Of a DNA stretch of 64,000 nucleotides, positions 1 through 64,000 are shown in pieces; within the stretch, counting starts at the first letter, position 1; each line of letters starts with the position of its first letter. Both the position numbers and the translations under genes were made by a program. The notes beneath the pieces are model-generated. The model was not told the DNA's origin. It ran no database searches and was given only the letters and a program-made list of their open reading frames with translations. This DNA comes from Mesorhizobium zhangyense. GTDB lineage: Bacteria > Pseudomonadota > Alphaproteobacteria > Rhizobiales > Rhizobiaceae. Where the stretch lies: assembly GCF_011045115.1 (NCBI RefSeq), contig NZ_JAAKZG010000012.1, positions 1-64,000 of the forward strand, written 5' to 3'.

Positions 1-17
1 TTCCAGTAGAAATCAAT

Positions 18-52
18 CGCCGCCCCGATCTAATAAATCGGGGCGGCGTTTT
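18..52 (+). terminator. Rho-independent terminator
   Basis: A perfect 12-bp stem (18-29 paired with 37-48), GC-rich, with a 7-base loop, is followed directly by four T on the plus strand. It probably ends a plus-strand transcript whose gene lies before the window. The minus-strand gene at 280-975 also reads toward it, but the tail on that side is not a clean T run. Confidence 0.8.
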
Positions 53-279
53 GCGTTAGACCGTCTCGCGCCGCCGGCGGCACTGGTGTGAGCCGCGGCG
101 CGCATTCCCGACTAGTAACGACGGGCCGGCCGAAACAGAAGCGCTGAGCCAAAGGCGATTAGATGTCTTTCATGCAGCGAGGGGATGTCTGCACTTCTGA
201 TTGCGGACATTGTTGGCTTTTGCGGCTGACGGAAGCTGAGGAGCTGATGTTGCGAATGTAGGAATTTGGATTGGGCCGC

Positions 280-975
280 TCACGTAAACGCAAAGCGCGA
301 CATGCCCGCCGTCGCCAACTCGGCGTCTATTTCTGGTGAAGTGAGGAATTTCAAAATCAAGGCGGCACGCTCGTGAGGCGAATGACTCAGGAAGACTGAT
401 ATGTCGATGTGCGCCCCCAAGTCGTCCGGGAAGATCGCTGCCGGCACGACGCCCGCTGCCGACAGGACCGTCGTCAGCGGCACCACACCAAATTGGACAT
501 CGCCAGCGGCGACTGCGGCCATCGGTTCGCCGGTGCCCATCGGTCTGCTCGTTGACTTCGTCATTTCAGTAAGGCGGAGCCGCTCCATCACCTGTAGATA
601 GGTTTGACCGCTTGTGCCGGCTGCTGTGTATCCAATACTTTCTGCATCGTTGATGAGTGAAATGATGTCGCGAACACTTGTCACGACCGGGACGAAGCCT
701 CCTTCTCTGCGACCGATGGCAAGCGGGACGCGGCCGAAGGCGCGATGACTCGACTCGCCGATGTGACCTTTAGTGATCAACGCAGAGACAAAATGCGGAT
801 TGGTGAGACCTACATCGAAACGCTCCCCATCCGCGATGCGCTGGGCAATCGCCGGATTAAGGTCTATGGCCTGATCGAGTGGTGTGCCCAACGCAGCCTC
901 CAACCGGGGCACGAGAACCTTCATCAGCGCGCGCACAGCTACTGGATAGATAATCTTCGGGGCCGTCTCCTTCAT
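280..975 (-). CDS. ModA-like substrate-binding domain protein, no signal peptide
   Basis: 231 residues resembling the periplasmic molybdate/sulfate-type binding fold (PF13531-like). It opens with a beta-strand/helix pattern in which VRALMKVLVPRLEAALG aligns with the start of mature ModA-type proteins. A Thr/Ser-rich region (TAAGTSGQTYLQVMERL) and a hinge-like GDVQFGVVPLT follow, as in that family. No hydrophobic signal peptide precedes the domain, and the first Met lies only about ten residues before it, so the product is probably cytoplasmic or the start has been lost. No permease or ATPase adjoins it. The Shine-Dalgarno before the start at 975 is weak. Family assignment is by recognition; the ligand is unknown. 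Confidence 0.65.
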   Translation of the reverse strand: MKETAPKIIYPVAVRALMKVLVPRLEAALGTPLDQAIDLNPAIAQRIADGERFDVGLTNPHFVSALITKGHIGESSHRAFGRVPLAIGRREGGFVPVVTSVRDIISLINDAESIGYTAAGTSGQTYLQVMERLRLTEMTKSTSRPMGTGEPMAAVAAGDVQFGVVPLTTVLSAAGVVPAAIFPDDLGAHIDISVFLSHSPHERAALILKFLTSPEIDAELATAGMSRFAFT

Positions 976-1425
976 ATCCAGAAGCTACAGAAAGCCTGGC
1001 AGGCTGACAATCTTGCAATGCTTTACGTCCGAATATCACGGGTGGGCTCGCCAGCGCCCCTCCGCGGCGCGGTGAAGAGGTGGCAGCAACGCGCCTTCCT
1101 TGTTGCCCTTCATCATGACCCTGATCTCGTCCAAAAGCGGTCATCCCAATTCGCTTTCTTGGCGACGTATGACAGCTGGATCGTAGGATTTGTCTCAAAC
1201 TCGGATTTCGTTGCTAGAAAGAGATTGAGGGACAAACTCAACCCGTCGTTTTTGTATCGGAATCGCTATGGGTGTTTTCAAGCGGGAGGCTGAGGTGCTC
1301 TTGGTTGGGCACGGAGATTGCAAATATCTTGCAAGCCAGCGGCTGAGCGAGCTAGCCGAATGGCCCGACCTGCGCATGGAGCGGCGCCGCATCGAAACCG
1401 GCCAGCAATCGGACATCACACTCGA
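976..1425. other. No convincing intact gene
   Basis: Open frames occur on both strands here, but they lack ribosome sites and recognisable domains. One 65-codon plus frame (1268-1465) has a fairly protein-like composition but matches nothing I know. It ends just inside the enzyme remnant that follows, so it may be frame-shifted upstream sequence of that broken gene. Confidence 0.5.
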
Positions 1426-1596
1426 ATTCTTGGATCAGTGCGCGGAGATGGCACGCGGTCACTGAGTGTCGAGCATTTCGGCAAAACTGGGACGATCGCC
1501 GATCTCTGCAGGCGTTTCGGGATGGATGCCACAGGTATCCTCAAGGCCGCCGAGACGCTCGTGCCGAGCGGGCCCATTCGGCATTCGTCCATTTAA
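1426..1596 (+). pseudogene. C-terminal remnant of a pyruvate dehydrogenase E1/transketolase-like enzyme
   Basis: One plus frame encodes about 56 residues ending in TAA at 1594-1596. It contains LSVEHFGKTGTIADLCRRFG and then GPIRHSSI. This closely recalls the C-terminus of MdeB-like (AKGDH/PDH E1) proteins, whose usual text is LGVEHFGQTGTIADLYRHFG. No upstream thiamin-binding domains are present in any frame, and the frame carries no start codon with a ribosome site. What is left looks like the last few percent of a protein of roughly 800 residues, presumably cut by a deletion. Recognition is from memory of the family, so a protein search should confirm it. Confidence 0.6.
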
Positions 1597-1712
1597 GAGC
1601 TGAGCTCGACATACAAAAATCGAAATTGAAGTCGCGTAGCGTCCGCCTGCTATCCGTAATGCTGCTGCAATCTCCGCAGGTGCAAGAACGGTCCAAAAAA
1701 GGGGCGGCCGCG

Positions 1713-2384
1713 ATGCGGATCTTATTGATCGAGGATGAAAAGGCATTGGCGGAAGCGCTTACGGGAGCGCTGCGTAAACAGGGCATCGTTATAGATCACA
1801 CCATGCTGCTCGGAGATGCGATCGAGCTGTCGCGCCAATACGTGTATGACGCAATCCTTTTGGATCGCCGCCTGCCTGATGGCGACGGTCTTGGTTTCAT
1901 CCCAAAGCTGAGGCTGGCAGGCATCGACACGCCGATAATCGTTCTTACGGCACGAAACGAGCCGAAAGAGCGCGTTGAGGGGCTCGACGCCGGCGCGGAC
2001 GACTATCTGGGTAAGCCCTTCCTGATCGACGAGTTGATGGCCCGCCTGCGTGCGGTGCTGCGCAGGCCGGCAAATCTGGCAGAACCGGAAATCACGGTCG
2101 GCCGAATAACCATTGATCCCGTCCATTTTAATGTGTCTGCCAATTCCAGGCCGATCGACATCCCCAGAAGAGAACTTATGGTCCTCGCCGCCCTGGCAAA
2201 GCGGAGCGGAAAAACCGTTCTTCGCTCCACCTTGGAGGCTGCGGTCTACAATTATGAAGACGAGATCCAGTCGAACGCGCTCGACACCCATATTTCGCGC
2301 CTGCGCAAGAAGCTGCTCGATGCCGGCGCCGGAGTGGCAATCCACAGCATAAGAGGCGTCGGATATCTTCTGAAGGAAGAGTGA
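1713..2384 (+). CDS. OmpR/PhoB-type response regulator
   Basis: 223 residues. The receiver domain (about 1-115) has the acidic pocket IEDE near the start, the phosphoacceptor Asp51 in LLDRRLPDGDG, and the conserved Thr and Lys in VLTAR and YLGKPF. A C-terminal winged helix (about 125-222) ends in ALDTHISRLRKKL and IRGVGYLL, as in OmpR/PhoB proteins. The ATG at 1713 was chosen because MRILLIEDE is the canonical receiver start; an upstream in-frame Met at 1626 adds 29 atypical residues. The stop overlaps the start of the histidine kinase gene, so the pair is translationally coupled. The signal and targets cannot be told from sequence. Confidence 0.93.
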   Translation: MRILLIEDEKALAEALTGALRKQGIVIDHTMLLGDAIELSRQYVYDAILLDRRLPDGDGLGFIPKLRLAGIDTPIIVLTARNEPKERVEGLDAGADDYLGKPFLIDELMARLRAVLRRPANLAEPEITVGRITIDPVHFNVSANSRPIDIPRRELMVLAALAKRSGKTVLRSTLEAAVYNYEDEIQSNALDTHISRLRKKLLDAGAGVAIHSIRGVGYLLKEE

Positions 2385-3709
2385 TGTCGGAAGGAAATAC
2401 TTCGCTCAGGTGGAAGCTAAGCTGGCAGCTCAGCCTTGTATTCATCGTGATTGTCGCGCTGTTGATAGTCGGCCTGTCGCTCTATGGGGCAACAGTCCTT
2501 TCGCCCAATCTGGTCCTCGAGAAGAAAGTCTCCTCGGCCATGGAGGATGCGATAGTCCTTGATTCTCAAGGGCGCCTCGAAATACGCGACACGCCGGGTC
2601 TTCGGTCCATCAAGAGCCAGACCGAAGGGTTGTGGTACGTCGTTGCGACTGCTCGTGGCGAAATGGTTTCCTACGGCGAGATACCTGCATCCTATGCAGA
2701 CCTCGCTCCCTTTGTGTACCGATTTCATGAAGCGGACATGAGAGGGGCGAATGCACGCGAAATCGCCTCGATCGAAAGCATCGATACCGCCGCGGGCAAA
2801 GTAAGGATCATGCTTGGAAAGACCTCTGGGCGCGACTGGGTCGTCCCGGCTCTTCTTGTTGGGCTGAACCCCATTTATTTACCTCTGCTCGGTCTCACGC
2901 TGCCTGCGATATTCCTGGCCGTACCCCGCATTGTCCAACGTTCGCTCAGTGGCGTGAACGATGTCGCCCGCAGGGCGAAGGCGATCGAACCGCGTAGCCG
3001 TGGCGCAAGACTTCCAACCAAATCTGTTCCGCGGGAGGTTGCCCCGCTGATCGCGGCGTTCAACGGAGCGCTTGAGCGTCTTGACGCCGAATTCCAGAAG
3101 AGACAGCGCTTTCTGGTGGATGCTGCCCATGAGTTGCGCACGCCGATAGCGATCATGCAGACCAGGATCGAAGGCATGGCAGAGGGGCAGGACCGTCAGC
3201 GCCTTCTGAAAGATGTTGCACGGTTAGGGGGAACTGCCGAACAGCTGCTCGATTTCGAGCGAAACGACCTGAACGAAGACCCCTTCGAGACGATCGAGCT
3301 GGTCGACATCGCCAGGATGGCGGTTGCCGACCTCGCTCCTCTTGCAATCGCGGCCGGATACGAAATCTCGTTCCACACCGACACAGACAAGCTCGAGCGG
3401 CAGGGCAGTCCATCGGCAATGACGCGGGTCATCAGCAATCTGGTTCGCAATGCCATCGACCACGGCGGGAATGTCGGCATGATTTCCGTATCCGTCTTTG
3501 CGGACGGACACGTCGAAGTCGCGGATCAAGGGCCGGGGATACCACTGGACCAGCAGCAACTGGTGTTCGAGCCCTTCTACCGGGTTACGCCGCGCTCGAC
3601 AGGCGCCGGGCTCGGACTGAGCCTTGTCCGGCAGATCGTTACGAACCACGGTGGCCGGGTTCTGCTTGATAGCGGGACAGCCGGAACGAAGCTGAAAATC
3701 CGGATTTAG
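2384..3709 (+). CDS. Sensor histidine kinase, partner of the preceding regulator
   Basis: 441 residues from the ATG at 2384 (a GTG at 2381 is the alternative), with AAGGA about six bases upstream. A first membrane helix lies near residues 14-36, a periplasmic loop of about 110 residues follows, and a second helix lies near 152-181. A HAMP-like linker leads to the H-box DAAHELRTPIA with His249, then the N-box NLVRNAIDHGG and the G boxes VADQGPGIP and GAGLGLSLVRQI. All catalytic motifs are present. The gene overlaps the regulator by one base and meets the next gene tail to tail with no intervening base (stops at 3707-3709 and 3710-3712). The ligand of the periplasmic domain is unknown. Confidence 0.93.
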   Translation: MSEGNTSLRWKLSWQLSLVFIVIVALLIVGLSLYGATVLSPNLVLEKKVSSAMEDAIVLDSQGRLEIRDTPGLRSIKSQTEGLWYVVATARGEMVSYGEIPASYADLAPFVYRFHEADMRGANAREIASIESIDTAAGKVRIMLGKTSGRDWVVPALLVGLNPIYLPLLGLTLPAIFLAVPRIVQRSLSGVNDVARRAKAIEPRSRGARLPTKSVPREVAPLIAAFNGALERLDAEFQKRQRFLVDAAHELRTPIAIMQTRIEGMAEGQDRQRLLKDVARLGGTAEQLLDFERNDLNEDPFETIELVDIARMAVADLAPLAIAAGYEISFHTDTDKLERQGSPSAMTRVISNLVRNAIDHGGNVGMISVSVFADGHVEVADQGPGIPLDQQQLVFEPFYRVTPRSTGAGLGLSLVRQIVTNHGGRVLLDSGTAGTKLKIRI

Positions 3710-4630
3710 CTATTCAGGGAGTGACGGGCCGGTCTGCGCCGTGAGTGTTGTAACCGGCTTCCTGCCAGATTTGTCCGTCCAGGTAGGCGGCGCGCCGAAT
3801 TTGTCGGCGACCATGCCGGCTATGCCGGGGGCCCGGCCGAAAGCCTCGCAGGCGGCATATTTCGGTTTGCCGCCAAGCATCGATTTCATTTTCTGACCTG
3901 AAGGTATCGCTATCTGCAACCCGGCAGGGATCTTCCCGCTGACGAGCATTTTGGAAAAGTCATTTCCGAAGGTAGAGGCCAGGCTATAGGCATCGCCGAC
4001 CTCGGAGAACCTGGGTTTGTTCGAGATGGAATTCGCTCCACGGGACCAGACAATGGCAGCGCGCTGGATACCATTACGATCAAGCGCCTCGGCCTCAACT
4101 GCGAGACCTCCCAGGCCCATGGGCAGGCGAGGGATGCTGACCGGCAATACGGCGCCGCTACCCAGTGTTACGGCGGTCGAAACGCCTGCCATCGTCTTGT
4201 CCGTCGGCACCAGATCGGCAACCACGGCCCGCACGGTCAGGTCGGCAGGCCGCCCCGTTGGCACGACCTGGTATTTATCGCTGAGTGCGACGCACATCGC
4301 CCGATCCAGAGCATTTGCAACCAGTGCCCGGTCTTCTCTCTGTTTCACCCGAGCAAAAGCGCCGGGCGAATACGAAGTCGGTGAAATACTGACGGTTTTC
4401 ACACCCGCCAAGGCCGGCCCGTCCACGAAGGAGCGCGACTTGCTGAACTTGCCTTTGACCGCGCCAAGGCTGCCATAGGATGTCAACGTTCCGGCTTCCT
4501 TGAGTGGAACCGTGCTGCAACCCGCCATGACCAGGGTCACGGGCAGCGCGATGCATGCGATTTTCAACTGGGACAGGCGGGCGGGGCCGATCGCCAGCTT
4601 GCTTGGCTCGGATATTGTGATGCTGCACAT
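3710..4630 (-). CDS. DUF3313-like outer-membrane lipoprotein
   Basis: 306 residues. The N-terminus has a hydrophobic stretch ending in the lipobox LVMAGC (Cys at about residue 38), then STVPLKEAGTLTSYGSL. The SYGSL segment close to the lipid-anchored Cys and the later IVWSRGANS region recall DUF3313 lipoproteins. The basic-plus-hydrophobic signal begins around SQLKIACIALPV, so a later start than 4630 cannot be ruled out. The function of the family is unknown. It converges on the two-component operon and shares no intergenic space with it, and nothing links it functionally to its neighbours. Confidence 0.75.
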   Translation of the reverse strand: MCSITISEPSKLAIGPARLSQLKIACIALPVTLVMAGCSTVPLKEAGTLTSYGSLGAVKGKFSKSRSFVDGPALAGVKTVSISPTSYSPGAFARVKQREDRALVANALDRAMCVALSDKYQVVPTGRPADLTVRAVVADLVPTDKTMAGVSTAVTLGSGAVLPVSIPRLPMGLGGLAVEAEALDRNGIQRAAIVWSRGANSISNKPRFSEVGDAYSLASTFGNDFSKMLVSGKIPAGLQIAIPSGQKMKSMLGGKPKYAACEAFGRAPGIAGMVADKFGAPPTWTDKSGRKPVTTLTAQTGPSLPE

Positions 4631-5141
4631 AGGTATCAGGCTTCCTGTGAAAGATGTCTCGGAAGACCCTGTGAGTGCAACATTGCCGCATCATTACGGG
4701 CGGATGACCAGCGCCAACGATCTCTCCAATTGCTTCGAGCCGTGAACGGAGGCGATCTTGTCATCAAAAGTGGCATTCCGTTGGTCATGGCCATGGATCG
4801 TCAACGACTGACGTGGTTGCGTCGATCCGAGCTGTAGCCGCTGCGCATGATGTCAAGCTGCGCCGATCCAGTGTCTGCCGGCTAGCGGTGACAGCAGAAG
4901 GCGTGAGCGACGCCATTCCGTATAAAACCAGGCCGTATTGTTCGCGCACTGCGAGGGTGTGATCATCGAGCATTTCGGTGACGCATTCCCGCTCCGGCGA
5001 ATACGTCTGCCCAGACCTGACGAAGCCTAAGGTGCGACGGAGACTGCTGGAACTTGTCAGCACCCCCGGCCTAGTGCTCGGCCATCGCCTTTGCCGTGTT
5101 TGGAGCGACGGCACTCTTCGTTTCCTTCGAGATTGCCACGC
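4631..5141. other. Intergenic, no supported gene
   Basis: About 510 bases between the lipoprotein start and the end of the ABC operon. A 109-codon minus frame (4785-5114) has no recognisable domain and no good ribosome site. A short piece (VREQYGLVLYGMASLTP) looks protein-like, so decayed coding DNA is possible. The promoter of the lipoprotein gene must lie near 4631-4750, but I could not pick out convincing -35 and -10 boxes. Confidence 0.4.
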
Positions 5142-6584
5142 TTACGCCCGCTCGCCTGAGGTATCCAACGGCACAACCTTGTCAGCGAACGAAGACACGA
5201 CGCGCGGCTGATGGCTGATCAGAACGATTGCGACGTTCTGCTGGTCACGGAGCGAGCCCAGAAGCTCGAAAACGTCGCGCTGGACAATCGGGTCCACGCG
5301 CGAGGACGGCTCGTCGGCGACTATCAGGAGCGGGTCGAGCATCAGAATGCGCATCAGCGCCAGCCTCTGAGCTTCGCCGCCGGAAATCTCGTTGACCGAC
5401 CGCTCCATCAGGCGTGCAGACAGCTTCATGCGCTCCAGCAGTTGGTCCAGGCGCTCCTTGAGTTTTGCTCCGCCTATGACATCTGCGAGGTCGACGAAAT
5501 GCTGACCAATGGTTCGGTGGCGCGCGAAGACCGATGCCGGGTCCTGATGGAGCTTCTGGTACTTCCTGCGCAGGCGGGGCACGGTCCCTCTCGTGGCAGC
5601 GATATCGATGCCTTCCCACAGCACCGCGCCGGATGTCGCACGGTGGAGGCCCAGAAGGACGTCGCCAAGTGTCGTCTTGCCGATTCCACTTGGCCCGGTC
5701 ACGGCTACGACCTGTCCTGCGTCGATCGTAAAGGAAAGATTCTCGAAAAGCGGCGCCTCGACACGATACCCGAAGGAGACATCGCGCAATTCCGCCACCG
5801 TCTTGCTCTGGGCCTTCGCGTGTGCGGTGCCGTTCGACCAGTTGGAAGGATCTGCCTGGAACAGGTCACGTGAATAGGCATTGCGTGGGTTCGCGAATAG
5901 TTCCTGGGCAGGCGCTGCCTCCACCACTTCGCCCGCTTTCATGACCACCGTCGTGCCGTCTAACTGCCGCGCCAGGTGGAGGTCGTGAGTGATGACGAGC
6001 ACGCTTCGGCCTTCCGCGCGGAGGCGCCTCAATGCCGCCAGGCTCTGAGCTGCGCGAGCTTCGTCCAATCCTTTTGTCGGTTCATCGGCAACGACCAGAG
6101 ACGCGTCGCTAATGAGTGCGGTGGCAAACAACGTCCGTTGAGCCATGCCTCCGGAGAGCTGGAAGGGGTACGCTTTGCCGACCGACGGAGAGAGGTCGAG
6201 TTCGTTCAGCGCGGCATCGATCCGCCTGTCATCCGATCCTTTCACCTGCATGAGCTGGCGACGGATGCGCATGGTCGGATCAAGCGCCCGGAACGGCTCC
6301 TGCGGCACCAGAGCCATCGTCGTCGACCATTGCGCCCGGAGCGCCGCCTCGTTCTCCAGCGCTATGCGATTTCCCTTGATCCAAACGGATCCCCTGGCCT
6401 GGAAATCGGGGGGCAGGAGGCCGAGGATCGACTGCGCGACGAGGCTCTTGCCGCTGCCGGTCTCGCCGATGAGAACGCACGCATCGCCGGGCGCCTCCCA
6501 GCGGAGCGACACCGGGCCGACCACGCGATGGCCATCGGCATCGGCAATCTCATCCAGCTGGAATTCGATCCTGTGATCGCTCAT
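5142..6584 (-). CDS. Double ATP-binding protein of a Nik/Opp-type ABC importer
   Basis: 480 residues from the ATG at 6584, which overlaps the permease stop by four bases; an upstream in-frame Met at 6734 would lie inside the permease. Two complete ABC ATPase units sit in one chain. The first has Walker A GETGSGKS, signature LSGGMAQR and Walker B VVADEPTKGLD. The second has Walker A GPSGIGKT, signature ISGGEAQR and Walker B IVADEPSSRVD. It therefore equals NikD plus NikE (or OppD plus OppF) fused. It is the last gene of the operon led by the cobalamin riboswitch at about 10845-11008 and should energise import by the two permeases upstream of it. Confidence 0.9.
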   Translation of the reverse strand: MSDHRIEFQLDEIADADGHRVVGPVSLRWEAPGDACVLIGETGSGKSLVAQSILGLLPPDFQARGSVWIKGNRIALENEAALRAQWSTTMALVPQEPFRALDPTMRIRRQLMQVKGSDDRRIDAALNELDLSPSVGKAYPFQLSGGMAQRTLFATALISDASLVVADEPTKGLDEARAAQSLAALRRLRAEGRSVLVITHDLHLARQLDGTTVVMKAGEVVEAAPAQELFANPRNAYSRDLFQADPSNWSNGTAHAKAQSKTVAELRDVSFGYRVEAPLFENLSFTIDAGQVVAVTGPSGIGKTTLGDVLLGLHRATSGAVLWEGIDIAATRGTVPRLRRKYQKLHQDPASVFARHRTIGQHFVDLADVIGGAKLKERLDQLLERMKLSARLMERSVNEISGGEAQRLALMRILMLDPLLIVADEPSSRVDPIVQRDVFELLGSLRDQQNVAIVLISHQPRVVSSFADKVVPLDTSGERA

Positions 6585-7393
6585 GACGGGCGTCCCGCGA
6601 CCGCGGTGCTTCGTTCGGTTGTAAACAGGTGAGCGAATGCCAGAACCGAGAGGAAGATTGCGATGCATGGCGCAGCCAGCTGTACCGGCGCCTCGGAGAT
6701 ATAGGGCATCATCTCGCTGATCATGGCACCCCACTCCGGTGTTGGGGGGCGGATGCCAAGACCGAGGAAGCCGAGCGATGAGACCGAGAGGATTGCGCCG
6801 CCGATGGAAAGGATGCCGATCGGCAAGGTCGAGCGTATCACCGGAAGCAGGACGTGACGGCGCAGGATTGCCGTCGTCCGGAACCCCGCCATCTCGGCCG
6901 CCTCGACATGCGGTTCGGCCAGCACCTGGCCTGCCGTTGCTCGGGACAGCCGGGCGAATTGAGGCATGAGACCGAGAGAGATACCGAGCAGGATCGGGCC
7001 GGGGCCGGCTCCCAAGAACCCTGCCAGCAACAAGGCCAAAAGGATTCCCGGAAAGGCGAGAAGCAGGTCGACAAGGCGCATCAGTGCAGCTTCGACAAAA
7101 CCGCCTCGGTAGGCGGCGATCATTCCGAGTGCGATCCCCACGACATAGGCGAATACGACGCAGAGTGCGGCAAGACCAAGCGATCTCGGCGCGGCATGCG
7201 CAACACGCAGGAAGACGTCACGGCCGAGATGATCGAAGCCGAAAGGATGCGGAAGGCTCGGACCCTCAAATGCCTTGAGCAGGTCCTGGGCGTTCGGGTC
7301 TCCCGGCAGGATGAGATGCACGCTGGCCGCAACCGCGAGGACTGTGATCGAGACGACTTGCATACGGCGCATCATCGGAGTGCCGCCCTTCAT
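6581..7393 (-). CDS. Nik/Opp-type ABC permease, second subunit
   Basis: 270 residues of the DppC/NikC family. After a first helix come the usual HPFGFDHLGRDVFLR segment, five further hydrophobic segments, and the cytoplasmic EAA-type loop EAAEMAGFRTTAILRRHVLLP that contacts the ATPase. GILSIGGAILSVSSLGFLGLG is typical near the C-terminus. Start chosen at the ATG 7393, which overlaps the stop of the first permease by four bases; longer readings upstream run into that gene in another frame. The protein forms the membrane channel together with the product at 7390-8340. Confidence 0.9.
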   Translation of the reverse strand: MKGGTPMMRRMQVVSITVLAVAASVHLILPGDPNAQDLLKAFEGPSLPHPFGFDHLGRDVFLRVAHAAPRSLGLAALCVVFAYVVGIALGMIAAYRGGFVEAALMRLVDLLLAFPGILLALLLAGFLGAGPGPILLGISLGLMPQFARLSRATAGQVLAEPHVEAAEMAGFRTTAILRRHVLLPVIRSTLPIGILSIGGAILSVSSLGFLGLGIRPPTPEWGAMISEMMPYISEAPVQLAAPCIAIFLSVLAFAHLFTTERSTAVAGRPS

Positions 7394-8340
7394 TGGCCGC
7401 GCTGCGAGAGCCGGGGGTCCAGCGCAAGGCTGGCGAGGTCTGCAGCGAGGTTGACGAGACCGTAGCCGACGGCTGCGACCAGTCCCGCGCCCATCACCAT
7501 GGGAACGTCTCGCGACAGCATGGACGAGACCAGGAGATCGCCCAGGCCGGGAAAGTTGAAAAGGGTCTCGATCATGATGAAGCCGTCGACGACGGCGGCG
7601 AACTGGAGGGCGGCGAAGGCAACAATAGGGATCGCGGCGTTGCGCGAACCGTTCTCCCGCAGCGCTGCCGAAGCCGTGAGGCCCTTCGTCCGGGCGAAAG
7701 TGATGAAGAAAGCTCCATTGACCTCGCGGACAGTGTCCCGGATCAAGCGGATCGAAAAAGCCGACAGGCCGAGTGCGAGGGTTGCCGCCGGCAGGATGAG
7801 ATGTTCCCACGAGCGAAATCCGGCCGGCGGCAACCAGCGCAGGGAGAGCGCGAAAATCGATATCAGTCCAATGCCCATCAGGAAGCTGGGAAGCGATGCC
7901 ATCGTCACGCAATAGAACGAAGATATTTTGTCCACCCAGCCATGCGGGCGAAGCGCTGCGTAGATCCCGATCGGCAATGCCACCAGATAGGAAGCGAGCC
8001 AGCCGGCGATACCGAGGATGAGCGTGTTCTGCCCTCTGTTCCAGAGCTCGCTCGCGACGGGCTGGCGGGTGACGAGCGACATGCCGAGGTCGCCTGTCGC
8101 GATGCGTTCAATCCATTCGCCATATTGAAGGAGAATAGGGCGGTCCAGTCCTTCTTCCGCGGCAATCTCCCGGGCCTTGCCGACGTTGAGGAACTCACTG
8201 CCACCCCTGGCCTCGGCGATGCGGAGCGCCGTGTCTCCGGGAAGCGTGTGGACGAAAACAAAGCACATCGTGACGAGCGTCAGGGCGACCAGCGCAGTCT
8301 GCGCCAGCCTCCCGACGATCATGTTCGTCCAATGCGTCAT
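7390..8340 (-). CDS. Nik/Opp-type ABC permease, first subunit
   Basis: 316 residues of the DppB/NikB family. The N-terminal helix (LAQTALVALTLVTMCFVFVH) is followed by the family feature LPGDTALRIA and by LDRPILLQYGEWIERIATGDLGMS. Several hydrophobic segments follow, and the EAA-type loop falls near TKGLTASAALRENGSRNAAIP. The start codon overlaps the stop of the binding-protein gene by one base and the stop overlaps the next permease, so the operon is tightly coupled. The substrate is not encoded visibly in the permease; the riboswitch context points to cobalt or a corrinoid-related compound. Confidence 0.92.
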   Translation of the reverse strand: MTHWTNMIVGRLAQTALVALTLVTMCFVFVHTLPGDTALRIAEARGGSEFLNVGKAREIAAEEGLDRPILLQYGEWIERIATGDLGMSLVTRQPVASELWNRGQNTLILGIAGWLASYLVALPIGIYAALRPHGWVDKISSFYCVTMASLPSFLMGIGLISIFALSLRWLPPAGFRSWEHLILPAATLALGLSAFSIRLIRDTVREVNGAFFITFARTKGLTASAALRENGSRNAAIPIVAFAALQFAAVVDGFIMIETLFNFPGLGDLLVSSMLSRDVPMVMGAGLVAAVGYGLVNLAADLASLALDPRLSQRGQ

Positions 8341-9899
8341 CAGGCCTTGAAGCTCAGCCGGTCGAGATAGAGGCGCTGTTCAAAGGGATCGTTGACAAAA
8401 CCATCGACGCGGTCGGAAACTGCGAAAATCTGGCTGTACCAGACGATTGGGATGGCAGGCAGATCCTCCTGAAGGATTTCGGTCAGGCGGCGACGGCTCG
8501 TCGCGCGAACCTTCTCATCCGTTTCACCATAGTAGGCATCGCAGAGCTTATCGAATTCCTCGTTGCGCCAGTTCGTGGCGCCCGTGTCCGACTGGTTGCG
8601 GGAATCCTCCACGACGAACTCGCTGGAAATGACCGCGATTCCGTCGGGTACGATCGCAAGATGGCGCGATGAGAAGCCAATGTCGAGCGTGCCGTTCTGC
8701 TTCGCCTCTACGATGGCGCTGGCTTCGCCGATGCTGATCGCCAGCTCGTAACCGACCGTCTTGAACATTGCCTGGAGTGCGGCGGCGATGACCGGCATCT
8801 CCGGGCGGTTCGGGAAGGTGCGGATGGTACCTGCGAAACGGACGCCATCTTTCGAGCGGATGCCGTCCGGCCCCTTCACCCAGCCTGCATCGTCCAGCAG
8901 GGCCTCGGCGGCGGCCATGTCATAGTCATAGCGAGGGAGGTCGTCGAAGTGCCAGTCCGGCATCACGGGCGGGAAGAGCTGCGTCGCCGCGAGATCGGCA
9001 TTGCGCATGATGGTCTTTGCTATGGCCGTCCGGTCGATCGCGAGGCTCAAGGCGCGGCGTGTGCGAACGTCGGAGAACTGTGGTTTGCCGCAGTCGGGGT
9101 AGAGAGCATGTACGCGGGGATTGATGACTTCATGCACTTGCATGGTACCGGAACTGGCGATCCGCGAGACGCTGGGTGTCGGGATGTTCATGATCACGTC
9201 CGCATCGCCCGCGAGCGCCATGTTGGCGCGGGTCTCGCCATTTGCGACGGCCTCGAATTCGGCCCGCTCCACAACGGGTTTCTCGCCCCAATAGCCGTCA
9301 TGACGCACCAGCGACAAGCGCCGTGGCAACTCGATGGCATCGACCTTGAATGGTCCCGTCGAGATTACCTGGGCGACCTGACCGTCCGGGCCGAACGCGG
9401 CCGGAGCGTAGACGCTGATTGCGTAGTCGCAGAGATATGCCGGCAGCGGTCCGAAAGGCTTTTCGAGATGGAATACGACCTCTTTCCCCTCGGCCGTGAT
9501 CGACGCGATGTGGACTGCCGACAAGCGCCTTGCCTGAGGAAGGAGTGCCTCCATCGAGGCCTTGACTGCCTCGGCGGTGACCGGGGTGCCGTCATGGAAG
9601 ACGATGCCCTCCCGCAACACGAAACGCCATTCTTTGGCATCGTCGGAGGCGGTCCAACTCGCGGCAAGGCAGGGCACGACGCTGCCGTCGGGCTGAAGCG
9701 CAGTCAATCCTTCGGCGATGCTTGCGCGGTTGAGGACGAAGCCGCTCTCGGCGGGTTGAATGCTCTTGAACTCCCAAGGCTGGATCGCGCGAATGCTCTT
9801 CGGTGCGTTTTCCTGTGCTTCAAGCCAACGCGGCGCGGCAAGAAGGGCGGCAAGCGTGCCGCTGCCAAGCAAGACTGTTCTGCGGGAAATATCGGTCAT
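8340..9899 (-). CDS. Family-5 extracellular solute-binding protein with Tat signal
   Basis: 519 residues. The N-terminus carries a twin-arginine signal (ISRRTVLLGSGTLAALLAAP), so export in folded, possibly cofactor-loaded form is likely. The mature part has the SBP_bac_5 pattern: AEGLTALQPDGSVVPCLAASW, a FHDGTPVTAEAVKASMEALL stretch, and RRALSLAIDRTAIAKTIM. Family members bind peptides, nickel, haem or metallophores. Its position behind a cobalamin riboswitch and a methyltransferase, ahead of the two permeases, suggests a ligand tied to B12 supply. The start at 9899 is supported by the signal-peptide position. Confidence 0.9.
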   Translation of the reverse strand: MTDISRRTVLLGSGTLAALLAAPRWLEAQENAPKSIRAIQPWEFKSIQPAESGFVLNRASIAEGLTALQPDGSVVPCLAASWTASDDAKEWRFVLREGIVFHDGTPVTAEAVKASMEALLPQARRLSAVHIASITAEGKEVVFHLEKPFGPLPAYLCDYAISVYAPAAFGPDGQVAQVISTGPFKVDAIELPRRLSLVRHDGYWGEKPVVERAEFEAVANGETRANMALAGDADVIMNIPTPSVSRIASSGTMQVHEVINPRVHALYPDCGKPQFSDVRTRRALSLAIDRTAIAKTIMRNADLAATQLFPPVMPDWHFDDLPRYDYDMAAAEALLDDAGWVKGPDGIRSKDGVRFAGTIRTFPNRPEMPVIAAALQAMFKTVGYELAISIGEASAIVEAKQNGTLDIGFSSRHLAIVPDGIAVISSEFVVEDSRNQSDTGATNWRNEEFDKLCDAYYGETDEKVRATSRRRLTEILQEDLPAIPIVWYSQIFAVSDRVDGFVNDPFEQRLYLDRLSFKA

Positions 9900-9953
9900 G
9901 AAATCCTCTGGATGTGTTCAATGGGGCTCAGGTTTCGGATGGGCGACGTGCAG

Positions 9954-10736
9954 TCATGATGAAGGACCGGCCGAGCGACTGCAGAAGGCCAAGACGGTCG
10001 CGCCACAGCCGGCTGCACGAAGCTGGGACGCCAGGACCCCCTGGAGCGGACCTGTGTGACCGTCGGTGAAGCCGGCGTCGCGCAGCATCCCGGTAAGTCG
10101 GTCTGGGAGCAGTCCTTCCCGGAAATAGAGCTGATCCTGGATCAGGCGGTGCGCGACCGCGTCATAGAGGACTGCGCGCGGTGAGATGCGGTCCCATATC
10201 TTTGCGACCCGAGCCGCTACCTTCGCGACAAGTGCCTGGTGCTGCCAGTTGCCGTCGATGATCACGAGGTGCCCGCCGGGTTTCAGGACACGCAGCCAGT
10301 CGCGGAACGCGTCTTCTGGAGCCAGCAGGGTCCAGACGAGATGCCTGCAGACGACCGCGTCATAGCGCCCGTCCGGAAGCATCGCGTTCTCGGCATCGCC
10401 GAGATAGAACCTGACATCATTGCCATGCTTCCTGCTGGCTCGCTCAATCATCGCCTCGGAAAGATCGAGACCTTCCACCTCGCAACCAAGCGCCCGCAGC
10501 ACGCGTGTGAATTCGCCGGTCCCGCTCGCCAGCTCCAGAACGCGGCCGCCGCCGATACCCTCGGCGCTGTCGCCGATCAACCGTTTCCAGGTCGCCAGTT
10601 CGCGCTTGGAATGGATCCCGTGGGCGGGAGATTGATCGAACGTTTCCGAGCGACGCGACCAGTATTCGCGAATCTGCTCCTTCACATCGAAGTTCGAGCG
10701 CACGTGCGTCGTGTGGAGATATGGAACGTCGTGCAT
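9954..10736 (-). CDS. Class I SAM-dependent methyltransferase in the B12-regulated operon
   Basis: 260 residues. Motif I VLELASGTGEF (residues 66-76) and the acidic motif EVEGLDLSEAMI define the SAM pocket, and ALLPDG-like and VLKPGGHLVIID motifs follow. This is a UbiE/COQ5-like small-molecule methyltransferase fold. The ATG at 10736 was chosen because longer readings in this frame extend back through the riboswitch, which is untranslated. The gene is the first of the operon, 54 bases before the binding protein. The acceptor is unknown. A corrinoid intermediate or a metal-chelating ligand would fit the control by cobalamin, but that is inference. Confidence 0.85.
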   Translation of the reverse strand: MHDVPYLHTTHVRSNFDVKEQIREYWSRRSETFDQSPAHGIHSKRELATWKRLIGDSAEGIGGGRVLELASGTGEFTRVLRALGCEVEGLDLSEAMIERASRKHGNDVRFYLGDAENAMLPDGRYDAVVCRHLVWTLLAPEDAFRDWLRVLKPGGHLVIIDGNWQHQALVAKVAARVAKIWDRISPRAVLYDAVAHRLIQDQLYFREGLLPDRLTGMLRDAGFTDGHTGPLQGVLASQLRAAGCGATVLAFCSRSAGPSS

Positions 10737-10762
10737 GGCGGACCCGGCCGAGCCTTTTACGA

Positions 10763-10825
10763 GCGGGGTGCGCCTGGGACCGCTTCGCCGTGGGAGGCCA
10801 AGCCGAAGCCTCCGAGACACCCCGC
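10763..10825 (-). promoter_or_regulatory. Leader hairpin after the riboswitch (candidate expression platform)
   Basis: On the minus transcript an 8-bp perfect stem GCGGGGTG (10818-10825) pairs with CACCCCGC (10763-10770). Between the arms is a smaller hairpin formed by GGAGGC and GCCTCC. No U tract follows, so control may act on translation of the methyltransferase gene, whose start lies 27 bases further on, rather than by intrinsic termination. Confidence 0.45.
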
Positions 10826-10844
10826 CCGGCGACAGTCCATGGTT

Positions 10845-11008
10845 TCGATGGCAGGTTTCCTGGCTCGCGGAGAATGCCTGACGCCTTCCCGGGATCACCC
10901 AGTGGCATATGTCAGGCTCATACCGCTTACAGTTGCGGGGGCAGCCGCGGCTTTGGACGATACCGTCCACACCGCATTCCCTTTTAACCTCTCGCAAGAG
11001 AGGCACCA
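10845..11008 (-). promoter_or_regulatory. Cobalamin riboswitch
   Basis: On the minus strand the conserved parts occur in the standard order. They are GGTGCC at the 5' end (11007-11002), GGTTAAAAGGGAA, GCTGCCCCCGCAACTGTAAG, CCACTG, GGGAAGGCG, and finally the B12 box AGCCAGGAAACCTGCC near 10865-10850. This is the class-I (btuB-type) adenosylcobalamin aptamer. It lies upstream of the methyltransferase-ABC transporter operon, and such aptamers switch genes off when cobalamin is abundant. It is untranslated, so open frames through it are accidental. Confidence 0.95.
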
Positions 11009-11831
11009 TCAAAGAATGGGTTAGCCAAAGCATCGTCGATACACAAGATATAGGGCTGAAGATTCTGTCGAACGCTGCCTGAAATCGAGTCGCTAATCAT
11101 GAGCAACAAAGTGGCAGCTGTTCGAATGAACCTGGGAGATCGCTAAAAGGCAGTTTTACGGTAGAAGCTGTTCGACAGCGACCAGTTTGGTGCCGACCCC
11201 CAAGCTGCCGGGCGGCAACGCGCCCCGCTCAAGACGCTGATTAGCCGCCGCCTAAACGGCTAGGAGGGGTCGCTTCCTGCCATATTGGCCCTTCACGCGA
11301 AGCGAGACCTAATGAATTGTTCGAACTCGGGACTAGGCCTTACCGTGTGAGTCGCGATGTAATGGCGACAGCCTTCCGGCCAATGCCATCCTTCTAACTC
11401 GTACTCGACGCTGCCGTTTTTTCAACCGCATAAGCGGCACTGAGAAAATCCGTGAAATGTCATCCTTTCCGCCAGGGCTTCAGTTCGATCGAGCGCTGCG
11501 AGGAAAGATGACAGTCCACTCCATGCCGGATTGCAAGCCGGCCAAGGCAGTTCCGATACTTTATCGACGCTCTGCCGCCAAAACCCCTCCCGCCTTGTTT
11601 GGTTCCCCAAAAATTTTCCTCCTGCATAGAAGCAGAACGCGCGGCCGAAGTGCGGTTGATAGTGGAGCGCTTTCGCCTACGGTTTGAGATAGTTAACCTT
11701 TGCTACTTGCTGCTCCAGTCGAATGCTGCAGCGACGGCAGATTTACATGTGAACCGGGGTGAGACCTAGCGTAGATCACTGTAGAAACTTTTCGCCGTCG
11801 ATATCGGTGATTTTGAGAGGATGGGCGGCAG
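11009..11831. other. Long intergenic region without a supported gene
   Basis: About 820 bases between the riboswitch and the end of the LysR gene. Short frames exist (for example 11457-11687 plus and 11422-11610 minus) but have no ribosome site or recognisable domain. The promoter for the riboswitch transcript should fall at about 11020-11080. No tRNA or insertion-sequence end was recognised. Confidence 0.5.
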
Positions 11832-12737
11832 TCATCCACCGCCGCCCATCGTCACGGACATGAAGGCGCGGAAGGTGGCGCCGGCAGGGCCGATGGGCCG
11901 GTTGCGCGACCATGCCAGGCCGACATCCATGCTGGGGATCGGCTCGACGAGGCCGCGAACCTCGATCCGCTGTCCCTCGAGCGACCATGGCCTGTAAACC
12001 ATGTCTGACAGCACGGTAACGCCTATTCCCGCAGCCACCAGGGAGCGCACGGCCTCCACCGAACTTGTCGTCAGAACGGTTTTGGGTGTGAGGCCTGCGT
12101 TGTCCCAATAGCGAGACGCGGTCTTGCGTGCTTCGTCGACGGTCAGCATGATGTAGTCCTCGGCCGCGACATCGGCGAGGGTAATGTCCTTTCGGCCGAG
12201 CAGGTGATGATCGGCTGAAAGCCACAGCCGGCGGTTTGAGCGCATCAGCACTTCCTGGACGAGGTCGTCGGTATGCGCCAGGTTGGAGACCAGCATGACC
12301 GCCATGTCGATCTCCCCCCGCAGCAAGCCCTGCTCGAGCTCCTCTCTCGGAAGCTCGAGCAGCTCGACGTCGATTTGCGGATAGGTTTTGCGAAAACGCG
12401 CATAGTGCCGCGACATGTAGTAGCCGACGACCGTATAGGTCATGCCCAGGCGGAGCTTGCCGGACAGCCCGCTCTTTTCACGCAGCGGGCTCCGCACCGC
12501 GGCGGCGACCGCGCCGGTTATGACCCGCGCATGTTCCAGAAATCGCGACCCCTCCATAGTCAGTCTGACGCCGGTGTGGGTGCGTTCAAAAAGCTTTACC
12601 GCCAGGTCCGCCTCCAGCCCCTTGATGGCGGCGGTGACTGCCGACTGCGAGAGATTCAGCTCGGCCGCCGCGTGGCTGACCTGGCCAGTTTCCGCCGTCG
12701 CAATGAAATAATCGAGTTGTTTCAGTGTGATGGTCAT
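11832..12737 (-). CDS. LysR-family regulator divergent from the pxp operon
   Basis: 301 residues. The N-terminal winged helix is canonical (LDYFIATAETGQVSHAAAEL, then LNLSQSAVTAAIKGLEADL and LFERTHTGVRLT). The C-terminal effector domain begins near residue 90 with GKLRLGMTYTVVGYYM. It is transcribed away from pxpA with a 127-base shared region that contains a perfect inverted repeat at 12759-12782. LysR proteins usually control the divergent operon and themselves in response to a pathway compound. Because the same upstream sequence precedes the molybdenum-hydroxylase operon, I infer that this regulator may control both. Confidence 0.92.
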   Translation of the reverse strand: MTITLKQLDYFIATAETGQVSHAAAELNLSQSAVTAAIKGLEADLAVKLFERTHTGVRLTMEGSRFLEHARVITGAVAAAVRSPLREKSGLSGKLRLGMTYTVVGYYMSRHYARFRKTYPQIDVELLELPREELEQGLLRGEIDMAVMLVSNLAHTDDLVQEVLMRSNRRLWLSADHHLLGRKDITLADVAAEDYIMLTVDEARKTASRYWDNAGLTPKTVLTTSSVEAVRSLVAAGIGVTVLSDMVYRPWSLEGQRIEVRGLVEPIPSMDVGLAWSRNRPIGPAGATFRAFMSVTMGGGG

Positions 12738-12751
12738 GACCTTGGTCCAAG

Positions 12752-12864
12752 TATCTGTTTTTTTGATATCACAATCAAAAAACTACTATTTCACAAGTCC
12801 CCCGCGTTGCGTAAAAAATGCTGCAACGCCACAAAAGATGGCAGCTTTGAGGGGTAACAACACG
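12752..12864 (+). promoter_or_regulatory. Promoter and conserved leader, copy A
   Basis: This 113-base block ends at the pxpA start codon and is matched by a 114-base block before the molybdenum-hydroxylase operon. Blocks shared with copy B are TATCTGTTTTTT (12752-12763), GATAT, ACTATTTCACA (12785-12795), ATGCTGCAACGCCACAAAA (12818-12836, one change), GATGGCAG (12837-12844) and GAGGGGTAA (12849-12857). A plausible -10 is TACTAT with TTTGAT about 16 bases before it, which would put the three downstream blocks in the transcribed leader. GAGGGG serves as the ribosome site. Confidence 0.75.
12759..12782. promoter_or_regulatory. Inverted repeat, candidate LysR operator
   Basis: Arms TTTTTTGAT (12759-12767) and ATCAAAAAA (12774-12782) are perfectly complementary, with a six-base spacer. 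The repeat overlaps the predicted -35 of the pxp promoter and lies between the divergent LysR and pxpA genes. In copy B the left arm is kept but the right arm is degenerate. Confidence 0.5.
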
Positions 12865-13587
12865 ATGACTGTCACACTGAACTGTGACATGGGCGAGAGC
12901 TTTGGCCTTTATAAAATGGGCGATGATGCTGGCATGATGCCGCTTATCGACGTAGCCAATGTCGCCTGTGGTTTTCACGCTTCCGACCCGGATCATATCC
13001 AATCGACCGTGCTTCGCGCAAAAGCCAACGGCGTCAAGGTTGGCGCTCATCCAGGCTTGCCCGACCTCCAGGGTTTTGGCCGACGCGAGATGCGCATGAC
13101 GCGCGACGAAGTGAGGAACAGCGTCGTCTACCAGGTGGGAGCGCTCATGGGCTTCCTTAAGGCAGAGGGCGTGGAACTCCACCACATCAAGCCGCATGGC
13201 AGCCTGTATTTCATGGCGACGCAACAGGAAGCCGTTGCGCATGGTGTGTGCGACGCTGCCGAAATCTTCGGTGTGCCGCTCTTCGGCATGACCGGAACCC
13301 TGCACGAGAAGGTCTATCAAGAACGCGGCATTCCATTCGTCGCCGAGTTCTACGCCGATCTGGACTATGACGCTTCCGGCAAGCTCATCGTGACGCGAGT
13401 GCATGACGCCAAGGACCCTGCGGCGATGGCCGAGCGCTGCGTGCGCGCCATCACCGAGGGCAAGGGCACGACGGAAGATGGAGGCGTCTTCCCGGTTCGC
13501 TGCGAAACCATCTGCGTCCATTCCGACACGCCGAATGCCCTCGAAATTGCAAAGGCCGTGCGCGACGCCATCGCGCCCTGGCATTAA
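12865..13587 (+). CDS. pxpA: LamB/YcsF family protein, 5-oxoprolinase subunit A-like
   Basis: 240 residues covering the whole family. The N-terminal NCDMGESFGLYKMGDD, NVACGFHASDP and VGAHPGLPDLQGFGRREM hold the conserved Asp/His/Glu residues, and HHIKPHGSLY and CVHSDTP follow. PxpA, with PxpB and PxpC, makes the ATP-dependent 5-oxoproline (pyroglutamate) amidohydrolase; related proteins may act on other lactams. The start at 12865 fits the family start and the GAGGGG ribosome site; an upstream reading from 12727 would cover the promoter. It leads an operon with BCCP, biotin carboxylase, pxpB and pxpC. A second, divergent paralogue lies at 24386-25105. Confidence 0.92.
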   Translation: MTVTLNCDMGESFGLYKMGDDAGMMPLIDVANVACGFHASDPDHIQSTVLRAKANGVKVGAHPGLPDLQGFGRREMRMTRDEVRNSVVYQVGALMGFLKAEGVELHHIKPHGSLYFMATQQEAVAHGVCDAAEIFGVPLFGMTGTLHEKVYQERGIPFVAEFYADLDYDASGKLIVTRVHDAKDPAAMAERCVRAITEGKGTTEDGGVFPVRCETICVHSDTPNALEIAKAVRDAIAPWH

Positions 13588-13597
13588 AGTCGATCCC

Positions 13598-13621
13598 AGC
13601 CGTCCCTACGGGCGGCTTTTT
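13598..13621 (+). terminator. Intra-operon hairpin terminator after pxpA
   Basis: An 8-bp stem, AGCCGTCC with GGGCGGCT (one G-U pair) and loop CTAC, is followed by four T. It lies between pxpA and the BCCP gene with only about 30 bases to the next start. It probably lowers expression of the downstream carboxylase genes relative to pxpA rather than ending the operon. Confidence 0.65.
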
Positions 13622-13653
13622 ATCAGTTAGTCCGCAGATTTTTGGAGTTCGTT

Positions 13654-13887
13654 ATGGCCCAGATTCTTTCGCCTCTTCCTGGTACCTTCTATCGGAGCCC
13701 TTCACCCGACAAGCCGCCTTACAAGGTTGACGGCGATGCGGTGGCGGCGGGAGACGTCATCGGTCTCATTGAGGTGATGAAGTCGTTCCATGAGGTCACG
13801 GCCGAGGCGTCCGGCACCAACATCCGCTTCCTTGCCGACAACGAGGATCCCGTTATGGCGGGCGCCCCTCTCGCGGACGTCGATTGA
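13654..13887 (+). CDS. Small biotin carboxyl carrier protein
   Basis: 77 residues, consisting of only the biotinyl/lipoyl domain. The biotin attachment motif is IEVMKSF with Lys43, and the flanking GDVIG and GAPLADVD segments are typical of the hammerhead fold. It lacks the long N-terminal part of classical AccB, so it is probably a dedicated carrier. The ATG at 13654 was preferred to an upstream one at 13642 because MAQILSPLPG matches the usual domain start. The stop overlaps the biotin carboxylase start. Its likely partner is that carboxylase together with the PxpB/PxpC pair. Confidence 0.88.
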   Translation: MAQILSPLPGTFYRSPSPDKPPYKVDGDAVAAGDVIGLIEVMKSFHEVTAEASGTNIRFLADNEDPVMAGAPLADVD

Positions 13888-15251
13888 TGCTGAAGAAACT
13901 TCTGATTGCCAACCGGGGCGAGATAGCAGTCAGGATCATCCGCGCCGCGCAGGATCTGGGTATCGCCACCGTGGCGGTGCATTCAGCGGCCGACACTGAG
14001 TCGCTGCATGTCCAACTGGCCGACGAGGCCGTCGACATTGGCCCGCCGGCGGCGAAGAAGTCCTATCTGAACATCGACGCGCTTTTGAAGGCGGCCCGTG
14101 ATACCGGCTGTGACAGCGTTCACCCCGGCTATGGGTTCCTCGCTGAAAATGCTGCGTTTTCCGATGCAGTCACTGCTGCCGGACTGGTCTTCGTCGGTCC
14201 ATCCGGGGAGGCGATCCGCCTGATGGGCGACAAGGTATCCGCGCGTTCGGCAGCAGCAGCCGCCCATGTTCCGGTGGTGCCGGGCTCAACGGGCCGGGTA
14301 GAGGGCATCGAGGCAGCCCGCGAGGTGCTGATTGACACTGGCTTTCCGGTGATGATCAAGGCTGCCGCAGGTGGCGGCGGGCGGGGAATCCGCATCGCCA
14401 ACTCGCTGGCCGAATTCGAGCAAGCCTTTCCGCAGGCCGAGGCCGAAGCGCTCGCAGCCTTCGGCGACGGTGGGCTCTATATGGAAAAGGTCATCGGCAA
14501 GGCCCGCCATATCGAGGTTCAGGTGCTGGCGGACGGAAAAGACGCCATTCACTGCTACGAGCGCGAGTGCTCGCTGCAGCGGCGGCGGCAGAAGGTGTGG
14601 GAAGAGGCGCCGTCACGCGCTTTGCCTGATCGGGTGCGGCAAGAGCTCTGCGCTTCGGCGGTCGCGCTGGCAAAGGCCGTCGGCTATTCCGGCGCGGGCA
14701 CGGTGGAATATCTTTACGACGACGAAGCCGACCGCTTCTACTTCATCGAGATGAACACCCGCATTCAGGTGGAGCATCCGGTCACCGAGGCGATCACTGG
14801 CATCGATCTCGTTGCCGAGATGCTGCGCATCGCCGGCGGCGAGAAGCTGCGGCTTCGCCAGGGCGATGTTTTGGTCAGGGGACATGCGATCGAGGTGCGG
14901 CTCAATGCCGAGGATCCCGCGAGGGATTTTGCACCGTTCCCCGGCCAGGTCGGCGAGCTTCGCATACCGGGCGGTCCCGGCGTGCGCTTCGATTCCATGC
15001 TCTATCAGGGCTATCAGGTGCCGCCCTTCTACGACTCGCTGCTCGCCAAGCTGATCGTTCACGCCGAGACGCGGGAGGCCGCGATCACCCGTCTTGCCCG
15101 CGCGCTTCGCGAGCTGAAGATCGGTGGCCTCAAGACAACCAAGCCGCTCTTTCTCGCGCTTGCCGCCGACCCGTCGGTGCAGGCCGGGGAGGTGCATACA
15201 CGCTGGCTGGAAGGCTGGCTCACCGAAAACGCTGCAGCATTGGCAGACTGA
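13887..15251 (+). CDS. Biotin carboxylase subunit
   Basis: 454 residues with the full biotin carboxylase layout. The N-terminal domain is KKLLIANRGEIAVRIIRAAQ. The ATP-grasp has the glycine-rich loop KAAAGGGGRGIR, the segment HIEVQVLADG, and ECSLQRRRQKVWEEAPS. The active-site FYFIEMNTRIQVEHPVTE follows, and then the C-terminal domain. It should carboxylate the biotin on the small carrier using ATP and bicarbonate. Its length equals AccC, but no AccA/AccD-type carboxyltransferase is nearby; the likely carboxyltransferase here is PxpB/PxpC, whose relatives are the carboxyltransferase domain of urea carboxylase. It starts at ATG 13887, overlapping the carrier stop. Confidence 0.92.
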   Translation: MLKKLLIANRGEIAVRIIRAAQDLGIATVAVHSAADTESLHVQLADEAVDIGPPAAKKSYLNIDALLKAARDTGCDSVHPGYGFLAENAAFSDAVTAAGLVFVGPSGEAIRLMGDKVSARSAAAAAHVPVVPGSTGRVEGIEAAREVLIDTGFPVMIKAAAGGGGRGIRIANSLAEFEQAFPQAEAEALAAFGDGGLYMEKVIGKARHIEVQVLADGKDAIHCYERECSLQRRRQKVWEEAPSRALPDRVRQELCASAVALAKAVGYSGAGTVEYLYDDEADRFYFIEMNTRIQVEHPVTEAITGIDLVAEMLRIAGGEKLRLRQGDVLVRGHAIEVRLNAEDPARDFAPFPGQVGELRIPGGPGVRFDSMLYQGYQVPPFYDSLLAKLIVHAETREAAITRLARALRELKIGGLKTTKPLFLALAADPSVQAGEVHTRWLEGWLTENAAALAD

Positions 15252-15261
15252 AAGGAGACCG

Positions 15262-16137
15262 ATGTCGATACGTTTCAACTTCGGCGGTGACGAACACATC
15301 TTCGGCGAAGTGTCCGAGGAGATGTCGCTGGCCTCTTTCTTCACCGGCCTTTCAATGACCAACGCGGTGCGCGCTGCCAACATCAAAGGTGTGACGGAAA
15401 TCTGCCCGGCGAATGCCAGTTTTCAGATACGGTTCAATCCGGACCTGCTCGCACCGCAGGACCTGCTCGCCGAGCTCCAGTCGATGGAAGAGGCAGCTTC
15501 CAAGGCAGATCCGGTGCTGAAGACCCGGATCATCGAACTGCCGGTTTATTTCCAGGATCCGTGGACGCATGAAACCTGCCTGCGCTTCCGCGAGCGTCAT
15601 CAGGATCCCTCGTCCACCGATCTCGAATATTCGGCTCGTATCAATGGCTATGCCACGGTGGAGGAGTTTATCGCAGCCTATTCCGGCCAGCCCTGGTTCG
15701 TCTCTATGGTCGGTTTTGTCGCCGGCTTGCCTTTCCTGTACCAGATGGTCGAGCGCCAAAAGCAGATTCAGGCGCCGAAATATCTGCGCCCGCGCACCGA
15801 CACACCGAAGCTCACCATTGGTCATGGCGGGTGCTTTGCGGCGATCTATTCGGTGCGAGGGGCGGGCGGCTACCAGATGTACGGAGTGACCCCGGCCCCT
15901 ATCTACGATCCGGCCAGGAAGGTGCGCTACCTCTCCGACGAGATGTGCCTGTTCAAGCCGGGCGATATCGTCAAGTTCAAGTCCATAAGTCGCGACGAAT
16001 ATGACGCCACGTTTGAGGAGATCGAAGCGAACCGATGGCAGCCAACGGTGCGCGAATGCACCTTCAGCCTCACCGACTTCAATCGCGATATCTACGGCAC
16101 CAACGCAAAGCTTATGGAGCTTATCAATGGCCGTTAA
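15262..16137 (+). CDS. pxpB: PxpB/KipI-type protein (allophanate hydrolase subunit 1 family)
   Basis: 291 residues. The core shows the AHS1/KipI pattern: IIELPVYFQDPWTHE, DLEYSARINGYATVEEFIAAY, MVGFVAGLPFLYQM, and TIGHGGCFAAIYSVRGAGGYQMYGVTP near the C-terminus. It carries an N-terminal extension relative to short KipI (about 230 residues). AAGGAG lies seven bases before the ATG 15262. Relatives form the 5-oxoprolinase complex with PxpC and PxpA, and also half of the carboxyltransferase domain of urea carboxylase. Its stop overlaps the pxpC start by 11 bases. Confidence 0.88.
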   Translation: MSIRFNFGGDEHIFGEVSEEMSLASFFTGLSMTNAVRAANIKGVTEICPANASFQIRFNPDLLAPQDLLAELQSMEEAASKADPVLKTRIIELPVYFQDPWTHETCLRFRERHQDPSSTDLEYSARINGYATVEEFIAAYSGQPWFVSMVGFVAGLPFLYQMVERQKQIQAPKYLRPRTDTPKLTIGHGGCFAAIYSVRGAGGYQMYGVTPAPIYDPARKVRYLSDEMCLFKPGDIVKFKSISRDEYDATFEEIEANRWQPTVRECTFSLTDFNRDIYGTNAKLMELINGR

Positions 16138-17098
16138 GGTAATCTCCCCTGGCCTCTCCACCTCTGTGCAGGACCTTGGCCGCCCGGGCCACTACCATGT
16201 CGGCATCCCCGAAGGCGGCGGCATGGACCGCTTCGCCACCCGTATCGCCAACCTGCTTGTCGGCAACGATCCTGGTGCGGCCCTGCTTGAAGCCACCTTC
16301 ATGGGGCCAGAACTCGAGTTCACGCAGGCTGTAACTGTCGCGGTCACCGGCGGTGAGCTGCCGCCCAAGCTCAATGGCGAGGAACGGTCGACCTGGGAAA
16401 GCTTTCCGGTGAAGGCGGGCGACCGGCTTTCCTTTGGCTACCTGAAGGGTGGCGCGCGCGCTTACATCGCCGTTTCCGGCGGCATTGACGTACCCTTGGC
16501 CCTCGGCTCGCGCTCCACCTACATTCTGGGCGCGCTTGGCGGCCATGAGGGCCGCACGCTGAAGGCAGGCGACGAGCTTCCCATCGGCCAGGGCTCCGGG
16601 AGAGCCGGTCGTTCGCTGCCTGCAAACCTGCGCCGTGCGCAAAGCGCTCCGTCGGAACTGAGGATGCTTCCCGGCATCTACTGGCACCGGATCACCGAGG
16701 CCGCCGGCAAGCGGTTCTTCGAGGAAACATGGAAGGTTGCGCCGGAGGCTGACCGCATCGGTTATCGTTTCCGTGGCGGCACGCCACTGGAATTCATCGA
16801 GCGCGAGCAACCCTTCGGTGCTGGCTCCGATCCGTCGAACATCGTCGACGCCTGCTATCCCTATGGTTCGGTCCAGGTGCCGAGCGGGACCGAACCGATC
16901 GTTCTTCATCGCGACGCAGTTTCCGGTGGCGGCTACATGATGGTGGGTGTGGTGATATCGGCCGACATGGATCTGATAGCCCAGCTCCAGCCGCACACGC
17001 CGGCCCGGTTTGTTCCCGTGACGCTGGAGGAGGCGCTGGTAGCTCGAGTGGAAGGCAACGCCGCATTGGCTCGCGCTGAAGAGTATCTGGCCGGTTGA
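16127..17098 (+). CDS. pxpC: PxpC/KipA-type protein (allophanate hydrolase subunit 2 family)
   Basis: 323 residues. The N-terminus GLSTSVQDLGRPGHYHVGIP, then GGGMDRFATRIANLLVGND and LLEATFMGPELEF, are diagnostic of the AHS2/KipA family. The later YIAVSGGIDVPLALGSRST and the C-terminal PIVLHRDAVSGGGYMMVGVV agree. It starts at ATG 16127, inside the end of pxpB, so the two are co-translated as expected for a complex. Together with PxpB it would form the catalytic or carboxyltransferase body. Of the pxp genes this is the last; 251 bases without a gene follow before the transporter. Confidence 0.9.
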   Translation: MAVKVISPGLSTSVQDLGRPGHYHVGIPEGGGMDRFATRIANLLVGNDPGAALLEATFMGPELEFTQAVTVAVTGGELPPKLNGEERSTWESFPVKAGDRLSFGYLKGGARAYIAVSGGIDVPLALGSRSTYILGALGGHEGRTLKAGDELPIGQGSGRAGRSLPANLRRAQSAPSELRMLPGIYWHRITEAAGKRFFEETWKVAPEADRIGYRFRGGTPLEFIEREQPFGAGSDPSNIVDACYPYGSVQVPSGTEPIVLHRDAVSGGGYMMVGVVISADMDLIAQLQPHTPARFVPVTLEEALVARVEGNAALARAEEYLAG

Positions 17099-17349
17099 TA
17101 TCGGCCAGGAAACTGCCGGCGGAGGAGCCGGAAGGGAGGGGATCGGTCGGCCAAAACCGGCCCCGGCGTGCCAGAAGACAAAATCCGGCGCGCGAAACGA
17201 CAAGACGATGCCAGCAAATGGCATGAATTTGGCCATCCGAGCGATCCGTTAGAGACCGCCGGAACCGATAGGGGAAGACATTCGCAACTTGGCTGGCCAA
17301 AAGGCCGGACGCTGCGCGCCTTTCCGTCGGCAACAAGAAGGAAAGGGAC

Positions 17350-18102
17350 ATGAGTCATCTGAGCGCGGAGAACGTCTCGGTGGCGTTTGCGGGGCTAAAA
17401 GCCCTGTCGGCTGTCGACCTCCAAATCATGCCGGGCCGCATCAGCGGCCTCATCGGTCCGAACGGCGCGGGCAAAACCACACTCGTCAATGTGCTGACGG
17501 GCTTCCAGACACCAACGGAAGGCGCCGTGAAGCTCGACGGAGAAGCGCTGACGGGCCTCAAGCCACACTTGGTCAGGCGGCGCGGCATTGCGCGAACCTT
17601 CCAGGGCGGCCGGCTTTTCCGCGACCTGCCGGTGGTGGACAACCTCGAAGTGACGGGCGTGGGGCTCGGCATGAGCCGCCGCGCGGCCATTGCAGAGGCG
17701 GAAGCGATGCTTGACTGGATCGGCATCGCCTCGCTGGGCTCGCGTATCGCGGGAACCTTGCCCTATACGGACGAGCGACGGGTGGCCATCGGCCGCGCCC
17801 TTATGGGCCGCCCCGCCTACATCCTGCTCGACGAACCTGCTGCCGGCATGAGCGGACCAGAATCGAAGGAGCTTTCCGCACTCATCCGCCGCATCGCCAC
17901 CGACCTCGGATGCGGCGTTCTGCTCATCGAGCACAATGTCGGGCTCGTGCTCGGCCTTTGCGAGCATATCGTCGTGCTCGATTCCGGAGCCATCATCGAG
18001 GAAGGCTCCCCAGTGTCGATTCGCGGCAGCGAGAAGGTGCGACACGCCTATATGGGCACGACCGCGGATGCCGACCTGCCGGTGCTGGAGGTGATGGAAT
18101 GA
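17350..18102 (+). CDS. livG: Liv-type ABC transporter ATPase (LivG-like)
   Basis: 250 residues. Walker A is GPNGAGKTT (near residues 37-45), the LivG-specific insert RRRGIARTFQGGRLF follows, and Walker B is ILLDEPAAGM. The signature region reads LPYTDERRVAIGRAL instead of LSGGQ, a variation seen in some LivG proteins. The C-terminal tail is typical of the HAAT family. AAGGAAAGG precedes the ATG. It is the first of five transporter genes downstream of the pxp genes and overlaps livF by four bases. Confidence 0.93.
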   Translation: MSHLSAENVSVAFAGLKALSAVDLQIMPGRISGLIGPNGAGKTTLVNVLTGFQTPTEGAVKLDGEALTGLKPHLVRRRGIARTFQGGRLFRDLPVVDNLEVTGVGLGMSRRAAIAEAEAMLDWIGIASLGSRIAGTLPYTDERRVAIGRALMGRPAYILLDEPAAGMSGPESKELSALIRRIATDLGCGVLLIEHNVGLVLGLCEHIVVLDSGAIIEEGSPVSIRGSEKVRHAYMGTTADADLPVLEVME

Positions 18103-18833
18103 GCCTTCTTGCCCTTTCCGATATCACCATTCGCTACAGCAGACTCACAGCAGTCCGTGATGTTTCCTTCTCGATGGCCGAGGGAGAAATCCTGTTCATC
18201 ACCGGCCCGAACGGAGCCGGAAAATCGTCGCTTCTGCGAGCGATCGCCGGGGTCACGCCGGTAGCGGGCGGGCGGATCGACCTTGCCGGCCAGGAAATCA
18301 CCAGCCAGGCGCCGGAGAACATCGCCCGCCTCGGCTTTTCCATGGTGCCGGAGGGACGCGAGGTCTTCGGCTCTCTGACTATCGAGGAAAATCTTCTGAT
18401 CGGCACCGGCATGCACGCCAACAATCGCGGCTGGCGTACGCGTGCAGCGAGCGAGCTGGAAGCCGTCTACGCAACCTTCCCGATGTTGAAGGAGCGGCGG
18501 AATGGACAGGCGGGACTGCTTTCGGGCGGCCAGCAGCAGATGCTGGTGATCGGACGCGCGCTGATGACCAATCCGAAGCTGATCGCCATCGATGAGCCTT
18601 CGCTTGGCCTTGCTCCCAACATCACCGACCAGGTCTACGAGCGGCTGATCGTGCTGCGCGCCCAACGCGGGCTCACGCTCCTCATCGTCGAACAGAGTTC
18701 GGCTCGCGCGATGATGGTGGGCGGGCGGATGATCCTGATGCGGGGTGGTCAGATCGTACTCGACGGCGACGCCCGCACGCTGGGCAATGGCGAGGCGATA
18801 CAGGCTGCCTATTTCGGCTACGAGGACCACTGA
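18099..18833 (+). CDS. livF: Liv-type ABC transporter ATPase (LivF-like)
   Basis: 244 residues. Walker A is GPNGAGKSS, the Q-loop part is GFSMVPEGREVFGSLT as in LivF, the signature is LLSGGQQQM and Walker B is LIAIDEPSLGLAP. All catalytic motifs are intact, so this half can hydrolyse ATP even if LivG is weaker. The ATG at 18099 overlaps the livG stop, and the permease gene starts one base after its stop codon. Confidence 0.94.
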   Translation: MSLLALSDITIRYSRLTAVRDVSFSMAEGEILFITGPNGAGKSSLLRAIAGVTPVAGGRIDLAGQEITSQAPENIARLGFSMVPEGREVFGSLTIEENLLIGTGMHANNRGWRTRAASELEAVYATFPMLKERRNGQAGLLSGGQQQMLVIGRALMTNPKLIAIDEPSLGLAPNITDQVYERLIVLRAQRGLTLLIVEQSSARAMMVGGRMILMRGGQIVLDGDARTLGNGEAIQAAYFGYEDH

Positions 18834-18834
18834 G

Positions 18835-19740
18835 ATGCTTCAGATCCTGTTCGACGCGCTCTCGCTCGGTTCGCTGTATGCGCTCGGCGCACTCGGCATT
18901 GCCCTCATCTTCGGCGTCATGCGGCTCGTGAACTTCGCCCATGGCGACGTCATCGCCTTCTGCGTCTTCGCCCTGCTGTGGCCGTCCACGGACGCAATGG
19001 CCATCGTCTTTGCCGGTCAATTGCCATGGTACCTGCTGGTACCCTTCGTTCTCCTGTGCGGGGCGGGTCTGTCGGTGCTTTGCGAAATCGTCGTCTTTCG
19101 CAGGTTCCGAAAGGCAAATCCGGCGACGATGATGATCACCTCTTTCGCGCTTGGCTTCGTCATCCGCTACTTCCTGCTGATGCTTTACAGCAGCCGGCCG
19201 AAATCCATTTCATTGCTGCCGACACTTTCCCAACCGGTCGAAATCTTCGGCGCCCGGCTTCCGCTCCTGCAACTGATAACGATCATCGCCACCATGGCCA
19301 TACTGATCGGCCTGACGCTGTTCCTGCGCCAGACACGCTTTGGTCTGGAAATGCGGGCGGCGGCGGAAAACTTCTCGATGGCGCGCATGCTCGGCGTTCG
19401 CGCCAATCGGGTGATCATGGGCGCGTTCGCGTTGTCGGGCGCACTTGCCGGGGCCATAGCCCTGATCTTCGGCAGCCAGACGGGCACTGCCGATATCCAG
19501 ATGGGCGCCTCGATCATGTTGATGGCCTTTATCGCCACCGTCATCGGTGGCCTGGGCAGCCTTGGAGGAGCGGTACTTGCCGGCTTCCTGCTCGGCGCGG
19601 CTTCGGTGGTGATGCAGGTGATGCTGCCCGTCGACGCCCGGCCTTTCCGCGACGCCTTCGTCTATGGCGCCGTCATCCTCGTGCTTCTCTTCCGTCCTCA
19701 GGGACTTATTGCCGCCCGCGGCACCAAGGAAAGGGTCTGA
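18835..19740 (+). CDS. livH: Liv-type ABC permease (LivH-like)
   Basis: 301 residues, about eight hydrophobic helices. The start LQILFDALSLGSLYALGALG, then GVMRLVNFAHGDVIAF, is the LivH signature, and MRAAAENFSMARMLGVRANR is the cytoplasmic loop contacting the ATPases. FIATVIGGLGSLGGAVLAGF is the conserved C-terminal part. The ATG 18835 sits directly after the livF stop. The family imports branched-chain amino acids, amides, urea and other small polar compounds. Confidence 0.94.
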   Translation: MLQILFDALSLGSLYALGALGIALIFGVMRLVNFAHGDVIAFCVFALLWPSTDAMAIVFAGQLPWYLLVPFVLLCGAGLSVLCEIVVFRRFRKANPATMMITSFALGFVIRYFLLMLYSSRPKSISLLPTLSQPVEIFGARLPLLQLITIIATMAILIGLTLFLRQTRFGLEMRAAAENFSMARMLGVRANRVIMGAFALSGALAGAIALIFGSQTGTADIQMGASIMLMAFIATVIGGLGSLGGAVLAGFLLGAASVVMQVMLPVDARPFRDAFVYGAVILVLLFRPQGLIAARGTKERV

Positions 19741-19743
19741 ACC

Positions 19744-20826
19744 ATGTCCGCAGTGGTATCGGAAACTCCGCTTGCCGGCGTTGTCAAAGCCGCTAAAAAG
19801 CCGGCGCGTTTCTCGCTGGCGCGCCGCACGATCATAACTCCGATCCTGCTCTCGCTTCTGCTGATCGCCATCACTCTGATCACCGTGATGACGGGGTCGC
19901 GCCCCTTCAACCAGACGGTGATCGACGTTCTTGTCCGCGTCATCTTCGTCGTGGGGCTCTACATCTTCATCGGCAATTCGGGAGTGCTCAGCTTCGGGCA
20001 TGTCGGCTTCGCCTGCCTTGGTGCCTATGCCACCGCCTGGCTCACCATCAATCCCATCATGAAAAGCAGCGCCTTGCCGGGGCTGCCCGAATGGCTGCTG
20101 CAGACGCGGCTTCCTTATTGGGAGGCAGCGGTTCTTGCCGCGCTTTTTGCCGGCGTAGCGGCGTTGATATTCGGCAGGGTGTTGATGCGGCTTTCAGGCA
20201 TCGCCGCGTCGATCGCCACCTTTGCCGTGCTGGCGATGATCAACACCATCTATTCCAACTGGGACAGCGTTACGGGCGGAACCTCGTCGGTCGTCGGCAT
20301 TCCCATCATCCGCACGATCTGGCCATATCTGATCGGTGCCGTCGTCGCCATCTTCATTGCCTGGGCACATGCCATTTCGCGTTCCGGCCTCGCGCTGCGT
20401 GCGGCACGGGACGAACCCATCGCGGCCTCGGCGTCGGGCGTTGACATCCCCAAGGAACGCCTCGTGGCCTTTGTGGTTTCGGGCGCGGTGATGGGTTTGG
20501 GCGGCGCGCTCATGGCGCACTCAATCGGTGTCGTCACACCCGACACCTTCTATCTCAGCCTGACATTCACAACCCTCTCCATGCTGGTCGTCGGTGGCAT
20601 GGGCAGTCTCTCAGGCGGAGTGATCGGCGTCGTGCTTCTGTCCGCCCTCATCCAGGCGCTGCGCTGGCTGGAGGCGGGCGTGCCGATCGGCGAGTCCACT
20701 TTCGCAATGCCGAAGGGGCTTCAGGAAATCGCCCTCGGCATCATCATGATCGTGATCCTTGCGCTTCGCCCATCCGGCCTCATGGGCAATCGCGAAGTCA
20801 CCTTACCCCGCAGAAACCGTGGCTAA
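19744..20826 (+). CDS. livM: Liv-type ABC permease (LivM-like)
   Basis: 360 residues. A basic N-terminal tail of about 28 residues precedes the first helix. IFIGNSGVLSFGHVGFACLG and the loop LRAARDEPIAASASGVDIPK are diagnostic of LivM, and VVGGMGSLSGGVIGVVLL closes the permease core. It starts three bases after the livH stop. It forms the heterodimeric channel with LivH. Confidence 0.94.
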   Translation: MSAVVSETPLAGVVKAAKKPARFSLARRTIITPILLSLLLIAITLITVMTGSRPFNQTVIDVLVRVIFVVGLYIFIGNSGVLSFGHVGFACLGAYATAWLTINPIMKSSALPGLPEWLLQTRLPYWEAAVLAALFAGVAALIFGRVLMRLSGIAASIATFAVLAMINTIYSNWDSVTGGTSSVVGIPIIRTIWPYLIGAVVAIFIAWAHAISRSGLALRAARDEPIAASASGVDIPKERLVAFVVSGAVMGLGGALMAHSIGVVTPDTFYLSLTFTTLSMLVVGGMGSLSGGVIGVVLLSALIQALRWLEAGVPIGESTFAMPKGLQEIALGIIMIVILALRPSGLMGNREVTLPRRNRG

Positions 20827-20869
20827 CCGGCGGCAGGAAGCCGACCGGAGATCAACAAGGAGATGTCCA

Positions 20870-22063
20870 ATGGCGTACAAAATGAGAATTGCGATGACAG
20901 CTTTGGCTGTGTTGTCGGTGGCGTACCCCGCACTGGCCGATGACGACAAGATCGTTGTCGGTTTCGCCACGGCGGAATCGGGCTTCATGGAAGCCTATGA
21001 CAAACCCGCCCAGGAAGCGGCCATGATCCGCATCCAGGAGATCAACGCGGCGGGCGGTCTGCTCGGCAAGCAGATTGAGGTGGTCAAGGCCGATACCAAG
21101 TCCGACCGTGCCGAAGGCGCCAAGGCGGGTCTTTCGGTGCTCGACGGGGGTGCGGACCTTGTCGTCGTCTCGTGCGACTACGACTTCGGCTCCCCAGCTG
21201 CGCTAGCCGCCGAGGATGCAGGCCAGGTCTCATTCTTCCTGTGCGCGGAATCGATCAAGGCCGGTATTCAGGGCGTTGGCCCGCACAGCTTCTCAGCTTC
21301 GGTACTGGCACCGGTTCAGGGCGCGACCATGGCCGAGTGGGCCTTCAAGGAGAAGGGTGCAAAGGATTTCTACCGTCTGCTCGACACCTGGACGGTGTAC
21401 AACAAGGGTATCTGTGACGGCTTCGACTGGATGATGCCCAAGCTCGAGGCCCAGGGTGCAAAGCTTGTCGGTGAAGACACCTTCAAGAACGAAGACGCGT
21501 CCATCGCAGCCCAGATCACCCGCATCAAGTCCCTGCCGAAGGAGCCGGATGCGATCATGCTATGCACCATGATGCCGGGCGCCGTCTCGGCCATCAAGCA
21601 GCTTCGCGCCGCCGGTATCAACTCGATGATCCTCAACGGCTCGGGCGTGGATGGCAGCTATTGGCTTTCGGCGGTGCCGGATCTGTCGAACTTCTTCGTC
21701 CCTGTTCAGGGCTCTATCTATGGTGACGATCCGAGCGTCGACGTCAACAAGTTCAATGCCACCTATAAGGAAAAGACCGGTGCCGATCCGTCGAGCCAGT
21801 ACGTCTATCCCGGTTACGTCATGATTGACGTCTGGGCCAAGGCGGTTGAACGCGCAGGCACTACAAAGGCTGATGCGGTCGTGGCGGAACTGGAAAAGAT
21901 GAAGGACGAGCCGACGCTGTTTGGTACCCGCACCTTCACGCCAGAGCTGCATCACCAGAACAAGGCGCGCTATCTGATCGTGGAAACCAAGGCCGGCAAG
22001 CCTGGCGTCGTCGGTAATTGGACGATCTCCGAGCCGGTCCCGATGGAAGCCCTGCTGAAGTAA
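20870..22063 (+). CDS. Liv-type periplasmic binding protein
   Basis: 397 residues with a cleavable signal peptide (MRIAMTALAVLSVAYPALA, cut near residue 23). The mature protein begins DDDKIVVGFATAESGFM, in the type-1 periplasmic fold (Peripla_BP_6). AAGGAG at 20857-20862 gives strong support for the ATG at 20870. The ligand-contact stretches VVSCDYDFGSPAALAAEDAG and FFLCAESI are Cys-rich for this family and unlike classical leucine-binding protein, so the ligand is probably not a branched-chain amino acid. The gene ends the plus-strand operon and is followed by a strong terminator. Confidence 0.92.
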   Translation: MAYKMRIAMTALAVLSVAYPALADDDKIVVGFATAESGFMEAYDKPAQEAAMIRIQEINAAGGLLGKQIEVVKADTKSDRAEGAKAGLSVLDGGADLVVVSCDYDFGSPAALAAEDAGQVSFFLCAESIKAGIQGVGPHSFSASVLAPVQGATMAEWAFKEKGAKDFYRLLDTWTVYNKGICDGFDWMMPKLEAQGAKLVGEDTFKNEDASIAAQITRIKSLPKEPDAIMLCTMMPGAVSAIKQLRAAGINSMILNGSGVDGSYWLSAVPDLSNFFVPVQGSIYGDDPSVDVNKFNATYKEKTGADPSSQYVYPGYVMIDVWAKAVERAGTTKADAVVAELEKMKDEPTLFGTRTFTPELHHQNKARYLIVETKAGKPGVVGNWTISEPVPMEALLK

Positions 22064-22072
22064 AGGACGGAA

Positions 22073-22138
22073 GAAGGGCCGGACCAGATCCGGCCCTTCA
22101 TGCAAAAGGCCCGGTCGTTGCCGGGCCTTTTCTTTTTT
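22073..22138 (+). terminator. Tandem hairpins ending the Liv operon
   Basis: The first is a perfect 11-bp stem (22073-22083 with 22089-22099). The second is an 11-bp stem (22104-22114 with 22121-22131) followed by a T-rich tail. The second is a classical intrinsic terminator for the plus strand. Confidence 0.9.
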
Positions 22139-22207
22139 CTGCGAGGGACATTTCGAACTCAGGAGGGACCGCCGTTTGGACCGCGCCTTGGCAACTTGAG
22201 ATATCGG

Positions 22208-22873
22208 CTATCCGCGCGCCTTGCGGTAGGAATCCTTCAGCGAGATGAGGTCGCCGGAAAAGGCGAAGATATCGCAGCCATCGACTTCGACCTGCTGCCC
22301 CGCTGTTGTGGTGCCGACGAAGCGCCAGGACGAGAGGCCGGTGTCGCCGGTCACGATGTGGCTTCCCCTGGTCCATGCCGCTTGCGGAAAGGCATCGATC
22401 AAAGCCGCATAGGCAGCGCGCACGGCGGTCCTCCCCAAATGCCTGCGCCCTTCCGCGTCGGGACCGGCAGAACCGTGGAAGGCGCAATCCTCGGCCATGC
22501 AGTCCATCAGCGCGTCCACATCGCGAGCATTCCATGCCGCCAGGAAACGGTCGAGAACCGCAAGCCTGCGGGCGGAGAGGTCGCTGTCCACCACCTCGAC
22601 CTCCAGGAAGGCGAGGGGCGCGTCGCCCGCATTGACGACATTATGGGCGACGCCGGTTCGCCGCGAATAGGGAACCCCCTGGGTGAGCGCTGCCTGCGAT
22701 TGAGCGCCGTCAGGACCCTCAAGGCCGAGCTTGCCGTCAGTCAGTGGCACGATGACGTAATCATGGCCGTGGATGTGCCGCCCCGTCTCGGCCCCGGTGG
22801 CAAAGCGCCATTCGGTCACACGGAAACGGTCGTCGTCGATATGGGTAACGGATTCAGCTTTCGGGCGGCTCAT
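22208..22873 (-). CDS. Cupin fused to an NTF2/SnoaL-like domain
   Basis: 221 residues. Residues about 15-105 form a single cupin: WRFATGAETGRHIHGHDYVIVP, with metal-type His residues, and later SRRTGVAHNVVN. Residues about 115-220 form an NTF2-like domain: LDRFLAAWNARDVDALMDCMAEDCAFHG, then the tail VDGCDIFAFSGDLISLKDSY. Such domains act as isomerases, hydrolases or binding scaffolds. The start at 22873 overlaps the aminotransferase stop, so it is the last gene of the minus-strand operon. The fusion is unusual and I cannot name the reaction. Confidence 0.8.
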   Translation of the reverse strand: MSRPKAESVTHIDDDRFRVTEWRFATGAETGRHIHGHDYVIVPLTDGKLGLEGPDGAQSQAALTQGVPYSRRTGVAHNVVNAGDAPLAFLEVEVVDSDLSARRLAVLDRFLAAWNARDVDALMDCMAEDCAFHGSAGPDAEGRRHLGRTAVRAAYAALIDAFPQAAWTRGSHIVTGDTGLSSWRFVGTTTAGQQVEVDGCDIFAFSGDLISLKDSYRKARG

Positions 22874-24252
22874 TCCAGTCCCTCCTCCGCCACGGCACTG
22901 GTCAGGCGTTCGAGTGTCCGGCCCATGCGCGCCATGATCTCCCTGACATCGTCTTCCGTCGAAATCAGTGGCGGGCAAAGGGCCAGCTGATCGCCAATGG
23001 CGCGGAAGATGAGGCCTTCCTCGTGGCCGATCCCTGACGCGATAGCACCGGCACGCCCGACCGTCGCGAAGGGGCGCTTGGTGGCCTTGTCGGCCACCAG
23101 TTCGACGGCTCCGATAAGACCTGTGCCGCGTGCTTCGCCGACCAGCGGGTGATCGGCAAAGGAGCGGATGCCGGCCTGGAACGAAGCTTCAAGCCTAGCT
23201 GCGTTGCCGATCAGATCATGTTCCTCGAAGATGGCGAGGTTTTCCAGCGCCACCGCGGTTGCCACCGGGTGGCCCGAGGCGGTGAAGCCGTGGCCGAAAT
23301 TGCCGATAGTCGCCGTGTTGTCGGCGATCGCCTGGTAGATCGCTTCCGAAAATACCACGGCCGCCAGCGGCATGTAGGAGGACGTGATCTGCTTGGATAG
23401 GGTCATGATATCGGGCGTGAAGCCGAATTTCTGGCAGCCGAAGGGTGTGCCGAGACGGCCGAAACCGCAGATCACCTCATCGGCGATCAGGACGATGTCG
23501 TTTGCCCGACAGATTTTCTCGACACCTTCCCAGTAGCCGGCCGGGGGCGGCAGAACGCCGCCGGCGGCCATGACCGGCTCGCCGATGAAGGCGGCAATGG
23601 TGTCGGCGCCTTCCTCTGCGATTACGGCTTCGAGTTCGGTGAGCAGGCGCGCGGTGAAGGCCGTTTCGTCCTCGCCTTCCATGCCGAACCGGTAGAAGTG
23701 CGGGCAGGTCAGGTGGCGAACCGGGATCGCCGGCAGGTCGAAGTCGCGATGGTTGACCGGCAGGCCCGTGAGGCTGCCGGAGGCGACGGTGATGCCGTGA
23801 TAGCCCTTGGTGCGTGCGAGGAACTTCTTCTTCTTGGGCCGGCCGAGCGCGTTGTTCATGAACCACATCATCTTGACGATGGTGTCGTTGGCTTCCGAGC
23901 CAGATGACGTGAAGAACACGCGTGTCAGGTTCTCAGGTGTTATCTCCACAAGTTTCTCGGCGAGCCGGATGGAGGGCTCATGCGCCTTTGAGGAGAATGT
24001 GTGGTAGTAGGGCAGCTTGAGCATCTGCTGATAGGCCGCATCGGCCAATCGCTTTTCCGAGAAGCCGACGGCCACCGACCAGAGTCCGGCGAGGCCTTCG
24101 ATATACTCCTTGCCTCGCTCGTCATAGACGCGAATGCCTTCGCCACGGCTGATGACCAACGGCCCGGTTTTCTCATGCTGGCGCAGGTTGGTGTACGGAT
24201 GCATCGTGGTCGCGATGTCGGCTGTGGCGAGAGAGTTGGAAAGCGTGTCCAT
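22870..24252 (-). CDS. Class III PLP aminotransferase (omega-amino acid type)
   Basis: 460 residues. TSSGSEANDTIVKMMWF binds the PLP phosphate, the Asp contact lies in IVLIADEVICGFGRLG, and the Schiff-base lysine is in TLSKQITSSYMPL. Length and motifs match pyruvate-dependent omega-aminotransferases of the putrescine/beta-alanine group. A ribosome site (GAGG, six bases away) precedes the ATG 24252. In this operon it would remove the amino group freed by lactam or ring opening, giving a semialdehyde or keto acid. The substrate is inferred only. Confidence 0.9.
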   Translation of the reverse strand: MDTLSNSLATADIATTMHPYTNLRQHEKTGPLVISRGEGIRVYDERGKEYIEGLAGLWSVAVGFSEKRLADAAYQQMLKLPYYHTFSSKAHEPSIRLAEKLVEITPENLTRVFFTSSGSEANDTIVKMMWFMNNALGRPKKKKFLARTKGYHGITVASGSLTGLPVNHRDFDLPAIPVRHLTCPHFYRFGMEGEDETAFTARLLTELEAVIAEEGADTIAAFIGEPVMAAGGVLPPPAGYWEGVEKICRANDIVLIADEVICGFGRLGTPFGCQKFGFTPDIMTLSKQITSSYMPLAAVVFSEAIYQAIADNTATIGNFGHGFTASGHPVATAVALENLAIFEEHDLIGNAARLEASFQAGIRSFADHPLVGEARGTGLIGAVELVADKATKRPFATVGRAGAIASGIGHEEGLIFRAIGDQLALCPPLISTEDDVREIMARMGRTLERLTSAVAEEGLE

Positions 24253-24260
24253 GAAAGTCC

Positions 24261-24377
24261 TCAGCGGCTTGGGGAAATGGTAAGCGGTTTGAGATCGAGA
24301 TGCGCTTCGATCCCGTACAAGAAGCCTTCGTGGCCAAGGTCGCTATCGGAAAGCCGGGTATCGCCAGCAGGCAGCAT
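24261..24377 (-). CDS. 38-residue ORF between pxpA2 and the aminotransferase
   Basis: An ATG at 24377 is preceded by GAGG with a six-base spacer, eight bases after the pxpA2 stop. The TGA at 24261-24263 lies eight bases before the aminotransferase start, so the ORF fills the gap exactly as an operon gene would. The product starts MLPAGDTRLSDSDLGHEGFL and is polar, with no membrane segment. I recognise no domain. It could be a small conserved protein, a leader peptide that couples translation, or the remnant tail of a larger gene. Confidence 0.5.
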   Translation of the reverse strand: MLPAGDTRLSDSDLGHEGFLYGIEAHLDLKPLTISPSR

Positions 24378-24385
24378 GATGAACC

Positions 24386-25105
24386 TCAGGAATGCGTGTC
24401 GATGACCCGCCGCATCAGCGCGGCGACATCGCGCGCGTTGGGCGGATCGGAGTGAATGCATGCCGTGCCGAAGGATATCGGGCGGACCTTGTTGTCCGTC
24501 GTCACCAGTTCGTTGCGGGTGAGCGCACGCGACATGCGGTCTTCGGCGAGCTTTAAATCGATGGCCGACTGGACGCGGGGAATGATCAAGCTGCCGTCCG
24601 GCGCATAGGTGAGGTCGGGGAAGAATTCGCCGATGAACTCCACGCCGAGTGCCTGGGCCGCCGTCTCGTGACAGGTTCCCGCCATGCCGAAAAGCGGTAC
24701 GCCAAACGGCTTGACGGCTGCGGCAATGGCACGGGCGGTGTCCATGTCGCGCGCGGCCATGCCGTAGACGATGCCATGCGGCTTCACGTGGCTGAGTTGA
24801 CCGCCCTCGGCGACCAGCATCCCTGTCAGAGCGCCAATCTGGTAGAGGAAGGCCGCGGTCAGTTCTTCCGGCTGCAGTTTCATTTCGCGCCGGCCAAACC
24901 CCTCGCGATCCGGAAGGGAAGGGTGCGCGCCGACATTCTTGCCATGCGACAGCGCCAGCCGGACCGTCTTCAGCATCGTCCATGGGTCGGAGGCGTGGAA
25001 GCCACAGGCGATATTGGCGCAGTCGATATATGGCATGATGCCGGTGTCGTCGCCGAAGCGCCAGTTGCCGTAACTTTCGCCCATGTCGCAGTTCAGGGTG
25101 ACCAT
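24386..25105 (-). CDS. pxpA: Second LamB/YcsF family protein
   Basis: 239 residues with the same landmarks as the first paralogue: NCDMGESYGNWRFGDD, NIACGFHASDP, VGAHPSLPDREGFGRREM, HVKPHGIVYG and CIHSDPP. The two copies differ throughout, so this is an old paralogue rather than a recent duplication. No PxpB/PxpC partner is encoded in this operon, so it must share those of the plus-strand operon or work with HyuAB or alone. It starts 12 bases after the molybdenum-hydroxylase large-subunit stop. Confidence 0.9.
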   Translation of the reverse strand: MVTLNCDMGESYGNWRFGDDTGIMPYIDCANIACGFHASDPWTMLKTVRLALSHGKNVGAHPSLPDREGFGRREMKLQPEELTAAFLYQIGALTGMLVAEGGQLSHVKPHGIVYGMAARDMDTARAIAAAVKPFGVPLFGMAGTCHETAAQALGVEFIGEFFPDLTYAPDGSLIIPRVQSAIDLKLAEDRMSRALTRNELVTTDNKVRPISFGTACIHSDPPNARDVAALMRRVIDTHS

Positions 25106-25117
25106 GGTTTGCGTCCC

Positions 25118-27466
25118 TCAGCCCAGGGTATTTGCCGCCCAGCCGGGGGCGATGTGCGGAAATTCCGGTTGTGTTTCGCGCTCGTGGAGCAGGCGAAGCA
25201 CGCGCGGCGGTGTCAGCGGCAACTGTCGCACCGGTTTGCCTATCGCGCGTGCCACCGCGCAACCGATCGCGGCACCTACCGCCAGGATCGGCACCTCGCC
25301 CGCACCTTTGGTGCCGAGCGGCCCCATCGACGGCGCACCCTCATAGAGGTCGGCCGTGACGGGAATTACGTCCGGAGCCAGCGGCAGGCGATAGGTCTCG
25401 AAGTTGTCCTGCGCGATGCGCCCGTCGGTGGTGATCGTCACCTCCTCGTGCAAGGCGTAGCCCAGCCCTTGCACGACGCCGCCCTGTATCTGGCCCATGA
25501 TGGCACGTGGGTTGAGCGCGCGACCGACATCCTGCACGACGCGATAAGCCAGCACCTCGACATGGCCGGTGTCGGGATCGACCGCCACCTCCGCCTCGTG
25601 AACCACGAAGACCGGGATATCGAGTGCGTCGATGAAATGACCCATGGCGCAGCCGGACATTGCCGGAGTGTTCTTGGCCGTGAACGCTCCGCTGCCGGAT
25701 ATCGGACCGGTGGTGGCCTGCGCATGGGCGACGACGGCAGGGATTGTCGCGCCCGAACCAGGGCGGCCCGAGATTTCCACGCGACCGCCCTGCAGAAGGA
25801 GGTCTTCCGGCCGGGTCTGCAGCATTTCGCCTGCGGTACGCAGCAGTTTTTCCTTCACTTCCGTGCAGGCAGCAACGCTGGCGGCGCCGATGGATACGGT
25901 CGTGCGGCCACCGCCAACGCCGACGTCAAGGCCGGCGGCGTCGGTATCGGCCTCGCGCACGATCACCTGGTCGGGCGCTAGCCCAAGCTGTCCTGCCACG
26001 ATCTGTGGCAGGGACTGCATCATCGTGCCCGAGCCGATCTCGACGCCTGACGTGACCAATGTCGCACTGCCGTCGGCGTTCAGGTTGACCGTCGCAGCCG
26101 ATGGTCCAACGAAGACAAACCAGGTGCCGACAGTCGTAGCAGTACCGTAGAGCCTACCGTCGGCCTTCGCTTCCGAGGTGCCGGTGTTGGCTCGCAAGGT
26201 TTCCATGCGGTCAAGCATCGGACCCAGCACGTCGGCCTCGAAGACCTGGCCGGTGGCGCCGAGATCGCCGTTCCGCAGGACGTTTTTCTTGCGGTATGCG
26301 ATCGTATCGAAGCCGAGCGCCTCGCAGATCTCGTCGGTATGCCGCTCCAGCGCGAAGGTGTTGTAGACGCCGTTGCAGGCCCGAAAAGCACCATTGGGCG
26401 GGGTGTTGGTGTATATCGCACGGCTGACGAGGCGCATCGCACCGACCCTGTAATTGCCGCCCAGCGTGTGTGCGGTCATCGTGGTCAGAAAGACCTGCTC
26501 GCCGCCATAGGCACCGCAATCCATCAGCACGACCGCCTCGCGTCCGACGATCTCTCCCTCTGCCGTGACGGCGGAACGGATGCGGATTTCCGCATTCTCG
26601 CGGCAGAGACAGGTGGCCATCTCTTCCTGCCGGCTGTTTTCCAAGATCACCGTGCGCCCCGTCATCCGCGCCAGAAGTGCGGTGATCGGCTCGATGGAGG
26701 CATCGAACTTGAGGCCGAAGCCACCGCCGACCGGCGGCACCGTGACCCGCACGCGCCCGGGCGGCAGCTGCATCACCCTTCCGGTGACGTTGCGGACCGT
26801 CCAGGGCACTTGCGTTGAGGTCTGGATGTGGGCGCGTCCGTCTTCCCAGGAGCCGATGGCAACGCGCGGCTCGAAGGGGACATGGCTCTGCCGGCCGACG
26901 GTGAAGCTGCTCTCGACGATGCGGACATCGGGACGGGCGAAGGCAGCGTCGACGTCGCCCCGGCTGGACTTGGCTTCCCAGGCGATGTTGCCGGCGCGCG
27001 CGCCGCCTTCGGTGATTATCTCATAGTTGCGCCAGTCCTCGTGAACGAGCCGAGCGCTCGGCTGGAGCGCTTCGGCCATGGTGAAGACCGGTGCAAGCGG
27101 TTCGATCTCCAGCACGATCGCCGCAAGGGCCGCTCGCGCCTGCGCCTCTGTCTCTGCTGCGACGACCGCGATGGGTTCGCCGTGATAGCGGATCGTGTCG
27201 ATGGCAAGGAGCGGATGGTCGGCAATGCCGATACCATAGAGCCCGGGGGCGTCGGCTCCAGTCGCTACTGCGCGGACACCGGGACAGTCGTGTGCCGCTG
27301 ACACGTCGAGCCGCCGGATACGTCCTGCCGGCACCGTCGAGCGCAAAAGCACGGCATGCAGCATGTCGGGGCGAACCCGGTCAATGGTGTATTTCGTCCG
27401 CCCGCGCAGCTTGTCCTGCGCGTCGCGGCGGGGAAGATTCATTACCGTGGCGGACAGCTCAGACAT
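25118..27466 (-). CDS. Xanthine dehydrogenase-family molybdopterin-binding large subunit
   Basis: 782 residues. The N-terminal RDAQDKLRGRTKYTIDRVRPDMLHAVLLRS domain is the a/b hammerhead. GGFGLKFDASIEP and later PPNGAFRACNGVYNTFALE correspond to molybdopterin-contact regions. GVGGGRTTVSIGAASV and GTKGAGEVPILAVGAAIGCA hold the family's cofactor loop and the active-site Glu. PNGAFRACN differs from the more common GAFRGFG, so the substrate is probably unlike xanthine. With the FeS and FAD subunits it forms a three-subunit molybdenum hydroxylase that adds oxygen from water to an aromatic or heterocyclic carbon. Confidence 0.92.
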   Translation of the reverse strand: MSELSATVMNLPRRDAQDKLRGRTKYTIDRVRPDMLHAVLLRSTVPAGRIRRLDVSAAHDCPGVRAVATGADAPGLYGIGIADHPLLAIDTIRYHGEPIAVVAAETEAQARAALAAIVLEIEPLAPVFTMAEALQPSARLVHEDWRNYEIITEGGARAGNIAWEAKSSRGDVDAAFARPDVRIVESSFTVGRQSHVPFEPRVAIGSWEDGRAHIQTSTQVPWTVRNVTGRVMQLPPGRVRVTVPPVGGGFGLKFDASIEPITALLARMTGRTVILENSRQEEMATCLCRENAEIRIRSAVTAEGEIVGREAVVLMDCGAYGGEQVFLTTMTAHTLGGNYRVGAMRLVSRAIYTNTPPNGAFRACNGVYNTFALERHTDEICEALGFDTIAYRKKNVLRNGDLGATGQVFEADVLGPMLDRMETLRANTGTSEAKADGRLYGTATTVGTWFVFVGPSAATVNLNADGSATLVTSGVEIGSGTMMQSLPQIVAGQLGLAPDQVIVREADTDAAGLDVGVGGGRTTVSIGAASVAACTEVKEKLLRTAGEMLQTRPEDLLLQGGRVEISGRPGSGATIPAVVAHAQATTGPISGSGAFTAKNTPAMSGCAMGHFIDALDIPVFVVHEAEVAVDPDTGHVEVLAYRVVQDVGRALNPRAIMGQIQGGVVQGLGYALHEEVTITTDGRIAQDNFETYRLPLAPDVIPVTADLYEGAPSMGPLGTKGAGEVPILAVGAAIGCAVARAIGKPVRQLPLTPPRVLRLLHERETQPEFPHIAPGWAANTLG

Positions 27467-27956
27467 TCATGCTCCCTGCCGTCTCAGTGGTTTGCCGATG
27501 TGTGTCGAGGCAGTCGACGACGGTGTCGACGATCCGCTCGTAACCGGTGCAGCGGCAGATATTGCCGACCATGGCGGATTTGATTTCAGCACGGCACGCG
27601 CCCGGATTGTCGCGCATGAAGGCTGACAGGCTCATGACCATTCCCGGAAAACACATGCCGCATTGCACGGCATCCGCCGCCTCGAACGCGGCCTGAAGCG
27701 GATGGAGTGCTTCCTGGCCGGAGCTCAATCCTTCGATGGTGGTTACCTCGCATCCGTGCAGGAGGCCGACCGGCTTCAGGCAGGAAGGGACGGCCTCACC
27801 ATCGACATGGACCGTGCAGGCGCCGCAGAAGCCTTCGCGGCATACGGCCTTCGTGCCAGTCAGGAAGTGTTCCTGCCGCAATATGTCGACAAGCGGGGTC
27901 ATCGGATCGTCGCGAAAGCGATAGTCTTCGCCATTCAGCCGGAATGTCACCGTCAT
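27459..27956 (-). CDS. Two-[2Fe-2S] subunit of the molybdenum hydroxylase
   Basis: 165 residues. The plant-type cluster site is CREGFCGACTVHVDG with a fourth Cys in AVPSC. The second cluster site is QCGMCFPGMVMS plus NICRCTGYERI. This matches the small subunit of nicotinate, isoquinoline and CO dehydrogenase relatives. Start and stop overlap its neighbours (ATGA with the FAD gene; the stop lies within the start of the large-subunit gene). It passes electrons from molybdenum to FAD. Confidence 0.95.
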   Translation of the reverse strand: MTVTFRLNGEDYRFRDDPMTPLVDILRQEHFLTGTKAVCREGFCGACTVHVDGEAVPSCLKPVGLLHGCEVTTIEGLSSGQEALHPLQAAFEAADAVQCGMCFPGMVMSLSAFMRDNPGACRAEIKSAMVGNICRCTGYERIVDTVVDCLDTHRQTTETAGSMNV

Positions 27957-28807
27957 GCCTGGCCCTCCGTCTTGAGAAGTGCCGCCACGCCCCGCTTGAC
28001 CAGCGCTGGAAGAACCTGACGCCGATACCAGCCGTCAGCTTCCGTGCCGTCGCGGCCATGAAAGTCGTTGTTTTCCGCCGCCAGCTCGGCTGCGCGTTCA
28101 GGATTGGGCGCGAAACCACCCGGTTCGTCAGCCAAAGCTTTTTCCAGCGCAGTCCAGCGCCGCGCTACCGCCTCCACCGAGCCAACCGCGATGCGAAACC
28201 GTTTGTCTTTGTCCACAGCGATGGAGACGATCGCTACGGGATAGTCGCCGGCCATGCGAAGCGGCAGGCGGATATGTGCGCTCGCGATCAGGTCGCGGCG
28301 CAGGTGGACCTTCGTCAGGATCGCATCGGCCAGCAAAGTAGGCCGATCTCTGAGGAAATCCGAAATGCCGATGAGCTTCGGGCCGTCGAAAGTCTCCATT
28401 TCCACCATCGCTTCGCAGACAAGAAGGGCAGGGGCAAGGTCTGCGGCGGCAAAATCCAGGGTGCAGAGGTTGCCGCCAACGGTCGCAACCCTGCGGATGC
28501 CGGGATTGGCCGCACCGACCGCCGCTCCAACCAGAGCCTCGAAGCCCGCCAGCCCTCGCAGCGCACGACCAAGGACCGCGTGAGTAACCGCAGCGCCGAT
28601 AACGGTATGATCCGGATCGACTTCGACCTCGGACAAGGCCGGAATTCGGTGAAGTGTGACGACCGCCTCGGGAAGATCGACCCCACGAAGGGGGTCACGC
28701 ATCATCCATGTGCCGCCGGCAAGCACCGCTGCGCCTTGCTGGCGTGCGGCCAACGCCTCGTCAATACTGCCGGCCACGGTGAACGACCGTTCCACGCTTT
28801 GCGCCAT
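27953..28807 (-). CDS. FAD-binding medium subunit of the molybdenum hydroxylase
   Basis: 284 residues. The FAD-binding_5 domain has the pyrophosphate-contact motifs AVLAGGTWMM and ATVGGNLCTLD (usually TIGGN), and the C-terminal part resembles CO-dehydrogenase flavoprotein domains. The start ATG 28807 is preceded by GAGGGG in the conserved leader B. It is the first gene of the minus-strand operon running to the cupin gene at 22208. Confidence 0.92.
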   Translation of the reverse strand: MAQSVERSFTVAGSIDEALAARQQGAAVLAGGTWMMRDPLRGVDLPEAVVTLHRIPALSEVEVDPDHTVIGAAVTHAVLGRALRGLAGFEALVGAAVGAANPGIRRVATVGGNLCTLDFAAADLAPALLVCEAMVEMETFDGPKLIGISDFLRDRPTLLADAILTKVHLRRDLIASAHIRLPLRMAGDYPVAIVSIAVDKDKRFRIAVGSVEAVARRWTALEKALADEPGGFAPNPERAAELAAENNDFHGRDGTEADGWYRRQVLPALVKRGVAALLKTEGQA

Positions 28808-28921
28808 TTGTCTTTACCCCTCGGAAACTGCCATCTTTTTGTGGCGCTGCAGCATTGATGCTCCAGCTTTTGGCTCCTGTGAAATAGTAATTCTTGGAAT
28901 GTTATATCGAAAAAACAGATA
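28808..28921 (-). promoter_or_regulatory. Promoter and conserved leader, copy B
   Basis: On the minus strand this 114-base block repeats the block before pxpA. Shared parts are TATCTGTTTTTT (28921-28910), ACTATTTCACA (28888-28878), ATGCTGCAGCGCCACAAAA (28855-28837), GATGGCAG (28835-28828) and GAGGGGTAA (28822-28814). A likely -10 is TACTAT with TTCGAT 16 bases before it. The spacing of all blocks to the start codon agrees with copy A within two bases. The sequence between ACTATTTCACA and ATGCTGCA has diverged, so this is selective conservation, not a fresh duplication. Confidence 0.75.
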
Positions 28922-28933
28922 TTTCTGACGGAT

Positions 28934-28966
28934 GGCGAGCGCTTGCAAGTTTCTGCGGCGCTCGCC
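28934..28966 (-). terminator. Inverted repeat after hyuB, possible terminator
   Basis: Perfect 9-bp arms GGCGAGCGC and GCGCTCGCC flank a 15-base loop just downstream of the hyuB stop and just upstream of promoter B. No T run follows on the minus strand, so termination would be weak or Rho-assisted. It separates hyuAB from the next operon. Confidence 0.5.
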
Positions 28967-28978
28967 TTTCTCCAGCGG

Positions 28979-30946
28979 TCAGGCCCAGTGGGCGACGCTG
29001 CGTTTCTCGAAGCTCTCGCGGAACTGCGCCGTGGTCTTGGGGAGGACTTCCCCCGTCTCCCAGTCGAGGATCACGGCATAGTGCCGAACCGCATCGAGCG
29101 TATTGATCTCGCCGGCCTGATATTTGCGCGCGACTTCTGCCGGATCCATCCGTGCCCGATCCTTGCGTGTGGCCCGAATGTCGGCGCGACAGGCTTCGGT
29201 CGCCGCCTCGTCGATTTCATATTGGCAAAGATCGCGGTCGATCTCGCGGATTACGACGCCATAGTCGGTCTTTGCGCGTTCCAAGGAAACGTAGTCGTCG
29301 ATGACGTCCTCCTTCACCTTGGCGGGATCGCGCTCAAGCGGATCCCCGAAGCCGCCACCGCCGGCCGTCGGCCGCGCGAACTCATCGCCAGTATAGACGG
29401 CATGGTCGGAGAACACCGAGCCGAGCCATGTCGCCGTGTCTTCTCCGGCCCGCTTCAGCGTCAGGCCGTGCGGCATGGACGGCAGGCCGCCTTCGACGCC
29501 CCAGACCACAGCGCGCTCGCGGTCGCAGATGTAGGACATGACGGCGTTTTCCGCGTCGAGCAGCACGGAGGTCTTCTGCACGCCGACGCCGCCTCGCCAT
29601 TTGCCGGGGCCGGCTGAATCCTGCTTGATCTGGAACTCGGTGGTCCGCGTCGGGTTCACCCGCTCGTTGCCTTCGTTCGGCTGCGACATAAGGCCCGTGC
29701 CGAAGCAGGCGGTGGTGACGTCGGCGCCATCCTTGCCGTTGCGGCCGCCCCAGCCACCGGGCAGCCATTCGTAGAACATGAAGATCGGCTTGTCGGGTTT
29801 GCGCGCATCGCGACCGCCCGCCAGCAGATATTCGAGGTTGAAAGCGCAGGCGATGGCGCGTTCGGGCATGATCTTGGACCACATTTCGAAGATCGCGTTC
29901 ATGATCTTCTCGAACGGCATCAGGAAGCCGGTCACCGCCACCGGCCATTCCGCACTGACCACGCTGTTCTTCGGCGCGGTCACCTCGATCATGCGATAGA
30001 ACCCGCTGTTGAGCGGAAGGTCGGGGAAGAAGGTCTTCATGCCGGCGACCACGGCCGAGAAGGTCGCGCCCGGCGCGGAATTGTACATCGAGGCAATGGT
30101 CGAATGGCTTCCGGTGAAGTCGTAGTGGATCGTGTCGCCCTTGATCGTCATTTTGATGCGGATCGGGATCATTCCTTCGCCGGCGCCTAGATCCCGGTCA
30201 ATGTAGTCGACCGTCTCCCAGGTGCCGTCGGGCAATTCGGCGAGACGCTTGCGCACGGCACGTTCAACGTAATCCTGCACCTCCTCCATGCCACGCGTTA
30301 CCTGGTCACGACCGTATTTCTTGACGAGCCTCAGCAGTTCGCGTTCGGCCGCCTGCGTTGCCTGCGCCTGGGAATGGATGTCGCCGATGATCGATGCCGG
30401 ATCGCGCGTATTTGCGGCGATCATGTTTGCCACGTCGGAGCAGAAGCGGCCGCGCTGAAAAAGGCGTATCGGGGTGATCCGAAGGCCCTCGCGGAACATA
30501 TCGCGGGCCGTGACGTCGAAGGAGCCCGGCACCGAGCCGCCGAGATCCGACCAGTGACCGTTGGACTGCGAAAAGCCGATCAGTCTGTCTTCATCGAAAA
30601 TCGGCCGGACGAGACGAACATCGCTGAAATGCGTGCCCCCAGCATAGGGATCGTTGATGGCATAGACATCGCCGGGCGCCATGTCGCCCTCGAAGACGCG
30701 GATCACGTCCTTGCAGGTGTTGTGCAGCGTGCCGACATGGACCGCGATGTCGTAATTGCCCTGGGCGACCGAATTTCCGTCGGCATCGTGCAGGGCGTTT
30801 GAAAAGTCGCGATTGTAGATGACGAAGGAATAGCAGGTGCGCAACATCTGCTCGGCCATCTGATCGACGGTGGTGATGAATGAGTTCTTCAGAACCTCGA
30901 AGGTTACCGGATCGAGGCTGGCGGTGGGTTCAACCATCTTTGTCAT
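28979..30946 (-). CDS. hyuB: Hydantoinase B/oxoprolinase family protein
   Basis: 655 residues, a full HyuB-type protein. Family landmarks include LDPVTFEVLKNSF near the start, SYSFVIYNRDFSNALHD-like text, DVYAINDPYAGGTHFSDVRLV, and the C-terminal PTAGGGGFGDPLERDP. HyuA and HyuB together hydrolyse hydantoins, 5-oxoproline or lactams using ATP, or carboxylate acetone-type ketones in a related branch. It starts three bases after the hyuA stop, and the pair reads toward the molybdenum-hydroxylase genes. The substrate is not deducible from the sequence. Confidence 0.92.
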   Translation of the reverse strand: MTKMVEPTASLDPVTFEVLKNSFITTVDQMAEQMLRTCYSFVIYNRDFSNALHDADGNSVAQGNYDIAVHVGTLHNTCKDVIRVFEGDMAPGDVYAINDPYAGGTHFSDVRLVRPIFDEDRLIGFSQSNGHWSDLGGSVPGSFDVTARDMFREGLRITPIRLFQRGRFCSDVANMIAANTRDPASIIGDIHSQAQATQAAERELLRLVKKYGRDQVTRGMEEVQDYVERAVRKRLAELPDGTWETVDYIDRDLGAGEGMIPIRIKMTIKGDTIHYDFTGSHSTIASMYNSAPGATFSAVVAGMKTFFPDLPLNSGFYRMIEVTAPKNSVVSAEWPVAVTGFLMPFEKIMNAIFEMWSKIMPERAIACAFNLEYLLAGGRDARKPDKPIFMFYEWLPGGWGGRNGKDGADVTTACFGTGLMSQPNEGNERVNPTRTTEFQIKQDSAGPGKWRGGVGVQKTSVLLDAENAVMSYICDRERAVVWGVEGGLPSMPHGLTLKRAGEDTATWLGSVFSDHAVYTGDEFARPTAGGGGFGDPLERDPAKVKEDVIDDYVSLERAKTDYGVVIREIDRDLCQYEIDEAATEACRADIRATRKDRARMDPAEVARKYQAGEINTLDAVRHYAVILDWETGEVLPKTTAQFRESFEKRSVAHWA

Positions 30947-30949
30947 GTC

Positions 30950-32977
30950 TCAGCCTTTCGTTCCGATGAGGATGTTGAGGAAACCGTCGACGGTCACGCT
31001 CATTCCCGGCGGAACCACTGTGGTGGAATCGAACTGTTCGACGATTGCCGGGCCGGCAAAGGCCGCGCCCGCAGTCAACCGGTCGCGCTCGTAGACCGCG
31101 GCATCGTGGGCAACGCCGTCGAACCAGACACTGCGGCGTCCAACCGGTTCGGCCTTGTGCGGCGAGACGTCGTATTTGGCTATTTCGGCTTTGGGGACAA
31201 TCCCGACCGCCTTCACGGCGATGCGGAAGATGGAGACAGGCGCTTCTTCGCGGCGGTAGTTGAACTCGCGCTCGTGCTCGTTGTGGAACGCCTCGATCAT
31301 CGAGCACATGCTGTCGATTTGCGCTGGTGCAGAGACGGCAAGCGAGCGCCACTGGCCCTGATACATCATCTCGACCGTGCGCTGCAGCGCCATGTCTTCC
31401 TGCGCCACGCCCTCATGGGCAAGACGCTCGACGGCCTGTTCCTCCATGCGGGCGAAGGCTGTCTGCATCTCGGCAGGCGAGACGGTTGAGGCGTCGGCCA
31501 TGAAGCTTTCGGAGAAATCGTGCTGCACGTCGACAAGAAGGCAACCGAGCGCGGAGGTGACGCCGGGATTGAGCGGAACGATCACGGTCGGGATCGACAG
31601 TTCCTTGGCAACCGCGGCGCCATGCAGGGCACCGGCACCGCCGAAGGCGACGAGCGCGAAGTCGCGCGGATCATAGCCGCGGCTGATGGAAAGCAGCCGG
31701 ACGGCATTGGCCATGTTGGCGTTGGCCACCGCGATGATCGCCTCGGCGGCCTTGTGCAATTCCATGCGGAAGGGGGTTGCCACGGTCTCCTGCACTGCCT
31801 CGGCTGCTAGGGCAGGGTCAAGCGTAATCTTGCCGCCGGCAAGGCTGGTGCCGAGACGGCCGAGCATGACATTGGCGTCGGTGTTCGTGGCCGTGCGGTT
31901 GCCATTCTTGTAACAGGCGGGGCCAGGATAGGCGCCGGCAGATTGCGGTCCGTTGCGCAAGCTGCCGCCCTCGTCCTGCCAGGCGAGCGACCCGCCGCCC
32001 GCACCGATCGTCAGCACCTCGATGGAGGGGAAGCGGATCGGATAGCCATATTCGATGTACCAGTCCTTCGTAATGCGTGACTCGCCGTTTGAGGCGAGCG
32101 AGACGTCGGTGCTGGTGCCGCCCATGTCGAAACCGATCGAGTTGGGGAAGCCGCAGAGATTGCCGATGAAACGGCTGGCGATCGCGCCCGCGGCAATGCC
32201 GGACCCGGCAAGGCGGGCCGAGAAGTCCTTGACGCTTGCCGGTGTCATGACGCCGCCGCCCGAATGCAGCAGCAGCAGGTCGCGCTTGTAACCCGCAGCG
32301 GCAAGCTTTTCGCCCAGCCGCGAGACGTAGTCGACGACGACCGGCGCGCAGACGGCGTTTGCCATGGTGGTGGAGAAGCGTTCGTGCTCAAAGATTTCCG
32401 GCATCACCTCGGAGGAGATCGAGACCGGCACGTCCGGTATGACTTCCTTAAAGATATCGCGCATGCGGCGCTCGTTTGCGCCGTTGACGTAGGAGTTCAT
32501 GAAGCAGACGGCGATGGACTTGACTTCGCGCTTCTTCAGCACTTCGGCAACACGGCGGGCGTCCGCTTCGTTCAGCGTTTCGAGGATCGTACCTTCCGCA
32601 TCGATCCGCTCCCGAACCGTCAGCCGGTCGCGGCGCGGGATATAAGGTTTGGCGACGTCCTTGTAGGTGTCCCAGAGGTCTTCCTTGTTGGCGCGCCGAA
32701 TTTCGACGACATCCCGAAACCCTTCGGTACAGACCATGGCGGTGCGCGGCAGGCGGCGGGTGATCAGCGCATTGGTCGCAACTGTGGTGCCATGCGAGAA
32801 CATCGTCACCTCCGACAGGTCGATCCGGCCTTGTTCCACGCCGTTCATGATCGCCTGCATGGGATCGTCAGGCGTGGACGCTGTCTTTTCGATGCGGATC
32901 GCGCCGCTGTCTTCGTCCATGATGCAGATGTCGGTGAAGGTTCCCCCCACATCCACGGCAACTCTGGTTCTGCTCAT
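30950..32977 (-). CDS. hyuA: Hydantoinase A/oxoprolinase family protein
   Basis: 675 residues. The N-terminal VAVDVGGTFTDICIMDED is the phosphate-binding motif of the ASKHA ATPase fold, FSHGTTVATNALI follows, and SIGFDMGGTSTDVSL is the second ATP motif. Start at 32977 was chosen because AAGGA lies six bases upstream and the motif begins immediately; a longer reading to 33013 adds 12 unlikely residues. With HyuB it forms an ATP-dependent cyclic-amide hydrolase. The AraC regulator gene lies 119 bases upstream on the same strand. Confidence 0.92.
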   Translation of the reverse strand: MSRTRVAVDVGGTFTDICIMDEDSGAIRIEKTASTPDDPMQAIMNGVEQGRIDLSEVTMFSHGTTVATNALITRRLPRTAMVCTEGFRDVVEIRRANKEDLWDTYKDVAKPYIPRRDRLTVRERIDAEGTILETLNEADARRVAEVLKKREVKSIAVCFMNSYVNGANERRMRDIFKEVIPDVPVSISSEVMPEIFEHERFSTTMANAVCAPVVVDYVSRLGEKLAAAGYKRDLLLLHSGGGVMTPASVKDFSARLAGSGIAAGAIASRFIGNLCGFPNSIGFDMGGTSTDVSLASNGESRITKDWYIEYGYPIRFPSIEVLTIGAGGGSLAWQDEGGSLRNGPQSAGAYPGPACYKNGNRTATNTDANVMLGRLGTSLAGGKITLDPALAAEAVQETVATPFRMELHKAAEAIIAVANANMANAVRLLSISRGYDPRDFALVAFGGAGALHGAAVAKELSIPTVIVPLNPGVTSALGCLLVDVQHDFSESFMADASTVSPAEMQTAFARMEEQAVERLAHEGVAQEDMALQRTVEMMYQGQWRSLAVSAPAQIDSMCSMIEAFHNEHEREFNYRREEAPVSIFRIAVKAVGIVPKAEIAKYDVSPHKAEPVGRRSVWFDGVAHDAAVYERDRLTAGAAFAGPAIVEQFDSTTVVPPGMSVTVDGFLNILIGTKG

Positions 32978-33096
32978 AACGTTTCCTTCGCAGGCTTGAA
33001 TGGTTTCGGGCATGACCCGTCAGTCGCCGCCCCAGCGGGAGCGGCGTCAGGAAAAATCAGTCGGGAAAGCGGCTAGAGCATCGGACGATGCGTGGT

Positions 33097-34077
33097 TCAG
33101 TGCCGTCCGCGTAAGGCCGATGCGTGTCCTGCCCGAACGGCCGCCTCGCGACGGGTATCGGTGGGGGAGCAGCCGAACCGCGTCCGGTAGTGCTTGCAGA
33201 ATTGCGACTGGTCGGCAAAACCCCAGCGATAGGCGATCTCGGCGATGCTGCTGGTGTTGGTCAGCAGCGTCAGCTCCTCCGCGCAACGGTCGAGGCGATG
33301 ATCGCGGATAAAGCCGTTGATAGACTTGTTGCTGTCCTGGAAAAGTCCCTGCAAATAACGCAGGGAAATGCCGCAGGCATCCGCCACGGCTTGTGGTCCG
33401 AGGTCGAAACTCTTCAGGTTATCGCGAATATACTGCTCGGCCCGGTGCAGATGACCGGCTCGGATCGGCGAAATACTGCTGTCGAGAACGCGGTCGTCAC
33501 TAACGATAGACAAGCACAACATTTCCAGGATGTGCCTGCCTGCCATCTCGCGTGCGGCTTCACCGACGTTGTCGGCGTGGCCAATCGTGGCGCGGACCGT
33601 ATCGATAAAGAGCGCGGCCACGCCTTGCGTCGCGTCGAAGCTGAGGGCGCTGAGCCGTTCGGCCGATCCGATCCGCGCGCGGACGCTCGACGACGGTACT
33701 TTGAGAACCCAAAGCGCGTTCGGCTTGCCGTGCCAGAATTCGTAAGGGGCATCGCCACGCTCAAGGAGGAACCCGCCCGGCGCGCATTTCACGGTGCGCG
33801 ACCCTTGCGAGAAATTCACCTCCGACATTTCCGGAATGGTGATGAGAAGACTGGCGTCGCGCTCGTTGAGGAAATGGCGGCGGTGACGGCGATAGCTGAC
33901 GGCATTGCAGCGCATCTTCGAAACACTGACAGGCCCCAGCGAAAAGATTTCCAACGTACCGGAAAATTCCCGACGATTTTGATACTCCGTGTCGAGCGGA
34001 AAATAGGCTTCGGTTACTGCGGCCTGCCAGGCGTCTCCGCCCGTGGGGCCGCCGATCGTATCGACGACGTATTTCAT
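33097..34077 (-). CDS. AraC-family regulator with AraC_binding_2-type sensor domain
   Basis: 326 residues. The N-terminal 180 residues look like the PF14525 sensor domain (AYFPLDTEYQNRREFSGTLE, SYRRHRRHFLNERDASLLI). Two C-terminal helix-turn-helices follow: PQAVADACGISLRYLQGLF and SIAEIAYRWGFADQSQFCKHYRTRFG. The ATG at 34077 has AAAGG and GGGGA upstream; the open frame extends to 34230 but without a family match. Its position ahead of hyuAB suggests that it controls those genes. Confidence 0.9.
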   Translation of the reverse strand: MKYVVDTIGGPTGGDAWQAAVTEAYFPLDTEYQNRREFSGTLEIFSLGPVSVSKMRCNAVSYRRHRRHFLNERDASLLITIPEMSEVNFSQGSRTVKCAPGGFLLERGDAPYEFWHGKPNALWVLKVPSSSVRARIGSAERLSALSFDATQGVAALFIDTVRATIGHADNVGEAAREMAGRHILEMLCLSIVSDDRVLDSSISPIRAGHLHRAEQYIRDNLKSFDLGPQAVADACGISLRYLQGLFQDSNKSINGFIRDHRLDRCAEELTLLTNTSSIAEIAYRWGFADQSQFCKHYRTRFGCSPTDTRREAAVRAGHASALRGRH

Positions 34078-34499
34078 TCCCCGACCTTTCTGTTTGGTCC
34101 CCGGTTTTCCCGGTGTTTTTTGCAGAGTACAGGAAATCGGCGGCGCGTATTGTTCAAAAACGAATAAATTTATGTTGCTGGAGCCTTCACGAAGCTTTGT
34201 CTCAGGCAACGTAAAAGCGTGCGACATCACTCCAACTTTTCATCAAGCTGTCCTAGTCTCTGGCGATCCATTTGGCCTGCAGCACTGTAGCCGAACTGAT
34301 GGGTTTTGATGTCCCTTATGAGGAGCGACCGGCGAGCCGAAGTGGCCACCCTCAGTGCCGGTCATCAGCCGGCGGTGCGGGGTTCTTTCAGGTTCCGTGC
34401 TGAAGCGCTTATGATCTTCTTAACGGGACGGCATTCGGCGCTGTTTCGGTTGCTTTCGCGATGTCACGATCACCTTCGTCGCGAGCAAGCGTCTTTCGA
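34078..34499. other. Intergenic region, AraC promoter side
   Basis: The promoter of the AraC gene should fall at about 34090-34200, an AT-rich patch. The rest holds only short frames without domains. Confidence 0.4.
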
Positions 34500-34757
34500 T
34501 CACTTTCGATCCGAGGCTGCCTCTCCAAAATACCGCGCGGGCGTTGTTTCCAGCATTCGCCTGAACATCGGGATGAACGCGGTGACGCTCTCATAGCCAA
34601 GATCGGCGGCGATGTTCGTACCCAGTTCGCGTTGTGCGAAACGCTGCAGTGCCAGACCGATATGCAGTTGCTGGCGCCAGTGAATAAACGACATGCTGGT
34701 TTCGCGTTGGAATAGCCGACTCAGCGTTCGGTTACTCGCCCCAACCCAGGCACCCGT
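34500..34757 (-). pseudogene. C-terminal remnant of a second AraC-family regulator
   Basis: Minus frame of about 85 codons. It reads VGASNRTLSRLFQRETSMSF, then HWRQQLHIGLALQRFAQ, AADLGYESVTAFIPMFRRML and TTPARYF, ending in TGA at 34500-34502. This is the double helix-turn-helix of the AraC group that usually reads GYESPSAFIAMFRRALGTTP. An in-frame stop at 34758-34760 precedes it, and no sensor domain is readable upstream. It is therefore a truncated gene, although a short protein from the internal ATG at 34694 is possible. Confidence 0.75.
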
Positions 34758-35163
34758 TTACTGGCGGCAGCGGCGAAGACATCACATTCGCTACACTGCT
34801 AAAGCAGTTGGCCATGTGGCGTTCTGGCCAAGGGGGCGAATGCGAATACTCGCTAGTTCGTCAGGCAATGGACACGCTCCAGATTATCTCGGCACCGGGG
34901 CAAGGATAATGATGCGAGGCAATGCGACTATGCTGCATAGTCTCGTTTTTCTTCGCGATCGTCCTAGAACGTGCGTATTGCACGGAACGAATTCGGTGGC
35001 GGCGAAGGTCAGTGGGAAGCGTTGCCGGCGCGCGATAATTTCGATTGAAAATCAATGGCAGTGACCGAAATGAGATTACGGCCTCTGAAACCAATGCTAT
35101 GTCGCCCCGAAGACGAACGGCCGGTCGAGCCCGAGACCGGTGAAGCCAATGTACTCTCGACAT
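34758..35163. other. Intergenic, no supported gene
   Basis: About 400 bases between the AraC remnant and the end of the AEP permease gene. It probably includes decayed sequence of the missing AraC sensor domain, but I could not align it by eye. No terminator with a clear T run was seen for the AEP transport genes. Confidence 0.4.
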
Positions 35164-37176
35164 CTAGCGCCGCCGCCATGCCTGGGTGCGTGTTAGTAAC
35201 GTGCGCGATATGCCCGCGTGCACGAGCCGGGCAACGACATTCGTGTAGAAAATCATCATGCCCATGGCCGCTGCCGGCGCCACGTCGCCGGCGTCGTCCA
35301 TGTTGAGTACGGCGACCGATGCGAGCTGCGTGTGTGTCGAATACAGGAACACCACCGCAGATACCGTCGTCATCGCATTGACGAAGAGGTAGATCGAAAT
35401 ATCGAGAATGGCCGGCAGCGATACCGGAACCGTGACGCGGAAGAACAGCTTGTAGAATGGCTGCTTGAGCGATGCGGCAACCGGCTCGAACTCGCGGTCC
35501 ATCTGCTTCAATGCCGTCAGTGCGGTCAGATGCGACACGGTATAGAAATGCGTCACGGTGCTGACGACGAGGATGGCCATCGTTCCATAGATCGCGTTGA
35601 ACGGGTTCGCCGGATTGTTGAAGAAGAAGATGTAGGCAAGGCCGAGGACCATGCCCGGCACCGCCATAGGCAGCATGGCCAGGAACTGGAACAGCGTGCG
35701 CCCGAGCGGGAAGCCTTCGCTCTTCTCGACCATATAGGCGCCGACGAAGACGATGACTGTGCCGAAGATCGCCGTCAGCAATGCCATCTTGATCGAATTC
35801 GCATAGGCGCCCCAGCCACCGCCATCGACCAGGTCGAAGCGGAAATTCTTGAGCGTCGGCGTCAGGTCGTAGGGCCAGAATTTTACTGTCGCAGCCAACT
35901 GGCAGACGCCGATCAAGGTCAGGATGAACAGGGCAACTGCGGCGCAATAGGCGAAGCAGATCCAGTCGAAGCGCGCATTGGGCTTGGGCTGATAGGGCAC
36001 CGAGCGAGCCGACAGCAGCGCGACCTGTTTCTTCTGGATCAGGCGGTCGACGAAGAAGGCGGCGGCGGCCGGCACAAGAAGGATGACGGAGACTACCGCG
36101 CCCATCTCGAAATTCTGCTGCCCGATGACCTGCTTGTAGATGTCGACCGCCAGCATGTTGTACTGGCCGCCGATGACCTTGGGCAGGCCGAAATCGGTAA
36201 CCACCATGGTGAACACCACGAAGGCGGCCGAGATGATGCCGTAGCGTGCGCCGGGCACCGTGACGGTCCAGAAGGTGCGCCATTTGCTGGCCCGCAACGA
36301 GGCCGCCGCCTCGTAGTGGCGGGCGTCGGCAATTGCGAGGGCGGTGGATACGATCAGCAACGCATGCGGCAGGGTGAAGAACACCGAGCCGACGACGATT
36401 CCGATCGGGCCGTAGATGGAATAGCCCATCATGGCTTCCTTCAGCAGGCCCTGGTTGCCGAACAGATAGACCAGCGCAATGCCCGGCAACAGCGACGGCA
36501 CGAGGATAGGGATCGTCGTGACGAGCCTGAACAAGCCCTTGAGGCGCATCTGGCTGCGGTTCAGCGCATAGGCAAGGCCAAACGCGATCGCGATGACGAG
36601 CACCGTCGTGATCACGCCCATGAGGACGGAGTTGTAGATCGCCTGGGTCAGCGACGGCGTCGAGAAATAGCTGACGAAATTGTCGAGGCCCGTGGCGGTC
36701 GACGGTCGCAACGAAACGCGGCGGAACGTGTTGGAGTCGAGCTCGAGCCAATCGGTGCCGCGATGCAGTTCCGAGCCGACGAGGAATGAGGCGGCGCTGT
36801 CCATGCCGCGTATGCGGTATTTGACAGGGCTGCGGAAACTGAAATCAGGGAACAGGCGGGTCACCGACAGTCGGTCGCCGGAACCGGCCTCGAGCTGCTC
36901 AGGGGTTATGGCATGGGTCTCGGCATTCAGCGCCGCCGCGGTCTTGGCCGGGCCGAAATTCGCGCCTGTCTCGTCGCTGCGCTGGATCTCGAAGGCGGCG
37001 AGATCGAAGTGGTAGGTCGTCACGGATTTTGAAAGCAGCACATAGAGCGGCGCGGCCAGCGCCACCAGAAGATACAGCGAAATGACGATCATCAATCCGC
37101 GCTTGATGATGTCGTCCGAGGACATTTGCGGGCGCAACGCCCGGCCGGCCGGCATGGTCAGCGTCGCCGCGGCCAT
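35164..37176 (-). CDS. phnU: Fused two-domain ABC permease for 2-aminoethylphosphonate
   Basis: 670 residues with two permease units in one chain, as in the AEP importer permease family (TIGR03262 type). The first unit has the EAA-type loop YEAAASLRASKWRTFWTVTVP and the second FEPVAASLKQPFYKLFFRVTVP. A long periplasmic insert (about residues 60-155) follows the first helix. The ATG at 37176 is one base after the ATPase stop; a frame extending to 37269 would overlap that gene. Context (phnS, phnT, phnW, phnA, phnY) sets the substrate as AEP with good confidence. Confidence 0.9.
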   Translation of the reverse strand: MAAATLTMPAGRALRPQMSSDDIIKRGLMIVISLYLLVALAAPLYVLLSKSVTTYHFDLAAFEIQRSDETGANFGPAKTAAALNAETHAITPEQLEAGSGDRLSVTRLFPDFSFRSPVKYRIRGMDSAASFLVGSELHRGTDWLELDSNTFRRVSLRPSTATGLDNFVSYFSTPSLTQAIYNSVLMGVITTVLVIAIAFGLAYALNRSQMRLKGLFRLVTTIPILVPSLLPGIALVYLFGNQGLLKEAMMGYSIYGPIGIVVGSVFFTLPHALLIVSTALAIADARHYEAAASLRASKWRTFWTVTVPGARYGIISAAFVVFTMVVTDFGLPKVIGGQYNMLAVDIYKQVIGQQNFEMGAVVSVILLVPAAAAFFVDRLIQKKQVALLSARSVPYQPKPNARFDWICFAYCAAVALFILTLIGVCQLAATVKFWPYDLTPTLKNFRFDLVDGGGWGAYANSIKMALLTAIFGTVIVFVGAYMVEKSEGFPLGRTLFQFLAMLPMAVPGMVLGLAYIFFFNNPANPFNAIYGTMAILVVSTVTHFYTVSHLTALTALKQMDREFEPVAASLKQPFYKLFFRVTVPVSLPAILDISIYLFVNAMTTVSAVVFLYSTHTQLASVAVLNMDDAGDVAPAAAMGMMIFYTNVVARLVHAGISRTLLTRTQAWRRR

Positions 37177-37177
37177 C

Positions 37178-38329
37178 TCAGGCGGCCTTTCCGAAGACGA
37201 GCAGACGTTCGCCCGGCAGTTCGACGCGCATCGCGCCGCCCACCGCGATGCCGAGCCGGCGAACCGCATTGATGGAGAAATCGGCGATCAGGATGCGGGA
37301 GCCCAGACGCGGCGATGACAGCCGCGTACGCCAGAAGCTGCCGAGAAATTCCATCTCCTTGACAATCACCTCGATCAGGTTCTCAGGCGTTCCGACCTTG
37401 TCAATACCACTCATGGAATGCGGAATGATATCGACGGGCCGGATCACCGCCGTTGCATTGCTGTCGAGCGCGAGTTGATGAGGCGCGCATGCCAGTTCGG
37501 TTCCTTCCACGGCCAGCCTGTCATCTGCCAGCACCTTGGCCGGGATCTGGTTGGTCTCGCCGATGAAATCGGCGACGAAAAGCGTCGACGGCTGACGATA
37601 GATTTCCGTCGGCGTGCCAATCTGTTCGATAACGCCGTGGTTCATGACCACGATGCGGTCGGCCATCGACAGCGCCTCTTCCTGGTCGTGCGTCACCATG
37701 ATGGTCGTCACGCCGAGCTTGCGCTGCAATTCCTTGATTTCATGGCGCAGATGCACGCGCACCTTGGCATCCAGAGCCGAGAGCGGCTCGTCCAGCAGAA
37801 GCAGGCCGGGCGCCACGGCCATGGCGCGCGCCAGCGCGATGCGCTGCTGCTGGCCACCGGAAAGCTGAGCCGGGTACTTTTTGGCCTGGCTGGCAAGCCC
37901 GACGAGGGCAAGAAGCTCGGCGACGCGCGCATTGATTTCCGCCCTTGGGCGTCCCGCATTCTCCAGGCCGAAGGCTATGTTCCTTTCGATCGTCAGGTTC
38001 GGGAACAGCGCATAGGACTGGAAGACGATGCCGTAGTCGCGCTTCGACGGCGGCAAGGTCGAAATGTCCTTGCCGGCCTGATGGATCGTTCCGCGCGTCT
38101 GCAGGTCGAGGCCGGCGACGGCGCGCAGCAGCGTGGTCTTGCCGCAACCCGATGGTCCGAGGAAGCAGACGAACTCGCCTTCCCGGATCGAAAGCGACAC
38201 GCCCTTGAGCGCGACGAATTCGCCGAATGCCTTCCACAGGCCATCGATTTCAAGATAGGCCGGCTTCCCGGTCATTGGATGCACCCCGGTCGGCGTCGCC
38301 GGTTGCGCGGCCACGATCTCATGTCTCAT
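37178..38329 (-). CDS. phnT: ABC ATPase for 2-aminoethylphosphonate import
   Basis: 383 residues from ATG 38329; a later ATG at 38275 (MTGKPAYLEIDG) with a GGGGTG site is a fair alternative giving 365. Walker A is GPSGCGKTT, the signature is LSGGQQQRIALARAM, Walker B is LLLLDEPLSALDAKVR and the switch His is in MVTHDQEEAL. A C-terminal TOBE-like domain (VIRPVDIIPHSMSG, then GSFWRTRLSS) follows. This is the PotA-like layout expected for the PhnT ATPase. It lies between the binding protein and the fused permease. Confidence 0.92.
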   Translation of the reverse strand: MRHEIVAAQPATPTGVHPMTGKPAYLEIDGLWKAFGEFVALKGVSLSIREGEFVCFLGPSGCGKTTLLRAVAGLDLQTRGTIHQAGKDISTLPPSKRDYGIVFQSYALFPNLTIERNIAFGLENAGRPRAEINARVAELLALVGLASQAKKYPAQLSGGQQQRIALARAMAVAPGLLLLDEPLSALDAKVRVHLRHEIKELQRKLGVTTIMVTHDQEEALSMADRIVVMNHGVIEQIGTPTEIYRQPSTLFVADFIGETNQIPAKVLADDRLAVEGTELACAPHQLALDSNATAVIRPVDIIPHSMSGIDKVGTPENLIEVIVKEMEFLGSFWRTRLSSPRLGSRILIADFSINAVRRLGIAVGGAMRVELPGERLLVFGKAA

Positions 38330-38396
38330 TCTAGCCACCAGTGCTTGGTTGCGAAAAGGGCGCCGCATTGCTGGGCGCCCCTCGTCAAAGCTGCGA

Positions 38397-39419
38397 TCAG
38401 CTCTTCGGCTCGGACTTTGCGTCGTAGCGCTTGGCCCATTCCGTCAGGATCGCCTTGCGGTTGTTGGCCGCCCACTCGAAGTCGTTCTTGATCATGTGGG
38501 AGGCAACGTCGGCCGGCAGGTTTTCAACCGGCTTGGCGATGCCCGGATAGGCGAGCACGGCATAGCCTTGGTTGTACATCTCGTTGGCTTCCTTGGAGAC
38601 CGAGAAGTCGACCAGCTTCTTGGCCGCGTCGAGATTTGCCGTGCCGGCGATGATGCCCGTTGCCTCGGCCTCCCAGCCCGAACCTTCTTCCGGGAAGATG
38701 ATGTCGATCGGCGCGCCGGCGCTTTTGGCCTTGGCGCCGGGGAACTCGAAGGAAACGCCAATCACCGTCTCGCCGGCGCCGGCCATCTTGCAAGGCTTGG
38801 AGCCGGAATGGGTGTAGGCCGAGATGTTCTCATGCAAGCCGTCCATGAAGGCCCAGGCATCCTTTTCGCCGAAGGTCTGCATCCAGGCGGAGACGTCGAG
38901 GAAGCCGGTGCCCGAGGAGTTGGGGTTCGGCATGACGACGTGGCCCTTGTATTCGGGCTTGGTCAGGTCCTTCCAGGATTTTGGCGCGGCGATGCCGAGC
39001 TTCTTGGCCTCGACGGTGTTGAAGCACAGCGCCGCGACATAGGCGTCCATACCTGTCCACGATGGAGGCGTGGTGCTGTCGACGAAGCGCGGGTCGAGTT
39101 TTTCCACGCCGGCAGGAGCGTAGGGCTCCAGCATGCCTTCACCCTTGAGCAGAAGGAGCGAAGTCGCCGCCAATCCCCAGACCACATCGGCCTGCGGATT
39201 GTCCTTTTCGGCGAGCAATTTGGCGGTCATGACGCCGGTGGAATCGCGAACCCAGTTGATCTTGATGTCGGGATAGGCCTTCTCGAACTCGGCCTTGTAG
39301 CGGTCGAGATCGACGGCCTCGATCGCGGTGTAGACTGTGAGGTTGGTTTCGGCAAAGGCGGTTGAAGCAGAGAGCGCTGCCGCCAGTGCAGCAACGATGA
39401 TGGATGCGGTATTTTTCAT
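38397..39419 (-). CDS. phnS: Periplasmic 2-aminoethylphosphonate-binding protein
   Basis: 340 residues. A signal peptide (about residues 1-23, ending STAFA) precedes TNLTVYTAIEAVDLDRYKAE, the start of the iron/AEP-type family-1 binding fold. GYVAALCFN-like text and MPNPNSSGTGFLDVSAW are typical of the AEP branch (TIGR03261 type). Start at 39419 was chosen on the signal peptide and the upstream GGGGAA; the frame opens at 39467. It is the first gene of the transport part, 187 bases downstream of the DMT transporter stop. Confidence 0.9.
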   Translation of the reverse strand: MKNTASIIVAALAAALSASTAFAETNLTVYTAIEAVDLDRYKAEFEKAYPDIKINWVRDSTGVMTAKLLAEKDNPQADVVWGLAATSLLLLKGEGMLEPYAPAGVEKLDPRFVDSTTPPSWTGMDAYVAALCFNTVEAKKLGIAAPKSWKDLTKPEYKGHVVMPNPNSSGTGFLDVSAWMQTFGEKDAWAFMDGLHENISAYTHSGSKPCKMAGAGETVIGVSFEFPGAKAKSAGAPIDIIFPEEGSGWEAEATGIIAGTANLDAAKKLVDFSVSKEANEMYNQGYAVLAYPGIAKPVENLPADVASHMIKNDFEWAANNRKAILTEWAKRYDAKSEPKS

Positions 39420-39540
39420 TGTTTGGTTCCCCATTTGACACAATCTGCGATGTATCGAGGCGCTCATGCTCTACGGCAGTTCACCGGTCATTCGCGCCGG
39501 TCGAGGTCGCCCATGTGTCAATCGTGAAGCCGTATGGTCG

Positions 39541-39552
39541 ATAAGTAAAATC
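39541..39552 (-). promoter_or_regulatory. Candidate AEP-regulator site before phnS
   Basis: The minus strand carries GATTTTACTTAT about 120 bases before the phnS start. The same 12 bases occur on the plus strand at 47390-47401, directly before the AEP LysR gene. A partial dyad GATAAG with TTTATC surrounds it. Confidence 0.4.
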
Positions 39553-39606
39553 TATTTATCCTATAAAGCCATCACCTGAGACGATAGTAGTCACAGTGCT
39601 GTCACA

Positions 39607-40446
39607 CTACTCGGAGACAGCCAGCGTTATGACGCCGAGGGCTACGACGAGGGCTGCAAGAACGCGCCCAAACCATGGTCTCTCGCGAAAGAAGACCACG
39701 CCGATCAGGGCGGCGATGATGACGCTGGACTCTCTCACCGCCGACACCGCGCCGATGTGAGCGATCGTCTTGGCGTAGAGCACGAGGCCGTAGGCGGTGA
39801 CCGCGAAGAGCCCGCCGACCAGACCGATGCCGACGATTTTCCAATCGATCCGAATGCCTGCCCTGCGGCGGCTCGCCAGTATGGCCAAGGTGACCGGCGA
39901 CTCGAAAAGAAAGAGCCAGCCCATATAGCCGGTGGGACTTTGGGAAAATCGAACCCCGATGCCATCGGCGACGGAATAGGCGGCGATGCTGAGACCGAGC
40001 AATGCGGCGACGACAACTGCCTTGCCGTCCGCGTGACCGGCGCCACGCTGCAGCGCCAGGAAAGCAATGCCGGCGGTGACGAGTGCGAGGCCCGACCAGC
40101 CGAGCGGCGACAGCGTCTCGCCGATCAACAGGAACGTGCCAATGGCAACAAGCGCCGGCGCCATGCCGCGCGATATCGGATAGACTTGGCTGAGGTCGCC
40201 CAGCCGATAGGCCTGGAACAGCAGGACATAGTAACCGTAGTGAACGATGGTCGACACCGCTATCGAAGGCCAGCTCGCGACGGCAGGCGGTGGCGATATG
40301 GCTATCAGCAGGATGCCGGCCAACGCATGCATGGCGGAAACCGCTGCCAATGTGAGTGCGCGGTCGGGCGCGGCCTTTACGAGCGCGTTCCAGCTCGCAT
40401 GAAGAAGTGCTGCGAAAAGTACGATCGAAAGTGCGGTTGCCGACAC
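39607..40446 (-). CDS. EamA/DMT-family membrane protein of the AEP cluster
   Basis: 279 residues with about ten hydrophobic helices and the typical internal duplication of EamA transporters. The start LSIVLFAALLHASWNALVKA, then AYRLGDLSQVYPISRGMAPALV, fit the phosphonate-associated DUF6 membrane protein (TIGR03340 type). It starts with GTG at 40446, five bases after the stop of the FAD oxidoreductase gene. Direction and substrate are unknown; export or import of a phosphonate-related metabolite is plausible. Confidence 0.85.
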   Translation of the reverse strand: MSATALSIVLFAALLHASWNALVKAAPDRALTLAAVSAMHALAGILLIAISPPPAVASWPSIAVSTIVHYGYYVLLFQAYRLGDLSQVYPISRGMAPALVAIGTFLLIGETLSPLGWSGLALVTAGIAFLALQRGAGHADGKAVVVAALLGLSIAAYSVADGIGVRFSQSPTGYMGWLFLFESPVTLAILASRRRAGIRIDWKIVGIGLVGGLFAVTAYGLVLYAKTIAHIGAVSAVRESSVIIAALIGVVFFRERPWFGRVLAALVVALGVITLAVSE

Positions 40447-40451
40447 GCCCG

Positions 40452-41576
40452 CTAACCGAACAGCTCGGCGATCGTTTCCTCGCCAATCGCAAAGCCGGTG
40501 CTGGCGCCGGTTCCGCTGGTAACCATCACCAGTCTCACGTCTTCGTGCGGCTCGTCCGTGAAGCTCGCATGATCAGATGCGGACGCGTAAGTGCCGGTCC
40601 AGCGCGCGAGCACATCAGGCGTTGATCCCCCGAACAGTGCGGCGAATTCGTCGAGGATCAGGCGATCGACCTCGTCGGAGGCAAAGGGGTCCGGCGTGAG
40701 GCCATAGTGGTGGGAATCGCCGACGACCAGCGACCCATCCGCGCTCTGGACGACGATCAGATGGACGCCGTTGTCCAGCGCCCGGGAACATTGGCTGGTC
40801 AGCGTCTTGCGGAGCGATGCGGCTTCAGGCAGTGCCGCATAGCCGGCGTAGCGTAGAAGGCTGAGATCCGAGACCAGCGCCGAGCGAAGCTTGTGACCGG
40901 GGTTGGCAAGCCGCAGCATCTGCAGCTTGCAGCGCCGGATGCCGTAGCGGCCTATGCGCTCCGGATAGAGAGTGGCGAGGTCATCGCCGGGACAGACTAC
41001 GACCTTTGCTGCCCGCACCGGGCCGTGGCTGGTTTCCACAACCGGCGGCGCAATGGCCGAAACGGCAACGCCGCGACGGAACTCGACACCGTGGCGGTCC
41101 GCCAGGAACGATGCGAGCTTCGGCAACGCTTCACGCGATTCCACGCGCAGTTCGAACGGGCTGTAGAGGCCACCGGCGATTTTCGAACCATCGAGGCCGG
41201 GCTGGTGACTGGTCACCTCGTCGCTTGTCAGCAGCCGGCAGTCTTCCCCATGCTCGCCCGCCTTGAACGCTTCAAGCAGCGCGAGCGCTTCGGGGCGTTG
41301 CGCGGCGACGAGTTTGCCCTGCTGGAGGATTTCTATTCCGGCCTGCCCGGCGAGGCTCAGCCATACCTCACGTGACCGTTCGGCATATTGGCGCGAAATG
41401 CCGGCTTCCTGACCGGTGACCACGACGAGCCCGAAGTTGCGGATCGAAGCGCCGTTCGCCTGTGCATCGCGGTCGATGACGACGACGCGCAGTCCGCGGC
41501 GCGCGGCAGCGAGCGCATGCGCAAGGCCGACGATGCCGGCTCCGACGACAGCCAGATCATATTGCATGTCAGTCAT
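40452..41576 (-). CDS. FAD-dependent oxidoreductase of AEP catabolism (HpnW/Pbf type)
   Basis: 374 residues. The N-terminal dinucleotide fold is DLAVVGAGIVGLAHALAAAR with the acidic strand end VVIDRD. The DAO-type body ends VMVTSGTGASTGFAIGEETI. It matches the proposed TIGR03364 group, which is found next to AEP degradation genes. Members are reported to oxidise AEP-like amines such as N-methyl-AEP to phosphonoacetaldehyde. It would feed PhnY from substrates PhnW cannot use. The start at 41576 lies three bases after the phnY stop. Confidence 0.85.
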   Translation of the reverse strand: MTDMQYDLAVVGAGIVGLAHALAAARRGLRVVVIDRDAQANGASIRNFGLVVVTGQEAGISRQYAERSREVWLSLAGQAGIEILQQGKLVAAQRPEALALLEAFKAGEHGEDCRLLTSDEVTSHQPGLDGSKIAGGLYSPFELRVESREALPKLASFLADRHGVEFRRGVAVSAIAPPVVETSHGPVRAAKVVVCPGDDLATLYPERIGRYGIRRCKLQMLRLANPGHKLRSALVSDLSLLRYAGYAALPEAASLRKTLTSQCSRALDNGVHLIVVQSADGSLVVGDSHHYGLTPDPFASDEVDRLILDEFAALFGGSTPDVLARWTGTYASASDHASFTDEPHEDVRLVMVTSGTGASTGFAIGEETIAELFG

Positions 41577-41579
41577 GGA

Positions 41580-43034
41580 TCACCAGGGCAGGGAGAAAGT
41601 CTTGACGTTGGTGAAGCTCTTCATGGCTTCGATGACGCCTTCCTTGTAGCCGTTGCCGCTATCCTTGATGCCGCCGAAGGGGCTCATCTCGATGCGGTAT
41701 CCCGGGACTTCCCAAATGTTGACGGTGCCGACCTGAAGGCCGGCGATGTATTTCTGCATGCGGCGGAAGTCGTTGGTGCACACGCCTGAGGAGAGGCCGA
41801 AGGCGGTGGAGTTGGAGAGCGCGATCAGCGTGTCGTCATCGTCGGGGGCGCGGATGATCGGGATGATCGGCCCAAAGGTTTCTTCCATGACCAGTTCGGA
41901 TGAATGTGGCACGCGGTCGACGACGATGGGGGGAAGTAGCGCGCCCTTGCGGCCCGGATTGTAGAGAATGTCGGCGCCTTGCTCTGCCGCCATGTGGACG
42001 CGGTCCTCGAAGAGCTTTGCGGCGCGCTCATGCACGACGGTGCCGAGATCGGTCGTGCGGTCCATCGGGTCGCCGAACCTGATCTTCCTTGCCCGTTCCA
42101 GCACCAGCGGCACGAAGCGGTCGGCGATGCTTTCCTGGACGAGGATGCGCTTGACCGCCGTGCAGCGCTGGCCGGAGTTCTTGGTCGCACCGGCGACCGC
42201 CAGATCGGCGGCCTTGGCGAGGTCGTCGTCGGAGAGATCGTTGAGGATGATCAGCGGGTCGTTGCCGCCAAGTTCCAGCACCTGGCGCCTGTAGCCGGCC
42301 TTGGACGCGATCAGCTTGCCGACAGGCACGCCGCCGGTGAAGGTTATGAGATCGATGTTTTCGTTGGTGATCATCTCGTCGCCGATATCCTTCGGCCAGC
42401 CGGTCACCACCGACAGCATCTCCGGCGGCAGGCCGGCCTCGTAGAGGATGTCGGCCAGCACCAGTGCTGTCATCGGCGTCAGCTCGGTCGGCTTGACGAC
42501 GACGCAGTTGTTGGTGGCAATCGCCGGCGCCACCTTGTGCGAGACCATGTTCAAGGGATGGTTGAAGGGGGTGATCGCCGAGATCGCGTTGAGCGGCTCA
42601 CGCATGGTGAATATTTTTCGTGCCTTGCCGTGCGGGGTGAGATCGCAGGAGAATATCTGGCCGTCGTCCTGGATGCACATCTGGCCCGACAGGGTGAACA
42701 CGTCATAGGCGCGGCCGACTTCATAGAGCGAATCCTGCTTGGAGATGCCGAGCTCCAGCGTGATCAGGTCGGAGATTTCTTCCTTCCTGGAGTTCAGCAG
42801 CTCCGCCGTCCTGAGCAGGATCTTCTGGCGCTCATAACGGGTCAGCTTCGGCTTGTACGCGGCAGCAATCGCAAAGGCCTGCCGGGCATGCTCGGCGCCG
42901 CCTGCCGGCACGGTGCCGACCACCGTGTCGTTCCAGGGATAGCGCACCTCGACGACGCCATCGGCATCGACTTTGCGGCCGGCAATGCGCATCGGCTCAT
43001 GGCGGACTTTGATCGTAGGATCGAGTTTGGTCAC
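41580..43034 (-). CDS. phnY: Phosphonoacetaldehyde dehydrogenase
   Basis: 484 residues of the ALDH fold. Oxyanion Asn158 is in PFNHPLN, general-base Glu254 is in LELGGND and catalytic Cys291 is in NSGQRCTAV; the Cys position equals that of the studied rhizobial PhnY. NAD-dependent oxidation turns phosphonoacetaldehyde into phosphonoacetate. It starts with GTG at 43034, eleven bases after the phnA stop. It sits between PhnW (supplier) and PhnA (user), so the substrate call is firm. Confidence 0.95.
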
Positions 43035-43045
43035 GGCAGTTGTCC

Positions 43046-44308
43046 TCAGCTCGCCGGCTGCGCTGCGGCCATCACCGCATAGTAAAAGGCGTCGAAGTTG
43101 CGCAGCTTCGGCGCGCCGGGCTGGTCCGGCAGGACCCGGTTGGTGATGAACGGCACCACCTGCTCGGTCAGCCCGCCATGCGAGCGCAGCGGCTCGTTGA
43201 GGGCAGCAAGGTCATGGCGATGCTCGCTGGTGCCGATCGTCTTGTTCTCGGTCGAGATCATGACGATGTCGCCGATGCGGTCTTCCGGCAGCTCGAAACG
43301 GCGGCAGGCTTCCTCGCGGTCGACGACAAGGTCGATGCCTTCGATGCCGGCCAGCCGCTTCATGATATCAGCGCGGTCCGTACCCTTGGGCAGATAGGCG
43401 GTGGCGAACGAGCCCAGCGCGCCGTGGTGGACGACATAAGGATCGGTGATCGGCAGGATCACACGCCCGACATCCTTGCCCAGCCATTCGTCGAGCAGGT
43501 CCTGCGCATAGACGACGTCCGGCGAGCCATCGGCCTTGTGCTTCGGCTTCATGCCATGGTCGGCGGTCACGACGATTGCAGCACCCAGCGCGTCGAGTTC
43601 GGCGAGATACTTGTCGAACATCTCGTAGAAATCGTTGGCCTGCTTCACGCCCGGCGCATATTTGTGCTGCACATAGTCGGTCGTGGTCAGGTACATTACG
43701 TCCGGCCGCCATTCCTTCAACAGCTTGACGCCGGCGGCGAAGACGAATTCCGACAGTTCGGCCGAATAGACTTCCGGCACCGGTCGGCCGAGCCAGGCGG
43801 ATGCATTGTCGATGCCGTGCTCGGCCTTGGTCGTGGTGTCCGACTTCTCCGAGGAAAAGCAGATGGCGCGGTCCTCATCGAACTTCAGGCCATGACCGAG
43901 CAGCGAGCGCAGCTTGTCTTTCGCCGTCACCACCGCGACACGGGCGCCAGCATCGTAGAAGGCCTGGAAGACCGTCGGCGCGCGCAGGAATTTCGGGTCG
44001 TTCATCATCACCTCTTCGCCCGTCTCGGGGTTGTAGAGGTAGTTGCCGCAGATACCGTGGACAGCCGGCGGACGACCGGTGGCGATCGACAGATTGTTGG
44101 GATTGGTGAAGCTCGGGATGACGCTGTGGGCCATCCGCACCGTGCCCTTCGCCTTGATCCTCTCCAGCGCCGGCATCAGCCCCGCACGGATCGCCTCATC
44201 GAGATAGGCCGGCTCGCAGCCATCAAGGCAGATCGCGATCGCCGGCACTCGCGGCCAGGCATAATTGCGTCCATTCGCGGACACGGTGACAGGTGACATC
44301 TGGTTCAT
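43046..44308 (-). CDS. phnA: Phosphonoacetate hydrolase
   Basis: 420 residues of the alkaline-phosphatase/NPP superfamily. The first metal ligand Asp is in [15 protein letters not shown], and the nucleophile Thr68 is in [15 protein letters not shown], the position reported for the rhizobial enzyme. Later metal ligands are in [14 protein letters not shown], and the last His is in [14 protein letters not shown]. It hydrolyses phosphonoacetate to acetate and phosphate with zinc. It lies between phnW and phnY on the same strand. Confidence 0.96.
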
Positions 44309-44337
44309 CGGGGCGTTCCCTGGGATTGGAGAGATTT

Positions 44338-45540
44338 TCAGGCGGCGAGCTTGGCGCGCTCTTCGAGCGCGGTACGGGGCGGCGCCGCATCAGGCACGTT
44401 CATTTCTGCGAGCGACTCGCGGGCCGCTTCAACGACCCGCCGCATGACGTGCTCGTCCATGCGGCCGATGCAGCCGACGCGGAACGATTCCACCACGGTC
44501 AGCTTGCCGGGATAGATGATGAACCCCTTGTCCTTCATCAGTCCATAGAAGCGGTCGAAGGCGAAGTTCTCATGCGCCGGGCAAAAGAAGGTGACGATGA
44601 TCGGCGACAGCCAGTGGTCCAACAGTAGCGTCTCGAACCCAAGCTCACGCATGCCGGCAACCATCACGTCGCGGTTTTTGGTGTAGCGGGCGCCGCGGCC
44701 GGCAACACCGCCTTCCGCCTCGTGCATCTTCAGCGCCTCGAGAAAGGCGGCAACGACATGCGTCGGCGGGGTGAAGCGCCACTGGCCGGTCTTTTCCAGC
44801 GTCGCCCATTGGGCATGCACGTCGAGCGAAAGCGAGTGGCTGCGGCCCTTGGCCGCTTCCAGTTCCGTCTTCTTGGCAATGACGAAGCCAAAGCCCGGCA
44901 CGCCCTCGATGCATTTGTTAGCCGACGAGACCATCGCCTCGTAGCGGATTTCGTTGACGTCGAGCGGGATGGCGCCGAAGGCGCTCATGGAGTCCACCAG
45001 CAGCTTGCGGCCCTTGGCGTAGACGGCTTCGGAGATCTCGGCGACCGGGTTGAGGATGCCGGAACTGGTCTCGCAGTGAATGGCGATGACATGGGTGATC
45101 GCCGGATCGGCGTCGAGTGCGGCGGCGACCTCGGCACCGCGCGGCGGCAGGTAATCGCCCTTGTCGATCAGCGTATAGGCGCGGCCCAGATACTGCATGG
45201 TCTGCGCGGCGCGAAGGCCATAGGCGCCATTGGCGAGCACCAGAACCTTTCCGTCCTTCGGCACGAAGGAGCCGAGCATGGCCTCGACGCAGAAGGAGCC
45301 GCTTCCCTGCATGGGCACGCAATCGAATTCGCCCTTGGTGTCGCCGGTCAACGCCAGCAATCGGCGGCGCATATCGGCAGTCATGGCGCGGAAATCGCCG
45401 TCCCAGGAACCCCAGTCGCGCAGCATGGCCTGCTTGACGGCGTAGGCTGTGGTGAGTGGCCCCGGCGTGAGCAAATAAGGTTCGCCGAGCGCCGGTGGCT
45501 CAAAACCCTCGACTGGCGAAAACTTGGTCTCGGCGCTCAT
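44338..45540 (-). CDS. phnW: 2-Aminoethylphosphonate:pyruvate transaminase
   Basis: 400 residues, a full class-V aminotransferase. LLTPGPLTTAYAVKQAMLRD is the classical PhnW start, the PLP contacts include VDSMSAFGAIP, and the Schiff-base Lys209 is in SSANKCIEGVPGFGFV. It converts AEP and pyruvate to phosphonoacetaldehyde and alanine. A strong GGAGG site precedes the ATG 45540, and a candidate operator lies 82-91 bases upstream. It leads the minus-strand run phnW, phnA, phnY, oxidoreductase, DMT transporter. A short C-terminal extension past the usual end is present. Confidence 0.95.
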   Translation of the reverse strand: MSAETKFSPVEGFEPPALGEPYLLTPGPLTTAYAVKQAMLRDWGSWDGDFRAMTADMRRRLLALTGDTKGEFDCVPMQGSGSFCVEAMLGSFVPKDGKVLVLANGAYGLRAAQTMQYLGRAYTLIDKGDYLPPRGAEVAAALDADPAITHVIAIHCETSSGILNPVAEISEAVYAKGRKLLVDSMSAFGAIPLDVNEIRYEAMVSSANKCIEGVPGFGFVIAKKTELEAAKGRSHSLSLDVHAQWATLEKTGQWRFTPPTHVVAAFLEALKMHEAEGGVAGRGARYTKNRDVMVAGMRELGFETLLLDHWLSPIIVTFFCPAHENFAFDRFYGLMKDKGFIIYPGKLTVVESFRVGCIGRMDEHVMRRVVEAARESLAEMNVPDAAPPRTALEERAKLAA

Positions 45541-45621
45541 TGATTTTCCTCCACACGGCGTTCTGCAATGGCGTGATTATCGCCGCCGATGATGTATTTG
45601 CAAAATCGTTATTTTGTATCC

Positions 45622-45631
45622 TTACATAAGT
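45622..45631. promoter_or_regulatory. TTACATAAGT motif upstream of phnW
   Basis: The ten bases TTACATAAGT recur exactly at 47353-47362 between the Na/Pi transporter and the LysR gene. Both copies sit in AT-rich promoter regions of this cluster. It is a candidate half-site for the AEP LysR regulator. Confidence 0.45.
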
Positions 45632-45645
45632 TATAACGATGATCA

Positions 45646-47313
45646 TCAGGCCAGACGCACCAGCCGACTGCTCAGCAGGTCTCCGCTTTGCGTAAGCAGC
45701 GGATAAGCGATCGTAACCAGAAGCGAATTGATCTCCTTGAAAGCGCGGACGGCTTCGAGATGGATATCGCTGGTCTCGATGCTTTCCATTTTGCCCGATT
45801 GCAGGCGGCGCAGATGCTGTTCGTGGCTTTGACGCTCCTGCATTCGAATGCGCTCCTTCTCGGCCACCAACTGGCGGGCTGCGGCAAGGTCGTTTGAAAT
45901 CAAGACGTTCAGCGCAAGCTGCATGTTTTCCGCGACACGCGCATGAAGGTCCGTCATCTCCGCCCAGCCCTCCTTGGAGAAATTCAGGTTTTTCTCCGAG
46001 CGCTCGGCGGCAAGCACCAGCAGATTCTTGGCGATGACGTCGCCGGCATGCTCCAGGTTGATCGCTACGTCGGTCAGTTCGATGCCGCGCCGCGCTTCCT
46101 CCGCCGTCAGCCGGCCCCGGTTCACCTCGGCGATGTAGAGCTTGATGCCGGTGTGGGCATCGTTGACGTCTTCGTCCAGGCTGCGCAGGCGTGCGATCTG
46201 CTCGCTCGTCCCGGACTTGAACATGTCCATGACCGGCCGGAACATCAGTTCGACAAGTTCTCCCATGCGCAAAAGCTCGCGCGTGGCGCTCGCCAGAGCC
46301 AGGGCCGGAACGCCGGTCACCGCACGATCGAGGGCTGTGATGCGCCGCGCGACATGATCATCATCTTTCGTCCTGGCCGGAGCTTCCGGCAGCAGCTTCG
46401 TCGTCAGCCGCGCCATCGCGCCGGTGAGGGGAAGGCAAAACACGCCCAAACATGCGTTGAAGAGGACGTGGAGATTGATCAGTGCCACGCCTGCATTGTC
46501 CCCCAGCCAGCCAACCGGCAGGTTGAACAGCTGAATGGCAACCAATGCGACGACTGTCCCGCAGGCTCGAAAAATCAGATTGCCGAGCGGGAGGCGGCGG
46601 GCGGCAGGTCCCATGCCCCGTGACAGCCAGAATGCTATCAGCCCGCTGCCGACATTCGCGCCCAGTATCAGCGGTATGCCGGCTTCCAGCGAAACCAACC
46701 CCTGCGAGGCCAGGGCGGTGATCATCAGAACGGCGGCGACGCTGGAGTGAATGAGCCAGGTGAACACCGCACCAAGCAGGAACGCCGTCAGATAGTCCTG
46801 GGCGAGATAACCGGAGATCATGGGCAGAAGCTCTGCATTCCGAAGCGGACCGGTTGCTTCGCCCAGCAGCTTCAACGACAGGAGCACAAAGCCAACTCCG
46901 AGAACCATCCGTCCGGTCTCGCGGATTTTCTCGCCCGGCAGCTTGAGATGCATGACGCCGCCAGCCAGCAGGCAGACCGGGATGAGCCATCCAAGATCGA
47001 AGGAGAGCACCCGCACGACCAGCGCCGAGCCAAGATCGGCACCGAGCAACAGAGCCAGCCCGGTCGGCAGCGCCAGTACAGCGCCGGCAGCGAAGCCGCA
47101 GGCGAGCATCGCCACCGCCGTTGAACTTTGCAGCATCACGGCCATGGCCGCGCCGCCGGCAGCAGCCCGCACGTGCCCGCCTCTTGCCTCGCCAAACAGC
47201 TGGCGCAAGATGGGGGTGTGGGCGTGCTCCATCCCGGTGCGCACGAGATGCACGGCATAGAGCAGCAGCAAGGTTGCGCCCGCGAGGTGCAGAAGGATGA
47301 TCGAGAAATGCAT
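45646..47313 (-). CDS. Na/Pi cotransporter family protein with PhoU-like C-terminus
   Basis: 555 residues. Two Na_Pi_cotrans repeats (roughly 10-150 and 155-300) carry the QSSTA-type motifs AVMLQSSTAVAMLACGFAAG and LIHSSVAAVLMIT. Residues about 330-550 form a PhoU-like helical domain. The first helix holds HLAGATLLLLYAVHLVRTGM. In AEP catabolism used for carbon or nitrogen, excess phosphate is released, and a Na/Pi protein here may export it; import is the alternative. It lies between phnW and the LysR gene and is divergent from the latter. Confidence 0.9.
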   Translation of the reverse strand: MHFSIILLHLAGATLLLLYAVHLVRTGMEHAHTPILRQLFGEARGGHVRAAAGGAAMAVMLQSSTAVAMLACGFAAGAVLALPTGLALLLGADLGSALVVRVLSFDLGWLIPVCLLAGGVMHLKLPGEKIRETGRMVLGVGFVLLSLKLLGEATGPLRNAELLPMISGYLAQDYLTAFLLGAVFTWLIHSSVAAVLMITALASQGLVSLEAGIPLILGANVGSGLIAFWLSRGMGPAARRLPLGNLIFRACGTVVALVAIQLFNLPVGWLGDNAGVALINLHVLFNACLGVFCLPLTGAMARLTTKLLPEAPARTKDDDHVARRITALDRAVTGVPALALASATRELLRMGELVELMFRPVMDMFKSGTSEQIARLRSLDEDVNDAHTGIKLYIAEVNRGRLTAEEARRGIELTDVAINLEHAGDVIAKNLLVLAAERSEKNLNFSKEGWAEMTDLHARVAENMQLALNVLISNDLAAARQLVAEKERIRMQERQSHEQHLRRLQSGKMESIETSDIHLEAVRAFKEINSLLVTIAYPLLTQSGDLLSSRLVRLA

Positions 47314-47352
47314 AGCCGGCTTCCTGTCAGAAGGAAAAGTTCGGCTTCCCCT

Positions 47353-47401
47353 TTACATAAGTCAATTCGTTAGTTTCTATACTTGCATTGATTTTACTTA
47401 T
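47353..47401. promoter_or_regulatory. Shared promoter of Na/Pi and LysR genes with two candidate operators
   Basis: The region holds TTACATAAGT (47353-47362), repeated before phnW, and GATTTTACTTAT (47390-47401), repeated before phnS. The ends ATAAGT and ACTTAT are mutually inverted, 31 bases apart. The second motif overlaps the LysR leader, which fits autoregulation. Confidence 0.45.
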
Positions 47402-47414
47402 GGAGGATGCCCCG

Positions 47415-48284
47415 GTGCGGTACGTGCAGCTGAGAGCTTTCCACTACGTCGCCATTTGCGGCGGTTTCTCGCGTGCCGCGGAGGCGTTGTTCCTGACCCA
47501 GCCGGCTATTTCGGATCAGGTTCGCAAGCTGGAAGAAGAGTACGACGTGCTGCTTTTCAACCGGCACAAGAAGCAGGTAACGCTTACGCAGCAGGGCGAG
47601 CGCATGCTTGAAATCACGCACCGCATGTTCGACACCGAGCAGCAGGCACTCGATCTGCTTTCGGAGTCACGCGCGCTTCGGGCCGGCACATTGCGCATCG
47701 TCGCTGACGCCGCGCATCACCTTCTGCAGATACTGGGGCAATTCCGGGCCAGATATCCCGGAATCCAGGTGACCGTTCGTGCCGGTAATACCGAGACCGT
47801 GATGGCCAGCCTCTACGCCTATGAAGCCGATATCGGTGTCCTGGGCGAAATTCCGGAAGGGCGCGAATACAATATGCTGAAGCTCAATTCCTCACCGATC
47901 ATCGCGTTTGTGGCGCATAATCATCCGTTGGCCGAAGCGCGTAAGCTCACGCTGGCCGAAATCGCCGAACAGCCGCTTGTGCTGCGTGAACGTGGTTCCA
48001 AGACCAGATCCAAGCTGGAAGCGCTGGCCACGGCTCAGGGTATCGAACTCAAGCCGGCCATAGAAGCCGAAGGCCGTGAGGCAGTGCGTGAGATCGTGGC
48101 CTCCGGCGTCGGAGTCGGCTTTGTGTCGCGGGCTGAGTTTGGCCTAGACGGACGCCTCAGGCCGATCATCATCGATGGACCGGAAATGCTGATGGACGAA
48201 GCGCTCATCTGCCTGCGCGAACGCTCCAGCGGCAAGCTGGTGAAGGCTTTCTGGGATCTCGCCCGGCAAACCGTCGAAGGCTGA
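47415..48284 (+). CDS. LysR-family regulator of AEP catabolism
   Basis: 289 residues from GTG 47415, chosen because GGAGG at 47402-47406 lies eight bases upstream; an ATG at 47400 has no ribosome site. The N-terminal helix-turn-helix is YVQLRAFHYVAICGGFSRAA then LTQPAISDQVRKLEEEYDVLLF, close to the AEP-associated LysR group (TIGR03339 type). The effector domain runs from about residue 85. It is divergent from the Na/Pi gene and probably activates phnW and phnS transcription in response to AEP. Confidence 0.9.
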   Translation: MRYVQLRAFHYVAICGGFSRAAEALFLTQPAISDQVRKLEEEYDVLLFNRHKKQVTLTQQGERMLEITHRMFDTEQQALDLLSESRALRAGTLRIVADAAHHLLQILGQFRARYPGIQVTVRAGNTETVMASLYAYEADIGVLGEIPEGREYNMLKLNSSPIIAFVAHNHPLAEARKLTLAEIAEQPLVLRERGSKTRSKLEALATAQGIELKPAIEAEGREAVREIVASGVGVGFVSRAEFGLDGRLRPIIIDGPEMLMDEALICLRERSSGKLVKAFWDLARQTVEG

Positions 48285-48617
48285 GCAAGCACCGGTCCAT
48301 GTAGGTAGTCCAAAGCTTGGGTATCAGTTCCCACCGGAACTTATAGTGGTGCCACATATATGTAGCTCGCCCAATCCTGATGACAGTGTCGCTCATTACC
48401 GTGGCGCGGGCAGATTCAACTATATTAGAATTTAGTGAAATTGAAACTTCCATGGTCAGCTGACGAGACAGGTTAGAAAGCCGGTGGCTCTGGTTGCAGA
48501 TAAGACACAACAACCAGTAATTGCCTGTTTGTCATGTGATTTTCACGTTCATGTTGTTGTTCGAAATGTGGCGGCTGGGTATCTCTTAGGTTGAGCAAAT
48601 CACAACGAGGATCAGTG
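48285..48617. other. Intergenic, promoter region of the export lipoprotein
   Basis: About 330 bases, relatively AT-rich. A 10-base palindrome ACATATATGT lies at 48354-48363. No gene or clear terminator was recognised; a GAGG ribosome site precedes the next start. Confidence 0.45.
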
Positions 48618-49760
48618 ATGCGGAAACTGGTGCCTATTGCCTTTCTTGTAGTTCTAGGCGCATGCGCCAGCCCTTCTGATGGCCCTAGCGCCACCAATAT
48701 TCGTAACGCCTCCCTGCCCAATTCAAACGAGAAGATTCCCGTTGTCGAACTTGCCGATGCGCCGCTCGGCATCATGGGCGCGACGACGATGTCCTATGCG
48801 TCGAATGATGCGGGGCTGAGCAGCTTTCGATCCGGCGGCTATGTCGACAGCCGGTTGCGTCGCGGCGACGTGATCGATGTCACCATCTTCGATACGGGGG
48901 AGGAGGGAATACTTTCCACCACCAACAGCAAGACGCTCAATCTCGGCCGTTTCACGGTGGACGAGAGCGGCTTCGTCACGCTGCCCTTCGTGGGCAGGCA
49001 ACGTGTCATGGAATCGTCGCCCGAGGCGCTCCAGTCCAGGATTGTCGCAGGTTTGAAGGGTTCGGCGGTCAACCCGCAGGCGGTGGTGTCGGTCGTTGAA
49101 AAGCCCGCCAACGGCATTACCGTGAACGGAAACGTGCGCGCGCCCGGCCGCTTCCCGCTGACAGCCCGCAAGGAGCGTGTGTTGGATGCAATCGCGCTTG
49201 CCGGCGGCGCTTCTGGAGCGCCGGGGGGCACGACGGTGACGATCGTGCGCGGCAAGCAGCGGGCAAGCGCCTCGCTCGATCGCATCATGAATGAAGACCG
49301 CCAGAATGTTTATCTGCTGCCTGACGATCAGGTCATGATCGAAGGCGATTCGCCGAGCTTCATGGCTCTGGGCGCGTTTAAAAGCGCGGGCGAATTCGAG
49401 TTCGAGAAGGATAAGCTGACGCTGGCGCAGGCGCTTGGCCGCGCGGGTGGATTGCTCGACGATCGTGCCGACGCCCGCAATTTCTACGTGTTCCGCAATC
49501 AGCCGGTCTATTCCGATGCTGCCTTCGCGAAGGCCGGCAAGAATCCGGGCGCGCCATTCGTGACGAGCAAGCCGGTGATCTATCGCGTCAACCTGAAGGA
49601 TGTGTCCAATTTTGCACTGATGCAGCAGTTCCAGGTTCAGGATGGCGACATCCTCTATGCGAGCAATGCGGGTCTTGTGGATGCGGCAAAGCTGATCACG
49701 GTCTTCCAGAAGAGCGTGGCGACAGCAGCCGCACCACCGCCTGGCGGTGGCGGGAACTGA
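48618..49760 (+). CDS. Wza-like polysaccharide export lipoprotein
   Basis: 380 residues. The signal peptide ends in the lipobox VVLGAC (Cys17). The Poly_export domain follows (RLRRGDVIDVTIFDTGEEG, then VDESGFVTLPFVGRQRVMES), then two SLBB-type beta-grasp units (ITVNGNVRAPGRFPLTARKE and FMALGAFKSAGEFEFEKDKL). It should form an outer-membrane export channel. No Wzc kinase, flippase or glycosyltransferase is adjacent, so it is an orphan here. A Pro/Gly-rich tail ends the protein. It converges on ppkA. Confidence 0.9.
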   Translation: MRKLVPIAFLVVLGACASPSDGPSATNIRNASLPNSNEKIPVVELADAPLGIMGATTMSYASNDAGLSSFRSGGYVDSRLRRGDVIDVTIFDTGEEGILSTTNSKTLNLGRFTVDESGFVTLPFVGRQRVMESSPEALQSRIVAGLKGSAVNPQAVVSVVEKPANGITVNGNVRAPGRFPLTARKERVLDAIALAGGASGAPGGTTVTIVRGKQRASASLDRIMNEDRQNVYLLPDDQVMIEGDSPSFMALGAFKSAGEFEFEKDKLTLAQALGRAGGLLDDRADARNFYVFRNQPVYSDAAFAKAGKNPGAPFVTSKPVIYRVNLKDVSNFALMQQFQVQDGDILYASNAGLVDAAKLITVFQKSVATAAAPPPGGGGN

Positions 49761-49802
49761 GCCACGGTTCAGACGGCCGCCGGTCTTTAGTTTCGTCCGA
49801 CT

Positions 49803-50720
49803 CTAGACATCGATCTTCATCAGCAGCCTCAGGGCTGCTGATGCGCTTTCGGGCCGGTTTTCTCGGTCCCGTTGCGACAGGTGGCCCGCCAGAGCCGTAA
49901 GCTGTTCCCGTGCGCCACTTTCACCTCCGCAGCGTTCCAGAAGCAGATTCAGGATCAGGCCGCAGGCATAAAGATCGGCCCTGCCATCGAGAACCATGCC
50001 TTCCTTCTGCTCCGGCGCGGAAAATTCGCTGTGGCCGGCTGCCGCCAGATCGAGGTCGGCATGACGCTGGCCACGCTCCAGCGCGATGCCGAAATCCACG
50101 ATCTTCAGGTCTTTGAGGTCTTCGCCGGAAAGAAGCAGGTTGTCGGGAGCTATGTCGGCATGGATGAGTCCTGCCGAATGTATCGCTTCCAGTCCCGACA
50201 GAATCGAGATCATCACTTGGTGGACATCGCGTGGCGAGAAAGATCGCGTGTTCAGGTAATCGGAAAGGCTAAAAGGCATCCACGCTGCGACTAGCGCCGG
50301 CCTGCCGTCGGGAAGCCTCAGTGCGGTCTGAACACTCGCGACATTTCGGTGATTGATTGTCATCGACAGCCGCGCTTCGCGCAATAGCAAGTGCCTTGAA
50401 ACGGCGTCGTCGGCCCGATCCGGGCGAAGCGTCTTCAGCGCAAGAAGCGTTTGCAGGTCTCGATGCCGAACACGATGGATTTGCGCCGGCATGCCGTCAT
50501 GCACGAGTTCTTCGACCACGAAGGTGTTGGCGATGAAAGTAGCATTTGCCTCATCGAGGCGGGACAGACGGCGGTCGAGGGCATCGCGCACGCGATCGGC
50601 CAGCATAGTCGTTTCAGCCAGTGCTCGCGGCACGTCTCCGTCGTGGCTCAGCGCCCGCCACAGCGCGGAAAAGCGCGTGACGATATCCTCAAGCCCATCA
50701 GGTGATCGGTCCGCACTCAT
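49803..50720 (-). CDS. ppkA: T6SS Ser/Thr protein kinase PpkA
   Basis: 305 residues. The ATP lysine is probably Lys96 in TLLALKTLRP. The catalytic loop reads HADIAPDN (187-194) with Asp189 and Asn194 kept but the usual Lys replaced by Ala. DFG is at 209-211 in IVDFGIALE. No transmembrane segment or C-terminal sensor domain follows, so the protein is shorter than Pseudomonas PpkA and like the Agrobacterium ImpN protein. It should phosphorylate T6SS parts such as TssL or Fha. The start overlaps the tagF-pppA stop by four bases, and it is the last gene of the T6SS operon. Confidence 0.88.
   Translation of the reverse strand: MSADRSPDGLEDIVTRFSALWRALSHDGDVPRALAETTMLADRVRDALDRRLSRLDEANATFIANTFVVEELVHDGMPAQIHRVRHRDLQTLLALKTLRPDRADDAVSRHLLLREARLSMTINHRNVASVQTALRLPDGRPALVAAWMPFSLSDYLNTRSFSPRDVHQVMISILSGLEAIHSAGLIHADIAPDNLLLSGEDLKDLKIVDFGIALERGQRHADLDLAAAGHSEFSAPEQKEGMVLDGRADLYACGLILNLLLERCGGESGAREQLTALAGHLSQRDRENRPESASAALRLLMKIDV
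49818..49843 (-). repeat. Perfect 11-bp hairpin in the last codons of ppkA
   Basis: CATCAGCAGCC (49818-49828) and GGCTGCTGATG (49833-49843) are exact inverted repeats with a four-base loop. No T run follows on the minus strand. It may slow exonucleases or help end the long T6SS transcript. Confidence 0.6.
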
Positions 50721-52102
50721 GCGGAGCGGATGCCGATCACGATGGCGCTGATATTTTCGCGGGTATTGGCGATCAAACCATCCTGAATGAGGATGCCCGC
50801 GGTTTCCGCTACCGGCTTTTCAAGCAGCGTTTCGGCGATGCTGCGCTCGTCGAGCGTGCGGGCAAGGGCTGCGCTGCAGAGGAGAAAGCGATCGCCGTCC
50901 TGCACTGTGTCCGTAAAGACTTCCGGCACCAGTTGCCGCTGCGAGCCGATGCTGCGCGACAGCGCGAACCGCAAGCCGATCTCGACATGATCGCGCGTGA
51001 GGCATCGCATCATGCCGTCCCGCACCAGATAGCAGCGGGCGTTCCCGGCCCAGATGATGGCGAAGGTGCTGTCGCGGATGGTGAGTGCGACGACGCTTGC
51101 GCCCTGGGCCTCGCGCTCGCTCACCGCATGCGCGGATTGCAGCAGCCCGTGGGCGCGGCCGAGCTTGCCTTTCACGTCCTGGATCAGCTCTTCGAGCGTT
51201 TCGTGCGCCGAGACGTTAGCGAGCGTATTGGTCGTCACCTTGGCCGCGTCGGCGGCCCCGTTTCCATCGCCGACGCCGTCGGCTACCGCAAACAGGCGCG
51301 GCTTTTCTGAAACCAGCAGGGCGTCGGCATTCACCGAGAGCCGCGTGCCGGGATGCGTCGCGTAGCTCCGTTCGATGGCGAATTTCTTCGCAGGAACCCG
51401 CTCCGGTGCGGCAGCATCAGGCGCCTTGCGAGCAGGTTCAGGCGGGGCCTCCGGGTCGGGCTTCGGCGTGTCCGTGGTCTGCTTGCCGTTCAGGAGTTTC
51501 AGGAAGTGAGCCGCCTGGGGCGGGCCGATCGTCTTGAACCCATGGGGGCGTCTGGTATCCACATCGACCGTCCACCAGATGGAGATGCGGTCGTCACCGT
51601 TCGACCCCGGCATCTCACCACGGGCTGCGAGTTTGGCATGCGGCAGGCGCAAGCGCTTCAGACCTGCGGTGAAGCCTGCAATGTCGAAGTCGCGCGTCAG
51701 CGATGTTTCCGCCAGAGCTTCGGCTGCGGTGAACCAGGTTTCATCGAAGCACAGCAGGCGTGGATTGCCGCTGAAGCTGCCGAGCTTGGCGGCGATGACC
51801 AGCGGAAAGCTGCGCCCGACGCGATCCGTGCTCGGCAGCAGCACGCCGACCATCGTGGACTGGCCCCATAGCGAGCGCTCGATGACGAAGCGCCACGGCG
51901 GTGCTGCGCGAAAGAGGCGCTGCCATTCCTTGCCATGCGCCTGCTCGCTTGCTTGCAGGCCGGCCTGTAACCAGTTGTCGAGTTCGGTCTGGAACGTCCG
52001 GCCAAGTCCGGTCGATATGAAGTCGCCATGCGTCGGAACCTTGCCGAAGAAACCGATACGGTCGGCTTCCGTTGCGGCGTCGATGACATGGCGTTCATTC
52101 AT
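50717..52102 (-). CDS. tagF: TagF-PppA fusion (T6SS post-translational regulator)
   Basis: 461 residues in two parts. The TagF/ImpM domain (about 1-200) has IGFFGKVPTHGDFISTGLG and WLQAGLQASE. A Pro-rich linker (about 206-240) leads to a PP2C-like domain (about 245-461). Metal-site residues are only partly kept: Asp260 in VNAD and Asp275 in ADGVGDG are present. The usual SDG motif reads SAA (410-412) and the usual DN reads EN (449-450). A TagF-PppA fusion is known from Agrobacterium as a T6SS repressor. The neighbours tssM and ppkA match the impL-impM-impN order. Phosphatase activity is doubtful. Confidence 0.9.
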   Translation of the reverse strand: MNERHVIDAATEADRIGFFGKVPTHGDFISTGLGRTFQTELDNWLQAGLQASEQAHGKEWQRLFRAAPPWRFVIERSLWGQSTMVGVLLPSTDRVGRSFPLVIAAKLGSFSGNPRLLCFDETWFTAAEALAETSLTRDFDIAGFTAGLKRLRLPHAKLAARGEMPGSNGDDRISIWWTVDVDTRRPHGFKTIGPPQAAHFLKLLNGKQTTDTPKPDPEAPPEPARKAPDAAAPERVPAKKFAIERSYATHPGTRLSVNADALLVSEKPRLFAVADGVGDGNGAADAAKVTTNTLANVSAHETLEELIQDVKGKLGRAHGLLQSAHAVSEREAQGASVVALTIRDSTFAIIWAGNARCYLVRDGMMRCLTRDHVEIGLRFALSRSIGSQRQLVPEVFTDTVQDGDRFLLCSAALARTLDERSIAETLLEKPVAETAGILIQDGLIANTRENISAIVIGIRSA

Positions 52103-52117
52103 CAGCCCGGCGTCTCC

Positions 52118-55100
52118 CTAGAACTGTGTGGGGCAGGCGAAATCCGACAGCGCCTTCAGGCGAAACGGATTGAGCACAGAGCCGAACTGCACATCGAATT
52201 CCGCGGTCTGGCCGGCGCTGGTAAAGCGCGCGCGGAAAAGATCCTCTCCCTCATTGGTGATGTCGGCCTCGTCGAACAGGCGGAAGGGTGACCAGTCGCC
52301 ATTCTCCGTCAGCGCCTGCTGCCAGCCGCCCGGCTGGAAGGCGATGCGCGAGACATTCGTCGCCTCGCTCGACGGCCACGCAATCGACTTGGACTGTATC
52401 GGGCCGTGGAAATAGACGACGCGCTCGCCCTCGATCTCCATCATGACGGCATTGGCACTGTCACTCAGTGAGATCGGCTTGACGTTGATGCTGACGGCCG
52501 GGCTCTCGCTGCCCGCCGGGAAGAAGGCGCGGCGGATCTTGTCGGCATTCTCGAACTGGGCAATCGCCTGGGCGGGAATGCCCTCGGTGCCGAATGTGCC
52601 GCGCCAGGTCCATGGCGTAGCACTCGTGTCGATGAAAGCCTCCAGGCGGTCCTTGAAAAAGCTGTTGAACAGACCGCTCGGCCCGAAGAGGCGAACGAAA
52701 TCGGCCATCGCCACATCGCGGGCGGAGGTGCGGTCGAAAGGATATCTGCCGATTACGACGCTTGAGCACAGGCTCGCGCCGTCCGCCGCCCACAAATTGC
52801 CGAGGCGCGTGCGGGCCGTCTTGACCGCAAGCGAGCCGATATCGGCGGCAACGCCTGCCATCCATGTATCGACGGGAGCCGGCAGTCGCCTGGCTTCTTC
52901 AAGCAATGCCTGGTTGGCCTCGGTGAGCTGGCTGTCGACATCGAACACCTTGGCGACCTCTGCCGTAGAGGTGGTGGCGCGCGAAAGCTGGCCATAGATG
53001 GTTTTCAAAACGGGCTGAAGGGCGGCCACCTGCGAGCGCGGCTTTTCGCCCTGGCTCTGGTTCTGGCCGGCGTCGCCCGCCTTCGGCGTTTCCAGCGCCT
53101 CGCGCAGCCGGCCGAACGGGTCGGGCGCGTTCGCCACACTTGCCAGCGCAGAAGTCGACGCGCCCTCCGGTACGGTGCCGATCGTGGCAACGATGGCGCT
53201 GCCTTGCGGCCGCAGGTCGGTCGCTGCCACGATTGCCCGCGAGACTGCCTCGACCGGGCTCGGGTCGCCTGCGAGCACGCGCACGGTTTCGGTGGCGTCC
53301 GAAAGCGTTTGCGAAGACCGCACCCGCATATCCGTCAGCAGACCCGACCAGCGCTGTTCGAAATTGTCGAAATAGAGCTGGAGTGCCGCCTGGGTGACGG
53401 CGTCCACGGTCATGCCGATGGCATTCGGCTGGTCGCCGCGCACCCACTGTTCGTCAAGCGCTTCGCGCGCCGCATCGGTGACTTGCGGCAGCACCACCGT
53501 GCGGTAGCCTTCGCCGGTGAAGAGACCCGGAACCCCTTCGCGTAGAGCTGCCTTCGAGCTGCGTTCGAAAGCCTGCTCGCCGAGCGGACCGAGCGCATCG
53601 GCAGGTATCCAGGGCGCTAGCGCGCGCGCCTCGCGGCGATTGGCCAATATGTCGTAGGCGCGCGCCGCAATGCTCTGGTCCCGAATGGTTTCGCGTGCCT
53701 TGGCGATCAGGCCGGCGTCAAGATCGAGGGTGGCCAGAGGCCCCGCCGCCATCGTCTCGGCATGACGGACGAGGGCTTCGCGAGCGGTCGCGCGGCCTTC
53801 GCCGGGATAGAGCGAGGCGAACATGTCCTCCGCCTCCAGCGAGACGAATTCCGGATTGACCGGACCAAGTCCGCCAAGCATCCCGTAGAGTTTCAGCGCA
53901 TCGAATGTCTGGCCGACATCCTTGCTGCCGGCCATCGTCTTCTGCAACTGAACCAGCATGCGAGGCAGCAGAAGCGCATTCAGCGCACGCTGATAGGCCT
54001 CGCGCTGGCGGCCGGCGATCTTGCTTTCCTGATCCAATCCGAAGCTGACCGGCCAGACGCGCTTGTCGGAAAAACCAGTCGTCACGCTGCGCAGATTGTC
54101 GAGCGCGGGAAGGATGCGCAGGAAGTCGGCATCAGAGACGTCGCGAACCGGCACGCCGCGGACAAGCTGCTCATAGGCGGCGATGCGCTCATCAGCCTGT
54201 GCCAGCGCACTGGTGTTCTGGAAATAGGTCGCGGTCCAGCTCGTCAACACGACGGCCAGGAGCGCGGCAGCCACGCCATAAGCGGCGCGGCGCAGTATCA
54301 TCTGGCGCCGGGAAAGCCGCTTGTCGCGCGCGACGAGAGAAGCTTCGTCGAATACGACCTCCTTGAACAGCCGCGACAGGAAATAGCTGCGGCGCATACG
54401 CGGCGCGCCGGCCTGCGCCTTGGCGGTCGTCATCTCCTCGGTCTGCGTGCCCGAGGCGAAGTAGACACCGCGCAGAAGCGGGGATTCGACCAGCTTGGAA
54501 CCCGCGCAAAGCTCCGTCAGCACCTCGTGAAGCCGTTCCTTGAGCGCGGCGAGTTCGGCGGGAAAGCGGAATATCCGACCCCGAACCTGGCTGTCCGGTT
54601 CCTGCTGCAGTCTTTCGACCAGCATTGCGCCGACACGTTCCTGCAGCAGCCCGAATTCCTCAAGATACCGGTCCGGCAGGTTCTCGCCCTTGTAGCTCTC
54701 CTCCAGGCCGAAGGTGGTGCCCCAGACCTGGTCGCGGTCAGTCTTGCTGAACCCGTCGAAGAATTCGACGAAGCCGGTGAGCAGATCGGCCTTGGTCAGC
54801 ACGAGATAGACGGGCACGCGAGCCTGAAGAAATTCGTCGAGTTCGGACAGGCGCTGGCGGATGGCCCGCACTTCCTCGAGCCTCGCGGCGGGGTCGCGTG
54901 TCAGCAGGTCGCCGATCGAAAGCGTCACCAGCACGCCGTTGATGGGCTGCGAGCGGCGATACTTTTTCAGCAGCTTGAGAAACCCTTCCCAACCGGCCTT
55001 GGAAGCGCCGTTGAGATCGTCCTGCGTGGTGTATCGGCCGGCGGTGTCGATGAGGATGGCCTCGTCGGTGAACCACCAGTTGCAGTTGCGGGTGCCGCCG

Positions 55101-55621
55101 ATGCCCTGCACCGAATTGCTGCCGAGCGCGTCGCCGAGGGGAAACTTCAGCCCGGAGTTGCTGAGCGCCGTGGTCTTGCCGGAGCCGGGCGCGCCGAAGA
55201 TCACATACCATGGCAGCTCATAGACATAGCCGAACCGCTTCTTGGTGATGCGGCGCAGCAGCGCCAGCGCTTCCTTCAGCCGGTTGCGGATTTCGCCGAC
55301 CTCGGCCTGCTGGCTGGCGGCTGCTTCGGCTTCCGCGTCCTTTTCGAGACTGTCGACCAGCGCCTTATCGCGGCGTCGCGCGCGGATGGTCGTGAACAGC
55401 ATGTATGCGATCCACGCCACCAGCACGACGGCGATGACGATGATCCGGTTGCGCGTGCTTTCCAGCGGCTTGAAGTCGCCATAGCCGATGAGGTAGCCGT
55501 AGAACCAGATGACGACGCAGATCGCGGCCACCCAGATGACGGATAGGAAGCGCCGGCCGACGATCCCGGCATAGGAATCCACATAGGAGCGGAGCGTGTA
55601 GAAATAGCTGAGAGGGTTCAC
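52118..55621 (-). CDS. tssM: T6SS membrane-complex protein TssM (IcmF)
   Basis: 1167 residues. Two N-terminal helices (about 25-48 and 58-78) precede a cytoplasmic NTPase domain with an intact Walker A GAPGSGKTT (143-151) and DTAGRYTTQDD. A third helix is near AAYGVAAALLAVVLTSWTAT, and a large periplasmic part ends in the beta-rich IcmF C-terminal domain (FHGPIQSKSIAWPS). With TssL and TssJ it spans the envelope. It overlaps tssL by four bases. No tssJ lipoprotein was seen in the window; Agrobacterium-type systems also lack an obvious one. Confidence 0.95.
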   Translation of the reverse strand: MNPLSYFYTLRSYVDSYAGIVGRRFLSVIWVAAICVVIWFYGYLIGYGDFKPLESTRNRIIVIAVVLVAWIAYMLFTTIRARRRDKALVDSLEKDAEAEAAASQQAEVGEIRNRLKEALALLRRITKKRFGYVYELPWYVIFGAPGSGKTTALSNSGLKFPLGDALGSNSVQGIGGTRNCNWWFTDEAILIDTAGRYTTQDDLNGASKAGWEGFLKLLKKYRRSQPINGVLVTLSIGDLLTRDPAARLEEVRAIRQRLSELDEFLQARVPVYLVLTKADLLTGFVEFFDGFSKTDRDQVWGTTFGLEESYKGENLPDRYLEEFGLLQERVGAMLVERLQQEPDSQVRGRIFRFPAELAALKERLHEVLTELCAGSKLVESPLLRGVYFASGTQTEEMTTAKAQAGAPRMRRSYFLSRLFKEVVFDEASLVARDKRLSRRQMILRRAAYGVAAALLAVVLTSWTATYFQNTSALAQADERIAAYEQLVRGVPVRDVSDADFLRILPALDNLRSVTTGFSDKRVWPVSFGLDQESKIAGRQREAYQRALNALLLPRMLVQLQKTMAGSKDVGQTFDALKLYGMLGGLGPVNPEFVSLEAEDMFASLYPGEGRATAREALVRHAETMAAGPLATLDLDAGLIAKARETIRDQSIAARAYDILANRREARALAPWIPADALGPLGEQAFERSSKAALREGVPGLFTGEGYRTVVLPQVTDAAREALDEQWVRGDQPNAIGMTVDAVTQAALQLYFDNFEQRWSGLLTDMRVRSSQTLSDATETVRVLAGDPSPVEAVSRAIVAATDLRPQGSAIVATIGTVPEGASTSALASVANAPDPFGRLREALETPKAGDAGQNQSQGEKPRSQVAALQPVLKTIYGQLSRATTSTAEVAKVFDVDSQLTEANQALLEEARRLPAPVDTWMAGVAADIGSLAVKTARTRLGNLWAADGASLCSSVVIGRYPFDRTSARDVAMADFVRLFGPSGLFNSFFKDRLEAFIDTSATPWTWRGTFGTEGIPAQAIAQFENADKIRRAFFPAGSESPAVSINVKPISLSDSANAVMMEIEGERVVYFHGPIQSKSIAWPSSEATNVSRIAFQPGGWQQALTENGDWSPFRLFDEADITNEGEDLFRARFTSAGQTAEFDVQFGSVLNPFRLKALSDFACPTQF

Positions 55622-57129
55622 GGCGAAACGCCTCCTGCTGCGGGCGCGGGTGTGCTGCCGGTCCCGTCGTTTCGGATCGTGGGCATCACGCCGGCTGCGT
55701 CGAGTTTCTCGGTCGGGTCGGTCAGCACGAGAATCTCCGTGCGCCTGTTGATTTCGCGGCCTTCGGGCGTGTCATTGGCGGCGAGCGGATTGCTGTCCGC
55801 GCGGCCCTCGGTGAGGATCGCCTCGGGTCCGGTATAGGCCGACAGGATCTTGCCCACCGCGCTGGCGCGCGCTTCCGACAGGTGCCAGTTGGACGGGAAC
55901 TGGATGGTCCGTATCGGAACGTTGTCGGTATAGCCGACGACGACGGCTCGGAATTTCTCGGCCGCGAGCGCTCCGCCGATCCGCTCCAGCAGGCCGCGGA
56001 ATTCGGAGCTGACCTCAGCGCTGCCGACGGAGAAAAGACCCGAATTGTTGATGCGCACGAGCAGCCGGCCGTCGGCATCGGAAAGCGTCACCAGTTTTCG
56101 CTCCACCTCGGGCTGGAGGAATGCGAGCAGGTTTTCCAGGCGGCTCGGCTTCTTCGGCTCCGGCGGTGTTTGCGGCTTCACTTCGGCCTTTGGCTGTTCG
56201 GGCGGAGCCGGCGTTGCGAGTGGCTGAAGATAGACGCTGGGCGCATCGCGCGGCGGCAGGTTCGCCAGACGCGAGAAAGTGCCATCCGAGGCCCGATTGA
56301 GCGAGAGCGTGAAGAAGAGGTAGCCAAGGGCGAAGAGCAGCGCGAGCGCAGACAAAAGGGTCCAGAGCGCGACGGCGGTGCGCAGCGGCTTGTGGCGAGC
56401 CGAAACACCCCGCCAGTGCGGCGAAAGCTCCCGCTCGAACACGCCGTACTGGCCAAGCAGCGTCTTGTAGAGGCTGTCGCGGATGCGGCCGAGTTCCAGC
56501 GTTCCGCGCGGCGACACGCGGGTTCGTCCTTCGAAGGCCAGCGACAGGCAGAGATAGATGAGGAGCAGGAGGTCCTTGTTTGTGCCGGGGCTCTGGTGGA
56601 AGTGGTCGAGCAGGTCGAACACCCGGTCGCCACCGGTCACATCCATATGGAACGTCGAAACAAGACCGGACCGCGCCCAGCCGGCGCGAACGCCCCACGA
56701 CTTGCTGAGCACGACGTCGTCCACGGTGGCGCAGACCACATAATGTGCCGCGCGCGCCCGCTCCGGGCTGATGCGAGCGCTTGCGAGGTCGCGTTCGTAG
56801 CGGCCGATCGCCTCCGTCGTCGTGCGCCGCAGCTGCTCGATGTCGGGCTGCTTGTCGGTATGCCGCAGCGCGTGGGCGAGATTGAGAAGCGGCGCGGCTG
56901 ACGCAACGATGGTCGGCACTTCTTCGCCGCCAAAGCGGAAGTCGCGAACCAGGGCTTCCACCGACCAGCCGCCCGGCCTGACGGCGAGCCCACCAAGCGC
57001 GCCGCCTTCAAGCTTATCGTCCAGCATCTCGGCCATCTTGCGGGCGGTCTGCTGCTTGCGCGCGCCGTCCTCGGTCAGTTCGACGACCGTCGGCAGGTCC
57101 TGCCAGGGGATAGTGGTTCCCTTGTTCAT
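55618..57129 (-). CDS. tssL: T6SS TssL with C-terminal OmpA-like domain
   Basis: 503 residues. The N-terminal cytoplasmic DotU/TssL domain runs to about residue 250 (LLNLAHALRH, HYVVCATVDDVVLSKSWG, DLLLLIYLCLSLAFEGRTR). One membrane helix follows (AVALWTLLSALALLFALGYL), then a Pro-rich stretch, and an OmpA-type peptidoglycan-binding domain (VVVGYTDNVPIRTIQFPSNW, then EGRADSNPLAAND and NRRTEILV). This is the evolved TssL layout that anchors the complex to the cell wall. The Agrobacterium orthologue is phosphorylated by PpkA. Confidence 0.94.
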   Translation of the reverse strand: MNKGTTIPWQDLPTVVELTEDGARKQQTARKMAEMLDDKLEGGALGGLAVRPGGWSVEALVRDFRFGGEEVPTIVASAAPLLNLAHALRHTDKQPDIEQLRRTTTEAIGRYERDLASARISPERARAAHYVVCATVDDVVLSKSWGVRAGWARSGLVSTFHMDVTGGDRVFDLLDHFHQSPGTNKDLLLLIYLCLSLAFEGRTRVSPRGTLELGRIRDSLYKTLLGQYGVFERELSPHWRGVSARHKPLRTAVALWTLLSALALLFALGYLFFTLSLNRASDGTFSRLANLPPRDAPSVYLQPLATPAPPEQPKAEVKPQTPPEPKKPSRLENLLAFLQPEVERKLVTLSDADGRLLVRINNSGLFSVGSAEVSSEFRGLLERIGGALAAEKFRAVVVGYTDNVPIRTIQFPSNWHLSEARASAVGKILSAYTGPEAILTEGRADSNPLAANDTPEGREINRRTEILVLTDPTEKLDAAGVMPTIRNDGTGSTPAPAAGGVSP

Positions 57130-57142
57130 GCGGTGCGGTCCC

Positions 57143-58483
57143 CTATTCCCTCAGCGCCCAGAGCTCCAGCTCTATGCCCGGAAAGTCCCCGGCGAGATGG
57201 AGTGCTATGGCACCCGACGTGTCGAGCTGCTTCCAGAGGGGGTTCTTGGTGTCGAGTTCGAAATAGATCGTGCCCGAGCGATAGGGCAGCTGGCGCGGCA
57301 GGACCGGCAGCGGCCGCACCGGAATGCCGGGCAGCGCGACATTGACCAGTTCGGCGATACGCTCGACCGGTCCGACCTTGATCTGCGCGGGCAGCTTGCG
57401 GCGAATGTCCTCGGCCGACATTTCGGCGCGCACGGCAAGCACGAAGCCCGCTTCCTTGAACAGCGTGCGGTCGTTGATGGTGCCGACGCGAACACCGTGC
57501 CGGCGTTCGGAAAGCTCGATCGATACCGCCGACTGTTCGAGCACCGCCGAGAGCGAGGTGCGCAGGTCGTCGAAGACAGCGGCGAAGGTGCCCTTCAGGT
57601 CGTCATGACGATAGGGCGGAAAGTCGCTCGCGCGCTTCGAATCCATCGTGAAGGTGGCAAGCTCGCCGGCAAGCTGGATGCAATTCTCGAAGAATATCAT
57701 CGGGTGCATGCGCGTGGCGTTTGCGGAGATGTGGCGCAGCATCGGATCGGCGCGGTTGAGTATCTGCAGCAGGAAATAATCGCCGACTTCCGCCGTGCCG
57801 CGAATTGTCGGATCGCCGATGCGCTCGGCGATGGCCTCGGCGCGGTGGCGCACGATGCCGAGAAGCTCGGTGACGAGTTCGCTCAGCCGTGGTTCGGCCG
57901 CACAGTTGAGGCTCGGCGCGATGTATTCGGGATCGAGGATGACGGCCTTGTCCGAGCGCACCTCGATGACGCGAGCAAGGCCGATCAGCTCATAGCCGGC
58001 CAGCTCGTCGCCGCTCTTCAGGTAGCGCAGGCTGAGCCGGCCAACATCGATGGGCGCCATGAAGTCGGTTTCGACATTGGAGTCCGGCGCCTCGTAGTGA
58101 GAGGCGACGACGCGAACGCCATTGGAGGAAGCGCCGCCATTGATCGCGACATCGGCCTTGCCGGGCCGCCGCGCCGGCAAAGCGAGGTAGATCGTGGCGT
58201 TCTTCACCGTTTCGTCGAGATCGAGCGGCGGCGGCAGGTCGGCGTCGATGGGCGCTTCGAACAGCGTGCCGTCGGGCAGGATGCCGCGCAGGTTGGACAG
58301 CGCGAACTGGCCGATGGCAAGGGCGCTGCGGTCGATGCCGATCTCGGCGACGCCCCAGGGATAGGCGGCAAGCTCGCGCGTCGTCATGCGCACGAGCCGT
58401 TCGGTCCAGCGGTCCGCCTGCTGGAAATGCTGCACGCGAAGGAACATGCCTTCGCTCCACGCGACCCTGTTTTCGTTTCTCAT
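57143..58483 (-). CDS. tssK: T6SS baseplate protein TssK
   Basis: 446 residues, typical for the family. The N-terminus RVAWSEGMFLRVQHFQQADR is the conserved TssK start. IEVRSDKAVILDPEYIAPSL and LRHISANATRMHPMIFFENC fit the shoulder and stem regions, and the C-terminus GTIYFELDTKNPLWKQLDTS is also conserved. It links the baseplate (TssEFG) to the membrane complex through TssL and TssM. It overlaps the tagH stop by four bases. Confidence 0.94.
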   Translation of the reverse strand: MRNENRVAWSEGMFLRVQHFQQADRWTERLVRMTTRELAAYPWGVAEIGIDRSALAIGQFALSNLRGILPDGTLFEAPIDADLPPPLDLDETVKNATIYLALPARRPGKADVAINGGASSNGVRVVASHYEAPDSNVETDFMAPIDVGRLSLRYLKSGDELAGYELIGLARVIEVRSDKAVILDPEYIAPSLNCAAEPRLSELVTELLGIVRHRAEAIAERIGDPTIRGTAEVGDYFLLQILNRADPMLRHISANATRMHPMIFFENCIQLAGELATFTMDSKRASDFPPYRHDDLKGTFAAVFDDLRTSLSAVLEQSAVSIELSERRHGVRVGTINDRTLFKEAGFVLAVRAEMSAEDIRRKLPAQIKVGPVERIAELVNVALPGIPVRPLPVLPRQLPYRSGTIYFELDTKNPLWKQLDTSGAIALHLAGDFPGIELELWALRE

Positions 58484-59685
58484 GAGCTGCGCTTCACCTT
58501 CTCTATCACTTCAGGCGCGTCTTCTTCCGGCTGGCCAAGCGCTCGCAGCACGGCGTTGCGGAAGAATTCGCGGACGGAGAGACTGGCTCCGCCGGTTTCG
58601 AAATTCTGGCGATATGCCTGCCAGTAGGAACGGTCGTTGCGCCATGGCAGCTTTCGCGGCTCGGCATCGACGCGCGCCTCGATCACACGAGGCTCAAAAG
58701 CATGGCTTGCCTCCTTCAGCAGCCCTTCGATTGCTGTGGCCAGCAACACCTGTCTGGCAAGCAGGTTTTCCAGCCGTGCAATCGTCGCTTCTTCCCGGCC
58801 GGTGCCGAAAAGGTCAGGCATTTCAGATAGGCCCGCAGGGTCGATGTCGAGAGCGGCGAAGGCCTCGCCGGCGGCTTCCTCACATCGATCCAGCAAGGCC
58901 TCGATGCGCGGCAACAGGACGGACTCCGGGATGCCGGTAGGTGCTGAATGGGTGTCGTCGTGACCTTCTTTGACCACGACCGAAGCGCTGGCAGCTGGTT
59001 GCTCCGCCACATCCACCTGCTTGCGGCTTCGGGCCGTCGGCACGGAAACATGAGGTGCGGCGGAGTGCTCAAGGCGGTTGCTGTAGTCGAGGTCCTCGTT
59101 CCAGTCAGTGGGCAGGATCGGAGACATGCCGGTCGTCGCGGGAGGGCCGCTCCAGCCGATTTCGACGTTGCGCGAGGAGGGCGCTGTTTCACCCTTGCGC
59201 CTGGGGCTGCCAATGGGGATCGGGCTGGACCAGTCCTCGCTATCGCGCCCGCGCAATATGCCGTTGGCGGACTGTCCGCCGGGAGCGATGTCGGCAAGGA
59301 TGGCCGAGATGGTAAGGTTCTCGTCGCTCAGGGCGAGGCCGGCTTCGGGGTCTTCGACCTCGTGATCCTTCTCGCCCGAAATGGCGACGGAAAACGCGAA
59401 CCCACCGAATTCCAGCTGCGAGCTGTCCGAGAGTCGGGCGGTCTCGCCCTCCAGCACGAGAACGCCGTCGACCCTGGTGCCGTTGGCGCTTTCGTCGCGC
59501 AGCAGGAAGCCCTCGCGGTCGCGCTCGATCGTGCAGTGCAGCTTGGAAACGGAGCGGGTGGTGTCGGGCACCTGCCAGTCGCAATCGCTCGACCGGCCGA
59601 TCGTGCGGCGGCCGCGCTCGAAATACCAGCGCTGCGCGGCTGCGTCCTGCCCCGTACCCTTTTTCTGCTTAAGCTCGAGCCTCAT
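58480..59685 (-). CDS. tagH: FHA-domain T6SS protein TagH/Fha
   Basis: 401 residues from ATG 59685, which has AGGGCGG seven bases upstream; a GTG at 59703 overlapping tssG is the alternative. The FHA domain (about 15-95) has the phosphothreonine-binding text RRTIGRSSDCDWQVPDTTRS, then VSKLHCTIERD and SANGTRVDG. A long low-complexity middle follows, and then the T6SS-specific C-terminal helical domain (ESVLLPRIEALLDRCEEAAG, and FFRNAVLRALGQPEEDAP). It reads the PpkA phosphorylation signal and activates secretion. Confidence 0.9.
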   Translation of the reverse strand: MRLELKQKKGTGQDAAAQRWYFERGRRTIGRSSDCDWQVPDTTRSVSKLHCTIERDREGFLLRDESANGTRVDGVLVLEGETARLSDSSQLEFGGFAFSVAISGEKDHEVEDPEAGLALSDENLTISAILADIAPGGQSANGILRGRDSEDWSSPIPIGSPRRKGETAPSSRNVEIGWSGPPATTGMSPILPTDWNEDLDYSNRLEHSAAPHVSVPTARSRKQVDVAEQPAASASVVVKEGHDDTHSAPTGIPESVLLPRIEALLDRCEEAAGEAFAALDIDPAGLSEMPDLFGTGREEATIARLENLLARQVLLATAIEGLLKEASHAFEPRVIEARVDAEPRKLPWRNDRSYWQAYRQNFETGGASLSVREFFRNAVLRALGQPEEDAPEVIEKVKRSS

Positions 59686-59699
59686 CGCGGTGCCGCCCT

Positions 59700-60701
59700 T
59701 CACAAGGCCATCGGCAGCGCGGCCTGGCGCTGCATGATTACGGCGTCATCGCTGTCGTGGGCGGCGGGCGCCACCCGCGCCCAACTGTTCCAGCCGAGAC
59801 GCGGCGGATCGCCGGCCTGGCCGAGCTGGCAGAACGGAACATGCTCCTTCTTCAGGATGATCTGGATGTCGAAATCGAGGCCCGAGCCGACGAAGAGCCG
59901 CGTCAGGGCGAAAAGCTCCTCGACATTGCGGCTTCCCGGTGCGAGCGAAAGATAATCGGGATAGTCGAGCGGGCCGATGACGACGCGGAAGCCGCTGCTG
60001 AAATCATGGATTGCCGTGCCGGCCATGGCGTTGACGCCGAGACGCACGGCGCCAGCCCGGCTCATCTGGCTCAGTTCCTCGACCGGGATCGAAAGCCAGC
60101 GTCCGCGGAACAGCTCGATCTCCACCGGCAGTCCGCTGAACTCGCGCAGCATGGCCCGCAGATTGACGGCGTTTCTGGTTCTCGACGCAAGGAAGCCGCT
60201 GAATCGCAGAAGGACGTCGTCCTCGACGCCGCTGCGTTCCCGCAGCTTTGCCGTTGCGAAGCCAGTCAGCGAGAAGAGGGCGGTGACGAAGGCGTTGCGG
60301 CCATCGTCGCTTCCCCAGCGCAGCAGGCGCGCAAGCCTGTATTTTTCGCAGGCCGCGACGAAGAGTTCGGCCATGCGGGCGCTGAAGAGATCGAAGAAGG
60401 CCGAAAGCGCGCGCGACTTGTTGCGCTCCTCGCGTATGACATGTTCGTTGTAAGCGGGCGGCAGGGAACCGAGCGGGCCGAGCAGGCCGGCAAGCGCGCC
60501 GCGCACGGTCGACTTGCGGCCCTTGCGGCGGAAAGCGGCGACCGCAACGGGTGCTGGCGAGACGCCGAAATGCGAAGTGACTTCCAGACCGTCGTCGGTT
60601 GCCTGCGCCACGCGAAATGCGGTCGTCGGCTCGAAGCGGCCGGGGTCGCGCTCGAGCAGATCGGCTAGGCTGTCAGTCTTCTTTTCGGCGGCAAGGCTCA
60701 T
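59700..60701 (-). CDS. tssG: T6SS baseplate protein TssG
   Basis: 333 residues. LADLLERDPGRFEPTTAFRVA is the usual N-terminus (normally FFQLVRLLE-like); VTSHFGVSPAPVAVAAFRRK and a TGPLG-like LLGPLGSLPPAYNEHV follow. The C-terminal NVEELFALTRLFVGSGLDFD and WNSWARV match the ImpH family. It forms the baseplate wedge with TssF and TssE. It lies 18 bases downstream of the tssF stop. Confidence 0.92.
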   Translation of the reverse strand: MSLAAEKKTDSLADLLERDPGRFEPTTAFRVAQATDDGLEVTSHFGVSPAPVAVAAFRRKGRKSTVRGALAGLLGPLGSLPPAYNEHVIREERNKSRALSAFFDLFSARMAELFVAACEKYRLARLLRWGSDDGRNAFVTALFSLTGFATAKLRERSGVEDDVLLRFSGFLASRTRNAVNLRAMLREFSGLPVEIELFRGRWLSIPVEELSQMSRAGAVRLGVNAMAGTAIHDFSSGFRVVIGPLDYPDYLSLAPGSRNVEELFALTRLFVGSGLDFDIQIILKKEHVPFCQLGQAGDPPRLGWNSWARVAPAAHDSDDAVIMQRQAALPMAL

Positions 60702-60719
60702 GTCGTGGCAAAAATCCTT

Positions 60720-62501
60720 CTAGAGAAGCGGGCGCTCGGCGGCCCTTGCCCGCCATCGCGCAACGGGCTTCGACTGCCCCTTGATCGATACGGTGAGCCG
60801 CGTGAAGCTGTTTACGGAGGTGTAGAGGCCGCAGAACCGGTCGAGCACGCTGCCGAACAGGAAGGCCGACGGCCGGTCGATGGCAGCGGGGTCGAATTCG
60901 ATGGCGATGTCGGTTCCGGGCACCATGCCGCCGCCGCCGAGGCGGGCCGTCGAGGCCTTGGCTTCGACCTTGGTGATGGCATCGGCAAGCTGCTTGGTTT
61001 CGGGTGAATCGCGGAAGGCGTAGAGGGACAAGATGTCTTTCAGCGCCGCGCCGTCATTGTCGAAGATCGACAGATGGTTGAGCAGCAGGTGCGACATCAG
61101 CCGCCAATTGCGGCCGTCAGCGTCGTTCATGCGCACGGCCGGCGTCGGCGGAACAAGCGCCTCGATTGAGGCGACGGCCGCGTTGCCGGTCGCAAGTTGC
61201 AGGTAGGGATGCCCCCCCCCGAAGGGAAGCTTCTCGGGCAGGTCGCGATTGAGGCACAAGGCGTCCACGCTTGCCACTGCGTCCAGCCTTCCGGTGCTGC
61301 GGCGTGCGCGATCGACGAATGCGATGTCGACGTCGCAGGTGCCGTCATCTTCGTCAAAGCGGCGATAGGATTGCCAGAAGGAGGATGCCGTCCCGCCGCG
61401 TTGCGCGCGTCCGAAGAAGGGCTGGCAAAGATGCTCCGCGCCGCCGCGCCCGGAAAGAAGGACGCGATCGATGGCGTAGATTTCACGCGTCTTCTGCCGG
61501 CGAGAATCCGGCAGCAGCCGGTACTCCGTGCGCGTCCCGTCGATCACGACCGGCTCGCAGGTCTGGCGGAAAAGATTGACGACCGGCGTCGCATGAAGCG
61601 CCAGGTCGCGGGCTGAGACGGCTCGCTCCAACTTGCTGTCTGTTTCGTTGAGGTAGATGAAAATCTCGAGCGTTTCGCCGCGCCAGCGATCCAGCCCCTC
61701 GATGTCGAAGAAAAGAAACTTTTGCGGCAAGGCGAAGAATTCGGTCAGCAATCGATAGCCGGCAAAGCTTGCCGCGGGGTAGGGCAGCATTGCCTCGTCG
61801 GCCGCAAAACCGACCGGCCGCAAATTGTCCGCCGACAGGAAGATCGGGTTTTCGTCGTCGGCATGACGGGCAAGGGCTATGCCGAGCGTATGGTTCATCA
61901 GCAGTTCGTAAAGCGCGCTCGCCTGCCGCCAGGGCGAGGGGATGTGGAAGCGAAGCCGTTTGAGCCCAATTTCTGAAAGCTGCTTGCGGGTGTCCTGCGG
62001 CCGCAACGATATCCTGAAGCAGCCAGCCGCACCGGTGTAAGGCGACAGCGGTGCCCGGATCGGCTGGCCGGAAAGACCCGCAGCCGTGATCTCTACCGGC
62101 GCGATCTCGACATCCTGCGTGGTGCGGAAACGGCAGGTTTCCCCGGCAACCGGCTCGACCAGAATTTCGGTGTGACGCGGCACCGACTGCACTGCAGCCA
62201 GAGTCTCGCTGGGCGAAAACCGCACGATGCTCATCGACGGTATGGGCGCCAGATAATGCGGATAGAGCGTCTCCAGCAGCCCGTCGGTGAGCTCGGGGAA
62301 TTCGTCGTCCAGTTTCTGTCGCACGCGGGCGGCGGAATAGGCAAAGCTCTGGATCAGGCGTTCGACATGCGGGTCGTCGGCGACCTCGCCGGTCATACGC
62401 AGCCTGCCGGCAATCTTCGGGAAGGCATCGGCAAAGCGCGAGGCACGCCGGCGCAGCGCCGTAAGCTCGTCATTGTAGCGCTGCAGGAAGCCGTCAGCCA
62501 T
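60720..62501 (-). CDS. tssF: T6SS baseplate protein TssF
   Basis: 593 residues, full length. The N-terminus is FLQRYNDELTALRRRASRFA, then DPHVERLIQSFAYSAARVRQ and YPHYLAPIPSMSIVRF, the standard TssF/ImpG start. The C-terminus GTDIAIEFDPAAIDRPSAFL, then FCGLYTSVNSFTRL, is also conserved. It contains an uninterrupted run of nine G on the coding strand (complement of 61212-61220) within LPFGGGHPYLQL. It overlaps tssE by eight bases. Confidence 0.95.
   Translation of the reverse strand: MADGFLQRYNDELTALRRRASRFADAFPKIAGRLRMTGEVADDPHVERLIQSFAYSAARVRQKLDDEFPELTDGLLETLYPHYLAPIPSMSIVRFSPSETLAAVQSVPRHTEILVEPVAGETCRFRTTQDVEIAPVEITAAGLSGQPIRAPLSPYTGAAGCFRISLRPQDTRKQLSEIGLKRLRFHIPSPWRQASALYELLMNHTLGIALARHADDENPIFLSADNLRPVGFAADEAMLPYPAASFAGYRLLTEFFALPQKFLFFDIEGLDRWRGETLEIFIYLNETDSKLERAVSARDLALHATPVVNLFRQTCEPVVIDGTRTEYRLLPDSRRQKTREIYAIDRVLLSGRGGAEHLCQPFFGRAQRGGTASSFWQSYRRFDEDDGTCDVDIAFVDRARRSTGRLDAVASVDALCLNRDLPEKLPFGGGHPYLQLATGNAAVASIEALVPPTPAVRMNDADGRNWRLMSHLLLNHLSIFDNDGAALKDILSLYAFRDSPETKQLADAITKVEAKASTARLGGGGMVPGTDIAIEFDPAAIDRPSAFLFGSVLDRFCGLYTSVNSFTRLTVSIKGQSKPVARWRARAAERPLL
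61212..61220. repeat. Homopolymeric C9/G9 tract inside tssF
   Basis: Nine C on the plus strand read as GGG GGG GGG in the tssF coding strand, encoding three Gly. Runs of this length are prone to slippage. At nine bases the frame is intact. Confidence 0.9.
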
Positions 62502-63003
62502 TTGCCGCCTCCACCTGGAAACGCTGGGTGGACGGGTCGATGGTCGATTCGAAGCTTATCGGCGGCATGCCGTCATGCAGGCGAAACGTCGCCTGGATGC
62601 GCATGCGCAGCGCGCGTTCGCCGGCAGCCCTGTTCTTGAGGATGGTCACGCGCACGTCGGAAAGCCGGGTTTCGAAAAGCGCGATGCGCCGCTCGATGGC
62701 GCGCGCCAGTCGCAGCTTGGATTCATCGGTGACAAGATTGGCCGAGACGATGCCTTCGACCCCGTAGGAAACCAGCGCATCCCTGAGCTCGCCAAGCGCG
62801 TTCGGCGGCGCGGTCGGGCAGCGCCGCGTGTTGAGCAACGCTTCAAGATCGCGCCGGATCGCCTCGCGCGTCTCCCTGACCTGATCGACAACGCTCGACG
62901 GAGCGTCCTGGAGAAGATCAGGAGTGGGATCGAGCAGCCTGTCGAGGATCGATCGCGACAGGACCCGTTCGCGCGGTCTGTAACGGTCAAGCGGGTCAGC
63001 CAT
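62494..63003 (-). CDS. tssE: T6SS baseplate protein TssE (gp25-like)
   Basis: 169 residues from ATG 63003 (MADPLDRYRP). RVLSRSILDRLLDPTPDL is the usual start, and VRETREAIRRDLEALLNTRR with LVSYGVEGIVSANLVTDESK are the gp25 landmarks. The conserved EAR-type loop appears as AIERRIALFETRLSDVRV. The frame extends back to 63054 but only into tagJ. It forms the base of the sheath with TssF and TssG. Confidence 0.93.
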   Translation of the reverse strand: MADPLDRYRPRERVLSRSILDRLLDPTPDLLQDAPSSVVDQVRETREAIRRDLEALLNTRRCPTAPPNALGELRDALVSYGVEGIVSANLVTDESKLRLARAIERRIALFETRLSDVRVTILKNRAAGERALRMRIQATFRLHDGMPPISFESTIDPSTQRFQVEAANG

Positions 63004-63823
63004 TCGCCGCCTTCCTTTTGTTGATGACCGCAGCGGCCTCGAGCGTCTCAGCATCGTGGAAGGAGACGAGCTCGTCGCCGGCCAGGAAGCAGCGCTGACC
63101 GCGCCCGGTGGTGATGCCGGTTACTTCCTCGACCCATTCGGTCTCGCGGCCCAGAAGCAGTTTTTCTGCGTCACCGGTGCCGTGATAGATCGCCGGCAGG
63201 AGGACGGGGGCAGACGCGCCATCGATCAGCGAAAGCTCGGCCCGCCGGAAGGCAAGGTCACGCGGCCGTGCAATGGGCTCGACCGAAACGGCGGCGATCT
63301 TGGCGAAATCGATCCACAGATAGGCGCCGCCTGTCATGATCACTTCGAGCGCGTGCGGAATGCGGTCGTCGAGGTCGCGGAAATCGGACACGGCTTTGCC
63401 GTTCCAGAGCATCGACTGCTCGCCGCGGATAGCCTCAAGGCTTTCGAGCGCGGCAGCCGTCTCGTCGCGCGAGCCGAAACGGTTGGCGACATTGAGCCGG
63501 ACTGCCGCTGTGTCGAGTTCGCTCGGCCCTTGCGGAAATTCCGGGACAGCGCCCGTGCTGAACCAGGCATTGCGCGCGGCCATGGCGCGCAACTGGTTGC
63601 GCAGCAGGGCAAAGCCCATCGTGTCTTCCGGCGCGAATGTGGTGGCGAGGCTGCATTGTGCGTCCGCCCGCGCATAGTCTCCGGCAAGAACAAGCAGGTC
63701 GATATAGATATGCCGCGCCTCCTTGTCCGAGGGCTTGGCCTTGATATGCGCCTTGGCGATCTCGATCGCCTCGCCCAGAGCGTCGTCGGCAAGCGATTTT
63801 GCGATGCTGGCGGAAAGCGTCAT
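62996..63823 (-). CDS. tagJ: T6SS accessory protein TagJ/ImpE
   Basis: 275 residues. The N-terminal helical part (ALGEAIEIAKAHIKAKPSDK, LLVLAGDYARADAQ) is TPR-like, and the middle to C-terminus (LWIDFAKIAAVSVEPIARPR, LLPAIYHGTG) is typical ImpE/SciE. TagJ binds TssB and helps ClpV disassemble the contracted sheath. It overlaps both neighbours by a few bases. Confidence 0.92.
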   Translation of the reverse strand: MTLSASIAKSLADDALGEAIEIAKAHIKAKPSDKEARHIYIDLLVLAGDYARADAQCSLATTFAPEDTMGFALLRNQLRAMAARNAWFSTGAVPEFPQGPSELDTAAVRLNVANRFGSRDETAAALESLEAIRGEQSMLWNGKAVSDFRDLDDRIPHALEVIMTGGAYLWIDFAKIAAVSVEPIARPRDLAFRRAELSLIDGASAPVLLPAIYHGTGDAEKLLLGRETEWVEEVTGITTGRGQRCFLAGDELVSFHDAETLEAAAVINKRKAANG

Positions 63824-64000
63824 GCGGTCATCCTTTGCGGCACGGAAGCGGCGTTGGCGCGGCCCGTCGTCGGCTGCGCCGTCTCGGCGATGAGGTGGAA
63901 GCTCGTCGAAACATCGTCGAGCTGGAAATGCGGCTGCAGCCTCACCGTGCAGGTGAAGGTGCCGGGCTTGCCGGGAACCTCGTCGACGCTGATGCCGGCC
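63820..64000 (-). CDS. tssC: TssC sheath protein, C-terminal end (partial)
   Basis: The window edge cuts this gene; 59 codons plus the stop are visible. VPGKPGTFTCTVRLQPHFQL followed by DDVSTSFHLIAE is the conserved C-terminus of the large sheath subunit TssC (VipB/EvpB). A tail of about 20 residues (QPTTGRANAASVPQRMTA) follows. The stop overlaps the tagJ start. The rest of the system (tssB, tssA, hcp, clpV, vgrG) should lie beyond 64000. Confidence 0.88.
   Translation of the reverse strand, partial: AGISVDEVPGKPGTFTCTVRLQPHFQLDDVSTSFHLIAETAQPTTGRANAASVPQRMTA

Follow-up and report, generated by a model that had tools for sequence, protein, structure and literature searches.

The five genes at positions 12,865 to 17,098 of the window, by which we mean the whole 64,000-nucleotide stretch of Mesorhizobium zhangyense DNA that was analyzed, appear to specify a four-subunit biotin-dependent carboxylase and a LamB/YcsF hydrolase. 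The model that we favor, with moderate confidence, is one in which the carboxylase N-carboxylates a lactam or amide that the PxpA-like (LamB/YcsF) protein then opens. The carboxylase machinery itself is the likely part of this model. A lactam as the substrate and ring opening by PxpA are plausible. The system is real and widespread, and it is probably misnamed.

All five genes of the operon are present on the + strand in the order and at the positions given in the preliminary description. The LamB/YcsF gene (12865-13587; PF03746, 298 bits) is followed by genes for a 77-amino-acid biotin carrier, BCCP (13654-13887; PF00364; NF005457, 116.4 bits versus a cutoff of 87), a biotin carboxylase (BC) subunit (13887-15251; Biotin_carb_N, CPSase_L_D2, and Biotin_carb_C), a 291-amino-acid chain with carboxyltransferase (CT) subdomains C and D (15262-16137; Pfam CT_C_D; annotated pxpB), and a 323-amino-acid chain with CT subdomains A and B (16127-17098; Pfam CT_A_B; annotated pxpC). 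Each of the five proteins scored above the relevant Pfam cutoffs (LamB_YcsF, Biotin_lipoyl, the BC domains, CT_C_D, and CT_A_B). The genes from BCCP through CT_A_B are tightly spaced: the BC ATG overlaps the BCCP stop codon as TGATG (an alternative BC start is the TTG at 13884), and the start of the CT_A_B gene overlaps the end of the CT_C_D gene by 11 nucleotides. A terminator-like hairpin with a T run (13598..13617, + strand) in the gap between the pxpA-like and BCCP genes is a possible attenuator; such terminator-like patterns were not in excess in the region (2 found versus 4.1 expected from shuffled sequence). The LamB/YcsF protein exceeded the cutoffs of two PxpA subfamily models (NF003814, 274.1 versus 226 bits; NF003816, 224.3 versus 213 bits) and missed those of the three PxpA equivalog models NF003812, NF003813, and NF003815.

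Consistent with the claim that the operon lacks AccA and AccD, there were no Carboxyl_trans (PF01039) matches on the window's contig (C4); the five matches in the genome are all on other contigs. The genome holds six BC domains, two LamB/YcsF genes, both of which are inside the window, and one CT_C_D gene, hence no second CT pair. A BC with an adjoining BCCP-like match on contig C1, away from the operon, is taken as accC-accB. The nearest named relatives of the C/D protein are from Mesorhizobium (92-93% identity), and in one paper the operon appears under the heading of a urea carboxylase/allophanate hydrolase gene cluster.

To place the operon among its relatives, C/D domains were collected with PF02682, which matched 76 of the 289 genomes in a class sample and at least 122 of the 249 in an order sample. 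The matches are of three kinds: long urea carboxylase fusions, frames of roughly 300 amino acids like that of the window, and short PxpB proteins. One hundred stretches were chosen by frame length and score, independent of neighboring genes, and the analyzed set comprised 240 loci plus the window. Sixty loci (L013-L072), with a flank of about 1.5 kb, were used for residue counts only. Eighty loci (L173-L252) form a redundant set picked for their resemblance to the window protein; results for a diverse subset of 35 window-type loci, drawn from the class and order samples, are given apart. The window type (K1) was defined by RTDTP in the C/D motif and urea carboxylases by the presence of BC and CT in one frame. 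The remaining labels, K2 and R, were set by the residue at the lysine site discussed below, which makes any "100%" for them circular, so rows of the CT trees were used instead.

The CT pair does not merit the names PxpB and PxpC that it had been given. The C/D chain scored 64.5 bits against TIGR00370 (PxpB; cutoff, 145.55) and the A/B chain 215.7 bits against NF045499 (PxpC; cutoff, 500). The A/B chain did exceed the cutoff of TIGR00724 (263.7 versus 230.2 bits), a domain model for the "5-oxoprolinase/urea amidolyase family" that does not separate 5-oxoprolinase from urea carboxylase. Against the urea carboxylase model TIGR02712, scores were about 98.9-100.1 bits for the C/D chain, about 221.9-222.1 bits for the A/B chain, and 520.1 bits for the operon BC. 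No match in the genome reached the TIGR02712 cutoff of 1303.85 bits, the best being the BC of another contig (568.8 bits).

The proposed kinship of the CT pair with the CT of urea carboxylase was borne out by trees of 133 A/B domains and 133 C/D domains, which were quick searches with no bootstrap and with long-branch warnings. In both trees a single clade of 91 rows (SH-aLRT 99) united 18 urea carboxylases, 71 pairs with Lys at the site discussed below, and 2 with Leu, leaving the remaining 42 rows outside. The window's own clade accounted for 59 of the 71 Lys-type pairs, three haloarchaea among them. Sites common to urea carboxylases and the window type that differ in the Arg-type chains include C/D Y174, Y204, and Q205 and A/B D241. 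Others are fixed differently in the window type and in urea carboxylase, for example C/D A52 versus R and A201 versus P and A/B Y185 versus H, V265 versus P, and G267 versus L. The equivalog cutoffs, both trees, and the Lys/Arg site together rule out a canonical PxpBC, and these sequence comparisons support assignment of the pair to the urea-carboxylase type.

The residue that most clearly marks this type is a lysine. In urea amidolyase of Kluyveromyces lactis (KlUA), Lys1605 is described, in a study of that enzyme, as "most likely" the CT general base, and the K1605A variant as having a kcat 0.095 of that of the wild type (PMC5770610). KlUA Lys1605 pairs in alignment with Lys173 of the window C/D chain, a pairing counted along the alignment (chain numbering plus 593). 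Of the 91 rows in the clade, 89 carry Lys and 2 carry Leu, and all 42 rows outside it carry Arg. Across 242 C/D domains, 152 had Lys, 88 Arg, and 2 Leu, the Lys group consisting of 18/18 urea carboxylases, 121/121 domains assigned to the window type by motif, and 13 more. KipI, YbgJ, and the M. smegmatis chains align with Arg at this site.

Where flanks were at least 4 kb, 111 of 121 Lys-type C/D domains (urea carboxylases counted apart) and 4 of 26 Arg-type domains had a BC gene no more than 5.5 kb away. Three of the ten Lys-type loci without BC are window-type loci that retain BCCP (two from Vibrio and one from a haloarchaeon), and BC was absent from 16.8 kb of sequence at the two Vibrio loci; the other seven, outside the window type, showed no BC and no BCCP within 5.5 kb. 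On the tree, only two changes of the Lys/Arg state occur, and a paired test of Lys versus BC linkage on independent branches had 2 pairs only and no power; the associations between Lys and BC are clade-level correlations among sequences. Arg need not exclude biotin use, as indicated by the four Arg-type loci with a BC nearby and by the Arg-type pair in PDB entry 9yx5.

The suggested structural comparison with urea carboxylase, made with single CT chains, favored urea carboxylase for one chain and was neutral for the other. The AlphaFold model of the C/D chain (mean pLDDT, 89.2) had K. lactis urea carboxylase as its best PDB match (TM 0.81-0.82, versus 0.58 for YbgJ), with 277 residues aligned (Z 25.6), compared with 206 for Thermus TTHA0988 (Z 20.7) and 200 for YbgJ (Z 18.5). 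The A/B model (mean pLDDT, 81.9) contains low-confidence loops, one of which (residues 231-242) holds the conserved D241. Its matches to YbgK and to urea carboxylase tie at TM 0.85, and the model therefore does not discriminate between them.

The catalytic motif IEMNTRIQVEH is present in the operon BC, and the BCCP is predicted to be biotinylated at Lys 43 in EVMKSF, a site kept in 125/125 BCCP domains of Lys-type loci. The preliminary description held that the operon contains all of the parts of urea carboxylase. This fits by function but not by descent. All PDB matches of the BCCP were AccB, and window-type BCs were placed in a quick-search tree with no bootstrap beside the AccC-like BC of contig C1 (SH-aLRT 93), apart from the BC of urea carboxylase. 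In the same tree four of five K2 BCs and the haloarchaeal BCs were elsewhere, and the fifth K2 BC was inside the window type. With groups named after a first tree had been seen, AU tests rejected a single BC clade of K1, K2, and urea carboxylase (p-AU 0.0034) and a clade of K1 and urea carboxylase BCs against the genome's own BCs (AU p 0.0042). Descent of all parts from a split urea carboxylase is therefore rejected for the BC. From these trees, the operon BC seems to have been recruited from AccC-like stock, and BCs of more than one origin seem to have been paired with the single CT clade.

Conservation of gene order indicates that the parts of the operon belong together, as had been proposed. 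The order PxpA, BCCP, BC, C/D, A/B was found in 101 of 109 window-type loci (33/35 in the diverse subset), so that BC and BCCP are not consistently separated from CT genes of this type. BCCP was present in 109/109; gene orders differ in three haloarchaeal loci. In a neighbor screen that was not designed around BioY (PF02632), this biotin transporter appeared in 19 loci, on the same strand every time. Relative to the C/D gene, it was downstream by no more than 3 kb in 15 loci and by 6.7 kb in one, and 4.1 kb upstream in three. Among loci with enough flank, 17 of the 111 that combine a Lys-type CT with BC had BioY, whereas none of the 55 remaining loci had it (Arg-type, 22 without and 4 with BC; urea carboxylase, 18; Lys-type without BC, 10; Leu-type, 1). 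The tree shows 11 changes of the BioY label. A biotin transporter nearby would be predicted for a biotin enzyme.

Other neighbors are less constant. A divergent open reading frame (11832..12737, - strand), taken to be a LysR-type gene, has homologues in 89 of 109 window-type loci (22/35 diverse) and probably regulates the operon. An ABC importer of the LIV/urea type by Pfam and NCBIfam, with two ATPases, two permeases, and a binding protein (17350..22063, + strand), probably takes up the substrate. Among window-type loci, LIV-type permeases of this kind accompany 44 of 109 overall but only 3 of 35 in the diverse subset. HyuA or HyuB genes are near 11 of the 35 diverse loci. The HyuA and HyuB of the window are nearest caprolactamase CapA and CapB, far under the cutoff (525 and 297 versus 1000 bits), and beside them are genes for a molybdenum hydroxylase, the second LamB/YcsF protein, and a class III aminotransferase, neighbors that would suit a pathway degrading an N-heterocycle to an amino acid. 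A 479-amino-acid frame that adjoins 13 loci (L234:9835-11271) had no Pfam match to E 1e-6 and no NCBIfam match to 1e-20. Because transporters and neighbors vary by lineage, no single substrate is indicated, and an attempt to read one catabolic pathway or substrate from the neighbors found none common across lineages.

In the proposed mechanism, the subunits would assemble into a complex in which the BC carboxylates biotin on the BCCP with ATP and bicarbonate. The CT pair, with C/D Lys173 as the base, would then transfer the carboxyl group onto the nitrogen of a lactam or other amide; carboxylation of an amide nitrogen is proposed by analogy with urea carboxylase. The PxpA-like protein would hydrolyze the N-carboxylated, activated compound, and the resulting carbamate would lose CO2, giving a net ATP-driven opening of the lactam or amide with recycling of bicarbonate. 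The LamB/YcsF hydrolase stands where allophanate hydrolase would be, which suggests a lactam. PxpA reportedly also works with PxpBC without a BC, and thus a PxpA homologue by itself is no pointer to carboxylation. The most specific version of this model, a biotin-dependent lactamase with transient N-carboxylation by carboxybiotin, hydrolysis by PxpA, recycling of CO2, and repeated recruitment of BC to a single conserved CT in lineages ranging from Proteobacteria to haloarchaea, is offered tentatively.

One alternative is that the same biotin-dependent carboxylase acts on an open-chain urea-like compound or amide, such as urea, guanidine, or an acylurea, with PxpA replacing allophanate hydrolase. 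The shared CT clade with urea carboxylase would fit, as would the resemblance of the importer to LIV/Urt transporters, although it scores under the Urt cutoffs. We nevertheless consider this unlikely. At flanks of at least 5 kb, a PxpA-like gene was within 5.5 kb at 106 of 108 Lys-type loci with BC versus 0 of 16 urea carboxylase loci (and at 4/8 Lys-type loci without BC, 19/22 Arg-type without BC, 3/3 Arg-type with BC, and 0/1 Leu-type). CT positions fixed differently from urea carboxylase, such as C/D A52 versus R, are candidate pocket sites, and the urea carboxylase cutoff was passed by no match in the genome.

A biotin-dependent 5-oxoprolinase, whose net reaction would be that of PxpABC but with activation by carboxylation, would account for the PxpA homologue and the CT fold in common, and it would suit a genome that has no second CT pair. 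However, 10 of 40 window-type genomes also had, among the matches listed, one with a canonical score (at least 176 bits; eight were judged by score only and the residue was inspected in two), so the two types are not simple substitutes, and the neighbors suggest catabolism of another lactam or N-heterocycle. This makes a 5-oxoprolinase improbable. A reading of the BC and BCCP as surplus subunits of acetyl-CoA carboxylase beside an ordinary ATP-dependent PxpABC is scarcely credible: NCBIfam labels both "acetyl-CoA carboxylase" (over the cutoffs of NF005457, NF009471, and NF006367) and the operon BC is nearest AccC-like BCs, but the TIGR00514 (614.3 versus 626.5 bits) and TIGR00531 (62.8 versus 115.2 bits) equivalog cutoffs were missed, and the conserved five-gene order, the window-type BC motif (RRRQK in 115 of 117 frames and RRQQK in 2, versus RRHQK in the C1 BC), the separate pair on C1, and the Carboxyl_trans genes on other contigs rule out chance placement of such paralogues.

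The names "acetyl-CoA carboxylase" and "5-oxoprolinase" from NCBIfam thus probably hide one widespread enzyme under two wrong labels. If N-carboxylation of a lactam or amide proves true, an N-carboxylating enzyme would be added beside urea carboxylase, a clade and a residue would tell it from 5-oxoprolinase, and stable amides would have an ATP- and bicarbonate-driven route of opening. The role of split urea-carboxylase-like CT genes, of which, according to one paper, none had been studied as of 2011 (PMC3199775), would become testable.

Among known systems, urea carboxylase (TIGR02712; KlUC 3va7, KlUA 5i8i) shares with the operon the CT clade, the Lys, BC and BCCP, and the A/B and C/D subdomains, with the C-terminal portion of C/D that is missing from YbgJ. 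The operon differs in having four separate chains, an AccC-like BC, a BCCP that matches AccB, a LamB/YcsF partner, and other fixed residues at several CT positions. The PxpABC 5-oxoprolinase (TIGR00370, NF045499; YbgJ-YbgK 5dud) likewise has a LamB/YcsF protein and homologues of both CT halves, but in the canonical form Arg occupies the Lys position, the C/D chain is shorter, and a nearby BC is mostly absent. Lactamases of the CapAB/OplAH type resemble the proposed enzyme in ATP-dependent lactam opening, which for the caprolactamase CapAB requires bicarbonate (PMC8453981). However, they belong to the Hydantoinase_A/B families, which none of the five operon proteins matched. In the M. smegmatis long-chain acyl-CoA carboxylase (PDB 9yx5, 2025), an MSMEG_0435-MSMEG_0436 CT_A_B/CT_C_D pair is bound in a complex with a BC subunit, AccA3, as is predicted for the operon pair. 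AccA3 is described as common to several mycobacterial carboxylases (PMC11001197). Although the 9yx5 C/D chain is Arg-type by alignment, unlike the Lys of the operon, this complex is a structural precedent for PxpBC-like pairs joining a biotin carboxylase complex.

Four of the compared loci (L109, L160, L163, and L170) have biotin carboxylase (BC) and biotin carrier (BCCP) genes adjoining carboxyltransferase (CT) pairs of the Arg type. In the A/B tree these pairs fell close to the base of the clade formed by urea carboxylase and the Lys-type CTs, and in the C/D tree two of the four were placed with other Arg-type domains. These loci may be transitional, or they may represent a second biotin-linked group.

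Two Vibrio loci (L242 and L247) have the gene order PxpA-BCCP-CTCD-CTAB, and no BC gene was found in the 16.8-kb stretches examined. Because the carrier is retained while BC is absent, BC may be supplied in trans. Two genomes, G196 (L075, L083, L086, and L097) and G081 (L076, L077, L088, and L089), encode several split urea carboxylase-like CT pairs, some of which lack a BC of their own. The pairs in these genomes may have one BC-BCCP in common.

Within the window operon, a terminator-like hairpin (13598-13617) lies between the pxpA-like gene and the BCCP gene. In 13 loci the operon is directly followed by a 479-aa frame (L234:9835-11271), which had no Pfam match to E 1e-6 and no NCBIfam match to 1e-20. 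Upstream of the LysR-like gene, the minus strand of 8340-11033 encodes a solute-binding protein of family 5 together with a methyltransferase. A second LamB/YcsF gene (24386-25105, minus strand), without a CT pair of its own, adjoins aminotransferase III and molybdenum hydroxylase genes; its product might share the CT pair of the window operon. The window also includes a HyuA/HyuB pair (28979-33013, minus strand) that, with scores under the cut-offs, was closest among NCBIfam models to caprolactamase CapA/CapB.
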